This document shows, piece after piece, positions 1 to 64,000 of a stretch of DNA of 64,000 nt (position 1 is the stretch's first letter; every line of letters begins with the position of its first letter). The notes beneath the pieces were generated by a model that did not search any database, had not been told where the DNA came from, and saw nothing but the letters and a program-made list of their open reading frames with translations. The DNA comes from Amyelois transitella. Lineage: Eukaryota > Arthropoda > Insecta > Lepidoptera > Pyralidae. The stretch is taken from positions 2,448,001-2,512,000 of the forward strand of contig NC_083530.1 of NCBI RefSeq assembly GCF_032362555.1. Direction: 5' to 3'. The translations under genes were made by a program, and so were the position numbers.

Positions 1-365
1 AGTGTGACAGAGATAAATATATGAACAATAATGCGAGAAACACTCACGGTACACTTGTTCAAGTGTGACAGAGATAAATATATGAACAATAATGCGAGAA
101 ACACTCACGGTACACTTGTTCAAGTGTGACAGAGATAAATATATGAACAATAATGCGAGAAACACTCACGGTACACTTGTTCAAGTGTGACAGAGATAAA
201 TATATGAACAATAATGCGAGAAACACTCACGGTACACTTGTTCAAGTGTGACAGAGATAAATATATGAACAATAATGCGAGAAACACTCACGGTACACTT
301 GTTCAAGTGTGACAGAGATAAATATATGAACAATAATGCGAGAAACACTCACGGTACACTTGTTC
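1..365. repeat. 61-bp tandem array, six copies, spanning a calpain splice donor
   Basis: Units begin at 1, 62, 123, 184, 245 and 306 and look identical. On the minus strand each unit holds AACAAGTGTACC, the last 12 bases of the calpain exon at 353-462, followed by the GTGAGT donor and intron sequence. The period is not a multiple of three, so use of a more distal donor would shift the frame. The array may continue left of the window. Confidence 0.97.
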
Positions 366-462
366 TCGTCATCTCCTTCGTCTACGTCTTTCAATGTCAC
401 GTTGTATTGCGGGTTCCGCCAGAAACTGTCCAGATAGTTCCTACAACCACCGGCCGTTACAC
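353..462 (-). CDS. calpain exon, start of beta-sandwich domain III
   Basis: Encodes [20 protein letters not shown] and then a [12 protein letters not shown] run, the conserved opening of calpain domain III. The acceptor is CTAG at 463-466. The exon ends AACAAGTGTACC directly before a GTGAGT donor (352 downward). That exon end and donor are the first unit of a 61-bp tandem array, so five further copies of the donor lie downstream within the window. Confidence 0.92.
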
Positions 463-3400
463 CTAGGAAGAATAAATAAAAATAAATATGTTTGTTTATA
501 TTATCATTATTGAATAGAAATTTACACAGTAACAAGAAAATAGTACATCGTTATAAAAGAAACATATATTATGTGTATAGGGTCTCCTGGTACACGCTTG
601 CACGCTTAAAAGGAGACTCCAATCACATTCTTTTTGTATACTTTGCTTGGAGAAATAAACAATTTTGAATTTTTTGAATTTATTACTATTATATACTTTA
701 AACACACTAGTAGCTCAATAAGCTGATGCGTCATAGTTAAAAAAAAATATTCTCATAAAAGAATTCATTTATAATGAGAACTTACATGTTAAGGACATTA
801 GCGTACATAAAATTTGGCAGGTAAACAATTTATATAGGTACAATAAATGTTTAAAATGCCTTTTGGTTCCCGGCACTAATAGAAAAACAAATATGACCAA
901 ACCATTTCTTTCACATGGATGTCGTATGAGGCGACTAAGGGATAGGCTCACTAACTTGTGTTTCCTCTTGTAGGCGATCCGCTAGCAAATTTGTCACTAT
1001 TTGAAACCCAATTCTATCATTACTTAAGCCAATCCAACTAAAGAACGTGGCCTATCAGTCCTTTAAAAAGTGTTGGCTCTGTCTACCCCGCCGGGGAAAC
1101 AGACGTGACTACATGCATGTATGTGACAAATCAGACCAGCGGGACTTCGGGAATGCAAAATTTTATCTTTTTATATTTTTATAGTGTAGGACCACTCCAT
1201 CCCTTTCCCATGAATGACGTAAAAGGCGACTAAAGGATAGGCTAACAAACTTGGGATTCTTTTTAGGCGATATTTTAGCTACCTGGCACTATTTGAATCT
1301 CAATTCTATCATTAAGCCAAACAGCTGAACGTGGCCATTCAGGCTTTTCAAGACTGTTGGCTCTGTCTGCAAGGGATATAGACGTGACCATATGTATGTA
1401 TGTATGTATGCATAACGTAACTAAGGTATAAGTCGAGCTAAATTTTGTAGCGAAAAATGTCACTATATTGCAATACATCAATCGAATATCTCTTATCAGC
1501 CTATTGAAAAACCAGCCTCGAGGGTAATACAGACGTGACTACATATGTATATGTATGTGACAGATCAGACTAGGAATTCAGGAACAAAAAAATTCACCTT
1601 TATACCAATTTTTTATAGCATAACATAACTAAGGTATAATTCGAGCTAAATTTTGCAGCAAAAAATGTCGCTATATTGCAATACATCAATCGAATATCTC
1701 TTATCGGCCTATTAAAAAACTAACCAGCCTCGAGAGTAATAAAGAGTGACATTTTACCTCTGACCCATTCTCCTTCGAACACTGACATCTCCCATTTCTT
1801 GGTGCACCCCTCCGGGCACTCCTCGGGGTCGAGGGAGTCCGGGTTCAAATTGCAAATCTCCACTCTGAAACGAATTCGCTAGTTCAGCTTACAGTGGGCA
1901 TAAGGGCATATTTTTTTTTATAATATCAAAATTTTAGATTAAAATCAATATTTTATTCAGAAAAAAGGCCTTCGTGAAAGTGCCCTTTTTCACGTCATAT
2001 CTAATAATATTCGTTTTTGTCAAAAGAAAGAACACTTTCAAACCCTTTCAAAGAACAGAACGGAACACTCTTCAAAATCATAGAAGGAAAAGAGATTTAT
2101 AACTCTGTCTACCCCTCCGGCAAGGCGACGTGAGTTTATGCATGTTATGTTATGGGCAATCGTTTTCGCTAATATTTCGCAGTATTTAGTAGTTTATAAC
2201 AAGAATTTTGGACATTTACAAATGTTATAAACAGTTTACTAAGCGTAATAATCTGCTACGTAACAATTCGAACAGTAATTTGTGAACATTTTTGCATAGT
2301 GACTGAGCGGTGTGTGGTGTACTGTGTGGACAATGGCGGCGGCAAATTATATTGTCAATGTGCCGAAATTGCGTGGACGAGAAAATTATAGTGAATGGTG
2401 TTTCGCAGCCGAAAATTTTTTAGTCTTGGAAGGCATGAAACATTGTGTTATTCCAGTGACAGATAAAAAAATAGAAGTGGCAGACGACGAAAAGACAAAA
2501 GCAAAGTTAATTATGACTATTGACCCGACCTTATACGTCCATATAAAGACAGTAAAATCATCGAAAGAACTTTGGGAAAAACTCAAACAATTATTTGATG
2601 ATAGTGGTTTTACGCGACGAATTAGTCTACTACGGAATTTAATTTCTATACGCCTAGAAAACTGCAGTTCGATGACATCCTACGTTACTCAAATTATTGA
2701 TACAGCGCAGAAACTAAGTGGGACTGGATTCGAGATAAATGATCTGTGGACAGGATCATTACTGTTGGCGGGTTTGCCAGACCGTTTTGCGCCTATGATA
2801 ATGGCCATTGAACACTCGGGAATTCCGATAACGGCGGATTCCATCAAAACGAAATTGATGGATATGACGTCACCGGAACAGGAAGAAAGTGAAGCCAATG
2901 GTGCGTTTGCAACTCGTAGCAAGTTCAACAAAAAGAAAAACACGAGTTCGTCTATGGCAAAAAATAGTGGCAATGTTGGCAGCATTGATTCATCTGTGAA
3001 ATCAAACAAAATGGTGAAGTGTTATACATGTAAACAAATCGGCCATTACCGTAATCAATGCCCGTTGAATGAGAATTCCTCGTCTAATTCGAAGAAAAAC
3101 AACAAGGTTCAGTCAAATGCTTTTAGCGCAGTGTTTTTGAGTGGGAATTTCAATAAACACGAGTGGTATATAGACTCAGGCGCAAGCGTCCACCTCACAG
3201 CAAATGAAAGTTGTATTATGAATGCTAAATACGATCAACACAAGGAAATTATTGTTGCAAACAATGAAAAGGTGCCAGTTGTATGTTCAGGCAATGCGAG
3301 AATTACCACAAAAACCGACGAATGCGAATTTGATATCGTGGTTGAAGACATATTTTGTGTTCCAAGTTTGACTACGAATTTACTCTCTGTCAACTAATAA

Positions 3401-6400
3401 ACAAAGGAAATAAAGTCTTGTTTTCTACAACCGGCTGTAAGGTTTACAACCGGGACAACGTTGTTGTGGCTACAGCATCATTAGTCAATGGAGTCTACAA
3501 AGTGAATCTCTCCAGTCAAGCGAATCTCGTCGCATCAGCAGTGTCGGCGGTAACATGGCATCGCAGATTGGGCCATGTTAACCAGGACTATTTAAAACAC
3601 ATGAACAATGCAGTGCTTGGTATGTCCATTGGCAATAAGATTGAAAATATAAGCAAGTCCTCGTGCATTACATGCTGCGAAGGTAAACAAAGTCGGTTAC
3701 CGTTCCCAAGTGCCGGCCAGAGAAGCAATAGTTTACTAGAGATAGTGCACACCGACATTTGTGGACCCATGGAACATACCTCAATTGGTGGATCCAGGTA
3801 TTTTCTATTGTTTATCGATGACCATAGTCGCATGACTTTTGTTTATTTTTTAAAGAATAAAAATGAAGCCTTAAAATACTTTAAACAGTTTAAGGCTGAA
3901 GTAGAAAATCAAACAAAGAATAAAGTCAAGATACTAAGAAGCGATAATGGTTTAGAATACTGCAACAAAGAATTTGATATGTTTTTAAACAAAAATGGAA
4001 TACTACATCAGAAAACCAACCCGTACACGCCAGAACAGAACGGATTATCTGAACGTTTTAATCGCACTATTGTAGAAAAGGCAAGATGCATGCTTTTTGA
4101 TGCGAGTTTGGGAAAAGAGTTCTGGGCAGAAGCCACCAGTACAGCAGTGTATTTACAGAATCGTACTGTGGCAGCATCTTTGGGTTACAAAACTCCATAT
4201 GAGATATGGAATGGCACCAAGCCAGATATCAGTCACGTCAGGATCTTCGGTAGCAATGTGATGGTGCACATAGCGAAAGAAAAGAGGAAGAAGTGGGATA
4301 AAAAGTCAGAAAAGTGCATTCTTGTTGGATATCCAGAAAATATAAAAGGATATAGACTTTTTAACCCAGAAACAAAAAAAGTGTTGACCAGCAGAGATGT
4401 TATAATAATTGAGCCAGAATCAAAATCTGAATGTCAAATTGAGGTACAAGATCAGAGTTTTGATTCAGTGGCGGATGGCTCACAGGGTTTAGATCCAGTA
4501 AATGTGGAGGAATCTAACCAGGAGATGAGTTTAGAGACGTCTGGTCAAGATAACACAGAGTTCCTAGAAAGTACACTAGAAGGAAGTGATGAATCATATT
4601 TTCCTAGTGACTATGAAGATGCAGAGACTAAGCTGGACACACATCACACTCCCAGACCTACGCGAGAGAAGAAAAAGCCAGAGCGATATGGTTTTTCTAA
4701 CCTATGTATGAATGAAGAAACATATGATGATGCAGCTGGTTTATCTCTGAGTGAAGCAATGAAAGGTCCTGAAATGGAGCAATGGAAAAAGGCTATGCAG
4801 GAGGAATTACAGTGCTTCAAAGACAATGATGCGTGGGAGTTGTGCGAAACTCCAACAGATGGTAGAGTTGTAAAGTGCAAGTGGGTGCTACGAAAGAAAT
4901 ATGATAGTGAGAATAAAGTCCGCTTTCGTGCCCGTTTAGTGGCGAAAGGTTTTTCGCAGGTTGAAGGTGTGGACTATACAGACACTTTTTCTCCCGTAGT
5001 TAGACACACCACATTGCGGTTGTTATTTGCTCTTTCTGTTCAGCTAGGCCTTGATATAACGCATCTTGATGTGACCACCGCTTTCTTGAATGGCACTCTT
5101 GAAGAATCCATCTACATGCAGATACCAGTAGGGTTTCCTGATTCGACTCATAGTGGTCAAGTTCTTAAGCTGAAGAAAGCCATATATGGCCTAAAGCAAT
5201 CTTCAAGAATGTGGTACAAGAAGGTGGATGATTGTTTGTTAAAAAATGGTTATTTCAAATCTAAATATGAACCATGTATGTATCTAAAAAGGTTAAATAA
5301 GAAAATTGTCATAGTTACTTTATATGTAGACGATTTCTTTATTTTTTCAAATGATCCGAAAGAGACACAGTCTTTGAAAGATATTTTGGCTAGTAATTTT
5401 AAAATCAAAGACTTGGGTGAATTAAAAAAGTGTCTTGGTGTTAATGTAAAAATTGATAAATGCAAGAAATCTATATCTCTCAATCAACAAGACTACATTG
5501 AGAAGATTTTACATAAATTTCATATGAGTAATTGTAAAACTGTATTAACTCCAATGGAGAGTAAGTTACAGCCATCAGGTGACAGTTATGTTGGTAATTT
5601 TCCCTATCAGCAAATTATAGGTTGCCTTATGTATCTGGCAGTGCTCACCAGGCCTGATATCGCATTTGCAGTAAGTTTCCTGAGCCAATTTAATAATTCC
5701 TATACTAAGGAACACTGTGCATATGTTAAGAGAATTCTAAAATATTTAAAAAAGACTAAAGACTTTGGCTTAGTATATTCTCATGATGGAAATTCATTGT
5801 TAGAAGGGTATGTTGATTCTGATTGGGGTGGAAACATTGTTGACAGAAGGTCGTATACTGGCTATTGTTTTACTCTTTCAGGCTGCATAATTTCATGGGA
5901 ATGTAAAAAACAGCAAACTATAGCATTATCTAGCAGTGAGGCCGAATACATGGCTATGACTGAAGCTTGCAAAGAAGCCATTTATTTAAAGAATTTACAA
6001 TTTGAGATAACAAAAATAATATATAGTATTGATCTCTATAATGATAATCAAAGTGCTCAAAAGTTAGCTTTTAATCCTGTATTTCATAAACGGACAAAGC
6101 ACATAGACATAAGGTATCATTTTTGTAGAGAATGTGTATCTAAGAAGATTGTAAATTTAAAATACTTGTCAACAGCTGAGATGCCTGCTGATCTGCTTAC
6201 AAAAGCTTTGTGCTCCATAAAACATTATAAGTTTTTAAATAAATTAGGCATTCAGATTGTTTAACTATTATTATTGTTTATATTGTTTAGATATAGTGGC
6301 GGTGTTGATAAAATTAATATCAGAAACAATATACCTATTGTGTAATTGCTTGTGCTGCCATCTATACTAATTCATTAGTTTAAATAGTGTATACTCTGTG

Positions 6401-9400
6401 CACATACTTCGTTTGTTAAAAAAAAAAAAAACAAAAATAAATGACAGTTGATTTCGTGTAGCATTCAAGTGGTTTTATTATAAGTATATATACTTGTTTT
6501 GAAATTAGATTGTTTATTTGCTCAACTAAAGTAATAACAGTTCGCCACTAACCAGTCTCACACAAGGATACAAGGTATTTGTAATACAGACTTTCTTCGT
6601 TTGAAATCATAGTTATATAGATAGTCCCTCACCGTAAGACCATCAGTTAGCATTAAAACTAATGTACGGAATTCGTAAAAGTAACATATTTCATGTGACG
6701 AGTGACTCACCTTGAGAAATGTTGTACAAAATCCTTAAAAGACATCCAAAATTCACCGTCATCGTCAAACGTCAAACCCAGCTCCTCTTTCTCAGACTCG
6801 GGAATGAAACGCCATTCCGGCGATCTGAAAATAATAGTAAAATGGTAAAAGAAAAAACAAGAAATATCAATTCAAATAATAAAATGTAACTCAACAAATT
6901 ACACAGATTGAGCTAACCCCAGAATAAGTTCGAGACTCGTGTACTATATTTCATAATAAATACTTTACCAAACTTTTAGATCAAACTGCGATTTTTTGTA
7001 CCAGCACTTCCAAAAAAATACTTTTTATAAAAATACTAGTATTTGTACGTACTTATCGCTCCAAGGTCCGTTCCACTCTGCCTCGTTCCCCCACGGGTTA
7101 CGTAATCGTAAAAGCGGTATTTTCCCCGCCCGGCCCGGAGTCTCGATGTCCACGTATTTGACCCGGGTCACGGAGTACGCGTGACCACGGATCAGGCCGG
7201 CGGGCGTTTCCGCTTCCGTTATGTGAGGATCGGGCTGGAAAAATAAATATTTGAATATTTGAAATACTTCACGTATCTATACATTAAACACTACTTTATA
7301 TCATTTTTGACAGATGCTTCAATAAATAACCTTTCACTATTAAATTGAATGATACTTGTTCTAAAACATGTTCTGCTAAGTATCTCAGTCATACATGATA
7401 TCTATTTCTTACCCCAACACCGTTTTTTTTTCATACGTTCTTTGCATATATACTTTTTAAGTACCCGAATACTAGATATTCGTTACTCATCCGTTATTTG
7501 AGGGGACAGTGGATAAAACTTTAAGTAATATTTCATACTTGTTACTTGTTACCCTAATACCACACCATAGGAACGAGATGGAGTGATCCTTCCCTTTTTT
7601 TATTGGTGCCGGGAACCACACGGCGCTTACGACGGCCTTAGGACGTTTTCGCATATGATACTTGGTAAAGGAACGTCCTGGTCAAGGGTCAGGTCAAAAG
7701 TACCCGAAACCGCCAAGCTTCTTCATGCAGAAGAGAGTTATGAATGTGGATGAAGCGAAGGAAGTATGCAGAGATCGTGGCAAGTGGAAAGAGGTAGTCT
7801 CTGCCTACCCCTCCGGGAAAGAGGCGTGATTTTATGTATGTATGTATGACACTTGGTACATTAATACACGATACCTCACATCCAAATTTGCTTATATAAG
7901 ACTTTACACAATATAATACCTACATCTATACTAATATTATAAAAATGGTAAAGAGTTTGTTTGTTTGAACGCGCAAATCTCGGGAACTACTGGTTCGAAT
8001 TGAAAAATTCATTTTGTGTTGAATAGACCATTATTATCGAGGAAGGCTTTAGTCTATATAACATCACGCTGCAACTATTAGGAGCGGAGAAATAATGGCA
8101 ATGTGAAAAAACGGGATAAATTATTCATCTTTGAGGGCTTCAATGATGCCCAAAATTACTATTCCACGCAGACGAAGTTCCAGGCACAGCTAGTATCACA
8201 TAATACTCACCTCAATACTACATCCCATAAGCGAGTTCCTCTCGTACGCCTTCAACAGTATAGTATAGAAGTTGGGGGGTAATTCTGTCATGTCATACAT
8301 TTCTGTCACGCCGCCAGTGAAATCCTCCATAGCTTCGCATGTTGACCCGCCTTTCAGAGCTTCGTATGAACCGTGTAGTCTGAAATTTGAATAAATTAAT
8401 AAATATACATACATACATACATGTGGTCACGTCTACACCCCTTGCGGGGTAGACAGAGCCAACAGTCTTGAAAAGACTGAATGGCCACGTTCAGCTATTT
8501 GGCTTAATGATAGAATTGAGATTAATAAATATATACGGAACAAATAGAAAAAAGAATAGGAGCACTCCATCTCTTTCCCATGGATGTCGTAAAAGGCGAC
8601 TAAGGGATAGGCTTTTAAACTTGTGATTCTTCTTTTAGGCGAGGGGCTAACAACCTGTCTGTATTTGAATCTGAATTCTATCATTAATAACAGCTGAACA
8701 GTGGCATATCAGTCTTTTCAAGACTATTGGCCCTGTCTACCCCGCAAGGGATAAAGACGTGATCTTATGTATGTATGTATGTATGTATGGAAATTAAACA
8801 GATTGAATTAGCTTCGGAAGAAGTTCGAAACTTGTGTTACGCGATACTAACTGAACAATACAATATTTTATAATAAATACTTATATAGATAAACATTCAA
8901 GACCCAGGCCAATCAGAAAAATTTCGTTTCTCATCATGCCCTGGCCGGGATTCGAACCCGGAACCTCCGGTGCCACACACGAGCGCACTACCGCTGCGCC
9001 ACTAAGGCCAAATAGTTCAAATTAAGTCTGATTAGTTTTTTATGAATTAAACCTTCTTTTATTAACCACCTTAAAAAAAAAGTGGTTCATAGTTTGTTAT
9101 GTATGTATGTATGTTTATCTGCTGAGAAAAGTGTTTGTTACCTATAGGAGAAGGTTTTTAAAATTTTATCAACTACAGAAAATGATGATATCCATTTGAG
9201 GCCATTTTTTTTTAAGTTATTCATAACTCACTTGGCATAAGCTTTCTCCAACAAGGCGCTCCAGAACTCGTTCCGTTCAGACGAATGCAAGAACACCAAC
9301 TTTCCTCTGTATGTGGGTAAACGGTCATCAATCACCACGTCTACCCAGCGGCCGTACTGCCAGAACCTGAAAATATAATTGAGAAATATCAAATCACTAC

Positions 9401-12400
9401 ATAGTATAAAACAAAGTCGCTATTTTAGACTGTTTGTCTGTATGCTTAAATCTTTAAAATTACGTAACGGATTTTGATGCGGTTTTTTGAAACAGGTAGA
9501 GTGATTCAAGAGGAAGGTTTTTATGTATAATAACATTTATAATTTTGCGTCCCGTGCGAAGCCGGGGCGGGTCGCTAGTTAAACTATATAATAAGCTTAT
9601 TTGCACAAACAAATATTGATCGAAACTTGACTTTTAACCGACTACATAGAAGAAGGAAGTTCGACAAATCGACCGTATTTTAAACAAATAAAAGTCGATT
9701 TCTTTAACTTCATTTTACCTAACATATTATTGGTGCGCGTACGCGTGGTTTGTGCCGGGTGATTCCCGTCCAGTAATCCAGTTTTTTCAAGACTGTTGGC
9801 TCCGTCTACCCCGCAAGGGATGTACACGTGATTATTTTTATGTATGTACGTATGTATTTGCACTTACCGGAAATGGAAGACGCCGGCGTAATCTTCTTCG
9901 AAGCTCTGATCGTCCGGTACCACTTGGAAGAACAATCTGAAAAAGAAATGTACCTGCGTGATATTTTTCAATCCAACTAATATTATAAATGAGAACATAC
10001 ATACATATGTCACGTCTATATCGCTTGCGGGGTGGACAGAGCCAACAGTCTTGAACAGACTGAATGGCCACGTTCAGCTATTTGGCTTAATGATAGAATT
10101 GAGATTCAAATAGTGACAGGTTGCAACGCTCAACGCCTAAAAAAGAATCCCAAGTTTGTAAGCCTATCCCTGAGTCGCCTTTTACGACATCCATGGGAAA
10201 GAGATGGAGTGGTCCTATTTATGGTATTGGTGCCGGGAACCACACACACCTAACATGTGGATGAAGCAAAACAAGTGTGCAGGGATCGTGGCAAGTGGAA
10301 AGATGTGGTCACCGCCTACCCCTCCGGGAAAGAGGCGTGATTTATGTATGTATGTTGTATATATAAACAAGTTAACTGTATGTAGGTATCATATAGTACT
10401 TATCTATACTAATATTATAAAGCTGAAGAGTTTGTTTTGTTTGTTTGTTTGTTTGTTTGTTTAAACGCGCTAATCTCAGAAACTACTGAACCGATTTGAA
10501 TAATTCTTTCACTGTTAGATAGTATATTTATCGAGGAAGGCTATAGGCTACATTTTATCCCGGATTTCCTACGGAAAGCGTCATCAATGCAGGTGAAAGT
10601 TGAATGAGTCGGCCATCTGCGAGCTTTCCACGCGAACGCTGCGCAAACCAACAAAGATATAGTAAAACAATGTACTAAAGATGTGAAGTACTCATTTTTT
10701 GCCACAGAAAAGTCCGCGAGAGCATATATCTATCTCTTAAGGTTTACTTACAATAACCACTTTTATGTTCATTTTTTAAGATTATTTTTTCATTATAAAC
10801 ATAAGTTATTTTGAAACCAATTTTCTTTAATTCAGTATTAATCCTTATCCAAATAAATATGTTTATTACTTTCGGCTTTTCATGTAGACTAAAATTGCCA
10901 TTTACAGTATATAAATCAGACGAATAGGTTTTGAGATATAGTCGTTATAAGCAATTTGCAGCGAAATATTTAATACGGCGAACCAGCGTTCTTTCTAATA
11001 CGCGTGACCGCCTGAGTCTGCCCGATTATGAGTATTTAATTGTAAACACAACTGTCTTTGATATCACTTAATTTCAATGAACATCTTAGAAGATATTACT
11101 ATTTTAAAGTAAAGTAAAGTATCAGCCTGTAAGATCCCACTACTGGGCAAAGGCCTCTCATCTCACTATACGGTCTCCGTTCCGTCGCGGGTAATGATGT
11201 GGGCCAAGTCGTCGCCAAGTCGCATAACAATTAGCAGCTATAATTGATAAAGCCGAGGAGGATGTTTGCAAAAATAAATATGATGCCCAAAATAACTATT
11301 CCACGCGGACGAAGTCGCGGGCACAGCTAGTAATTGATAAAGCCGAGGAGGATGTTTGCAAAAATAAATATGATGCCCAAAATAACTATTCCACGCGGAC
11401 GAAGTCGCGGGCACAGCTAGTACTTATTCTAAAACAATTCCATACATTGCGATGTCTATTCCATTACGACTTTTGGTACACGCAGTATGATACCTGGTCC
11501 ATACTAGCTACATGATACTCACTTTCTGTGCAATGTAAGATTCGCCACAGCGGCCAACAACCAACAGTCGCCCAACTCGCCTTGTTGCACGTCGAAGCGA
11601 CTGTAGCCCTCGACGAAAAGTTGCGGGTCTTCGCATATTTCCTGGAAGATAGAGTTCAAAATTCAAAAATTCAAAATTCAAAATTTTTATTCATTATTAT
11701 AGGATACTATATATCGCTTAATAATTGTCAAAACGTATGGTTTAACAACATTGGTTGACGTCAAATAAATTACTTAAAAACTAAGTTTACTGCCGCTTCC
11801 AAGGCGTCAGTGCAGAAGAAGCGGTAACAAACTGCACTGCAGCATTTTCTTCAACAACGTCAGCTTTACATTGATACGTTTATGTGATGTCGCGTCTTTA
11901 TTCCTTGCGGTGTGATCAGAGCCACCAATCTCGAGAAGAATTGAATGCCGCGTTCACATGGATGGCTTATTGATGGAACTGAGATTCAAATAGTGACATG
12001 CTATATAGATAGATAAAACTCTTTATTGCACCATAAGAGTAGAACATACAAAACAGACAGAGATGGTACAAAGGCGGACTTATCGCTAATGCAATTTCTT
12101 CCGGTAAACCTTTGGGTGGAAGGAAACCAAACAGGAGATTTGCTAGCCTATCGCCTAAAATAAGAATCCCAAAATTATTAATCTTTCCTTTGATTTGCTT
12201 GTACAATTTTCAACATTTACGAACTTGTATGCAGAGTGGCAACAGATTTGTAAAATAATTTATGCTTGGGGGTTTTTTGATATATACTTAAATAATCTTG
12301 ATATATACTTAATACTTTTTTGATATACACTTAAATAATCTGCACGAGCAGCACAGCAAACATACATACATACTCTCGTCTATATCATTTGTGGAGTACA

Positions 12401-15400
12401 CAGAACCAAAAGCTTTTATATTCAAAGCGACAGGTTGCTAGCCCATCATCTAAAACAAGAATCCCAACCAGCATGGAACACTACACTATAAAAAAATCGA
12501 ATCATCTCACCCCAGGCCTCAGCCATGTCAAAGGTCTGTCCAACGGCTCCTTATAGTACAAGCTGCGGTCGATCGCCGGGAACTCAGGGTCTTCAAACAG
12601 CCTCCCGTCTGAGAGGCACCGCGACCTGATGTCTTTGAAGTCTTGGTACGTCGCCGGACCGAACGAGGACGGTCTGGTTTCACCGAGCTGTGGAATAAAC
12701 ATACATACATACAGTCACGCCTATATCCCTTGCGGGGTAGACGGAGCCAACAGTCTCGAAAAGACCGAAAGTCCAGGTTCAGCTGTATGGTTTCATGATG
12801 GAATTGAGATAAAGGCGCTGCCTAATTATGATCATTTTGTCAATATTTCAATGTCAAATAATAATAATGATAAATTTGTCAAATTATAATATTAATTTTA
12901 AAAAAACTACCTAATTAAATTGAGAAAAAAATTGTTAATTTCATCAAATGTCAAATAAATATGATACGGTCAATGAAATACATCCAAATATTTCATAAAA
13001 ATAAAATATCATTGCTACATTTATTACATAATTTTATCATTTAAAAATTCCTCTAATGAATAATAACATTTATGTATCAATTAAAATTTTATTTTTATTT
13101 AATAAATAACCCACGAACCCAGTAGACTTGTTCACCGGTGGGCATAAAATTCTTGCTGCCAGCGTAACTCGGGGGGACCCTCAACTTAAACTCACTGTGA
13201 CTATCAACATTTGACACTAGTAATTTCGGCGATCCCCTCACATTGGCACTCAGTTTCACTTTCGGCGCCTTTAATTCTTTTTCGAACACGAGCACCTTAT
13301 TAGTAACAATATTGTCCCCTTTCTTCACAACAAATGACTCTCTATACGTAGAAGTGTAAGTCTTACGATTCTCGGAATCAGATTTCGGCTTCGTTTTAGG
13401 TGAAACATTTTTCGCCCAAAGATCTTTAGGTTCATCCGATGTTTTGAATTCGTTCAATATTTTACACAAACTATCAGCGGTTTCTGGCCTCACTTTGTTT
13501 GATTTTGGCGACAATATTGTAACGGATTTGGCTTTAAAAGCCTCCGCTGCTAATGTCACTTTGGATGTTGCATAAAATGTGTTAAGATGTCCGACATCTT
13601 CTTTCTTAAGTCTGTGAAACACTTCTTCAATCTCGGCGTTTGCCATTTCTATAATTTTATGCACTTTTCATTTCTTAAGATCACTTTCCATTAAGTCAAG
13701 ATACATTTTAATTTTTGTTTCATTTCTTAAAATCTAAATACACATAACATAACGATAATCTGATGGAATTGGCTTAAATTGATCATTTTATACAAATATA
13801 TCCGCCTGTAAATGATTAAGCTAATTGTTTAACCCAGATTAATACAAGGTTACAAACATAATAAAGTATTGTTTAAAAATCTGATGAACTATTTCTGCTG
13901 GTAATGATTTACTAATTTATTTATTTTAGTTTTATTAATCCAATAAAATCATATAGATATTTTATAACTTTTATTGAACTTTTTTGAGCCCTAATGACTA
14001 CTGTACGTGAATTTATCCATGACACATTTACTGCCAATCAAACTCTAGAAAATCCCAAGCGAAAAAGAAATCCTACATTAGTATTATTAGCGTAAAGAAC
14101 AACTGTTGCTTCAAAGGTTCGGTTGTGGAAGTTAAATTATTTTTGATGGCTACACGAGAAAGAAAGTTAACAATACTTCTTTTATTAAAAAAAAAATATA
14201 GGTACATATTGTAAAAGTACTAAAAATATAAGTAGTATTAAATTACAACCGCTTCAAAATTGACACGGTATGACGACCTTCGTAATATCGATTTCAAATT
14301 ATTTTTAGTTGTCTGTTATACAGAAACTGTTTCATTGTTAAAGAACTTATAATTTTTCATAAAGACTAAACTTCTTGTGAATTATTTTGTTTGCAATAGA
14401 ATTTTTAAAAAATCTTTTTATATAAAACAATTCTTTTTATATAAAAAAACTGATTCATATTTTTAGTGGCTATTAGTAAAAAAAAAATTACGTTATTTTT
14501 TTTTTTATATTTTTTAAATTATTTACTGCTATACAGTATTTCAAATCCACTTTTCGTATCCACAATCTGAAATTCACTGTAAAAGTATGTGAAAATTTGG
14601 TAACATTGACAATCCACTACCAAATGACCACTCGGACATAACTTTAACTATTGACTGAATAACAATTACTGATAACAGTCCCTATAACCGTTTCATGTTA
14701 ACACATGTATGTACAGTATTGTACAGATAACACCACATTAAGCTACCCCAATTCATGGCAATTAAGTCATTATTGCTAAAAAGCGTCGGCGGTCGAACGG
14801 TTAAGATACCCGACTAAAAACCGCAATTCACAGGGATTTGTAAATATCATAATCCTACCACAGCAACAATAATAAATCTTTTCTGTTTCAATGATGCTCT
14901 AACGTTGAAAAAAAAAACATAATGCGTATGCGTTCCAAAGAAAGGTGGCGGATGATAGACGGAAGTCGCTCCGTTTAAAAACCTGACTTACCCAATCCAG
15001 CGAGGATGAGGATGGAGGATGAGGGCGCAACTGGAACTGACGCCAGGTGGACAATGATCACTAAATATAATTCCCGTGAAGTATAGCTTATTTGCTGTCT
15101 ACTGTACCTCTGTTGGAACGAAACCTCATGAGGATAACGTGACGGGTGCCCCTGTTGCAGATATACGAGTAAGTTAACATGATACAAAAAATACTAGCTT
15201 TTTGCATATGAATTTGCTCATGATGATATTTTATCTGTATTTCTCGATCATATTTGCTCTCTCGTCTGTCATACCGGTATCGCATAATTGGTATTACCAT
15301 TGAAACTGAGGGATTAGTAAAGACAGCATGTACTTTGAGTTTTTTTAATAAGCTATAAAAATAGTATGTAACATTTCAATGTCGTGTGCCTATTTTATTA

Positions 15401-18400
15401 TGTAACATGTTAATTTTTGAGACCATCATAAGTATAATAAAATAGTTTTATAATAATATCACTCAATTATACGTGTTAATCAAATTTTCGTAAAAAAATT
15501 AAACGTTAATACTCGACAAATTTATGTAGGCCCCAAGAAATATCCTTGCAGTACACCACGTCATTTTTAGGTGCGGTAATTGGACAGTACTCGTACTTTA
15601 TCACTTCTGTCTGTGGTACCTGCTGGTGACATAAAAATTAATTACTACTTTGGCGCACTACAACGTGGCTTTTAGCTAATGAAATTTGTCTAATGAAGGC
15701 ACAACTAAAGTGTCAAAGGCATTAGTCTGTTCTTACAGACAGATCAAGGATAATTTTTTGGAGAAAAAAAATATAATGAGCTGTATAATAATAGTGATAT
15801 TATACAGCTCATTATATATTTTTTACTACTTATTCAAATGAGAAATAACTAAAAAGACCATTTATTTTTTTCTAATAAAGGTAATATCGTTATTACTTTC
15901 CATAGGTAAATTAACCCAGTAACCAAAAAAAAAGGGAGCGGATTTGATTACGATATATTCTGCAATGAAAAACCGGAATTTGCACATAGATAAGATATAT
16001 AATTTGTTGTGTCAACAAAGCGCGCATCACAGACCTTGAATCGTTTCCACCCACGTTAAATTGCTCCATATATGAAGGTCTTTTTTGCTAGGAAACTAAA
16101 GAGCTATGATAACGAAGCCTTTGATATACTTGTTCCGTCTTTTCATGATTTTTAGAACAAAAGCCCTTTCCTTTTCTCTTCAATATTAGTAATACTTGGG
16201 AATCAAATAAACTCTTAATGTGATAATCAAGCGAGCTGTCTACTCGATTAACAACCCCACGCCGATGGCGCCATAATTATCCTACTCATTTTATAAGAAA
16301 AAAAACGACCCAGCTGAATGTATTTTTGGTCCATTTACACCTATAGTTCCAATTTCAACGAAATCGACGTTTTAGAAAACACAAGTATTGGATTTTTGTA
16401 CGAAATTACTCGTTCAGGTGTAGAATATCTTACTCTGAACTTCTGAGCCAGGTTTCCCCAGTCTTTTGTGTTTTACTCCAATCAATATGTCCCCTCCAAA
16501 AGGTCATTCGCAGTCTAAAGTCTAGACAAGGCGTCCCGGCTAGACATTATATCGCATGATTTTATATGTACATTGGATGCAGGATCCCTGCGGAGACATT
16601 AGATGTACCAGAATGAGATTTATTCTTGTCGACCAAAATCATGCATACATATATATGCATATATGATTGTATAGATATATAATCACGTTGACAGAGCCAA
16701 CAGAAAAAAAAACTTGAAAGGAAATGGCCGCGGTCAGGTTGCTTGCCCATCGCCTGTAAAGAGAATTCCGTGCTTATTAGCAACGAAATCAAAGTTTTTT
16801 ATTTATTATTACGGGACTAAATAAAAATTTTAAAGGGTTTATTATTAACCAGTGTTATGACTGTAAACAATTTTGAAATAAGAGTAACCGTACGGCGTCC
16901 GCTAAAGTGAATGAGGTTATTTGAACATAACACAATGTCTTCTAAAAATAAAAGCTGGAGAGACTGATGTGAATTCCAGTTAATTTTAGACATTATTTTT
17001 CATCCTTCTGCACTGGATGTGAGTCAAATGCAGTAAACTTGAATGCATTCAAGCATTAGAGATTCAAGCAGAATATTGCGACGACGACTACAAAGAACTT
17101 GGAACTCTCGGGTATTTATGTGTTTATCTAACTCTTGGATTAATCTGAAATGGGCGACTTTTTAACGTTGGGCTCATTATAAAAACCACTCATATTATTC
17201 AAAATGTTACTCAAACATTTCGTTTTATACTGACGAACAAATCATTAAATAGGGAATAGGTGTGTAATTGCCCAATGATCCAGATATCCTTGACTTCGCT
17301 CCAGATCTGCAATTGGTTGCAATTGAATCGTGCGTCGACGTAGGAATTAACGCTGGATTAAATTTTATCTTAGACGATGATATAGGAACATAAAATTTAT
17401 TCTTTCTGTCATAATTATATGTAACATATGGACAAAGACGATGATATCTCTTTTACCTAAGTTGAAAACTACACTCTTTCTCTATTCTACTTATGGATGT
17501 ACTAAAGGGCATTTGCAAAATTGTTAAGCAGTTGCCCAAGTTTTAAGGATGGTCATTTAAAAGCTAGGAAAAGGGCAATCACAAAAACAAAAAAAAACAT
17601 TGTAATACATCTACAAGGGAGAAAATAGGTAATGCAGCTCATTGAGATAAAGCAAAAAACAAAAATCCTTTTGATTAAAAACGTAATAAAATCGTTTGAC
17701 TTTATTTTGTTCTAAAACACTGTTATACTTGTTGTAGGAAATAACACATTAGTCAAAATAACGAATAAAAGAAATAAGCAAAATAAAACCTCCAAATGCG
17801 AACCTTTCCCAGCGTTGTCCCCAACTGTAAAATAGCAATTGTTTGATAAAATATTGTAACTGCAAAATAACATTACTAGACTTAGATATTGGAATGGTCG
17901 CGTAGGTTAATTCCATCTGAAGAATGTTCACAGTTTTCAATGGGTTTTCAAGAAATAAATTATCTTTATAATTAACTGTATTAGGATTATTACCACAAAT
18001 TTACAACAGAGATTGTTCTCTGTTTTAAAGTTGTTCTTTAGTTCTATCTATTTCATCTCAATATGTATTCGTCTATGTAGTATATGTATGCCTTATTGTA
18101 CTGCCACTCATATTATCATGAACAATCATTTCCGAAATTCAAAAATATGCAGAAATCATGACTTGTTCTAAAGGCATTGAACTGTGCGGGCGTCAACTTG
18201 ATGACTAGCCGTGTGTAACCCCCACCTCAAGTTGAACTTGATTCAGTAATTAATTATATTTAATATCATCAATATCAAAGAAGACACAGACAGTGGCAAG
18301 TCAAACATACCTACTTATATTAATGATGGAATGATTTGATCAAAGACAAATTAATTTTTTTTATAATTTTTGGACAACTTATTAATTTCTTAGAGTACAA

Positions 18401-21400
18401 AATAAAAATATAATTTAGAATTAGAAAGCCGATCAATTTTTGTTATGCATGTGGCCCAGTCTTTACTTGAAAATCACCAAATTGAACCAGTGTTTTGTTT
18501 GTGGATGACGTAATTCTAAATCGAATAAATTATGACGCTGCCAACATTGATCCTATTAATGACTATAATTATATATTGATGACGGAATTCTGAATCATAA
18601 ACAAAATATAATTAATTTTTTAATAAGTTGTAGGTCGTGGTTTCACAAAAATGTAGTCAATATAAAAGGGCGCCCCCAGGGAGATACCATAGCACTATTT
18701 ATTTTCGGTAAATATTTTTAGATGAGAAACGAAAGCTTTAGCTTTAAAGGCAGATATCAGAATCCATGGAGTGGGTGTAAGACGATAATAAACGAAAATA
18801 TATATTTTTTTCCCAAAAAACCAATACCCACCACTTTATAATTCTTGATGCTCGGCAGATACCGCTTCTGTTCCACCTCTTTCTTCTGGAAGACCTCATT
18901 AATGATGTTCCCAAGGGCCTGGGCGCCATATTGCATCAACGCCTGCCCGCCTTGATTGAGTAACTGTCTTCCCGCGCCTTGCAAAAGCGCGCCAAAATCT
19001 GCCCCGCCATTTTGCCCCATACCGAGGCTCACACACACACACTACACACTATTATTTAATTTGTCGCAAACTTATGACATTTTCGCGTGCTGCAAATTCA
19101 CATTTATTTGTTAAGGCTTTTATTTTATTAACTTTTGTTATATTGAAGTTCTGTGCTGTTTTAGTCGCCTAAATATGTGATATTTATTTTTATGAAGAAT
19201 GATTTAAGTTTATATTTTCATATTTAACTAAAAAAAAATTTTATGCAATTTTACAAAGCTATAAACAATCATTTCTCCTCGTTTAAATAAGATTTTTTTC
19301 ACACTAATGCTAGATATTCTATAAAATTCAATTGCAAAGGCACAAACCTCACTGCTCAAATTAAATGTCACCTTGTTGACTACAATATTATTTACGTATT
19401 TCTACCGAAATTGAGACAAACAAACTCAAAACACACAAGCTGATCTCATGACAATGATGTGAATGAAGCTCACGTACAGAGACCATTGGATTATGTCACT
19501 AAATAAGGCAGTGTACACATTAGTAACATATTTTTACAACACAATGTTACTGTTAAACAATTCGATTTATTTCAATTCAGTTCTTTTGTAAAAACAAGAT
19601 GCATTGAACTTAGCTGAATTATAATGTGGCAAATACCTACTTCTACAGCCAGATATTTTTGACATTACTAACCAAATTATACCTATAAGGTCTAAAAACT
19701 GTTGGCATCAAAAAATCAGATAACTCTTAGTGTAACTGCCTTGTGGTTTTCGGCAATTAAGAAAAGAACTAGAAGTGAATATGGCACTCTTTATAATATG
19801 GTCCTTAGTACAGTGCAGTGCTAAGTTTTAATTTACCAGATTTAGACTGTTAAGACAATACTATTGAAGTCTACACAAATACCTAGGATGTCTTATCAAC
19901 TCACAACTTTAGCCTTCAAACATAACATAACATATTAAAATCACACCTTAACACCTCAAACGTTGCTAATTAAACATGGCGGGGCACGCCATTAACATTT
20001 TTGTAACATGAGTGTTACAGACAGTAGCATTATCACTTTGAACTGCTGTTTTATGACATTTCTTTGAGGATTAATATATTAATTTGTACATACATTTGAT
20101 CATGTCTTCATCCCTTAAGGGACTTTCACAACAGTCACAGACTAAAAAGCCGGGTGCATTTTGTGGCTTAATAATGGAATCAAGATTCAAATAATGACAT
20201 GTTGCTAGCCTATCGCCTCAAAGAAGAATCCCAAGTTTATTTAGCCATTCCCTTGATTGACTTTTGCAATTTGCAAGGGAAGAGAAACTGCTGGCATACG
20301 CTATGTTCTTTCTTTGCCAAGAACCTGACCAGAAAGGAGTATGTAAAGATGGCAAAAAAAAAAGATTTAGAAAATTTGCATTTAGAATAGAAACAAGTTC
20401 AACCAGATAAAGTTAAATTTGACATGAAGGATTTAAAACTGCTCAATTGTAACACAATACTCTTGTAATAATTATTTCACAGTCATACAACAATTATAAT
20501 AGTGCTACCTATAGCCATTTAGAACACCAATTTGTTATTACTTCTTTACCCTATGTAAATATTATCATGTCTGTTTCTCATTACAATATGAGACTACAAG
20601 AATATTGTAGTCTACTAACCAAAATTATTTTTATTAGTAAAACTAACTAACTAAAATCCATTTGATGGAATTTCTAAAAACATCGTGATTTCTTAAAGGT
20701 ATCAAAAGATAAGAATCTAGAAAGTTGACATTCTAGAAATATAGGTCAGTTTTCAATTCAAAAATTGAAGTGGATTATCATTTTACACATACATTTTAGT
20801 AGCTGCAAATGGAAGGAACACTAAAAAACATCACGTAAAATCGTTTCGCGAAGGTTGTAATCACATAAAACTCATGAGATCATCAAATTAAAATGAGGAA
20901 AGACAAAAATTTTATACGCTATTTTTTATCCAACTGCACTTAATATTCACTTCGTTTAACTAAAACCACTATTTAGCACAGAACTACAATATAACAGCCA
21001 ATAAAAAACCTTAAAATATAATTTATTTATCATTGAAATACGTGGAAATAAAAGATTTAAAAATCACACCGTCTGCACCGCACAAGAATCCAATGAGAAA
21101 ATGACAGCAATGCAGCCGGATAAATTCAAAAGCCGTTCTACTGCTGATTAGACAACTGGCTTGCTGACCTACTGAATTTAGTAGCATGTGCACAGATTGT
21201 TGCCAGAACGTGAATGACGTCAGCTGATCTAAAAACAAGAATCGATTTTTTAAACGATGACGAATCTGTACTGACCGTCGATGATATAGTAAAGCGAGTA
21301 AAACGTGGAATTTCTATTTATTTACATTGATAACTTTCCTATTCTGTCGGTAAACACAAGTAAGACGAAAAGTACTTCAATTTGCAACCCGTTTTGCTTA

Positions 21401-24400
21401 TTTTATAGCTGCTCTACTTAGGTAGGTACAAAGGCAGTTGTTTTATTTCGTAGCCGACTTTTAGTACCTAATAAATTGTAGATCTTATTTTTTTCAAAAA
21501 AAAGTTTCGGACTATATCACAGAGATACGTACATGTAACCTCGTTCAGTTTTACCCGACTGCAAAAGGAGAATAGTACCTTCAAGTGGAAAATAGGTAGA
21601 TTCCTTGTTTAAAAGCCTTTCCCTTTATTGACTTTTACAACCTTCACGGGTAGAGAAGCAGAAGGCACACTATTTTTCTTCGCTATTAGACCTAAGTACA
21701 TGGTACTGATAGCTATGGGAATTTAAGTAGGTAAACTTCTAAAAATATACTTAGGTGACTATTTATAAATCTATCTAAAATAGGTTTAAAAAAATATTTG
21801 AATATTTGTTTTTGTATGAACATAAACTAGTAGGTAGGTACATACATTTTATTTCATTAAATTTTATGTAAGTATTTAATCTTGTTGCTATATTATGTAC
21901 TAACGAAATCGCGGATAAAAATGTACCTATTTCTCTGCAGCATAAATCGAGGATACCACTAGGTAGCAAAGTACAACAAATATATACTAATATTATAAAG
22001 CTGAAGAGTTTGTTTGTTTGAACGCGGTAATCTCAGGAACTACTGGTTCTAATTGAATTCTTTTTGTGTTGAATAGACCATTTATCGAGAAAAGCTTTAG
22101 GCTATATAACATCACGCTGCAATTATAAGGAGCAAAGAAATAATGGAAAATGTGAAAACACGGGGGAAATTATTCATCCTTGAGGGCTTCAATGATACCC
22201 AATATAACTATTCCACGCGGACGAAGTCGCGGGCACAGCTAGTGAATTATAAAAAGGTCAATGACAATTTAATTTCGTACATAGTAGTTGTCCTTTTCGG
22301 ACAAGACCGCCGACCAACCTTTACCGAATAAGGTAAGGCGTAGACTATAGTAAAAGTGGCATTGACTGGAACTCCCGAAAAGGAAACGCGAGATTATATT
22401 ATGAAGATGAAGGTCTATATTCCTTGCGAGATAGACAGAGCTAACAGTCTTGAAAAGACTAATAGGCCACGTTCAGCTTTTTGGCTTGATGATAGAATTA
22501 AGATTCAAAAAGTGATAGGTTGCTAGCCCATCGCCTAAGAGAAGAATCCCAAGTTTATAAGCCTATGCCTTAGTCGCCGACATCCATGTGAACGAGATGG
22601 AGTGGTCCTATTCTTTTTTTTATTGGTGCCGGGAACCACACGGCACATGTCTGTACAGTCCGTCACAAGTCGCCAAAACGGTCCTGATTTGATCAAGGAG
22701 CGTTCGTCTTGGCCTTCCTTGATCATCTTTTTAATGAAGTCCTCCGTGAGAAGCATGTGGTACGCTTATGACAACGATGTTCGACTGGTAGTTTTTACAC
22801 GAACATACATGCATACATACCTAAATGGCCTCTGTGGCGCAGCGGTAATACGCTTGTCTGTGACACCGGAGGTCCCGGGTTCCAATCCCGGTCAGGGTCT
22901 TGGGTGTTTATCTATGTAAGTTTTTATTAATAGTCAAACGAACTTACCTGTACGTGAAGTTCGACTGTAATTATGTGAAGTTGTTGTCTCGTCCGAAGAT
23001 GATGAACAGATTACTAATGTAGTATCGGTCTTGTACTCACTAGCGCTAGTGAGTACAAGACCGATACTACATTAGTAATCTGTTCATCATCGAGGACGAG
23101 ACAACAACGAACATAATTATAAAATATAGGATCGTTGGGTTAGTATCTCGTAACACAAGTTTCGAAGTTACTTCGAGGCTAACCTCAATCTGTGTGATTT
23201 GTCCCGTATGTATTTATTTATTTATAAAATCACGTCATTTTCCCGGAGGGGTAGGCAGAGTCTACATCTTTCCACTTGCCACGATCTCTGAATACTTCCT
23301 TCTCTGCATGCTTCATCTACATTCATAACTCTCTTCATGCAAGCTCGGCGGTTTCGGGTACTCTTGACCTGACCCTTTGCCTTTTTTACACGAAGCGAGT
23401 TATAATTATTCCGAGTTATGTGCTGGTTTATTGTAAGGGCAGCATAACCCGACATTCTTTCGTCTGTCGTAACTGTTTGGCTGCACGCCAAGTTTTAGCG
23501 GACAACTTGATGTATTTGGTGGATTCGAGTGGATCAGAGCTAGTTGAATGTCGATGACTTGAGTGACGGTACACATGAGCGGCGTCATAACAGATTGCTA
23601 GTGGGCGTGGGTATTTCGTTGAAACGATATCAAGAACCGTGCCGTGTGGTTCCCGGCACCAATACAAAAAAAGAATAGTCTAAAAAGGCGACTAAGTGAT
23701 AGGCTTACAAACTTGGGATTCTGTTTTTTGGCGATGGGCTAGCAACCTGTCACTATTTGGATCTCAATCCCATCATTAAGCCAAATAGCTGAACGTGGCC
23801 GTACAGTCTTTTCAAGACTGTTGACACAAGGGATATAAACGTGACTATATGTATGTATGTATGTATATCAAGAACATTAAAGGTCTATACCCGAATGGAT
23901 CTTGAATACCTGGGAAGATCACGTAACTATGGAATTCCACCCATATGTAGTACATGAATTAATTCATAATCACGTCTATATCGCCTATGGTGTAGAAAAA
24001 CTGACAGGCCACGCTCAGCTGTTAGGCTCAATGATATAATTGAGATCCAAATAGTGACAGATTGCTAGCCCATCGCCTAAAATAAGAATCCCAAGTTTAT
24101 AAGCCTACCCCTTAGTCGTCTTTTAAGAAATCCATGGGAGACAAATGGAGTGGTCCTATTCTTTTCTATTAGTGCCGGGAACCACACGGCACTAATAGAA
24201 AATATATAAAAGACTTCGAGTAATTCTTGCGTACAAAAAGACCATGTCATATTATGCCTATACTGATTCACAATCTCAACTATGACGAAATGCATTATGC
24301 TAAGTATTTAATCGTATACCTGTAGTGCATAAGCATGAGGATGTGACGCATAGAAAACAAAGTACAGTATCTCTATATACTAGATTTTTTTATCTGAAGT

Positions 24401-27174
24401 GAACAGTTTCATTATTCCAGCACTGATTTTCACTTTATTAAGTTAGATAGATGCCTATATATAATCATATCGGAAACTCGCACCTTCATTAATATCAGAA
24501 TGACGATATTCTAATATTTCTGCAACAATACCTACTTAAAGGTATTATAAATAAGAAAGAAAGTTACGTTACTCTATCTGTCTGTTATGCTTCACGCCTA
24601 AACCACTGAACCGATTTTGATGAAATTTCGTACAGAGTTGTTGAGGAAGAACACTTGAAAAATGGGGAGAAGGGATTAAAAGATGTAACTATGGAAACCA
24701 CCCCACTACCACCACGCGGACGAAGTCGCGGGCAAGATAGTGTAGGAATAAATCAGAAAAACCCCGTCATCATGCGAGTGGGAGTTGATTAAAATGGAAA
24801 CAGGGAAACTGAACGAGAAAACTATTCTGATTGTAGTAAAGAAGCCGTCGATCGCCGCCATAACTCTCGAATATGCGGAGGCAGTGGGTTTTTCACAGTG
24901 CAAAAACGAAGCTGGCAAATAATATGCATACGGCCATTCTCAAGAGCATTTGGAAAAGAGAAATATGTATTGAATCCTAGAGAGGTATATTGAAAAGACT
25001 GTGAAAAACATAGAATTCGGATCATGATAATTCAGATCGTGATAGATCATCAGAACAGTGAATTGCCCTACTTATGCTGAAGTCTAAGTAGGTACCTACA
25101 TACGTACCTATAACTCTTTAACTTAATAATACTCTTTTTGACAAACGGAAGTTCTAAGGAGTGAATGAAATGAATGATTAGGTACTTGAATTGATGAAAT
25201 GAAATACAAAAATTCGATAAGTTTTTTGATAACTCTAAGATTTTTGATAACGATACCATAGTATCGTTTTAAAAAAATACAAAAAGGTAAGTATTGTTTC
25301 AAAGACTTTAAAAATTATTTGTTATCTAATTACCTACATCTTGTGTATTAATTATCGCACGTAATAGATTTGATGATAACTTTACGAGCCACATAAAAAA
25401 TTGACGACCGACATTATTTAAATGACTTTCGTGAATCAGTTGCAACTTGGATAGTGAAAACCTATATAAATATAGGTAGCACTAATCTTAAAATTGATGA
25501 TTGAAACTTGTGTTATATGATATTTAAATGTGAATGTGGAAAAAACATACTTAATTGCCCAATTTTATGGGGAGTTCGGACACAGGTATAAATGGACCGC
25601 GGCATTCATATTAATGGGACTAATGCCCCAGTCTATATTGCTTCCCTTCTTCTATAACATGAATATGTATTCATGTTACCTATAATATTTATCACACTTT
25701 ATACCTTACTTAATGGAGACCATAACCACGAGAGGACTCGAAGGTCACGTATGGCTTAATAATGGAATTTAGATATTGATGGTACAGGTCCCTTTTTAAA
25801 AATTCCCAAGTGAATATTCAGTCTGTCTTTAATAATAATCGCATTGACATAATTAGTTTTACATTCATTCATGTTTTTTTAATGTTGACAATGTGCATTC
25901 GTCCACGATTTAGATTTAAGAGATCTTTATTTGTAAATTGACGTCCGATGAAAATGTTGTAGTGTAGTTTGTTCTGCCGCTTCTTCTACACATGCGCTTT
26001 GGAAGCGGTAGTAGTTATAATTAGAATTAAGATATGTGACGTCAATAAGTGATACCTACCTTGTATACAATTTTGAAAATATATCTTTTCTATTCTAATA
26101 TGCCCGGGAATAGAAGCAGTTGGTTTATAATCACTTCCAGACGAGCATGGAAGCATTTACGATTAATTTTAATACGGTTGATGATAGAACTGCCCACGCT
26201 ACATCTTCAAAATGTCTAAACAGTACCTTGATAATTTAGCGCTATGTTTAAATTACAAGTAGTTCCATATAAAGATCCCACGTTTTTTTACAATGTCAAG
26301 GTTATTTTTCGGATATAAATTGATAGATATTGCTACCAGACAAGTTACCTACTTAAGTTTAGTTTCGAAGGTTATTGCAGAAATGACTAGTTTTACGACA
26401 ACAAGATCAAAGTGAATTTATTGAGACATAAAATTATTTAGATTAGTACCAACAAAATGTTCTTGTGGCTGCTGTAGCTAATAGGTATATCGCTGCCTAC
26501 CCATGTTTTATGCAGATGTTTAAATTTATATATCTGTAATCAGTTGAGAATATTCTATCTGAAAGCGAAACTGAAAACATAGAAAATTTTGAAAACTAAC
26601 TTAATAAAATATCTATCGATACAAAATTATGAATTTGATATTTATTAATCGATAGATAAATAATATCTAATTCAGGCATAATCAAATCAAACTATAAATT
26701 CTCATTCATGATAAAAGAATATAAACGTTTAACTTATCTTTTAATAGTCTTACGATAAGGTCGACCAAAATAATGTTTGTAAACAAACTAATGATAATTA
26801 TCTACGTGAAAATTAGCAAGAAATTGCATTCATGGACTCATTATTTTTTAAGTGCTTTTTTATAGACAACAAGTTAAAAAAGAAACACTAACCTCAGCGC
26901 TAACTTTGACGGCAGCGCAGTCTTCCTCAATTACTTCTTCAACAGCACCATTTTCGTACTCCTCCACAGGTAAAGCTGGATACAACTTCACTCCAGAAAA
27001 TCCCGAGTCATCCTCACTTGGCAATTTCGGGTACAATCCCCCCACTTGATCGGATCTCCCAAAATTTTTCCCGCGTTCACCATCCAAAAAACCGGCTACT
27101 GCTTTCGCACCACTAGCGCCACGATGCCATCCCCAACCGTGCGCGCGAAAATTTTTCGGATAATAGTTCAACAT
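353..27174 (-). CDS. calpain (calcium-dependent cysteine protease), 3' end outside the window
   Basis: Predicted as complement of common exons 353-462, 1758-1864, 6711-6824, 7053-7234, 8211-8379, 9232-9366, 9868-9936, 11523-11641 and 12511-12687, plus a first exon at 26893-27174 (or near 19020). All listed junctions have AG acceptors and GT donors and keep the reading phase. The nine common exons encode about 394 residues. The sequence shows the calpain signature: LFEDPEFPA and [16 protein letters not shown] with the catalytic Cys, GHAYSVT with the catalytic His, RNPWGN with the catalytic Asn, then domain III starting [12 protein letters not shown]. In the family this is a cytosolic, Ca2+-activated protease that cuts proteins at limited sites. 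The rest of the C2-like domain and any EF-hand domain would lie left of position 1. It resembles insect calpain A/B; I cannot say which. Introns are rich in transposons. Confidence 0.93.
861..1128 (+). repeat. TATG-tailed SINE, diverged copy
   Basis: Head GGTTCCCGGCAC, then the GGCGACTAAGGGATAGGC block and TGTTGGCTCTGTCTACCCC before a (TATG) tail. This family recurs about 25 times in the window. Confidence 0.8.
1185..1410 (+). repeat. TATG-tailed SINE, 5' truncated
   Basis: Same family, starting at the GGACCACTCCAT block and ending in TATGTATGTATG. Confidence 0.8.
1409..1750. repeat. about 209-bp direct duplication
   Basis: The stretch 1409-1540 (CATAACGTAACTAAGGTATA onward) recurs with about 90 percent identity at 1618-1750, and the sequence before each copy is also related. 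The second copy runs almost up to the calpain donor at 1757. Confidence 0.75.
1758..1864 (-). CDS. calpain exon, end of protease core and linker
   Basis: Encodes the segment [15 protein letters not shown] through [15 protein letters not shown], which in calpains joins protease subdomain PC2 to domain III. The exon enters after two bases of an Arg codon and leaves after one base of a Gly codon; both splice junctions keep the frame with neighbours at 6711-6824 and 353-462. Confidence 0.92.
2333..3397 (+). CDS. copia gag and aspartic protease
   Basis: The likely start is the ATG at 2333 ([19 protein letters not shown], the usual copia gag opening); an in-frame ATG also lies at 2312. After the UBN2-type capsid region comes a zinc knuckle, [14 protein letters not shown] (CCHC spacing), at about residues 232-245. 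The protease follows with the catalytic D-S-G in [11 protein letters not shown] at about residue 288. The frame ends at TTNLLSVN plus a stop at 3395-3397, where copia proteins normally run on into the GAG-pre-integrase region. The continuation is in another frame, so gag-protease is separated from integrase-RT by one small indel, consistent with loss of a few bases. Confidence 0.9.
   Translation: MAAANYIVNVPKLRGRENYSEWCFAAENFLVLEGMKHCVIPVTDKKIEVADDEKTKAKLIMTIDPTLYVHIKTVKSSKELWEKLKQLFDDSGFTRRISLLRNLISIRLENCSSMTSYVTQIIDTAQKLSGTGFEINDLWTGSLLLAGLPDRFAPMIMAIEHSGIPITADSIKTKLMDMTSPEQEESEANGAFATRSKFNKKKNTSSSMAKNSGNVGSIDSSVKSNKMVKCYTCKQIGHYRNQCPLNENSSSNSKKNNKVQSNAFSAVFLSGNFNKHEWYIDSGASVHLTANESCIMNAKYDQHKEIIVANNEKVPVVCSGNARITTKTDECEFDIVVEDIFCVPSLTTNLLSVN
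3390..6264 (+). CDS. copia integrase, reverse transcriptase and RNase H
   Basis: Open frame extends from 3355, but copia-like residues begin at QLINKG near 3391. Order: GAG-pre-integrase with WHRRLGHV and a CxxC knuckle; integrase core with [16 protein letters not shown] and the catalytic Glu in SERFNRTI; a variable acidic linker; reverse transcriptase with [24 protein letters not shown] and the active-site YVDD; RNase H with [15 protein letters not shown] and the His-Ile-Asp motif KHIDIRYHF. All catalytic residues look present and there is no internal stop. The single defect is the frame change relative to gag-protease. Located in the 4.8-kb calpain intron on the opposite strand. Confidence 0.92.
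6711..6824 (-). CDS. calpain exon, PC2 segment
   Basis: Encodes [16 protein letters not shown] and then [18 protein letters not shown], the conserved acidic loop and WMSFKDF motif of calpain subdomain PC2. The following intron (1865-6710) is the longest between common exons because it holds the copia element. Confidence 0.93.
7053..7234 (-). CDS. calpain exon with catalytic His and Asn
   Basis: Encodes [13 protein letters not shown] and [18 protein letters not shown]. The His of GHAYSVT and the Asn of RNPWGN are the second and third members of the calpain catalytic triad. Both are intact, so the protease is predicted active. Confidence 0.95.
7605..7850 (+). repeat. LINE 3' end with TATG tail, joined to a SINE-head motif
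   Basis: Translates in part as RVMNVDEA, then [14 protein letters not shown] before a stop and (TATG)n. The same C-terminal peptide recurs at 10255, 23222, 33990 and 60568, so this is a dispersed LINE 3' end. A GTGCCGGGAACCACACGGC motif lies at its left edge. Confidence 0.65.
7925..8193 (+). mobile_element. Helitron-type element, family H1
   Basis: Starts TCTATACTAATATTATAAA and ends GGCACAGCTAG between A and T. It matches the 61516-61769 copy, whose boundaries are fixed by an empty site. The family resembles what I recall as Lep1-type nonautonomous Helitrons. Confidence 0.75.
8211..8379 (-). CDS. calpain exon, PC1/PC2 boundary
   Basis: Encodes [29 protein letters not shown] and a tail ending NSLMGCSIE. 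The [14 protein letters not shown] block is a strong calpain signature. A Helitron-type repeat (7925-8193) ends 18 bases downstream of the exon in the intron. Confidence 0.94.
8411..8530 (-). repeat. TATG-tailed SINE, 3' fragment
   Basis: CATA repeats followed by the CCCCTTGCGGGGTAGACAG block; reverse orientation of the family. Confidence 0.75.
8565..8790 (+). repeat. TATG-tailed SINE
   Basis: From GGAGCACTCCATCTCTTTCC to a (TATG)n tail; placed tail to tail with the fragment at 8411-8530. Confidence 0.8.
8792..9008 (-). repeat. tRNA-derived SINE
   Basis: On the minus strand it begins with a tRNA-like head: GTGGCGCAGCGGTAG (A-box region) and GGTTCGAATCCCGG (B box). The body ends near AGATTGAATTAGC. 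Not a functional tRNA: no complete cloverleaf, and the family recurs at 22827, 38490 and 49255. Confidence 0.8.
9232..9366 (-). CDS. calpain exon, PC1 segment
   Basis: Encodes [19 protein letters not shown] and then [20 protein letters not shown], conserved in PC1 of classical calpains. GT-AG junctions keep phase with both neighbours. Confidence 0.94.
9394..9578 (+). mobile_element. Helitron-type element, family H2
   Basis: Starts TCACTACATAGTATAAA after an A and ends GAAGCCGGGGCGGGTCGCTAG before a T. Copies also at 34967-35135 and 63720-63894. Confidence 0.7.
9775..9857 (+). repeat. TATG-tailed SINE, 3' fragment
   Basis: GACTGTTGGCTCCGTCTACC block and TATGTATG tail, ending 10 bases before the calpain exon donor region at 9868. 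Confidence 0.7.
9868..9936 (-). CDS. calpain exon, PC1 segment (69 nt)
   Basis: Encodes [20 protein letters not shown] plus HFR, the conserved stretch after the catalytic-Cys helix of calpains. Confidence 0.93.
9997..10248 (-). repeat. TATG-tailed SINE, near full length
   Basis: CATACATACATATG at the left and GTGCCGGGAACCACAC at the right; all internal family blocks are present. Confidence 0.85.
10255..10358 (+). repeat. LINE 3' end fragment
   Basis: GTGGATGAAGC, then GGATCGTGGCAAGTGGAAAG and CTACCCCTCCGGGAAAGAGG with TATG tail, as at 7605-7850. Confidence 0.65.
10403..11330 (+). mobile_element. long or composite H1 Helitron-type element
   Basis: Left end TCTATACTAATATTATAAA at 10403; right end GGGCACAGCTAG at 11330. 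The middle is unlike the short H1 copies and includes a CAGCCTGTAAGATCCCACTA repeat near 11120, so it may be a composite of two insertions. Confidence 0.5.
11241..11420. repeat. exact-looking 90-bp tandem duplication of an H1 end
   Basis: Positions 11241-11330 and 11331-11420 repeat the same 90 bases, from TAATTGATAAAGCCGAGGAG to GCACAGCTAG. Confidence 0.9.
11523..11641 (-). CDS. calpain exon with catalytic Cys
   Basis: Encodes [18 protein letters not shown] and [19 protein letters not shown]. The Cys of GDCWLLAA is the calpain nucleophile. A dispersed repeat with the GCCGCTTCCAAGGCGTCAGT core begins right behind the acceptor. Confidence 0.95.
11643..11880 (-). repeat. dispersed SINE-like repeat, family S3
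   Basis: On the minus strand it contains CACTGACGCCTTGGAAGCGG, TTATTTGACGTCAACCAATG and ends in an AATTTTGAATTT-type tail. Related copies at 25950-26110 and 61360-61820. Confidence 0.65.
12511..12687 (-). CDS. calpain exon, N-terminal part of protease core
   Basis: Encodes [19 protein letters not shown], then [18 protein letters not shown] and ends PLTWLRPG, the conserved entry into the calpain core. It begins in phase 0, which fits the phase-0 donor of the first exon at 26893-27174. Confidence 0.94.
12700..12812 (-). repeat. TATG-tailed SINE, 3' fragment
   Basis: CATACATACA then the CCCTTGCGGGGTAGACGGAG block; begins 13 bases behind the calpain exon acceptor. Confidence 0.75.
13088..13093 (-). 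terminator. poly(A) signal AATAAA of the nested 183-aa ORF
   Basis: AATAAA on the minus strand starts two bases after the stop codon; an overlapping second copy spans the stop itself. Confidence 0.5.
13095..13646 (-). CDS. nested intronless ORF in a calpain intron, 183 aa, unknown function
   Basis: The protein starts [20 protein letters not shown] at an ATG at 13644-13646 and ends YWVRGLFIK. It is Lys/Ser-rich, predicted basic, with no signal peptide or membrane segment that I can see, and no family I recognise. The stop codon at 13095-13097 overlaps a run of AATAAA signals (13088-13099), so the transcript would have almost no 3' UTR. Sequence quality of the ORF (no simple repeats, balanced composition) argues for a real gene rather than chance. 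It could be a nested gene on the same strand as calpain, or a retrocopy. An in-frame GTG lies a few codons upstream, but no other ATG. Confidence 0.6.
   Translation of the reverse strand: MANAEIEEVFHRLKKEDVGHLNTFYATSKVTLAAEAFKAKSVTILSPKSNKVRPETADSLCKILNEFKTSDEPKDLWAKNVSPKTKPKSDSENRKTYTSTYRESFVVKKGDNIVTNKVLVFEKELKAPKVKLSANVRGSPKLLVSNVDSHSEFKLRVPPSYAGSKNFMPTGEQVYWVRGLFIK
13700..18740. other. calpain intron, no gene seen
   Basis: AT-rich, with no open frame or exon-like stretch that I can support. A degraded TATG-tailed SINE fragment lies near 16680-16760 and a hairpin at 15771-15817. Confidence 0.6.
15771..15817. repeat. 19-bp perfect inverted repeat (hairpin)
   Basis: Arms ATATAATGAGCTGTATAAT (15771-15789) and its exact complement (15799-15817) around a 9-base loop. 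Confidence 0.85.
18790..19020 (-). CDS. candidate alternative first exon of calpain (proximal isoform); 3' boundary uncertain
   Basis: An ATG at 19018-19020 opens a Gly/Gln/Ala-rich peptide ([19 protein letters not shown], then [18 protein letters not shown]). This resembles the Gly-rich hydrophobic N-terminal tail known from some insect calpains. Several GT donors are possible near 18833-18888; the exact one cannot be chosen from sequence, and the best-looking (GTGG/GTATTG) is in phase 1, which would not join directly to 12511-12687, so a further exon may exist. It lies on the same strand, inside the intron of the longer transcript model. Confidence 0.5.
19040..21975. other. spacer or intron upstream of the proximal calpain exon, no gene seen
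   Basis: Would include the promoter of the proximal calpain isoform if that exon is a true first exon. A decayed TATG-SINE-like stretch is visible near 20090-20300. No coding exon is supported. Confidence 0.5.
21982..22242 (+). mobile_element. Helitron-type element, family H1
   Basis: ATACTAATATTATAAAGCTG at the left and CGCGGGCACAGCTAG at the right, same body as 61516-61769; the 5' TC has changed to TA. Confidence 0.75.
22413..22640 (-). repeat. TATG-tailed SINE, tail missing
   Basis: From TATTCCTTGCGAGATAGACA to GTGCCGGGAACCACACGGCAC; all central blocks present. Confidence 0.8.
22827..23215 (+). repeat. tRNA-derived SINE interrupted by a foldback element
   Basis: Head: GTGGCGCAGCGGTAATACGC and GGTCCCGGGTTCCAATCCCG (22833-22893). 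The body resumes at about 23118 (TATAAAATATAGGATCG) and ends at 23215. Comparison with the uninterrupted copy at 38490-38692 shows the palindrome lies inside the SINE. Confidence 0.8.
22969..23120. mobile_element. foldback element with a 94-bp perfect palindrome
   Basis: Positions 22998-23044 and 23045-23091 are exact 47-base complements with no spacer (centre TAGCGCTA). The outer part (CTCGTCC / GGACGAG and TAATTATG / CATAATTA) extends the pairing imperfectly to about 150 bp. Non-autonomous; no ORF. Confidence 0.9.
23222..23400 (-). repeat. LINE 3' end fragment
   Basis: Minus strand encodes [20 protein letters not shown], a LINE C-terminal peptide seen in the other fragments, and then GCCTACCCCTCCGGGAAAAT before the end. 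Confidence 0.65.
23640..23870 (+). repeat. TATG-tailed SINE, internal deletion
   Basis: GTGCCGTGTGGTTCCCGGCA at the head and (TATG)n tail; the region after the head is shortened. Confidence 0.8.
23970..24195 (-). repeat. TATG-tailed SINE
   Basis: Starts at CACGTCTATATCGCC and ends at the GTGCCGGGAACCACACGGCA head. Confidence 0.75.
24570..24745 (+). repeat. dispersed repeat ending CGAAGTCGCGGGCAAGATAG
   Basis: Contains CACTGAACCGATTTTGATGA, also seen near 46436-46560 and inverted at 40370-40588, the usual LINE/Helitron tail motif of the window. Confidence 0.55.
24746..26850. other. no gene seen; spacer or calpain intron
   Basis: Includes an S3 repeat copy near 25950-26110. A 42-codon ORF at 24793-24921 has no recognisable product. 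Confidence 0.5.
26893..27174 (-). CDS. candidate first coding exon of calpain (distal isoform)
   Basis: Open from an ATG at 27172-27174 for 94 codons to a GAG/GTTAGT donor in phase 0, which joins in frame to the exon at 12511-12687. The peptide starts [19 protein letters not shown] and becomes acidic and proline-containing ([20 protein letters not shown]). Insect calpains have variable, low-conservation N-terminal tails, so this is plausible as a tail but is not a recognised domain. The intron to the next common exon would be about 14 kb. A second, nearer first exon candidate lies at about 19020. Confidence 0.65.
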
Positions 27175-28425
27175 TTTTTTCTTAATTTTTATCACACGTG
27201 TGCACGGCAAGGCGGTTAAACACAGACTGCTTGCAAAATCTGAAACAAGATTTGGGCATCCAGATTATTTACGCAACATCAACGGGAAATCTAAATGATT
27301 CAGTTGAAAGGTTAGTGTTTTGCCTGGACTGAATCATCGTAACATCATAAATGCGATCGCGTAAATGTGTTGATCTCAGTTCATGTTCATCCTTTGTCTG
27401 CTAAAGCGCTGAGTATTATCATCTGATGCACACAATCCCAACTTTGCTAAAGGAAATAGAACCTAAATACTAAATATAGATTTACACACCTTATCGTACG
27501 ACCGCAAAATTTACGTTTTTTTTAAAAAAGGGTTTATATGAATACATTTTTTATTTTTGTCTAACTTCTCGAGTTCATATAATTGATATATTAACTTGAG
27601 ACGTTATACATAGGTATACCCTTTTTAAATAAAAGTTCCTTAGTGGTAAAAAAATAAAAAGCTATCGGTGTGAACGACCTTCCGTTATATTCACTCTCGG
27701 GCGGCTGCCCAGTCTGGTAGTCGTCAAGGGTCTTAGATTTTTCACGGCGTACAAAAGACCAAATAATAATATATTTTTATCAAATACGCACACAATGCTT
27801 AATTTTCCAGATATCGGGAATCAATAAAAAACATAGGAACTCTTTACTAAATTTAACCGGAAATATAAACCTGAAATATAGTTGTTTCCCTTTTCGCTCG
27901 CACTAATTTCCGTTTTTCGAGCAGAAATTTTTTTGAGATAAAAATTTTGTTTGACCGCTGATAATTAATTAAACTTATTCATTTAAGCAAATTCGGTCCA
28001 GCGATTTAAAATAATCCTAAAGGGTTAATTAGGTACATTATTTCTTAAAAGGAACCGACCGCTAACTACCTAGAAATTGTGATTGAGAAACAATATTCCA
28101 CTCATTTCAAAGTAATCGTTTAAACACCTTTTCCGTAGAGAACTAATGATAAGAAATGAGTCAGTCTGGTTGAGTGTGACGTATGCATGAAATGAGGAAA
28201 AGCTAACGACTGACTACAAGGTCGCTTGTGTGAAACAATCTAAATTTGGTGATTGGTGATGACTTATGAGGCATTTTTTTATCAAAATACCTGAATACAT
28301 ATTATAGTCTTTATCCCTTAAGGGGTAGATGAAGCTAAGTATTAATGATGGAATAAATAGCTGTTGGTTGATAGGCCATTACCTATATCTCATTATTATT
28401 TACCTACCATTTCTATAGGTACCTA

Positions 28426-29224
28426 CAGTGTAGTCCGTTTAGTACGACTTCGCATACAGCAACCAACCGTTTTTAGCGACGCAAGTTTAGGCATTTGTTT
28501 GGTTCTAGTATAACTTGAATGAAAAGACATTCGTTTATTGCAACTCCGCTTACAACGACCAACCGCTTTTAACGACCGAATTTCACACATGATTGTCCGG
28601 TTACTACGATGAGCGTTGCCGTGTTTACAAATATGCAATTCCTAGAAAGAATAATATAAATGAATAGCTATCTCAGCTATCGCCCCGCGCGACACCTCTG
28701 TTTGAAAATTGACTGTTTACATATTTTACGGCAGTACAAATTTGCGGGTAATGACTGTAATGAGTGACGCGCACTAAATGGCTTCCGCTAAACGAAAAAG
28801 TTTCTCCATTGAAGAAAAAAGTGTTATAATACAACGGTTAGAAGCTGGCGATATGTTTCGTTTATATAATGCAGTTCGTACTTCCTACTATACAAATAAA
28901 ACCAGAAAACAAACAAAAAATACAGACTTCTTGCACTAATGTTAAGTTGTTAGAATAGATTTATACTTACTTATAAGAAAGCAGTACATTACAATACATG
29001 TAGGTATATTACACATCCTTACATAATTTGAAGATTTAATTAATAAATACATATTTTGATTAAAATTAGTTTTGTTATTTGCTCGTCACCTAAAGGGCAT
29101 ACCTATATCTGTAATATTTGATAAATAAAAAACATTTTTTTTTCTGTTCCTTTAATACGACTTCCGGTTAGTACGACGTTATGTCACCGGTCCCTTGGCC
29201 GTCGTTATAACAGGATTCTACTGT
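28426..29224 (+). mobile_element. decayed pogo/Tigger-like DNA transposon
   Basis: Begins CAGTGTAGTCCG and ends GGATTCTACTG, flanked by TA at 28424-28425 and 29225-29226 as expected for Tc1/mariner/pogo target duplication. Subterminal copies of TTAGTACGAC and CTTTTAACGACC recur. The interior carries the start of a transposase (28778-28939) and is otherwise deleted. Confidence 0.8.
28778..28939 (+). pseudogene. transposase fragment, pogo/Tigger type
   Basis: Starts MASAKRKSFSIEEKSVIIQR then LEAGD, which matches the N-terminal psq/CENP-B-like helix-turn-helix of Tigger transposases. Similarity stops after about 30 residues and the frame ends after 53 codons, so only the start of the protein survives. 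Confidence 0.75.
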
Positions 29225-30607
29225 ACTTAAGTAAGTTAACGTGCTTTTTATACCTCTGTATTGCGGGTGCAATGATTCGGGCTCGACCGCCACCAAAGGA
29301 AAGTTCTTCCGCCAGGCTAGGTGTTATGCCTGGGGAAACGCGGGTCCGATGATGTTGTGTCGGAGGTTGTATACATAATAATATGTATATGCTCCAATCC
29401 GTGGAATTTTTGCTTGCGCGATTTTGACTTTTCGCTGTTTTTGACCGATAGATAGCGTCGCGTGATTTTGTTTTTGTGACTTGTGGCGTTCAGATGTCGC
29501 CACAATTTAATGAATACCATTTGTATTACATAGGTATAATGGTGTTCTTAACAATTGAATTTCCATCATAAGCATCGTCGTATATTAAATATACATAAAT
29601 ATATATCTTTATGTATCAACTTATGCACTTTAAGTACTAATTAAAAAACCAAAAAATCGCATCAATATCATCCTTCCGATGCTTCTGCCATGATTTTTAC
29701 TGTTGCTATGTCACAGAACATTTTCACTATAAATTATTACATACATTAGTTTAGTACCTACCTACATGTTATTCAGGACAAACCAAGCCACTCCTAAGGG
29801 CGGGCCCATGATGTCACTGGCCTTCGGTTAGCCTCACCTGTTGACGCTAATTACTTCTCCGAAATAGGTCAAAAGGGAATGGTTTGTAAACTACATTTCT
29901 CCTACAAATTTGTACAGGCGAAACGTAGGTTTTCATTCGGTCAATGCTGTGTGAAACTCTTCTAATTCGTCAAGAAATCAACATATCAAATATCAGGTTC
30001 TTATAATCTCTAATATTTCCTCTGCTTTTATGTTATACTATAACACGCAAAGATGAGAAAGAGCGATAGTATGTCAATAAGTATATTATAGTGATCGCAA
30101 TGTTGATGAATTTATTTATATTTAAACAGTCGCTTCCTAAACATTCAGCAGTTGGCGAAATTTCATTAAAATCTAAAATTTGAAGTAGAATCGAAACTGT
30201 TTTTGTTTTTTTTTATGCACGATAGAAACAATTAATTAGTTATTTTTGTCCTTTATTTATTCATAATTTCATTGCATTAGATACATATATGCTTCATTAA
30301 ATTTTAATAAAACTGTTGCCTGACAAGTTCCTTGAAATCACCTTGACATTTACAAAAATAGATGTACCCTAGTGTCCTTATTGAACTTTTCGTGTTACCC
30401 GTCTCTCTCATTTTAATGAGCTAATTAAATTTTTTGAGAAAAAGAACACAAAACGAAAATAAAACCTTGTTATATGTTCTGAGAAGTAATCGGCTTCACG
30501 GTTTATTTTTACATTTATTTACACCATTCCTCGAAAAATCCAATCAAAACTGTAACTCTGTCTGACTCGTTGCCTTATTTGCAGCAACCAATTTAAAAAA
30601 CAATAAT

Positions 30608-30683
30608 AAAAAAAAACTTCAATAAAAATTTAAACTGATTGATAGGAATCAATCAGTATAAATTTTTATTGAAGTTTTTTTTT
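30608..30683. repeat. 36-bp inverted repeat (hairpin)
   Basis: Arms 30608-30643 and 30648-30683 pair with one mismatch around a 4-base loop; the arms end in A and T runs. Confidence 0.85.
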
Positions 30684-30698
30684 CTTAGTAGGAACTAA

Positions 30699-31655
30699 GT
30701 ACCGTAAAACGGGGTTAATAGAAATCATGAGTTGAATAGAAACAAAACCAAAAAAGTTTTTTAAACATTATTATAAAGACCGCAGGACACTAAATTCTAC
30801 TAATTTCTTTTAATTTTTGAAGGTAACATTATTTTTATAATTTGACAACACCGGAATGCTCTGAAGTTAGTAGAAAGTGAAAAAAAGCGTTCAGAAGTCA
30901 TCTGCGAAAAAACTGTGTTTGCGAGCTCTCAAAAAGTTAATCGTTTTATATTGAAAAACTGTGTTTCCGTAGCATAAAAAGGCAATATTTAGCATGATAA
31001 ATCATCGGAACTTATTTAAAACAAATCATAACTACAATTTCATTTAAAATATAAATATATCAGAAAGAAAAGATTATCAAGTCCATTTTAATTCAGATTT
31101 GAGGTTAATAGAAACGAGGAAGGGTTGAATAGATACGTAGTATGGGTTCAATAGAAACGTCTTATGGGGTTTATAGAAACGAGCAAGTCGGAAAAGAAAC
31201 GACCGGGGTTGTATAGAAAAAAATCCGTTAGGGTTGTCAATCACACGTATCACGAAAAATTCCCTTATTATTTAAATATTTCTGTTATGCTGTTTGTTTT
31301 TCATGTAAGTATATAAGTGGCCAACACTGGTGTCATATTTTTTCATCTAATTTACACAAATTCTAGGCAAATATAATCTGAGGTCTTTCTCTTTAATCAC
31401 TATATCTATTACCTAGGTACTAATAAAGTTTTTAAGGTTTTGACAACCCTAACATTTTTTTCTATTGACCCCTTACGTCGTTTCTATTGACCCAATGTGC
31501 CGTCTTAATAGAAACGCCCCCTTTCATTGCATTTTTTATTCAATTTGCCGTCAACTCACAACATGTATTTATTATTATGTAACTCAGTATGCAATAACAA
31601 TAAGAATTCAGTCCGAAAGATAAAATTCGTGTCTATCCACCCCGTTTTACGGTAC
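30699..31655. mobile_element. element with 17-bp perfect terminal inverted repeats
   Basis: GTACCGTAAAACGGGGT at 30699-30715 and its exact complement at 31639-31655. Inside, the motif GGGTTNAATAGAAACG is repeated at least six times in the left half and in the opposite orientation (TTTCTATTGACCC) near 31460-31495. No ORF of useful length. Probably a nonautonomous DNA transposon of unknown superfamily. Confidence 0.7.
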
Positions 31656-31659
31656 CTAT

Positions 31660-32640
31660 CATTATGTTTTTTTTTGATCTCTTAGATATATCTTCCTTGT
31701 TTGTAGCTACATCCGTTATCAAAATAAAACTTTAGTTTTTAAGTTTTTTCACCCTTTTTACCAAAAAAACGATGTAATCATAGATGTAATCAATTCGAAA
31801 AACTTTTATTCAATTTAAATAAGACCAAAATATAAACAAAACTATCAATAGGAATGGTATTTGTTGATAGATAAGGTAAATCTACTAGACTTAAAAAAGT
31901 TCTCCTTTTACATATCAAAACTTTACTTAGTTGTTCTAAGTAAAATTAATAATTTTAAATAAAATGCAATTCTGTAACCTAATTTCCTTGTTTAGTTATA
32001 GAGCTTATCTTTATAGGTGCATTAGTTGTGTACGTAAATGTTTACATCGTTTAGTTAATAATACCACACAATCCCATTTCAAGGGCGCTTAGTACCAGAT
32101 GTTTAAGTACAAAACGATGTTACATCCGAGTGAATCATAGAGGAAAGTATGCGAACTATTTTTGTATTTAAGTTTGAAATTAGTAGTTCATAGAAAATTC
32201 ATATAACATTACAATTTAATTCAATATTAGAACGATGAGATACATCAAATAACCAAAGGAAATTCAGCTCACCTTGCTGCGGTTCGAGATAGCTAGCTCA
32301 CGAGATAAACATGAATGAAATGAATGAAAGACCGATCAAGGATCGCATGGAAACTATATCGTACAATTCCCTAAAGTAATGTGCAACACCACATGAAATT
32401 ACATTTACGTATGTGCTTAATCGAAGAAAATAAAATAACACAATTATATATGCAAATATTATTAAAACCGAGTATTATACAATTCCGTAAGTTTTTGCTG
32501 TATGATTTCACTCTCCTTCGCGTTATATCAATCATAATGTCGCTGTCAGACTGACAGTGTCAAACTCATGTGGTCCGGTTGAGAGATTCTGCACGTGTTG
32601 TACAATTAAAAATAAAATAATAATTAATTTTATATATTAA
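31660..32640. other. spacer before NIP7, no gene seen
   Basis: Very AT-rich with short direct motifs only. The NIP7 promoter should lie in its right-hand part. Confidence 0.5.
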
Positions 32641-32659
32641 GTAACATACTTATACCATC

Positions 32660-33673
32660 ATGAAGGTCTTATCGGAAGACAGAACTAGGATACTGTTCGA
32701 AAAATTAACTAAATAGTAAGTCCTGACAATTCATTTTCGCTGTATTCATAACTTGGAGATATCAATGTATAAAGTTGTTTCTTTATATAATTCATATGAA
32801 AATCTTTTTATTTTTCAGTATCGGAGTAAACGTAAAGCTGCTCATAGACAGACCAGATGGTACATATTGCTTTAGAGAGAAAAAGGACAGAGTTTATTAC
32901 ATTTCAGAAAGGCTTCTGCAACTAGCACAAACTGTGAAACCAGACCATTTAATTTCAGCGGGAACATGTTTTGGAAAATTTACAAAGACTAATAAGTTTA
33001 GGTTACATATAACTGCATTGACATACATTGCTCCATACGCCCCATTTAAGATTTGGGTGAAGCCCTCCTCTGAGCAACAATTTTTATATGGACACCATGT
33101 TATAAAGAGTGGTTAGTATTCTTTCTTTAAAAATTTCCAGAGACCATACCTGCCTGCATTATTAGATAAATAATTAAAAATGGTTACATATACGAGCTTG
33201 AGACTTTTGTCATAGGTTTCTAACTCATCTACAACCTATTCTACAATAAATACATATACTGATAAATATCTAAAACATAAGCAAAAATTTTTGTTTTTCA
33301 TCATTGTTTTTCTGGCTGTGTGATGGGAGACTAAACATTTATGTTAAAAAAAACCATAAAGGGAAAATATTCTTTGTAATATTACTTTTAATTTTGTTTA
33401 TTCAGAAGATACGACTATTATTTTTATTCATTATCTATTTCTAACTACGCTTCCTAATAAAATAACATTTTATTTGCAGGTTTAGGTCGTATAACAGAGA
33501 ACACACCAAAACACCAAGGAGTAGTCATATACACAATGTCGGACATTCCCATCGGATTCGGAGTAGCCGCCCGTTCTACAACGGAATGTAGGCACGCAGA
33601 CCCACTGGCCACCATTGCATTCCATCAAGCAGATATCGGTGAATATATTAGATCCGAGGACACTCTTACGTAG
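32660..33673 (+). CDS. NIP7: 60S ribosome subunit biogenesis protein NIP7
   Basis: Join of 32660-32715, 32819-33111 and 33480-33673, with GTAAGT, GTTAGT donors and CAG acceptors; 543 nt, 180 aa, the usual NIP7 length. The protein starts [20 protein letters not shown] and ends [16 protein letters not shown]. The N-terminal half carries the [13 protein letters not shown] and VYYISE blocks; the C-terminal half is the PUA domain with [17 protein letters not shown] and [12 protein letters not shown]. In yeast and human NIP7 acts in the nucleolus in pre-rRNA processing and 60S assembly. Stands alone on the plus strand between two minus-strand genes. Nothing appears damaged. Confidence 0.97.
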
Positions 33674-33989
33674 ATTAAATGACAGTTATTTCTAAACTGC
33701 TTTTTATTTTCATCATTTAAATGTATACTGGTTGCATCTAGTCTACAAAAGTTGCCAAACAGACTAACAAAAAGATTCAAAGGCCGAATTCAACTGGATG
33801 ACTTAATGATGGAATTTAGCCATAAATTCTTTCTTGTCCTTGCTACTCTATGGTTTTGTCAAGTTGCTATTGCTAGCCCATCAGGTAAAAGAAGTATCCG
33901 AGTTTATTAGTTAGTAGATAGGTAAATTTTGAGCAGCCCCAGCAGCGTATCACCCGCGACGTTGTTTTTATTCGGCGAAAACTACATAA

Positions 33990-34165
33990 CATAAAATCAC
34001 GCCTCTTTTCCGGAGGGGTAGGCAGAGACTACATCTTTCCACTTGCCACGATCTCTGCATACGTCCTTCGCTTCATCCACATTCATAACTCTCTTCATGC
34101 AAGCTCGGCGGTTTCGGGTACTCTTGACCTGACCCTTTACCAGGACGTCTGAAAACTATCACTAT
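33990..34165 (-). repeat. LINE 3' end fragment
   Basis: Reverse of the 7605-7850 LINE end: CACGCCTCTTTTCCGGAGGG, then GCTTCATCCACATTCATAAC. It is followed by a different repeat (CTGAATGTGCAGGTTTCCTG, 34240-34330) also seen at 36512-36590. Confidence 0.65.
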
Positions 34166-34433
34166 TAAATTGTGTACCGTTGGTGAACTACCGAAAGTTC
34201 CCCCGAAAATCATTATAGTATCAAAGACTAAAATACTATCCAGTTGCCTGAATGTGCAGGTTTCCTGACAATGTTTTTCCTCACCATAGTAGCATTGGTT
34301 AGCACTCAATCTAATGTACTTAACTCCAGAGTCTTTGGTACATGCTCACACTTTAATGGGCACCTTATCTATTTGACCATCAACACTCTGACTTGAAGGA
34401 TTACAATATAAACAAAAATTAAGTCACGGAACA

Positions 34434-34439
34434 TTTATT
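34434..34439 (-). terminator. poly(A) signal AATAAA of the 419-aa gene
   Basis: AATAAA on the minus strand about 60 bases after the stop codon at 34499-34501. Confidence 0.5.
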
Positions 34440-34498
34440 TCTATATATTACACATATGTATATTCTTAATTAAATAAATCTACAGCTGGAAATTCCCA

Positions 34499-37400
34499 TT
34501 ATTCCCACGGCTCAACCCAGTCTTCTTTCATTTCTTTTTCCTCCAAAAGTTTGTTGTCCTGCAAAAATATAGAAGATAGTTTATTATTAAAATAACATAT
34601 ATTACTTATGATGACAAAAGATTTGTAATTTTGTTCGAAAAGAATGCACTCAAAACTACTGGACCGATTTTTATGATACCTTTTCGCATAGAGATTCTTA
34701 CACTCAAAATTTTTAATTTAACTAAAAACCAAATATCTTGATAATTTCGCGAATAAAATCACAAATAGCATTGTAACATACATACATCTCATCACGTCTA
34801 TATGAAATTGAGATTCAAATAGTGACAGATTGTTAACCGATCGCCTACAAGAATCCAAGTTTATTAGCATTTTCCTTAGTCGCCTTTTACGACCATTGGA
34901 AAAATATGGAGTGGCCCCATTAAGAGCCGAGAACCAAACTACACAGCACGGTAGTAACAGCTCAAATCACTACACAGTATAAAGCAAAGTTGCTTCCCGG
35001 ATCTGTCTGTATTTATATATGTACGCTTAGATCTTCAAAACTACACAACGGATTTTGAAACATGTTTTTAATAGATAGAGTGTTTCAATAAATGTTCATG
35101 AATGCCATCCATGCGAAGCCGGGGCGGGTCGCTAGTATTCCTACATGCCTGTTCCTCGCTCGGCCGGTACCCTCGCGCCATGGCGGATCTCATCTCCTTG
35201 ACAAAGCTTTCGGGAATCTTGTACATCATCTGTTCTGACGGTCGTATAACGAGTTTAGCGCCATCTGTTATTGAAACAATATTACAAATCAACTTTTTCC
35301 TCTTACTGTCAGGTTGGCTGGAAGAGATCCCACTTAGGGATAAGCCCGCCTTTGTACTGTACTGTTTTTATTTGTAATGTACTCCTTTAGTGAACAATAA
35401 AGCATTTACTTACTTTTAACATCAGCTCCGTCCAACGTAAATTTAAAAAAAAATAACTTATTATATCTAGCTATATACTTATTATGTACTTTTACATGAA
35501 AAGGGCTTGCATTAGATGAATGTGCACTTATTTCCCTTAGTCGCCATTTACGACATCCATGAGAAAAAAAAGAGAGCGGTCCCATTCCACATACATACAT
35601 ACATATAGTCACGCCTACATCCCTTACAGTCTAGACAGAGCCACTTGTATTAAAGACTGCTTGACCACGCTCAGCTTTTTGGCTTGATGATAGAATTGAG
35701 ATTCAAATAGTGACAGGTTGCTAGCCCATCACCTAAGAGAAGAATCCCAAGTTTATAAGCCTATCCCTTAGTCGCCTAACTACACGGCACACATATATGT
35801 ATTATATATATTACTCACCCACAACAGTTCCATCCATAGCCATTATGCTACCGTACTGAGGTAGTGATATGTACATCTTCAACAGATTATACATTCGGTC
35901 CGAACGGACCACTTTGACCGGGTGATAACGTTTCAGAAACGGTGCCATTGTCTCCTTTGGAGGTAGGAACGGTTCTCCGTATATCTGAAATGAATAATAC
36001 ATACATATTATCACGTCTATATCCCTTGTGAGGTAGACAGAGCCAACAGTCTTGAAAACACTGATAAACTGTGTGGTTCCCGGCACCAATACAAAAAAGA
36101 ATAGGACCACTTCATTTCTTTCCAATGGATGTCGTAAAAGGTGACTAAGGGATAGGCTTACAAACTTGGGATTATTTTTTTAGGCGATGGGCTAGCAACC
36201 TGTCACTATTTGAATCTCAATTCTATCATTAAGCCATATAGCTGAACGTGGCCATTCAGTCTTTTCAAGACTGTTGGCTCTGTCTACCCCGCAAGGGATA
36301 TAGACGTGACCATTATGTATGTATGTATGAATAAAAATAATAGTTTCATCTTCTTCCCTCTTCCTCCTGGCCTGGATCTCTGTTACATCCTCACCACTCT
36401 GGGGAGGGCCCGGGATGAGCATTTGACCATAGATCATGTATTTGGTGAGTTAGGTTTTTACACGAAGCGACTCCCGTCTGACTTCACCCGTATTGGATAG
36501 ATCCAGGTCCAGTTGCCTGAATGTGCAGGTTTCCTGACGATGTTTTCCCTCAGCGTAAGAGCATTGGTTAGTATTCAAACTAATGTAACACAAAAATTAT
36601 AGTTTCAAGTTCAGAATTAAGTAATTTTCATTTCTCAATATGTTCAAAAGGCATTTTCATAGTTAGAGAGAATATGCATATTCTTTTTTTAGTTCTTTTT
36701 TCAAACATATAGGGGAAGAGTCATTATGATGTAAATTGACTTACTCTGAATCTATGGTACGGCGATCTTTCTGGGACAAAGTTTTCTGTCACCACTTCGC
36801 GAATAATCTGGAGAAAATAAATTGTATTTAAATAAAATCAATAAAACATACCTTGACTCTGAAAGTATCGTTAGCTTCAAATGAAACATAAAAATTAAAT
36901 AAGAAATTTGAAAATAAAAATCCTGACACAAATTTAAGTCCCCTTTAAAAAGATACAAATAATAAAAGAAACTCAATATTTATTTATGTACATAAGAATA
37001 GAACTTAAAAACTGAAGAGAAATTTAGTACAAGGGCACTATATATTTCTTCCAATAGGCCCACGACAGGAAAATGTAAAGAAAGGCATTGGCTTGAGTAC
37101 AAAACATATAGTATTTAAGTTATATTTTTATTAGCTGTGCCCGCGTATTCGTCCGCGTGGAGTAGTTATTTTGGGCATCGTTGAAGCCCTCAAGGATAAA
37201 TAATTTTCCCCGTTTTTTTTCCCATTATTTCTTTGCCCCTTATAGTTTCAGCGTGATGTTATATAGCCTAAAGCCGTACTCGATAAATGGTCTATTCAAC
37301 GCGAAAAGAATTTTTCAATTCGAACCAGGAGTTCCTGAGATTAGTGCGTTCAAACAAACAAACTCTTCAGCTTTATAAAATTAGTATAGATTATTCCAGT

Positions 37401-40400
37401 TTGGAGCGGTATCCCAACGCAACGTCTTTCTTAAAAGATATTACTTTATACATACTAAAGTACGTTTATTTCTCACCGTATTGAGATAAGGCGTCAATTT
37501 CTTGAGTTCTGCGCGCACTTTCTTCTTGGCTATTTCCTCTTCCGCGTCCACATCTTGTATGGTCGTGTCCAAACTGTCCACGTGTTCTGTTACCTAAATA
37601 CATACATACATACATAGATATGGTCACGTCTATATCCCTTGTGGGGAAGACAGAGCCAACAGTCTTGAAAAGTCGTGGGTTACCTAAATAATTATAATAA
37701 AAGGGAACTTCATTCATTCATATAGTCACGTCTATATCCCTTGCGGGGTAGACAGAGCCAAAAGTCTTGAAGAGACTGGTAGGCCACGTTCAGCTGCTTG
37801 GCTTTATGATAGAATTGAGATTCAAATATTGACAGGTTGCTAGCCCAAAGAAAACTTCATACAGCTAAACGTGGCCTTTCAGTCTTTTTGAAGCCCTGTC
37901 TACCCCGCATGTGATATAGACGTGACCGATATGTATGTAAAAAAAAATATATCTTATTAGTACCAAATTTGTCCAGTTGTCTTAATTCCTGATGGGGTAT
38001 ACAGAGCCAACAAATTGAAAGGCCACATTCAGGTAGATGGCTTAATCATGGTTATGAGTTGCAAGTTGTTTTGCTAGCCCATTATCTTTAAAAAGTATTC
38101 CAATTTTTTTAGTTTCTCCCTTGATTGACTTTACAATCTTCATGGGAATGAGAAGAAGCTTGCAATAGTTGATTGTGCCTATTACCTAAGTCGCCTTTAA
38201 CGACATCTTTGGCAAAGAGAAATACATTATAATCACGTCTATATCCCTTGCGGGGTAGACAGAGCCAACAATCTTGAAAAGACTAATATTCATATTCAGC
38301 TATTAGGCTTTAAGATAGAATTAAGATTCAAATAGTGACAAGTTGCTGGCCCATCGCACCCTAATAAACCATACCTTTTTCACGATGGCTTCAGTGTATT
38401 TGTTGCAGCTAGCTTTAACCTTCTTATACGGGATGTTGCCAATAACTGAAACAATATATTGAGAAAAATTTGTAATATATTCTTTTTTATAAGCCTCGAA
38501 GTAAGTTCGAGACTTGTGTTACGAGATGTCAACTCAACGATACTATATTTTATAATAAATAAGTTAATAAATAAACAATCAAGACCCAGGGCAATCAAAC
38601 TAAGTTCGTTTCTCATCATGCCCTGACAGGGATTCGAACCCGGGACCTCCAGTGCCAAAGATAAGCTCAATACCACTGCGCCACAGAAGCCGTCAGAGGC
38701 TATGGATATGCGGTGATCATACCCCTTGTCACGCTAACGTCGTCCTATTATACAGGGTGACATTAAAAACAACTGCATCCTTTTAAACATAGACTATACC
38801 CATGCTTCAGAGCCGTTTGAGCCTATTTTTATTTAAATTAATCGTCATCATTTTCACTTTTAAAAAACCCTCAAAAACTACGTCACACGCTTTATTAAAG
38901 AACAATACTACAAAAAGAAATTAAAACTAAACATGAAAATAAATGTCTGAAAAATAAATTATTTTTCTAGTATCAAGATCAAGTACAGAGTTGTCGAGAT
39001 CGCTCAGCTGAATGAATTGTATCGTCGACCTCTGAATCTTACGTGTCGCTTTTCCGCCGGCCGGGGTGATATGACGTATTTAGGATCGTGGATTTTGATA
39101 CTTTTATTTTTTTTCGTACTTTCTGAAATATGAACCAATATTTTTCTTTTAACGTTTTTAAATATCCTTTAGATGAGTACACTTAACAGTAAAATTTATG
39201 CAGTTGAATTAAAAGTCACATTGTATAATAGTATACTTAGATTATATATTATATAGCTTTGCTCACGACTTCGTCCGCGTGGAATAGTTATTTTGGGCAT
39301 CATTGAAGCCCACAAGGATGAATAATTTTCCCCGTTTTATTAACATTTTCCATTATTTCTTCGCTCCTAAAAGTTGCAGCGTGATGTTATATAGCCTAAA
39401 GCCTTCCTCGATAAATGGTCTATTCAACACAAAAATAATTTTTCAATTCGAACCAGTAGTTCCTGAGATTAGCACGTTCAAACAAACAAACAAACAAATT
39501 CTTCAGCTTTATTATATAAGTACAGATTGATATAAATTAACAAATTCCCACGCGAGTGAACACCCTGTGCAAGTGTTAGTTAATAATTTAAAAAAAAAAA
39601 ACAAGACTCACGACATGGCTGCTTATTGATAACTGTAATATCCTGTTCAGTGATTATCGTACGCGGCGTTCCGGCTACATCTTGCACTTTCTGCAGCGTC
39701 GACAGAATCATCTGGAAATCGGCGAAGTGCGGGTGAGCGCGGCGGTATGCCTTGCTCAGATTGAACGAGGTCATCGAGTTTGGATTTCTGTCCATGATTA
39801 ACTTGAGCCGTTCGAAGATTGTCTGCAAATGATGATAAGTTGAAAATACATAGCTTTTGTGAAAAGGGAACTAGTTACAATTATATTCTCTCTCGAGAAA
39901 AAAGCGTTTTCTTGTAATACACTTTTTTCTCAATTCTATCATTAAGCCAAACAGCTGAACGTGGCCATTAGTCTTTTCAAGACTGTTGGCTCTGTCTACC
40001 CCGCAAGGGATATAGACGTGACCATATGTATGTATGTATGTACTTTTAATGACAAATAATGGCAAATTTTGAAGCGATTTCAACCAATACAGCATTAATC
40101 TTTATTCAATTAAATAGCTTAAATACATTGTTGATTTAATATAGGTACATAGATCTATATGGTCCTTTACAGCACAAGATTTGGGGGAAGTAGCGCTTTC
40201 GGCGGTACTGGCCGACTTCTGTAGTATTTAGTATCAGCATTGCACCCGTGCGAAGCCGGGGCGGGTCGCTAGTTTATTATAAAATAGTTGAGTTGTTCTC
40301 GTAACACAAGTTTCCAACTTACTTCGAGGCTAACTCAATCTGTGAAATTGTTCCCGTATATACTTATTTATTTTTTACTAGACGCCGACTGCGACTTCGT

Positions 40401-42899
40401 CCGCATGGAAACCCTATCAATCCCGAGGGAACTCCGGGATAAAGAGTAGCCTTTATGTTATTCTGGGTCTTCAGCTACCTACATACCAAATTTCATCGTA
40501 ATCGGTTTAGTAGTTTTTGCGTGAAAGAGTAACAAACATCCATACTGACTTACTCACAAACTTTCGCATTTATAATATTAGTAGGATTTTATTTATGAGT
40601 CACGACTCGATTCGACAGCTAGTGAGAAATTAAGTTCTAACACCAGAAGAAAGAGACAGACTCACATGCGTTATCTCCTCTAACAGGGTGTGACCATTCT
40701 TCTTGCTCAACTCGTAAAGTCCTGTATATTTGTACTGCATCTCCGCCATAATTTCCGCGTGCGCTAGCGTCATTACCTGGTGGAAACACGTGTGTTTATT
40801 TGTACACATTCAAACTTAAGTAATACATATAAACATAATCACGTCTATATCCCTTGCGGGGTAAACAGAGCCAACAGTCTGATAGTCTGATCTGACACAA
40901 AAAAATATAATCATGTTGTTATCTCTTATGTGATTGACAGAGCCAACAGTTCTTGAAAACACTGTAATGTATGCCTTTATAATGGAATTGAGATTTGAAT
41001 ATAATAAAATAAACTAATTACAGTTCATTATATCATATTAGTAGAACAAATTACATACATACATATGATCACGTCTTTATCCCTTACGGGGTAGACAGAG
41101 CCAACAGTCTTGAAAAGACTGATAGGCCACGTTCAGCTGTTTGGCTTAATGATAGAATTGAGATTCAAATAGTGACGGGTTGCTAGCCCATCGCCTAAAA
41201 GAAGAATCCCAAGTTTATAAGCCTATCCCTTAGTCGCCTTTTACGACATCCATGGGAACGAGATGAAGTGGTCCTATTCTTTTTTGTATTGGTGCCGGGA
41301 ACCACACGGCACGTAGAACAAATTATTTTACTGGTATTGTCCTCTCCAGGGATCAGACCAGTTGACATATTTGAATGTGCTTCACCTCAATCTGCCTGGT
41401 GTTAAGCAAGATGATGCCTAAGGTGGTGCATGTATACTCAAATAGTGCCTATTCACTCTTGCTTTGAAATCCACAAGTTATATGTATGTGTAGGGGAAGA
41501 GAGATGGGAGGTGGCAATTTCAAATCACAGCTTTTCGCTTAAAAGAAGTAGGCCGAATTAAAGTGTTCCCAAGATTGTCTTAATAGATAAATAGACAGAT
41601 AAAACATTTATTTAAGTGTTACATACACAAAACAAATACATATAACAATAGCAAATCCTTAAAACTAAGACATGTGTGCTGTAGCAATTCAAAATGTTCA
41701 TAACTCAGTGATCTTTTTGCAATGAAAGTACAATCTCTTTTTTTCTTTGCTACCAGACGGCAAGGAAGTTTCAGTTTTGTTACTTAACATAAAAATATTA
41801 CTTACATAATCTGGTTTTTCAGGATCATTCCGTATCATCTTTTTATTTTTTTTCACCTCATTATTATGGGCAACAAAATTATTTTTTGATACTGTTAACT
41901 GAAAACAATAATTAAGTTTATTTATTTACTCAATTTTTGTTCAGGGCTTATGAATTAAAAAATAGCCTGTTATTATCTTAAAATCTAGTACATAATCCTA
42001 CTAGGCGCTAGTCCCGGTGACATTCTCACCTCTGAGAAGAGGAGTCCGGGACACACCTATGAGCTTATGACCATAAACCTTGATGAGGTTAGGTTTATAC
42101 ACGAAGCATCTCCCAGCTCACCATGGATTCATTCCCTCTGAATCAACATACTTATAAACATGTCTGTATCCCTTTCAAGGTAAACATACATACATACATA
42201 TGGTCACGTCTATATCCCTTGCGGGGTAGACAGAGCCAACAGTCTTGAAAAGACTGAATGGCCATGTTCAGCTACTTGGCTTAATGATAGAATTGAGATT
42301 CAAATAGTAACAGGTTGCTGGCCCATCACCTAAAAAAGAATCCCAAGTTTGTAAGCATATCCGTTAGTCGCCTTTTACGACATCCATGAGAAAGAGATGG
42401 AATGGTCCTATTCTTTTTTGTATTGGTGCCGGGAACCACACAGTAAACAAGTCTATAAGTGTGAAGACTCACAGGCAATGCTCAGCTGCTTGGATTAATT
42501 AAAGTGATGTAGAATAGTTAATTTTTTTCAATAATATGAATGTATTCAATAAATAATTTCCTACTTACATTAGGCACTTGTTTAGGTATATATGAATGGA
42601 GTTTTCTGCCGCGTATATTGAAATTCTTCAATCTTTGCAAAACTATTTCCGGATCCATCTTTTCAACAAGTATGTAAAGAGTTTTTACATTTTTGGGTTG
42701 TCCAGGTAGTTGTGCAAAATTTAGGGTCTGAAAGGGTGACCTGATGTACTTCCATAGTAATTTAGCAGCGTGTTTTAGAGAACACTGAAACAGAAATTAA
42801 TTAAAATAATTTTTACATGTCTTCGATATTGGTCAATTCACAAAATTAATTATAAATACTTACCAAAAACGGTACGCCGTTGATAGCTATGGTTGTCAT
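34499..42899 (-). CDS. 11-exon gene, 419-aa protein of unrecognised family
   Basis: Complement of 34499-34558, 35149-35264, 35819-35984, 36745-36807, 37477-37593, 38375-38445, 39612-39822, 40666-40776, 41806-41898, 42569-42784, 42864-42899; 1260 nt, all phases agree. Starts MTTIAINGVPFLCSLKHAAK and ends KEDWVEPWE. No signal peptide or clear membrane span. Lys/Glu-rich middle (AEEEIAKKKVRAELKKL) is likely helical. A proline/aromatic segment follows (SPYHRFRIYGEPFLPPKE, then ISLPQYGSIMAMDGT). The even conservation-like texture and exact splice phases make it a real gene, but I cannot name the family; a mitochondrial or RNA-related housekeeping protein is only a guess. The last intron appears to use a GC donor. 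Introns hold many SINE and Helitron copies. Confidence 0.85.
34967..35135 (+). mobile_element. Helitron-type element, family H2
   Basis: TCACTACACAGTATAAA after an A, ending GGGTCGCTAG before a T. Lies 12 bases inside the intron that begins at the GC donor (35148) of the minus-strand gene. Confidence 0.75.
35590..35795 (-). repeat. TATG-tailed SINE, head deleted
   Basis: CATACATACATACATATAG then the family blocks up to CTTAGTCGCC. Confidence 0.8.
36062..36330 (+). repeat. TATG-tailed SINE, full length
   Basis: GTGTGGTTCCCGGCACCAAT head and TATGTATGTATG tail. Confidence 0.85.
37132..37390 (-). mobile_element. Helitron-type element, family H1
   Basis: Reverse copy: the minus strand starts TCTATACTAATTTTATAAAG and ends GCACAGCTAA (one change from CTAG). 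Confidence 0.75.
37598..37675 (-). repeat. TATG-tailed SINE, 3' fragment
   Basis: CATACATACATACAT then CCCTTGTGGGGAAGACAGAG; starts five bases from the exon at 37477-37593. Confidence 0.7.
37718..37860 (-). repeat. TATG-tailed SINE, 3' half
   Basis: CACGTCTATATCCCTTGCGG through CAGGTTGCTAGCCCA. Confidence 0.75.
38230..38355 (-). repeat. TATG-tailed SINE, 3' fragment
   Basis: AATCACGTCTATATCCCTTG through GTTGCTGGCCCATCGC; ends 20 bases from the exon at 38375-38445. Confidence 0.75.
38490..38692 (-). repeat. tRNA-derived SINE, uninterrupted copy
   Basis: Minus strand: GCGCAGTGGTATTGAGC and GGTCCCGGGTTCGAATCCCT, then the body to TTACTTCGAGGC. Used as reference for the interrupted copy at 22827-23215. 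Confidence 0.8.
39249..39528 (-). mobile_element. Helitron-type element, family H1, diverged ends
   Basis: Body identical in order to 61516-61769 (GGGCATCATTGAAGCCC, ATAAATGGTCTATTCAAC); both ends have drifted. Confidence 0.7.
39930..40043 (+). repeat. TATG-tailed SINE, 3' fragment
   Basis: TCAATTCTATCATTAAGCCA through the (TATG)n tail. Confidence 0.75.
40370..40590 (-). repeat. dispersed LINE/Helitron-tail repeat
   Basis: Minus strand holds ACTACTAAACCGATTACGAT and CCCGGAGTTCCCTCGGGATT, a common 3'-end motif set; related to 24570-24745. Confidence 0.55.
41041..41325 (-). repeat. TATG-tailed SINE with 13-bp target-site duplication
   Basis: Element 41054-41312, flanked by identical GTAGAACAAATTA at 41041-41053 and 41313-41325. 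This fixes its ends: head GTGCCGTGTGGTTCCCGGCA, tail (TATG)n. Confidence 0.93.
42180..42449 (-). repeat. TATG-tailed SINE with short target-site duplication
   Basis: Flanked by GTAAACA at 42180-42186 and 42443-42449; full length, head at the right. Confidence 0.85.
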
Positions 42900-43902
42900 A
42901 CTGCAATTTTACTTATCTTCAGAAATAGGTGGATTGTTCAAAATTTTTTTTTTCTTTGACAAAAAAAATATTTGAAAATTGGAAGGAAAGTCATGGAAAA
43001 TCCAACCAACCCCACAAAGAAGCCACAGATATTTACTCTGTATATTATGTGTTATTTAATTGTGTTTATTTTTTTATTTAATGTCAAAGAATATTAATTA
43101 TTTAACGTCAAAGAATATAAATAGCGAAGCCAAAGAAAAAAGAAACAGCAAACCATTCTCTATTTAGTTTATGCCGCAAACAAAAGTGCAGTTAAAACGC
43201 ACAGTACAATATACCGAAATGACATTGACATTTAAATTGTATTGGATTTGTATGAGAATTGGACAGGGACACTTGATATTGGGATAATGTTAGGTTACTA
43301 AATAAATGTTAAATACGAGTGTAGTGCAGCTTGTTCAGTGGACTTATTCACGAACATTGAAAGCAATGTCTTAGCTTCTCTCTTCTTCTAGCATTGAGGT
43401 TTACAAAATTAGTAGAAAAAGAGAAAAAAATGCTTTTCATGAGGTTTATTCACGAACGTTAGTAGGACACATATATGACTTAACTTCTCTCTCTTTTTAA
43501 TAGCCTTAAATAGACTATAAAAGTGTGATATCAGAAAAGAAAAAAATTCCACTGTTATGTTCTTGTCAGCTTTCATAAATTAAATAAGTAGATGTAAACA
43601 AAATAAAAACTCAAACCATTCAATAAAGAGCGCTTTTTATATTAAAACAATCATTATTCATTAAAAATATTTAAACCCCGAGGTTTCACGATCTTATTAC
43701 AAAATTGTGTTTGTAATTGTATTAATCTTAAATCGAATTAAAGATTAAAATAAATACATGTTTATAAAATTAAACAATTTAGATAACTAAAACATCAGTC
43801 TAAAACAAAACAGTGTTATAAAAAGTATAATGTTTTACATACAAAACATAGAGAACAATTTCAATCAATAAGAAATGTTAGATAATTGTTCATCGTCACG
43901 AT

Positions 43903-44727
43903 TTAATAAGGTACAAATGGTTTTACAGTATCCATTCTTTTACAGGATGCGTCTGCCCAAAACAAAAAATCTTCCTTCAAAGCCATAACGCATTCTAATA
44001 ACATTACGCAATCTCCTTCAGCCCTATGAGCATTTGTTGCGTCCTTATTTAACAAACGCTTGTAAAGTGATGTCAATGTGTAATTACTTCTCTGGGAATT
44101 ACTAATGATGCGTGTAGTATTAGAAGAAACACCTCTAAATGACATGTTTGGTTGAGGTGTATCCAACCTGTCTATTTCAGTCCAATCTTCATTACTTAAA
44201 GATAACGCAGGAAAATCATCATCTTCATCATCAGTAAGAATACTATCATCAGCACTAGAATTTAAAGTCTTATAATTAACAGGATTATCCTTCAAAATCT
44301 TCCGGAACACAAGCAAAGAGTCTAAACATAGCAACCTTTTGGGTAAAATCCTTTCGATTTTTACAAATTCAGCTAATAAAACCTTAAAATCGAAAGCGCT
44401 GCCGTTGTGGGCAACTAAACAAACGGGCTCTTCCAATTCTTCCAGAAAAAAAGTGATAGTATCTACTCTTTCAACAAAAGTTGGACAATTTTTTAAATAT
44501 TCATTTGTGAGCCCTGTGATATGGGCTGCCACAGGATTAATATTTCTCTCAGGGTTGAACAGCAATGACAATTTATGGCATGCCGGTATTCGGCCATTTT
44601 TGGAAACAAGAATATCGTATCTTGATATCGCGATCAAACATAGTTCAGTTATTTTGGTATGGTTTCTCTCCTCTCTCGGTAGTCCCGTTGTCTCCAGGTC
44701 CAAAAATACGAAGGTGCGAATGTTCAT
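43903..44727 (-). CDS. TREX-type 3'-5' DNA exonuclease (DEDDh)
   Basis: Single coding exon, 274 aa, starting MNIRTFVFLDLETTGLP. Exo I motif has D10 and E12; Exo II is LVAHNGSAFDF with D113; Exo III is HRAEGD with H234 and D239, so the four metal/catalytic acids and the general-base His of the DEDDh class are all present. PVAAHITGLTNEYL (65-78) is also typical of TREX1/TREX2. An acidic insert (158-190, DDEDDD) sits before Exo III. There is no C-terminal membrane segment like that of mammalian TREX1, so a soluble TREX2-like form is expected. The family degrades 3' ends of single-stranded or mispaired DNA, in repair or cytosolic DNA clearance. A TTTTGTTTCAG acceptor seven bases upstream of the ATG suggests a spliced 5' UTR. 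Confidence 0.92.
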   Translation of the reverse strand: MNIRTFVFLDLETTGLPREERNHTKITELCLIAISRYDILVSKNGRIPACHKLSLLFNPERNINPVAAHITGLTNEYLKNCPTFVERVDTITFFLEELEEPVCLVAHNGSAFDFKVLLAEFVKIERILPKRLLCLDSLLVFRKILKDNPVNYKTLNSSADDSILTDDEDDDFPALSLSNEDWTEIDRLDTPQPNMSFRGVSSNTTRIISNSQRSNYTLTSLYKRLLNKDATNAHRAEGDCVMLLECVMALKEDFLFWADASCKRMDTVKPFVPY

Positions 44728-44939
44728 CGTGACACTGAAACAAAAGTAATAATAAACTTTACAAACAACGTGTTATGTAAACCATACACCGCATACGAAT
44801 CATCAGTTGTCTTGGTCAGTTTCGACTGGTTACGAACATGTTTCGTTGACAGCTGAACGTTAGCTCTCGGTCTTTTCCAGACTGTTGGCTCTGTTTGGTC
44901 CGCAAGGGATATAGGCGTATTTATGCATATGTTACTAAA

Positions 44940-46850
44940 AAAACGAAGACCCAACAAAATCGTGAGCCAAACTTCAATGGTAGACTTTGGGCATTAAGTT
45001 ACGAAAGTTGAAAGGCAATATGTCATAAACTGGAATGGTAGGAAGAGCGAGAATACGCGGGCGCTGGGGACATTCACGAAGTTTAAAGGGATATGTTTTC
45101 AGTCTATCTCTTTCTAGTTTTCAAGTTGACCGAAGTAGTAGAAATAGAAAGAACCTAAAACATTATATTACCCTTTAACGTTAGTGAATAAAGGGGCGGA
45201 TATCGAGGCGATTTTTGCTTTAGAATTCTTGCTACTACCTAGTACTATGGATGTATGACCTCGATTCTCTTGCCTACCTGATTTAAGTTGCCAACTTAGT
45301 TTGCGGCGCTAACTTAAGCGCTTTCTGGACCACGTCAGAGAACAGAGTTCGTCATAGCTTAGCGCCTAGCACCCCTTTTCAGGACTCCGATGCTTATTGA
45401 TTAAATTATTTCAGGCTGTTTTGTTTGAGGTTAAGGGTCGTTAATGAGGAAAAAAAGTACTCTTCAAATTTCATACGAAACTTGAGCACGTATACTTTTG
45501 GTTCGTCAAGACTCAAGAACTTTGGCACATCAAAGGTCGAATTTAGTGCTTTCTCATCGGATACAGTTGGTAACATTTTGATACATATCAAAGAAATAGG
45601 TACATACAAAAATATATTTCTTCTTAAATTTACAAAACAAGCAGTCTGGCCGGAAATAAAATAAATGCTTAATTAAGATAGTTTATGTAATGTAGGAATA
45701 GCATGTTCACACCTTACTCACCAGTATGTACATAAGTGATTTCAATGTCAATCTATTTCAATTTCTCCACATGCAAATACATCTCACCAAAGAAAATATA
45801 ATCACTACGTTGCAGTGATGAGTCAATCAATCCTTTAAAAAATATAGAAGTTGCCACCTTTCTCACGTATCACAGTCACCAAATGGAAGACTTCCCGGTA
45901 TAATCAAAATACTACACTGAATCTCAATATTGCAATATTTACCGCCTACGCCTCCATTTACATAATGTATTAGCCAATGAGTATATAATCACTACGCTTT
46001 GTATAAGCAAATTTTTTGTACCGAAATAAGAAACCAAACAAACCCACACAGACGGAAGTGCATCCTTAATTTGTCATCGTATACGTGATCGGCATTACAG
46101 CGGCAAATTTGAAAAATCATCTGGGTATAAACACACACAGTTCATAGGTAGGTACTTTAAGTTCCACGTACCGTACTTTTGTTATGATTCGTTCTTTATA
46201 GGTATATAGAGGAAGTCAGGTCAACCCTTACAGCACAGAAAAATGGACTAACACGGTGTGCAAAAGCTTTCTTTTTTTGTATGCAAGAGCACACGCCTCC
46301 AGTGTGCCCCCAGTTTTAGTTAGTAAAAAAACTAAAACTCGTAAAACCACCGTGCCGCGTAGTTTCCAGCACTTGAATCAAATCACTCCTATATCGACGT
46401 AAAGGCGAAAGTTACTCTGTCTGTTACGCTTAAACCACTGAACCGATTTTGATGAAATTTGCTACAGAGATAAAAAGTTGACCCTGGGGAAGAACATAGG
46501 CTACTGTTTATTTCGTAAAATGAAACCACGCGGATACATACAACCAAGTCCATTTATACTCATAAAACTCTTCCGTTACATACTGAGTGACTGTACAATG
46601 CACGTTCCAAACAGCTGGGTCTAGAAATTTTTAAATTTAGCATGAAGATTAATTAATTTCTGCGGTCTAGGGCGTGTGCGCTAAGAGACTATACAAAATT
46701 CCCACGGGAACGGGAATTAGTGGGATTTTTGGCGTACTCTAGTCCATGTACTCGTTATGTAACTGAGCAAAATCTGTACTCGACTGTTTTACCAAAAAAA
46801 AAAATTACTGACAGAAGCTAAAATTGTAGTTTTTGGAATTTATGACTGTC
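44940..46850. other. spacer between exonuclease and RRM gene A, no gene seen
   Basis: No supported exon. A TATG-SINE fragment lies at 44850-44930 and repeat motif ACCGATTTTGATGAAATT at 46441. Includes the presumed promoter of the exonuclease gene at the left. Confidence 0.5.
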
Positions 46851-46857
46851 TTCATTC

Positions 46858-46965
46858 ATTCATTTATATAATCACGTCTACATCTCTTGCGGGGAAGACA
46901 GAGCCAGCAGTCTTGAAAGACTGACAGGCCACATTCAGCTGTTAGGCTTGATGATAGAATTGACT
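46858..46965 (-). repeat. TATG-tailed SINE, 3' fragment
   Basis: AATCACGTCTACATCTCTTG through GATGATAGAATTGA. Confidence 0.7.
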
Positions 46966-47108
46966 ATCTGTCTGTATGTTTTAACTCATATCATGCGAAA
47001 ACTGTTGCTGTTGTTTTAAGATTCTCTTTGCACTATTAGCACTCGTTTTACGGCGAAGAAAATGGCCGGCAACGGCTAGTAAATAAAAAAAAATTGTTAT
47101 AACAAAAG

Positions 47109-47114
47109 TTTATT
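47109..47114 (-). terminator. possible poly(A) signal AATAAA of RRM gene A
   Basis: AATAAA on the minus strand about 265 bases after the stop codon at 47380-47382. Confidence 0.35.
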
Positions 47115-47379
47115 ACATACTTGGTAAAGAAACTAGATACTTTCTTAATTATTAACCATAAGTAACCATAAGAAATCAAATATAAATAACCATAAGAAAT
47201 CAAATATTACAATTGCTTGTGTTTTTGTATGCACATTACTTATTTGATGTATGGTTCAAGATGTAGCCTTAAGCAAGTTAAGTCATGATTTCTTTAACTG
47301 TTCTTTTATATAAATTTCTGGGCAGTTATGATACTAATACACTTTTTCTCAGAAAATCTTGCACAACAAGGCGAAGCTA

Positions 47380-50300
47380 TCAATAATCCTCCAAATCATC
47401 TTCCATTATTCCTTCTTCATCTATTTCAACAACAGAATCATCTAGTTCATCACCAAAGTCTTCCGCTGTCAAATCTATCATCTCATTTGAAGCTTTATCT
47501 TTTTTGTTAGCAACATTGCTATTAATGTTACTAGCACTATCTATTGTGTTACCAACACTGGTATTAAAGTTTCCAGCACTATCTTTTATACTACCAACAC
47601 TTGTATTAATGTTACCAGCGCTATCTTTTGTGTTACCAACACTAGTATTTATGTTACTAGCACTACCTATTGTGTTACCAACACTAGTATTTATGTTACT
47701 AGCACTATTTATTGTGTTACCAGCACTATTTTTTGCGCTAGCAATACTGGCGTTTATGTTAGCAGCACTATCTATTATGTTAGCAGAACTGTCTATTTTT
47801 GCAGCAGGACTGTTTTCATTATCAACATTGTCTTTGCTTGTACTAGGATTTGGAACTTCAACTTCCTCTGAATTTTCTGTATCATTTGGAATATTGAATG
47901 TGCTTTCATCACCACTAATTTCTATCACGTCTGGCTCTTTAATAACTTCAATGACGTCATCATATTCACCATCAACAGGCACTTCTTCACCAATTTCTGA
48001 GCCTTCTTCGTCGTCGCTTACTTCAGCGCGCTGCTTTCGACGTAAAAGCCGCCGGAATTTGAAAGGTATTGTCAGGTGCAGAGGTTTGCAGGTCACGAGA
48101 CATAAACCTGATGGGGAGAAAATGTTTTGATTATTATTTCATTCGAATGTACAGTATATATAGTAGAGCCCGCGAACTGAACTGTCCGCTATTGCACTAA
48201 CAGGAGATAACAGGAGACATTTTGCGTTTGGATTTTAAGTTTTAAGGTACTTGTAATCAGGTCGTTATTTTTATTGAGTTTTCATTTGATTTGATTATGC
48301 TATATGAGCCCGAGGTGGTTTTTAAACAAGGCTGTACTGTGAGACTGCACTGATACTAAATATCGTTAAAAATTGGCTCATGATAGTCTTGAGATTCCAA
48401 TAGTGACAGGCTGATAAGCCATTACTTTAAATAATCCCAAATTTATTATCCTTTCCTTAGATAAACTTTTATAATCTGCACAGGAAGAGAAACAAGCTTA
48501 CACAGACTACGTTTTCTCTTCACTACAACACTACCTTCAAAGAAAATCGCAGCCATTTCATTTCTTGAAAAACGGGAAGCTAATTTAAGTATTCAAATGG
48601 TGGAGAATCATACTAAAGTTTATATAGATTCAGAATAGACTAGTATTTCAACGAAAATCGATTTTTCCTGAAAATCGATACAATTTCTCCTTACCGTCTC
48701 TTCCTTGAATCGGTATGCCGGGATGAGTGCACAGATTATCGAAATTCTCATGGGAATCCACACTGGCGACCAACATTTGAGTTTTGGACCTGTTCGAAGC
48801 CTTGAGAGAAGTGATTCCGTACGGCAACAGCGCTTGCTCCACGTCAGTCTTAGGCGCTTTCCCTCCATTAATGAAAACGCGAACGACCAGTGTGGACGTT
48901 TGGTTTATAATCCTCTTTATTGTGTGAAGGCGTATTACCTTTAAAAATAATAATAAATACATACATACATACATATGGTCACGTCTATATCCCTTGTGGG
49001 GTAGTCAGAGCCAACAGGCTTGAAAAGACTGATAGGCCACGTTCAGCTGTTTGGCTTTATGATAGAAATTGAGATTCAAATAGTGACAGGTTGCTAGCCC
49101 ATCGCATCAAAGAAGAATCCCAAGTTTATAAGCATATCCCTTAGTCGCCGTTTACGACATCCATGGGAAAGAGATGGAGTGGTCCTATTCTTTTTTCTAT
49201 TGGTGCTGGAAACCACACAAAATAATAATAAATTTATATATTTATTAACACAATGCATTCACAACAGATAAATAAATACGGGAAAAATTACACAGATTTA
49301 GTTAGCCTCTAACTCTAAGTAAGTTCAATATTGTCATGAGATACTAATAAACACCCCAGGGCAGGATCAGAGAAAGTTCGTTTCTCATCATGCCTTGGCC
49401 AAGATTTGAACCCGGACATACTATGACACACACAAGGAAGGCGAACCCCCTGCCCCGAAACACTTGTCTCTTTTATAACTATGCACTTACTATTTTCTTG
49501 TTACTGTGTAAATTTCTATGCAATAAAGATATAACAAACAAACACTTTTATTGAGAGTGCAACCGGGAAGAGATGATGAGATAAGGGAGAGAGAAAGTGA
49601 GGGAAGAGCAGTCCAGAATTGTCAAAGATAGCGGAGTTCTATGTTATATACAGCTACATCAAATATTTTTTCATAAGTATTAGTAAGTTTGTGGGGCAAC
49701 AAAACAGGTTTAGTCTATTTTGCAATATTCTAAATTTCGTAAAAACACAACATTCGCGAGGTCTTAATTCGCGGCGTACGACTAGTTTATAACCAATAAA
49801 GTATTTAATTCATGATTTCCGCCTTGAGAGGTAGAACATGTGTGCACTAAACAATGTAACTAGATAATTAAGACCTATTGTAACCATATTCAAGTAATAA
49901 ACTGATTATGATGGTGTTACATTAGTCAGTCTTACCGATCTGAACTCCCCGCTCGCTCTGTTCACTATGGCCTGCCCGATAACATTGTCCTCTGGCGTTT
50001 CATTAGGGAAATCATCGATGGCGCTGTTAAACTGAAAGAAATTGATAAAAATATTGTGATAAAAGAAACTCAATCTTAAGTGCCGTGTGGTTCCCGGCAC
50101 CAATGAAAAAATAATAGGACCACTCCATCTCTTTCCCATGGATGTCGTAAAAGGCGACTAAGGGATAGGCTTATAAACTTGGGATTCTCTTTTTAGGCGA
50201 TGGGCTAGCAACCTGTCACTATTTGAATCTCAATTCTATCATTAAGCCAAATAGCTGAACGTGACCATTCAGTATTTTCAAGACTATTGGCTCTGTCTTC

Positions 50301-53300
50301 CCCGCAAGGGATATAGACGTGACCATATGTATGTATGTATGTATCTTAAGGTAAGGTATTTTCTTTAAAGAAATACATCGCGTTGGGGGACCCATCTATA
50401 TCCGTCAGGGTTTATAAAAAAGATTGGTATACATACGACTTCGGTGATTTCATCCAGTTCGTCTTTGAGAGCCTTCTCAAGTTGTGGCGTTGGGCATTTG
50501 TACAAGTCTTCCTCGAGAAACTCCTTCTTATCCAACTGCTTTTGCTCTGCATAATTTATAGAGAAATAAATTGATATAGCAGCCAAGTAGTTAAAAAAGC
50601 CGTACAATTAAACAGGGTTGTTAGGGTATTATTGTGTAAATACAGTACTAACACTTTTATAAATCAATATTCAACCGCCGAATAGCGCCACTTACTGCCT
50701 AATCAAATTGAATGAAAACTCAATAAAAATAACGACCTTATTACAAGTACATTAAACTTGAAATACAAACACAAAGTCTCCTGCTATGTCATTCTTAATA
50801 ATAGTTTAATAGCGGACAGTTCACTTCGTGAGTTTAAATGGCGCACTCGTACGCACATCGTGTAACTTATAAAAGTGGGTAGTACTGTATTTACACAGTA
50901 TCACCCTGGCAACCCTATTACAAAATATTTTTACAAAATAAAAGAATTCACTCTCACCTCGCCTCGCCTGCTTAACTGTAAAAAGAAAACAGACAATTAA
51001 ATAAAAACTCAGATATTGATTTACATTTTATAGAACTTCACTTAGAAGGCTTAAATAAATAAAACGAATTAAAAAGATGACAAACAATGAAGGACCTAAA
51101 ATAGATCCTTGTGGCACTCCACCATTATTCACGTCACATTTTAGTTATATCAACAGTGCGTGAATAAAATAACCAGATTTCCGTTTAAGCCATTGTAAGC
51201 CATCTATAGCGGTATTCTATGTTTCGATGCGGCTGTATTCTTCTGAACAAAATTTTTACTAATTTGGTTTTTAGTATATTTTCCTGATAGTTAAAAGGGT
51301 GAAAAACTGTGGCATGCTTGAAGAATCAAACTTAACAGTATGTAGTGGGCCTTTTAAAGAAAATAGTTCGCAACTTATTGAGCTAATACCAAAAACCCTG
51401 TTTTTCTAAAATGCAATTTTAAAAGCTTCCCCTAGTCTGAAAGAGATTCTATATCTGGTGAAAATAGTATTGCATATACGACAATAAGTTATTTAATAAA
51501 GTAAGTTGGAAAGTACATAAATCTTATAACTAGCATTTGCACAGTTAAAGTGAAAACAATCATACCTAAATCAACCGGCCTCGGTTTCTTCCCGGGTTTT
51601 TGTTTTAACACGGGAGGTACTTGTTTAAATTGAGAAGGTGGAACCTGTGAAGGTGGTGCCGATGGCGTCTTTGCGAAATTGTAGAACTTTTCTGAAAGGA
51701 AAAATAGATATATTTTTACAAAAGCAAAATACATATTTTAAAAGATTTACGAATTATATCGCATATATACAACAGGTCTAACCACAGTTATTATATCTTA
51801 AGGACCCAAACTTTCAGACGGGCTTTCAAATTAGTGTAGATTAGACTACGGGAATTTTTTTCCCTGCAGTGTTATTATGTTTGAAAAAGATTACCTGTCG
51901 GCGCCGATTTTGCTACAGGTCCGCTCAACAAAGGTTGGGGTTGGGATACTTTGGTGTCGGTTGGGACCTTTATTGGTTTTTGATCCTCTGAAAATATAAA
52001 GTAAGATAAAAAGGTAAATTACTTATAGAATTTCTAAAAACGATGTTTACTTTAATTTCAACAAACAAATGGATTTTCTCATTGTATCATCTAAATATAC
52101 GTGTTTGCATATTTTAAAAAGGGTTAACATCATGTTTGTGGACTTGCTCGTTGCTTGACTTTCTCGAACTTCAAATGATATACTTTACAATTTCCAGAAC
52201 CGCACAGTAGTAAAAGTCATAGTTGAGTGAATCATGAAAAACAACGTACAGCCATTTGGTGGTACTCAGTTATCAGATCAAATTATGCAGATCTTAAACG
52301 ATGGTACCACCTTAACGAAAAAAGTCTCGGGTATGAAGTCGCATATTAAAGCTACTTTAAGGTAAGACATTTTCTCAACTTCTCTTAAGGATAATTAATA
52401 TATCCTTACTATTTATTGTTTTCCTCTCCCAACCCTCGAATTATTTAACCACATACAAAAGATGTAAAATCCTTATCATATTCAGGTTGGTATCGAAATT
52501 AACAAACCAAACCAAATAGATTAAATAAAAAGAAATTTTAGAAATTCCCCTTGTTTGTACTTAATAAAAAATGATTGATTGAGGTATATTTATAAAGAGC
52601 GTCATTGTAATATTGTGACGAGAAGTGGGGCCATCGTGGAGTTATGGAAGCGAAAATATCGTCAATGAATACTAAACCTTATCATCATCACAATAAAAAT
52701 TTGGGAAGATTTGAACAACATACTGGAGCATCTAATACTCCAATGTTAGGTCAAACATTGAGTATTCTCGGCGCCCACAGTGAATCTGTTCAGTTTCGTA
52801 CTTTATTGCAATAATAACTTAGTTTCTTGTGTACCTAGACGATAGATCTATCTTCCTATAATCCAGCTATATCACAATATTCGTGCAAAATGAAGGTCAC
52901 TCAAATTGCATTCATGCTTCTATACCTATCATAATAAAAACTACTGAGTGTATGGAAAAATATGTTCATACAATGTCAAGAGACCCACAGATAAAGTTAA
53001 GATATTTAATTTAGTCTTACAGATAGATTCCACTGAAGTAGACGCGTGAGTCTGTCTGTGAAAAATAAAGTTCCTTATTGCTAGTTTTCTCACTTGCAAT
53101 AAGGAACCATTCTGGGCATATAATGCAAACCGAGTTATCCTACCTTACAATTAACGCTCCTTGTAAATACCCCTCAAATTTACCTGGTTTCACCTCTGGC
53201 TTAGACTTTTGAAAAATGACGTTAAACAATTTTTTATCCTGATTTTGTGGATGCGTCGACCTGTATAACTTTACTACCTCCTCTTCTTGCAGAAGAGGGT

Positions 53301-56300
53301 ACGAATTGTTCGGAAACGTCCGCTGTATTATCTCGTCTAGTCGGCTGTTCAATGCAACTTTTAACATACGCTGACATTCTTGATAATGTTTCTTTCCAGG
53401 TTGGTTAGCATCCTTAAATACCCAAAGGCGGTTCATAATGTTTTTAACTATGAACGATACGGCTTGGCCGCGCCAAGATATAGCCCTGTTAATCGTTTTC
53501 TGGTCTAGTTTGGCTTCACTTCCAGATATATGTTCATCAGTTTTGAAGCGTTTTTCGGGAACCGCAGGTTTTGTTGGGGAGTTTTGCAAAAAATGAGGGG
53601 GTGGGTTACGATTCCATTTTATTCCAGGTTTAGTATCATTTCGATCATTTGGCCGACTTATATCGAAATTTTTTTCATTTAGCTTGCCACCAAAAGGTTT
53701 AGATTGAGGTTTATCAAATTTAGTGTTCCAAGTATTTGACCGCGAATGAGAATCGCTAGGATTGATAAGCCTATAAGGTGATGGTGTAGGCTTCACAGAA
53801 TAGGTATCCCGAGACGGTCCACCGCGATTTTGATTTTCAGCGGAATCCCATCTTGAATTTTTAATTTGGTTTCCTCCGAACCTATTATCACGCGAATCGC
53901 GATTATCAAAACCTCGACTTTGATTGCCTGCAAAACCTTTATCACGCGCATTGGCAATGCTTTGATTGCCCCCGAAACGCTCGTCGCGCGAACCCCTTTC
54001 ATCAAAACCTCGGTTGCCTTCAAACCGATCTGATTGAAATCTATTTTTATTCGAGTACCTGTCACCTCTTTCAGGGCTATAACTTCGTTTCCGACCAGCA
54101 TCCCTCTTTTGAGGCAATGCGCTTACTTCGCGGGGAGCCCTAGACTCTTGATAGGTAAATCCCCTTGAATCCGAATTGAATCTTGGGTCAAAGTCATAAC
54201 CCCTTCCTTGCTTAGGGACCTCGTAGTTGGACTCCCGATAACCAAATTCTTTATTATTTCCTCCAGAATATTGATGAGAGCCTTGTTTCTTATCCGGTTC
54301 ACAGGCTTTTTCATTACTGGATTTAGTATATCCATACCCAGATACATTTGCTGTTTTTGGTTGACCCTGTGTTGCATTTAACTGTTGCGCCTGTTGCCCT
54401 TGTTGATTCCCGTATGCCACAATAGTGCTCTGCGAATTATCGACAATATTTAAATATTAAATTACCCAATTTGTGAACCAACATCACAAATATTTGTGTA
54501 GAATTGACATAGACTACATTTATCGTCCGACACACACAAAACATATTCTGATGCGCATACTGGACAAGCTATGCCTACTGGACACTCATACATTTTAGGT
54601 TAGCCACCATATATTCTTGCACCGCAAAAAAATTAAAAAGTGGATCATTACAGATAATGACTACTTTTAAAATCTTTTCGCGATCAGCGGCGATCTTTAG
54701 TGTAATGAGCTCCAACGGAGTTGACTTACTTTACAGAACCAACTTTTATACTAACATTCAAAATATCTTATACCGTCACCACATTTGTGAAAAACCCAGA
54801 AATACTTGCACTTATGATTATTCTACATATTGTAGGCTCATTTATACCAGTTTGTCACTGGGGTGTACTATACCCCCCCTTATGCCACCATATGTGATTC
54901 ATCTTGTGGAATCCTTTTTTAAGCTGGTCCAGACATGTACTTTTGTCCGAATCGTATCAGAGTCGCGTTCAAAGAACGCTGGTCTGGACGAACGTTCGCT
55001 TCGATCCATCGCGAGTCGGTTTTATATATGCGTCCAGAATTTTTGGATCGCATAACTGAGACGTCACGGAGGTACGGTACGGACAAAAGAGCATGTCTGA
55101 ACCCAGTTTTAAACAGACTACCTGAAATAGGTTTCCTGAAATTTATGCGGTCCTTTTTCAGGGAACCTTATGCGCGAGGTAAGAGCACAGAAGAACAACA
55201 ATAGAATCCATAAGTTTGACGTGCTCTCCACCTCTCGGACACCGAATGCCAATAACATACACAATCTTTAGACACAATTACGTCCTGCCTCTTAGGAAAA
55301 GTACCCGGTGTCAACCAGTGACCACGGGCTGGAGTGGTCAAGATTTTAGGCGACTTCCGTCTTATCTCTACAGGGAAACCCAACTCAGTTCGGATCATGG
55401 TAACACATCCAGTTGGCCCGAATGCGTAGTTATAGCTTTCTAGGTAGGTTTTTGTAATCAACTCAGAAAGGAGTCATTGGTATATGAAAGCTGTAGGATT
55501 TGAACGAAAGTAACCTATGTTAAGCTCACAATGCCATGTCGTAATTAATCGAAAATGTACGACAGGTTGCAAATGACCTTGTGGCATGATATAATGTCGC
55601 GCAGTCCTGCCCTGGTGTAAATGAATCCTAATCAGCTCCACTTCAACCATGACTTAAGACATGTATGACATGTAGATGGAAACGCCCAAGGTAGCAGCAG
55701 TGCTGCCCTGGTGTAAATGAGCTCTAATAATCAGCTTTATTTCGACAGTAACTTAAGCGGATAGAATAGAAAACGCTCAGGGTAGCAGTCACTGTGCCCA
55801 TCTGTAAAGCTTGACTAACATATAGTGTTAGTATAAAGTGGCAGCCTGTTAAGTAGATTTTGCCCCTTTCATTGACAGAGGCATCCGACAGTGGCCAACC
55901 ACTTAAGAAGTCCACTTTACCTAGGTTACCTGAATGTGCTGTAATCTTCGCAACAGCCAGACAGTATATTACTTTTTATGTGACAGATTACAAGTTATGT
56001 GACATATCACAAACTTGAATCAACAATATAACAGGCTCAACCTGTGGGTTGTTTTGATTTGAAATAATTAAAGCTATTCTCCTGTGCCGAACTCAACTCG
56101 GCATCTCTTCTAATTTTACTACAGAGCATACTACATCATCTGAGCTAACCTTTACCTATTCAGTGACAGACATTGAAGCAAGGTTTATTCATCTTCAAGC
56201 TTATGACAATACTATTATCTTACCTGTATCGGCACTGCCATTCCGTACATTCCCATGGCATTATATCCAGCATAATTTTGCACCATCTGTTGGTCCATGA

Positions 56301-57638
56301 CCTGATAGTTTTGATATCCATATGTAGTGTTCTGATTGGTCATAGCATAACCATATCCTGTGGCAGTTTGCCCACTCGAAGGATGGGCAGTTTGCGCACT
56401 CGAAGGATGGGCAGTTTGCGCGCTCAAAGGATTGATGAAACCAGTCATTGGGTTTTGATTGATCAATGGATTTTTATTAGAATAGTGTATAGTTGAGTTT
56501 GTGTCCAATGTGGTTTGTGACTGAAACAGACAGGAGTTTTTGACAAATTCACATCAATGGCCCTTAAGGGATAGACATATTCTGTAGTGGGCCAAAATCA
56601 CAAGACTTGTGGGTTTAAATTTTTATTTGTTGTTTTATGGAAAAAAGTAACAACAACAATGCTTAGTTATGGAATTCAGAAGTTGCAAGTATATTCCCTA
56701 AAAGGAGAATCCTAAGTTTATCAGCCTTTCCCTAAGTCACTTTTTACACATTTATGAGAAAGAGAGGAAGTGTGTGCCAGGAAGCAAATGCACCAGAATA
56801 AAATAAGAATTTTTTAAAACCATCTATTTGGTATTGGCCATTCTCCTGATGGACTTTGTTTGAGAGTATAGTGTAATGCAATTATAATTTTCATGTTCTT
56901 TCTTAAGAATATTATGTCATCTACTATTTACAGCAACTGACATTGACATCAGAAGTGTGTAAACTAGATCTATGTCTGGAAGTACTTCCCGAATATTCAC
57001 CTTGCTTTTTCTAACGTCTTCAACAAAAATTTGCTGTCCTTCCACATATGTCCCATTTAATGTGTGCACAATATTTACAGCATCTTCTTCCTTAGCTACT
57101 CCTATTGTAACCTGCTTCGTGGTCGGCCCATCCTTTATCAACTTGTCCAATATAATGTCTTCCACATAACATTTGTTGTTGATGAATTTTTTTATATCAC
57201 TGTATGTCATCTGACAACAAAAACAACATTCAAAGATTCATGCTGCCATATATAAGGTTGAAGAATGTGGATAAGCTAACTTAATGGATCATGGTTAATA
57301 GAGTAAAGTGGGATAGGGCCAGCTTTGGTCAAATTTCGAATACCTAAAAAAAGGAGATGTTGGGAGTACCCATTATCAGCCAATATGCATGAAAAGAGTT
57401 ATGCGTGTGGAGTAAGCGGGAGAGGTTTGTAAGGATCGTAGCAAGTGGAAATCCATAGTCTCTGCTGTCCCAAAAGCAAATAGAAAAATTTATCACACCT
57501 ATGGCGGACTGGCAACCAAAAAACTTGACCGTATCCGGCTTTAGAACCTTTGTAGGATGCAAAAGCAATTGGTTTGGTACAACATATATCTCAAAGACGA
57601 CTTACATGAGAAGGCAAATTGTGCATCACCAGCAACAT
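47380..57638 (-). CDS. RRM gene A: RRM-like, low-complexity nuclear-type protein, 1066 aa
   Basis: Complement of 47380-48107, 48695-48938, 49936-50031, 50437-50546, 50958-50975, 51566-51691, 51895-51987, 53184-54429, 56224-56520, 57001-57210, 57606-57638; 3201 nt, every junction GT-AG and in phase. It begins MLLVMHNLPSH then MTYSDIKKFINNKCYVED, an RRM-like fold with an RNP2-like first strand (LLVMHNLP) and an RNP1-region QIFVEDV. Next is a Q/N/Y-rich region (exon 56224-56520), then an R/G/N/D-rich region with FGGNQ repeats and KRSYSPERGDRYS, then a helical block (AISWRGQAVSFIVKNIMNRL). Distal exons encode an unknown mixed domain (LLPYGITSLKASNRSKTQML) and an acidic tail with 13-residue repeats. 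Likely nuclear RNA-binding; exact family not recognised. Paralogous in its RRM to gene B on the plus strand. Confidence 0.85.
47500..47790 (-). repeat. 39-bp coding tandem repeat in the acidic tail of RRM gene A
   Basis: About six units of the 13-residue pattern SAGNINTSVGNTI/KD at roughly the middle of the last exon; unit length is a multiple of three, so the frame is kept. Confidence 0.85.
48165..48305 (-). mobile_element. truncated copy of the 50613-50918 MITE
   Basis: GAACTGTCCGCTATT, AACAGGAGA and AGGTCGTTATTTTTATTGAG match the complement of the interior of the element at 50613-50918. Confidence 0.65.
48944..49233 (-). repeat. TATG-tailed SINE with about 15-bp target-site duplication
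   Basis: Element flanked by AAAATAATAATAAAT at 48944-48958 and 49219-49233; it starts 6 bases behind the exon at 48695-48938. Confidence 0.85.
49255..49447 (-). repeat. tRNA-derived SINE, diverged
   Basis: Minus strand: GGGTTCAAATCTTGGCCAAG and a body ending in AGATTTAGTTAGCC; same order as 38490-38692. Confidence 0.65.
50073..50350 (+). repeat. TATG-tailed SINE with 8-bp target-site duplication
   Basis: Flanked by ATCTTAAG at 50073-50080 and 50343-50350; full length from GTGCCGTGTGGTTCC-type head to (TATG)n. Confidence 0.88.
50613..50918. mobile_element. MITE with about 50-bp terminal inverted repeats
   Basis: Left end CAGGGTTGTTAGGGT ... GTGTAAATACAGTACTA ... CTTTTATAA; the right end is its complement with a few changes. 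About 306 bp, no ORF, inside an intron of RRM gene A. Confidence 0.8.
50958..50975 (-). CDS. 18-nt microexon of RRM gene A
   Basis: TTAAGCAGGCGAGGCGAG between TTTTTACAG and GTGAGA. Adds VKQARR and keeps phase 1 on both sides, so it could be skipped without shifting the frame. Confidence 0.6.
52234..52814 (+). other. possible small coding exons or transposon remnant on the plus strand
   Basis: An ATG at 52234 opens MKNNVQPFGGTQLSDQIMQI and so on for 42 codons, up to a GTAAGA donor at 52362. A second open stretch, MEAKISSMNTKPYHHHNKN to SVQFRTLLQ, runs from about 52645 to a TAA at 52812-52814. No acceptor joins them convincingly. It sits inside the largest intron of RRM gene A on the opposite strand. 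It may be a nested gene or a decayed mobile element; I do not recognise either peptide. Confidence 0.25.
54919..55112. mobile_element. short MITE-like element between TTAA sites
   Basis: Left end TGGTCCAGACATG...TTTTGTCCG; the right end is its imperfect complement (CGGACAAAAG...CATGTCTGAACCCA). TTAA lies just outside both ends (54919-54922 and 55109-55112). Confidence 0.6.
55115..56220. other. intron of RRM gene A, no gene seen
   Basis: Has diverged repeated phrases (GCCCTGGTGTAAATGA at 55609 and 55707), but no supported exon. Confidence 0.5.
56360..56431 (-). repeat. 24-bp coding repeat, three units, in RRM gene A
   Basis: Encodes AQTAHPSS, AQTAHPSS and GQTA in a row, from GCAGTTTGCGCACTCGAAGG units on the plus strand. 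Confidence 0.85.
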
Positions 57639-58357
57639 GGTGATAGCTTCTACTTAGTCCCTAAGCACAGAAGGAAAACAGTCATATAAATGGTTCTGAA
57701 AGAAATGTTTTGTGAACCAATTACGTTAATTGGTAGAAAGAATGAATAATTCAAACAACCCTTGTAAAATAAATAGTTTTTTATTAACGTCAGTGGACCC
57801 GACCACAAATATTAACACACAATCACAGATATTAATAAATAATGTCAAAGAGAATATAAATAACCACTGTGAGCCCGGCACGACGGCCACTGGCAATGGC
57901 AAGGTAGGGCAAAGACATCAAATCAAACTAGCACAAGATGTATGTCAAAGTTAATTTATCATGCCAATCATCAAAGTGACACACTAACTAGTCTAAAGCA
58001 GCAGTGTTGCGAATTTAGATCTTTTAGTTAAAGCTTGAACTCGCGATTTATTTTAAGAATATCGAGATTTCAAGAATCCAAGATTTTTTTAAAGTAAAAA
58101 CAAAAAAATGATCTTTACAAATTCAATCGATCTGAGTAAAATGACCCTTGGATTGTAAATGTCCTATAATCATTAGGGTCAAGTTAGCGCTTTTTTTTTT
58201 GTCAGAGAAAACAACACTGGACAAAAGAAAGAATAGCAAATGTCGGGGTGAAGACAAGACATCATTGCTTGATTTTCTTGTTTCGTTTTCTCGTTTATAG
58301 ACATTTTTATGGCAAATATTTACATGTGGTGTTATGAGCGTATAAACCCTTTTCAAT
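57639..58357. promoter_or_regulatory. shared 5' region between the divergent RRM genes
   Basis: The two start codons face away from each other across about 719 bases, so both promoters and 5' UTRs must lie here unless non-coding first exons exist. An open stretch at 57742-57954 (plus) has no similarity I recognise. No TATA box stands out. Confidence 0.45.
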
Positions 58358-61300
58358 ATGATGTTAACAATACACGGGCTGCCATCGGTGGTAAGAAATT
58401 TTTACCTTTCATGTTTAGGTATTTTCCTAGCTCCTACAAACAATTACAAAATTATAGATTTTGCAGTATTCCTCCTTAAAGTTGCTTACCTTATATATTT
58501 GAGATAAACATGCCACATTTAAAAAACATTCAATATCGACTTACAACGTATCTATATCTAATAAAAGTAAATTATCATGAATTAATCATATTTGGTTTCA
58601 GGCCACCTACCACGATGTAAGGACGCTACTACAAATGGAATGCAAGATAAACGATTTCATTTTGGACAGTATGGTAAATGATAAGGGAGGCACAAAGAAG
58701 GTCAGGATTGGACTGGCAGATGAAGTGGAAGGAGCACACGTGATTAAATGTCTGGACGGCTTCCGGTGTGGTGGGAATGCACTTTATGTAGTGCCCGTTG
58801 GGAAAAATGTAAGATATTTTCATTACCTACTAAGTACTTAGTATTTATATATTTACTAAAAGAATGCCTGCTGTTATGCTTGCGAGAAACAAAAAATACT
58901 CACTTTCCCCAAGAATTTTCCTTAAGTTACAAACTACATTCCTGCCAAATATCAGTTTTATGGTGAAGCCATTTTAGTTTTTTGATTTGTGAGTGATCTA
59001 ATAAAGTGTTGTTTGCTTTAAGATATATTTATTTCCTGCTCAAGGTACACCTATGACAACTTTTTTGTTTGTTGACAATGGACATAAATTATATTCAACT
59101 CACTGACACACACACAACACCCCCGTGCCAAGAGTGAGTTGAATACTCACACACAACACCATTTTTATTGCGTGAAAAACTCACTGTCCTGCCAGTTTTT
59201 ATGATAGTTTTTTACCCAATAAAAAAGACGTCACGCATGCCATGCTGCAGGTCTGAAAGAAATTAAAAATAAGTAATGCCCTTATAAAAATTTTTCATTA
59301 GTCCTAGCTTCGTCCTATTTTTCTTTGTAAAACAAATAAATAAATTCAATTCTTTTTTTGTACTTTTGATACCTCAGCAACAACCACCAAACGTACAACC
59401 AGCTTTCAATCCCCATGGGGCCTACCAGGGTCCGGGCCCTAGCTATGCAGTGCAAGACCAGTTTGCCCCCCCTCAACAAGTGGGCCCGGGGCCATGGAAT
59501 GCAGGAAACCAGTGGGCCCCAAACCAGCCCCAGATGGGGTATAACTATCCACAACAGAATGTGCCGTTTCAACAGGGCCAGGTATTGTTTTGTGAAATCT
59601 TAGTAATTTTAAAGGTATGTTCCCATTTACCCAGGGGAGCTAAGCTTAGGACCCAAAACCTACTTTCATCTTATATATAAAAATCTTGTGTCACAATGTT
59701 CGTTCCCGTATTCATCTGACACTGCTTGACCGGTTCTCATGAAATTTTGTAAGCATTGAGTGGGGCTGAGAATCGTCCAACATCTATTGTTCATACCCCT
59801 TAGTGATAAGGGTGGTCCACCAATTACATTGTTTTTTAAATTATACTTTATTTATATGGCAAAACAATGTTTGCCGGGAGAGCTATAATATAATGTATAT
59901 ATTTTTTTACATTTTGCAGTCCCAGCAGCAAAGACCATTGAACCAACGGGAGCTGATGCTCCAGGCATCGAGGGCTCCAGTACAGGATTCATTCCTTGGA
60001 GGCTCTGTTCCTGTAAGCTTTTCAACAATACTTTTACTGAGAACTTCGCTTAATCACGCTGCAAGTGATGAAGCGAAGAAATAATGGAAAATGTCAAAGA
60101 AACGGGGGATATTATTCATCCTTGAGGGCTTCAATGATGCCCAAAATAACTATTCCACGCAGATGAAGACGCGGGCACAACTAGTAACATATAATCACGT
60201 CCTTATCCTTTGCGTGGTAGCCAGATTCAACAGTCTTGAACAAACTGAATGGCCATGTTCAGCTTTATGTCCTTATGATGTCATTGAAATTCAAATAGTG
60301 ACAGGTTGCTATCCTATTATTAGCCAAGTTAAGCCTTACCTACTTTCTTTTTTGAGAAAGAGATTGTGAGAGAGAGAGAGATTGGTGGCAAGTGGAAAAA
60401 TATAGTCTCTGCCTACCCCTCCGGGAAAAAGGCGTGATTATATGTATGTATGTGCGTGATTATATGTATGTATGTTAAGCCATTCCCGTAGTCTTTTAAG
60501 ATATCTATTGGAATATATATAGTGTAATGTAATATTAAGGAGAGATTTCTACTCGTACATACATACATACATAAAATCACGCCTCTTTCCCGGAGGGGTA
60601 GGCAGAGACTACCTCTTTCCACTTGCTACGATCTCTGCATATTTCCTTCGCTTCATCCACATTTATAACTCGTAAATTGCGAGGAAACAGACAGCAAAAA
60701 AAGAATTCAAAAGAATGAACTGAACTTGTGCATAACTTTTTTTATGTATAATTTAATTTATAAGGGATAGGCGTACAAACTTGGGATTCTTTTTTAGGCG
60801 ATGGGCTAGCAACATGTCACTATTTGAATCTCAATTCTATCATTAAGCCAAATAGCTGAACGGGGCCATTCAAGTCTTTTCAAGACTGTTGGCTCTGTCT
60901 ACCCCGCAAGGGATATAGACGTGATCATATGTAATAAAATGTAATGTTTAATTTATAATTTAGCCGGCATCACGACCAGCGCTTCGTAACATAGAAACAG
61001 TGGACATACCCAAAGGTGACCAAGGCCGCTATCAGAACTATGAACAGCCAAAACCGGTAAGTTTTGCTAAGTGTATTCTCTCGTCCACATTCTTTTTTTT
61101 GTTTTCATTTATTGTGGCACAAACAGTCAAAAATACAGACAGAATTACAAAGACAGTAAACAATATAGTAGACCAAACAGTGCCGATTATGTTTATGGTG
61201 TAGTAATTATAAAAGCATGCTTGTTAACAATCAGATGATCTTAATTATCCTAATCGTGATTTAGTACAGTGATGATGTGAGAGCATTGTTATCCCATAAA

Positions 61301-64000
61301 TACAAAAGAATCAATACAAAAAGAAAAGAAATCAAATCAAATACATTCTATTCTAAGTTTGGATAATTGTGAAGTTGACGTTGTTGAAGAAAATGCTGCA
61401 GTGCAGTTTGTTACCGCTTCTTCTGCACTGACGCCTTGGGAGCGGCAGTAAACTTGGTTTTAAGTAATTTATTTGACGTTAACCAATGTTGTGAAACCAA
61501 ACGTTTTGACAATTATCTATACTAATATTATAAAGCTGAAGAGTTTGTTTGTTTAAACGTAGCGCGTCAACGAAGGAACTACCTACTGGTTCGAATTGAA
61601 AAATTATTTTTGTTTTGAATAGACCATTTATCGAGCAAGGCTTTAGGCTATATAACATCACGCTGCAACTAATAGTGGAAAACAAATAATGGAAAATTAT
61701 TCATCCTTGAGGGCTTCATTGATGCCCCAAATAACTATTCTACACGGACGAAGTCGCGGGCACAGCTAGTTAAGAGATATGAAGTATCCTATAATAATGT
61801 ATAAAAATTTTGAATTTGAATTTGAGTACTCTATACTATACCTAAGTAATGCTAACCGCTGCTCCTGGTGAGACCGCAGCGGCATGACGTCACAGTATTT
61901 TGATGTAGTAAATATTAAAATCATTCTATTAGCATATATTTATGACAAGAGAGTTATGAAAATGAAGTAAAATGCACTCCACGCTTTTTACTCCTATTTA
62001 AATTGTTTTGTTTATAAATTTAATTTTGTTATAATTTTAATCGGAGGTAATTGACTATAACTGATTGTTCGACTTGCTACTACTGTTTTATAATTCCTTT
62101 GTCATTAATTTTTATTTTCTATGTTTTAGTTCGATTAGCAATAAAAGCGTAGTTTTTTAGTTTTTTTTTTAAACTATTATTTTCTTGTTTTAGATAACAA
62201 TTAAGAAGGACAATTTCATGGGTCCCGATGTGGGTACCGGATCTTATCCCCAGGGACATGGTCAACCATCGCCGTGGCAAGATCAGGTGAGTATCTACCT
62301 ACACGCATCCTACCATTGAAGTTAACTTTCAAGTAGGTAGGTATTATGGATAATAATTTTACCAAATACATACTTATTTGTGCCGTGCGGTTCTCGGCAT
62401 TGATGGAAAAAATAATAGGACCACTATAAACTTGATATTCTTTTTTATGCGATGGGCTGGCAACCTGTCACTTTGTGAATCACAATTCTATAATTATGCC
62501 CAATAGCTGAACGTGACCATTCAGTCGTTCCAAGACTGTTGGCTCTGTCTACCCCGCAATGGATATAGACGTGACATATGAATGTATGTATGTATTTAAA
62601 TTAGGCAAATTTTTGCAAGAATTTTGCTAATTTAGTTTATTTTTAGGGCCCGCAACGCAAACCGGGTGATTTCCGCAAGTCTAACCAACCTTACGAAGAT
62701 GACAAGAAGTACCAACCAAAACATGGCATCTTGAAAAATCCAATAATCGACCGTGATCGGCAAAACACCCATTTTTCACTTCAAAGACGGGATTCCCCTG
62801 GCAGGAGACCATCCCCTGGCAGAAATATTTCCCCTGGTCGCAGGATGCCTGATCATAAAATTCCACCTAACGATCATAGGGGTAAGATGCCTGATCATAG
62901 AATGCCTGATCACGGGCCTAATGATCGGAGAATGCCAATGAACGACAGAATGGGCCCAAATGATCGTAGAATGCCGTCAAAGGATGATAGAACGGGCCCG
63001 AATGATCGGAGAATGCCAATTAACGACAGAATAGGGCCAAACGACCGTCGTATTCCTATGAATGACGACAGGATGGCCTCAAATGACCGAAGAATGGCTT
63101 CAGGTGATCGCAGAATGCCTATAAATGATGATAGATTGGGTCCAAATGATCGTAGGATGCCATTAGACGACAGGATGGGGCCAAATGATCGCAGAATGCC
63201 GGGAAATGATGAGAGAATGGGGCCTAAGGATTGGAAAATGTCGTCGAATGATAGATTGGGTCCAAATAGGACGATGAAAGATGATAGAATTGGTCCCATG
63301 GATGTACCGCATCACGGCAAAGTTTCCCCTGGAAGACGCGTTTCTCCCGTAAGGCGACATTCCCCTGGGCATCCCGGAAGGAGAGACGGTCCCATGGGAA
63401 GGGATATTTCTCCGACAAGACGCAGGATTTCTCCATCAGGTTAGTGGTTTGAACTTTCTTTTTTGTTATACTATATTTAATTTTTTATTTTTAATATATT
63501 ATTACGTCTATATAGACGTCTCTGCCTACCCCGCTACTACCCCCGGTAGACAACAGTCTTGACAATGAAAGGCCACATTCAGCTATATGGAATTGAAATT
63601 CAAAAGTTTTCCTTTTCATTTGCGGAAAAAGCTGTATGGTTAAGTACTTTGCCTATGTCAAAAAAATAACTGTCATGTTTAGGTAAAATAAGGTAGAACA
63701 ACGCGTGTCTTCATTTTCATCACTACACAGGAGAAAGCTAAATCGCTTCCCGCGTCTGTCCCTATGTATGTATGGTACTTCTACTCTATCTACGAATTTT
63801 GATGCAGTTTTTTTTTAATAGATAAAGAGTGATTCAAGAGAAAGGTTTTGTAATGTATAAATGGTACCCGTGCGAAGCCGGGGCGGGTCGCTAGTACATA
63901 ATATAGCCACTGAACGGTGGAAATATCATTTCATGTATTTTTTTGGTTGTTTTAAATAAATATTTTTCTTTACAGATAGACGTTTGCGGTCCCCGCGTCG
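58358..64000 (+). CDS. RRM gene B: RRM-like protein with Gln/Pro-rich and NDRRMP-repeat regions, 3' end outside the window
   Basis: Join of 58358-58390, 58602-58808, 59378-59581, 59920-60012, 60964-61056, 62194-62286, 62647-63439 and 63976 onward; every junction is GT-AG and in phase. The protein starts MMLTIHGLPSVATYHDVRTL, an RRM-like domain with RNP2-like LTIHGLP and an ALYVVPV strand in the RNP1 region. Then comes a Q/P/N/G/Y-rich segment (PPQQVGPGPWNAGNQWAPNQ), and a large exon with SPGRR motifs and about ten copies of NDRRMPxNDDRMGP. The last exon in view reads DRRLRSPRR. The composition suggests a nuclear RNA-binding protein with an RS-like, phase-separating tail. The first ATG at 58309 is out of frame with exon 2, whereas the ATG at 58358 gives an RRM, so I chose 58358. 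Confidence 0.85.
59100..59160. repeat. short direct repeat in intron 2 of RRM gene B
   Basis: AACTCACTGACACACACACA and ACTCACACACAACACC phrases around GAGTGAGTTGAATA; simple CA-rich sequence. Confidence 0.5.
60055..60183 (+). mobile_element. H1 Helitron-type element, 3' half
   Basis: From ATCACGCTGCAAGTGATGAA to GCGGGCACAACTAG; the left half is missing. Confidence 0.65.
60190..60335 (-). repeat. TATG-tailed SINE, diverged 3' half
   Basis: AATCACGTCCTTATCCTTTG through ATAGTGACAGGTTGC. Confidence 0.65.
60380..60460 (+). repeat. LINE 3' end fragment
   Basis: TGGTGGCAAGTGGAAAAATA then GCCTACCCCTCCGGGAAAAA and TATG tail. Confidence 0.6.
60562..60680 (-). repeat. LINE 3' end fragment
   Basis: CATACATACATACATAAAAT then CACGCCTCTTTCCCGGAGGG; reverse of the 7605 element. 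Confidence 0.65.
60765..60935 (+). repeat. TATG-tailed SINE, 5' truncated
   Basis: AGGGATAGGCGTACAAACTT through CGCAAGGGATATAGACGTGA; ends 29 bases before the exon at 60964. Confidence 0.75.
61360..61820 (+). repeat. S3 repeat interrupted by a Helitron-type element
   Basis: TGAAGTTGACGTTGTTGAAG ... ACGTTTTGACAATTA is interrupted at 61516-61769 and resumes at 61770 with TTAAGAGATAT ... AAAATTTTGAATTTGAATTT. The copy at 11643-11880 is uninterrupted. Confidence 0.85.
61516..61769 (+). mobile_element. Helitron-type element, family H1, boundaries defined
   Basis: 254 bp, 5' TCTATACTAATATTATAAAG and 3' GGGCACAGCTAG, inserted between A (61515) and T (61770). A 5' TC, a 3' CTAG-type end, no duplicated target and an A/T host site are Helitron hallmarks. 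Confidence 0.85.
62383..62600 (+). repeat. TATG-tailed SINE with central deletion
   Basis: GTGCCGTGCGGTTCTCGGCA head, then directly the CACTATAAACTTGATATTC block, (TATG)n tail. Confidence 0.8.
62860..63290 (+). repeat. NDRRMP coding tandem repeat in RRM gene B
   Basis: Roughly ten units of 13-15 residues, pattern NDRRMPxNDDRMGP, encoded by imperfect 39-45 bp units; bounded on both sides by SPGRR/SPTRRR motifs. Confidence 0.9.
63720..63894 (+). mobile_element. Helitron-type element, family H2
   Basis: TCACTACACAGGAGAAAG after A, ending GGGTCGCTAG before T; ends 81 bases before the next exon of RRM gene B. Confidence 0.75.

Follow-up and report, generated by a model that had tools for sequence, protein, structure and literature searches.

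Organization of the Locus

The window, a 64,000-nucleotide stretch of the Amyelois transitella genome (C26:2448001-2512000; positions below are counted from its first letter), was searched together with the whole genome, which comprises 327 Mb in 33 contigs. It contains two divergent genes, A on the minus strand and B on the plus strand, whose models were built from splice-site sequence and open frame only. Both models confirmed the opposite orientation given in an earlier, sequence-only reading of this DNA. The interval proposed there for the pair, 57606..58808, does hold the first coding exon of A and the first two of B, and the second coding exon of A was found to lie just outside it. The start codons of the two models are separated by 719 bp (57639..58357), a distance compatible with this spacer being a possible shared promoter region, and an acceptor-like TTAG ending at 57661 may mark an upstream untranslated exon of A. 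A sigma-70 promoter scan, made with a bacterial consensus, found two matches with 2.8 expected and provided nothing useful.

Several other features were detected in the window. Two overlapping long open frames on the plus strand (2303-6264) have, by eye, the look of a copia-type retrotransposon, with a gag-like frame carrying a zinc knuckle followed by integrase and reverse transcriptase. ARAGORN reported two tRNA-His genes, at 8937-9008 (minus) and 22828-22900 (plus); only the former reaches the Rfam cut-off, and the latter may be a decayed copy. An open frame at 32727-33116 (plus) carries part of the NIP7 ribosome-biogenesis protein (pre-PUA_NIP7, E 2.3e-17, query start approximate), and one at 43903-44772 (minus) matches the exonuclease family RNase_T of Pfam (E 1e-15) and may resemble the TREX group.

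Gene A is predicted to have 11 coding exons that give a stop-free reading of 1066 aa from 57638 to 47380 on the minus strand. Exon 1 (57606..57638, 33 nt) encodes the start codon and strand 1 of an RRM (MLLVMHNLPSH) and ends at the donor GTAAGT, and exon 2 (57001..57210, 210 nt), between acceptor TTGTCAG and donor GTGAAT, encodes the remainder of the RRM. These are followed by a low-complexity exon 3 rich in Q, T, N, and Y (56224..56520, 297 nt; the Q-rich stretch contains 12% Q, 12% T, 11% N, and 9% Y), and by exon 4 (53184..54429, 1246 nt), which is S/R/G/N-rich and then encodes an apparently helical segment (53185-53520). The AlphaFold model of this segment was helical and of low confidence (pLDDT 58.2), and a search of the whole genome with the segment returned only the self-match. 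Exons 5 (51895..51987, 93 nt), 6 (51566..51691, 126 nt), 7 (50958..50975, 18 nt, the least certain), 8 (50437..50546, 110 nt), and 9 (49936..50031, 96 nt) were placed by splice sites and open frame only. Exon 10 (48695..48938, 244 nt) encodes a C-terminal segment that is perhaps globular, and exon 11 (47380..48107, 728 nt including the stop) an acidic, repeat-bearing tail, with coding tandem repeats in 21- and 42-nt units at 47496-47813. The genome search with exon 10 returned the self-match only, and the tail had no Pfam match above cut-off. When compared with a profile of 30 RRMs from the same genome, the C-terminal segment scored a probability of 14.4 (E 0.0019), and as a candidate second RRM it lacked any substantial match in Pfam or the PDB.

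Gene B is predicted to have 13 coding exons and to encode 1514 aa on the plus strand, from 58358 to ∼8 kb beyond the window. Exon 1 (58358..58390, 33 nt, donor GTAAGA) again encodes the start codon and RRM strand 1 (MMLTIHGLPSV), and exon 2 (58602..58808, 207 nt, acceptor GGTTTCAG, donor GTAAGA) the remainder of the RRM. Exon 3 (59378..59581, 204 nt) is Q/P-rich (24% Q and 20% P in the Q-rich stretch), and exons 4 (59920..60012), 5 (60964..61056), and 6 (62194..62286) were each placed like exons 5 to 9 of A. These three exons are exactly 93 nt long, as is the A exon at 51895-51987, with no visible sequence likeness. Exon 7 (62647..63439, 793 nt) is R/P/D-rich and contains coding tandem repeats at 62912-63267, in 21- and 42-nt units among others. 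Exon 8 starts within the window (63976..64000), and the gene continues to C26:2520036, with most of exon 8 and the last five exons lying in the 10 kb past the window. Exons 8-13 encode an R-rich region, a helical segment, and DUF4780 units. The helical segment was judged by eye, and the genome search with it returned the self-match and one further match (E 4.9).

The N-Terminal Domains of A and B

The first 80 residues of A and B aligned without gaps at 28/80 identities, and a comparison of the two sequences with each other gave E 9e-20. The alignment score of 149 was reached in none of 1000 shuffles, which had a mean of 24.4 (sd 4.7). When the whole genome was searched with the A domain, the self-match and B (4.1e-7) were found among 4 candidates scored; the B domain returned itself, A (4.8e-7), and a weak match on C7 (0.65), with 3 candidates scored. 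These searches scored only the best candidates from a first look, and the matches cover little more than exon 2. The C7 match was considered as a third family member and, after 1 kb was read by eye without gene structure, was set aside as chance. No relatives were confirmed in the viral_contigs and genome_contigs collections, neither of which covers animal genomes.

The mirrored exon structure described previously was also recovered, with good splice sites: the first exons are 33 nt in both genes, the second exons 210 and 207 nt, intron 1 comes after codon 11 in each gene, and intron 2 comes after codon 81 in A and codon 80 in B, all in phase 0. Six of the 11 residues encoded by the 33-nt exons are identical, which in itself argues for translation of exons this short. 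The position of intron 1 alone proves little, since an exon border near this RRM position may not be rare in this genome (at most 16 RRM_1 matches start at profile position 8-16 among the matches listed, counted by eye from 152 in total, and at least three of these sit in long open frames, with no exon border there). The intron together with the sequence likeness is as predicted by common descent. Such borders might seem to favor the idea that the likeness of A and B arose by chance or as a short-exon artifact, but the shuffles, a gap-free alignment over both exons, and reciprocal genome matches leave that idea virtually no probability, and in practice the alignment statistics already refute it. 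By sequence comparison, the RRM domains of A and B are paralogous, as had been proposed.

RRM Fold and RNA-Contact Residues

The AlphaFold model of A exon 2 had a pLDDT of 85.9 and represented an RRM without strand 1, with RRM matches in the PDB, and a profile of A and B aligned to 30 RRMs of the same genome. The beta-alpha-beta-beta-alpha-beta fold of the RRM superfamily was found. Both proteins show an RRM fold, A by its predicted structure and B by homology, in agreement with the RRM-like character first assigned to them. By the Pfam model RRM_1 (PF00076), the A fragment scored 21.8 bits against a gathering cut-off of 20.7, full-length A scored 15.6, and B had no match.

Three aromatic positions in the RNP motifs of RRMs are RNA-contact residues. 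None of the three (RNP2-2, RNP1-3, and RNP1-5) is aromatic in A or B, while they are filled in 26, 26, and 30 of the 30 genome RRMs, not one of which lacks all three; because these 30 are the best consensus matches, the contrast with A and B is somewhat overstated. At RNP1 position 5 the alignment has a gap in both A and B. However, the RNP stretches themselves (LLVMHNLP and TKQVTIGVA in A; MLTIHGLP and TKKVRIGLA in B) contain no F, Y, or W, so no alignment register supplies an aromatic. Since the aromatics are absent from both paralogues, their absence is probably older than the duplication. RRMs without RNP aromatics are often protein-binding, and judged from these residues, the A and B domains are no less likely to bind proteins than to bind RNA. 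The earlier label of RNA-binding genes is thus borne out as to fold and weakened as to function.

DUF4780 and the Regions Downstream of the RRM

The C-terminus of B matched DUF4780 (PF16012) in two stretches (33.9 bits against a cut-off of 24.5, E 2.9e-8), and these units are related to each other (0/1000 shuffles reached their score). A sequence search of the whole genome with the region gave only the self-match. A second DUF4780 gene was detected on C27 (C27:3722500-3732400, positions 3127-6435); in contrast to B, with its two C-terminal stretches, it is a single open frame of 1102 aa that matches the model in four stretches, of which the fourth is incomplete. The PF16012 genome search missed gene B itself, so it gives a minimum number of DUF4780 genes. 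The strand pattern, read by eye, led us to consider whether DUF4780 conceals two RRMs, an idea rejected on profile probabilities of 0.1 and 0.2 against the 30 RRMs and of 0.1 to 1.1 against A and B, and on a best E of 1.6 for five units against the PDB.

Pairwise tests of A against B outside the RRM gave no homology. The two proteins are similar in the order of their parts: the RRM leads to a Q-rich stretch and an R-containing one, then to a segment of helical appearance, to small exons of phase 1, and finally to a C-terminal part. In each gene the helical segment lies in an exon (1246 nt in A, 1291 nt in B) that is preceded by a phase-0 intron and followed by a phase-1 intron. By composition, low-complexity Q-rich and then R-containing stretches do lie downstream of both RRMs, as the sequence-only reading had noted.

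Discussion

Head-to-head pairs of paralogous genes are already known, also in moths. A Drosophila survey (PMC2670823) places 31.6% of D. melanogaster genes in divergent pairs whose starts are no more than 1 kb apart; of 2,199 such pairs, 94 (4.3%) are tandem duplicates, defined in an all-against-all search by E below 1e-10. A and B are likewise adjacent paralogues pointing apart, and being homologous on opposite strands they fit the definition of divergent tandem duplicates. They differ from the surveyed pairs in that their distance is known between start codons and their paralogy is demonstrable in one domain; the value of 9e-20 for A and B is from a two-sequence comparison, and neither it nor the genome-wide values of 4.8e-7 and 4.1e-7 is directly comparable with the survey's criterion. 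In the silkmoth, the chorion A and B genes (PMC4639761) form head-to-head pairs around a promoter region common to both and have been proposed to derive from a single superfamily. Their first coding exon is small (∼50 nt) and the second is larger, an arrangement that the genes described here resemble. The chorion genes, with two coding exons each, form many pairs in one large cluster of eggshell genes, whereas A and B, both long and with many exons, make up one diverged pair for which promoter sharing is putative. A description of the A/B pair was not found in the literature searched, which was represented by parts of papers. The names neosin and NCOA5, considered for a fly orthologue, found no support in that literature, and A and B are large RRM-fold proteins without an assignable name and with a clear history of duplication.

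The sequence-only reading had explained the pair by an inverted tandem duplication followed by fast divergence. The paralogy and the inverted arrangement stand, but fast divergence is inseparable from an old duplication. Inverted repeats in the interval 56000-59700 comprise ten pairs of 14-26 nt, none of which joins an RRM exon of A to one of B, although repeats less than ∼65% alike can escape this search. The lack of a mirrored DNA repeat between these exons, together with 35% protein identity, makes an old duplication probable without any need to invoke fast divergence.

We consider it probable, though well short of secure, that A and B are old paralogues which arose by an inverted local duplication and which encode RRM proteins of the following kind. 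The duplicated stretch would have covered the first two coding exons as a minimum and may have extended to a whole gene. Each product would be a large protein with an N-terminal RRM-fold domain, long Q-rich and R-rich low-complexity stretches, a helical segment, and a C-terminal part of its own, made up in B of DUF4780 units. The proteins may be nuclear, the RRM may serve mainly as a protein-binding module, and the low-complexity stretches would help to draw the proteins into RNA-protein assemblies, with both genes transcribed from the space between them.

Because homology between A and B was detected in the RRM and not outside it, duplication of the whole gene and of a part are both compatible with the data. 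A narrower form of the same explanation limits the inverted copy to the promoter side and the two RRM exons; this copy would then have captured unrelated downstream exons to become a chimeric gene. This is consistent with the confinement of detectable homology to the RRM and with the self-match-only results in the genome for both the DUF4780 region of B and the C-terminal segment of A, but the similar overall order and the same phases of the helical-segment exon are weak evidence against it, and we regard such a capture as possible and rather unlikely. If it did occur, the A and B proteins would have a docking domain in common and nothing else.

A further reading departs from the favored explanation in the binding partner only, with A and B being ordinary splicing-type RNA binders that use non-canonical RRM residues and are paired by a bidirectional promoter. 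The RRM fold is in keeping with this, as are the R/S and R/G pairs of the low-complexity stretches, but both proteins lack an aromatic at each of the three RNP positions, and we would give RNA binding of this type a minor share of the probability. Compared with the canonical RRM (PF00076), whose fold is shared by the model of A exon 2 and to whose members in this genome the A and B profile aligns, A and B are set apart by the missing RNP1 and RNP2 aromatics, and B additionally by failing to match the Pfam model.

At this locus DUF4780 appears alongside an RRM; in the literature searched, the domain was seen only as a row in a table of one paper. The best claim of the locus to interest is that the RNA-contact residues are missing from both members of a head-to-head pair of paralogues. 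The A/B pair would cleanly test whether an RRM devoid of RNA-contact residues serves for pairing between paralogues.
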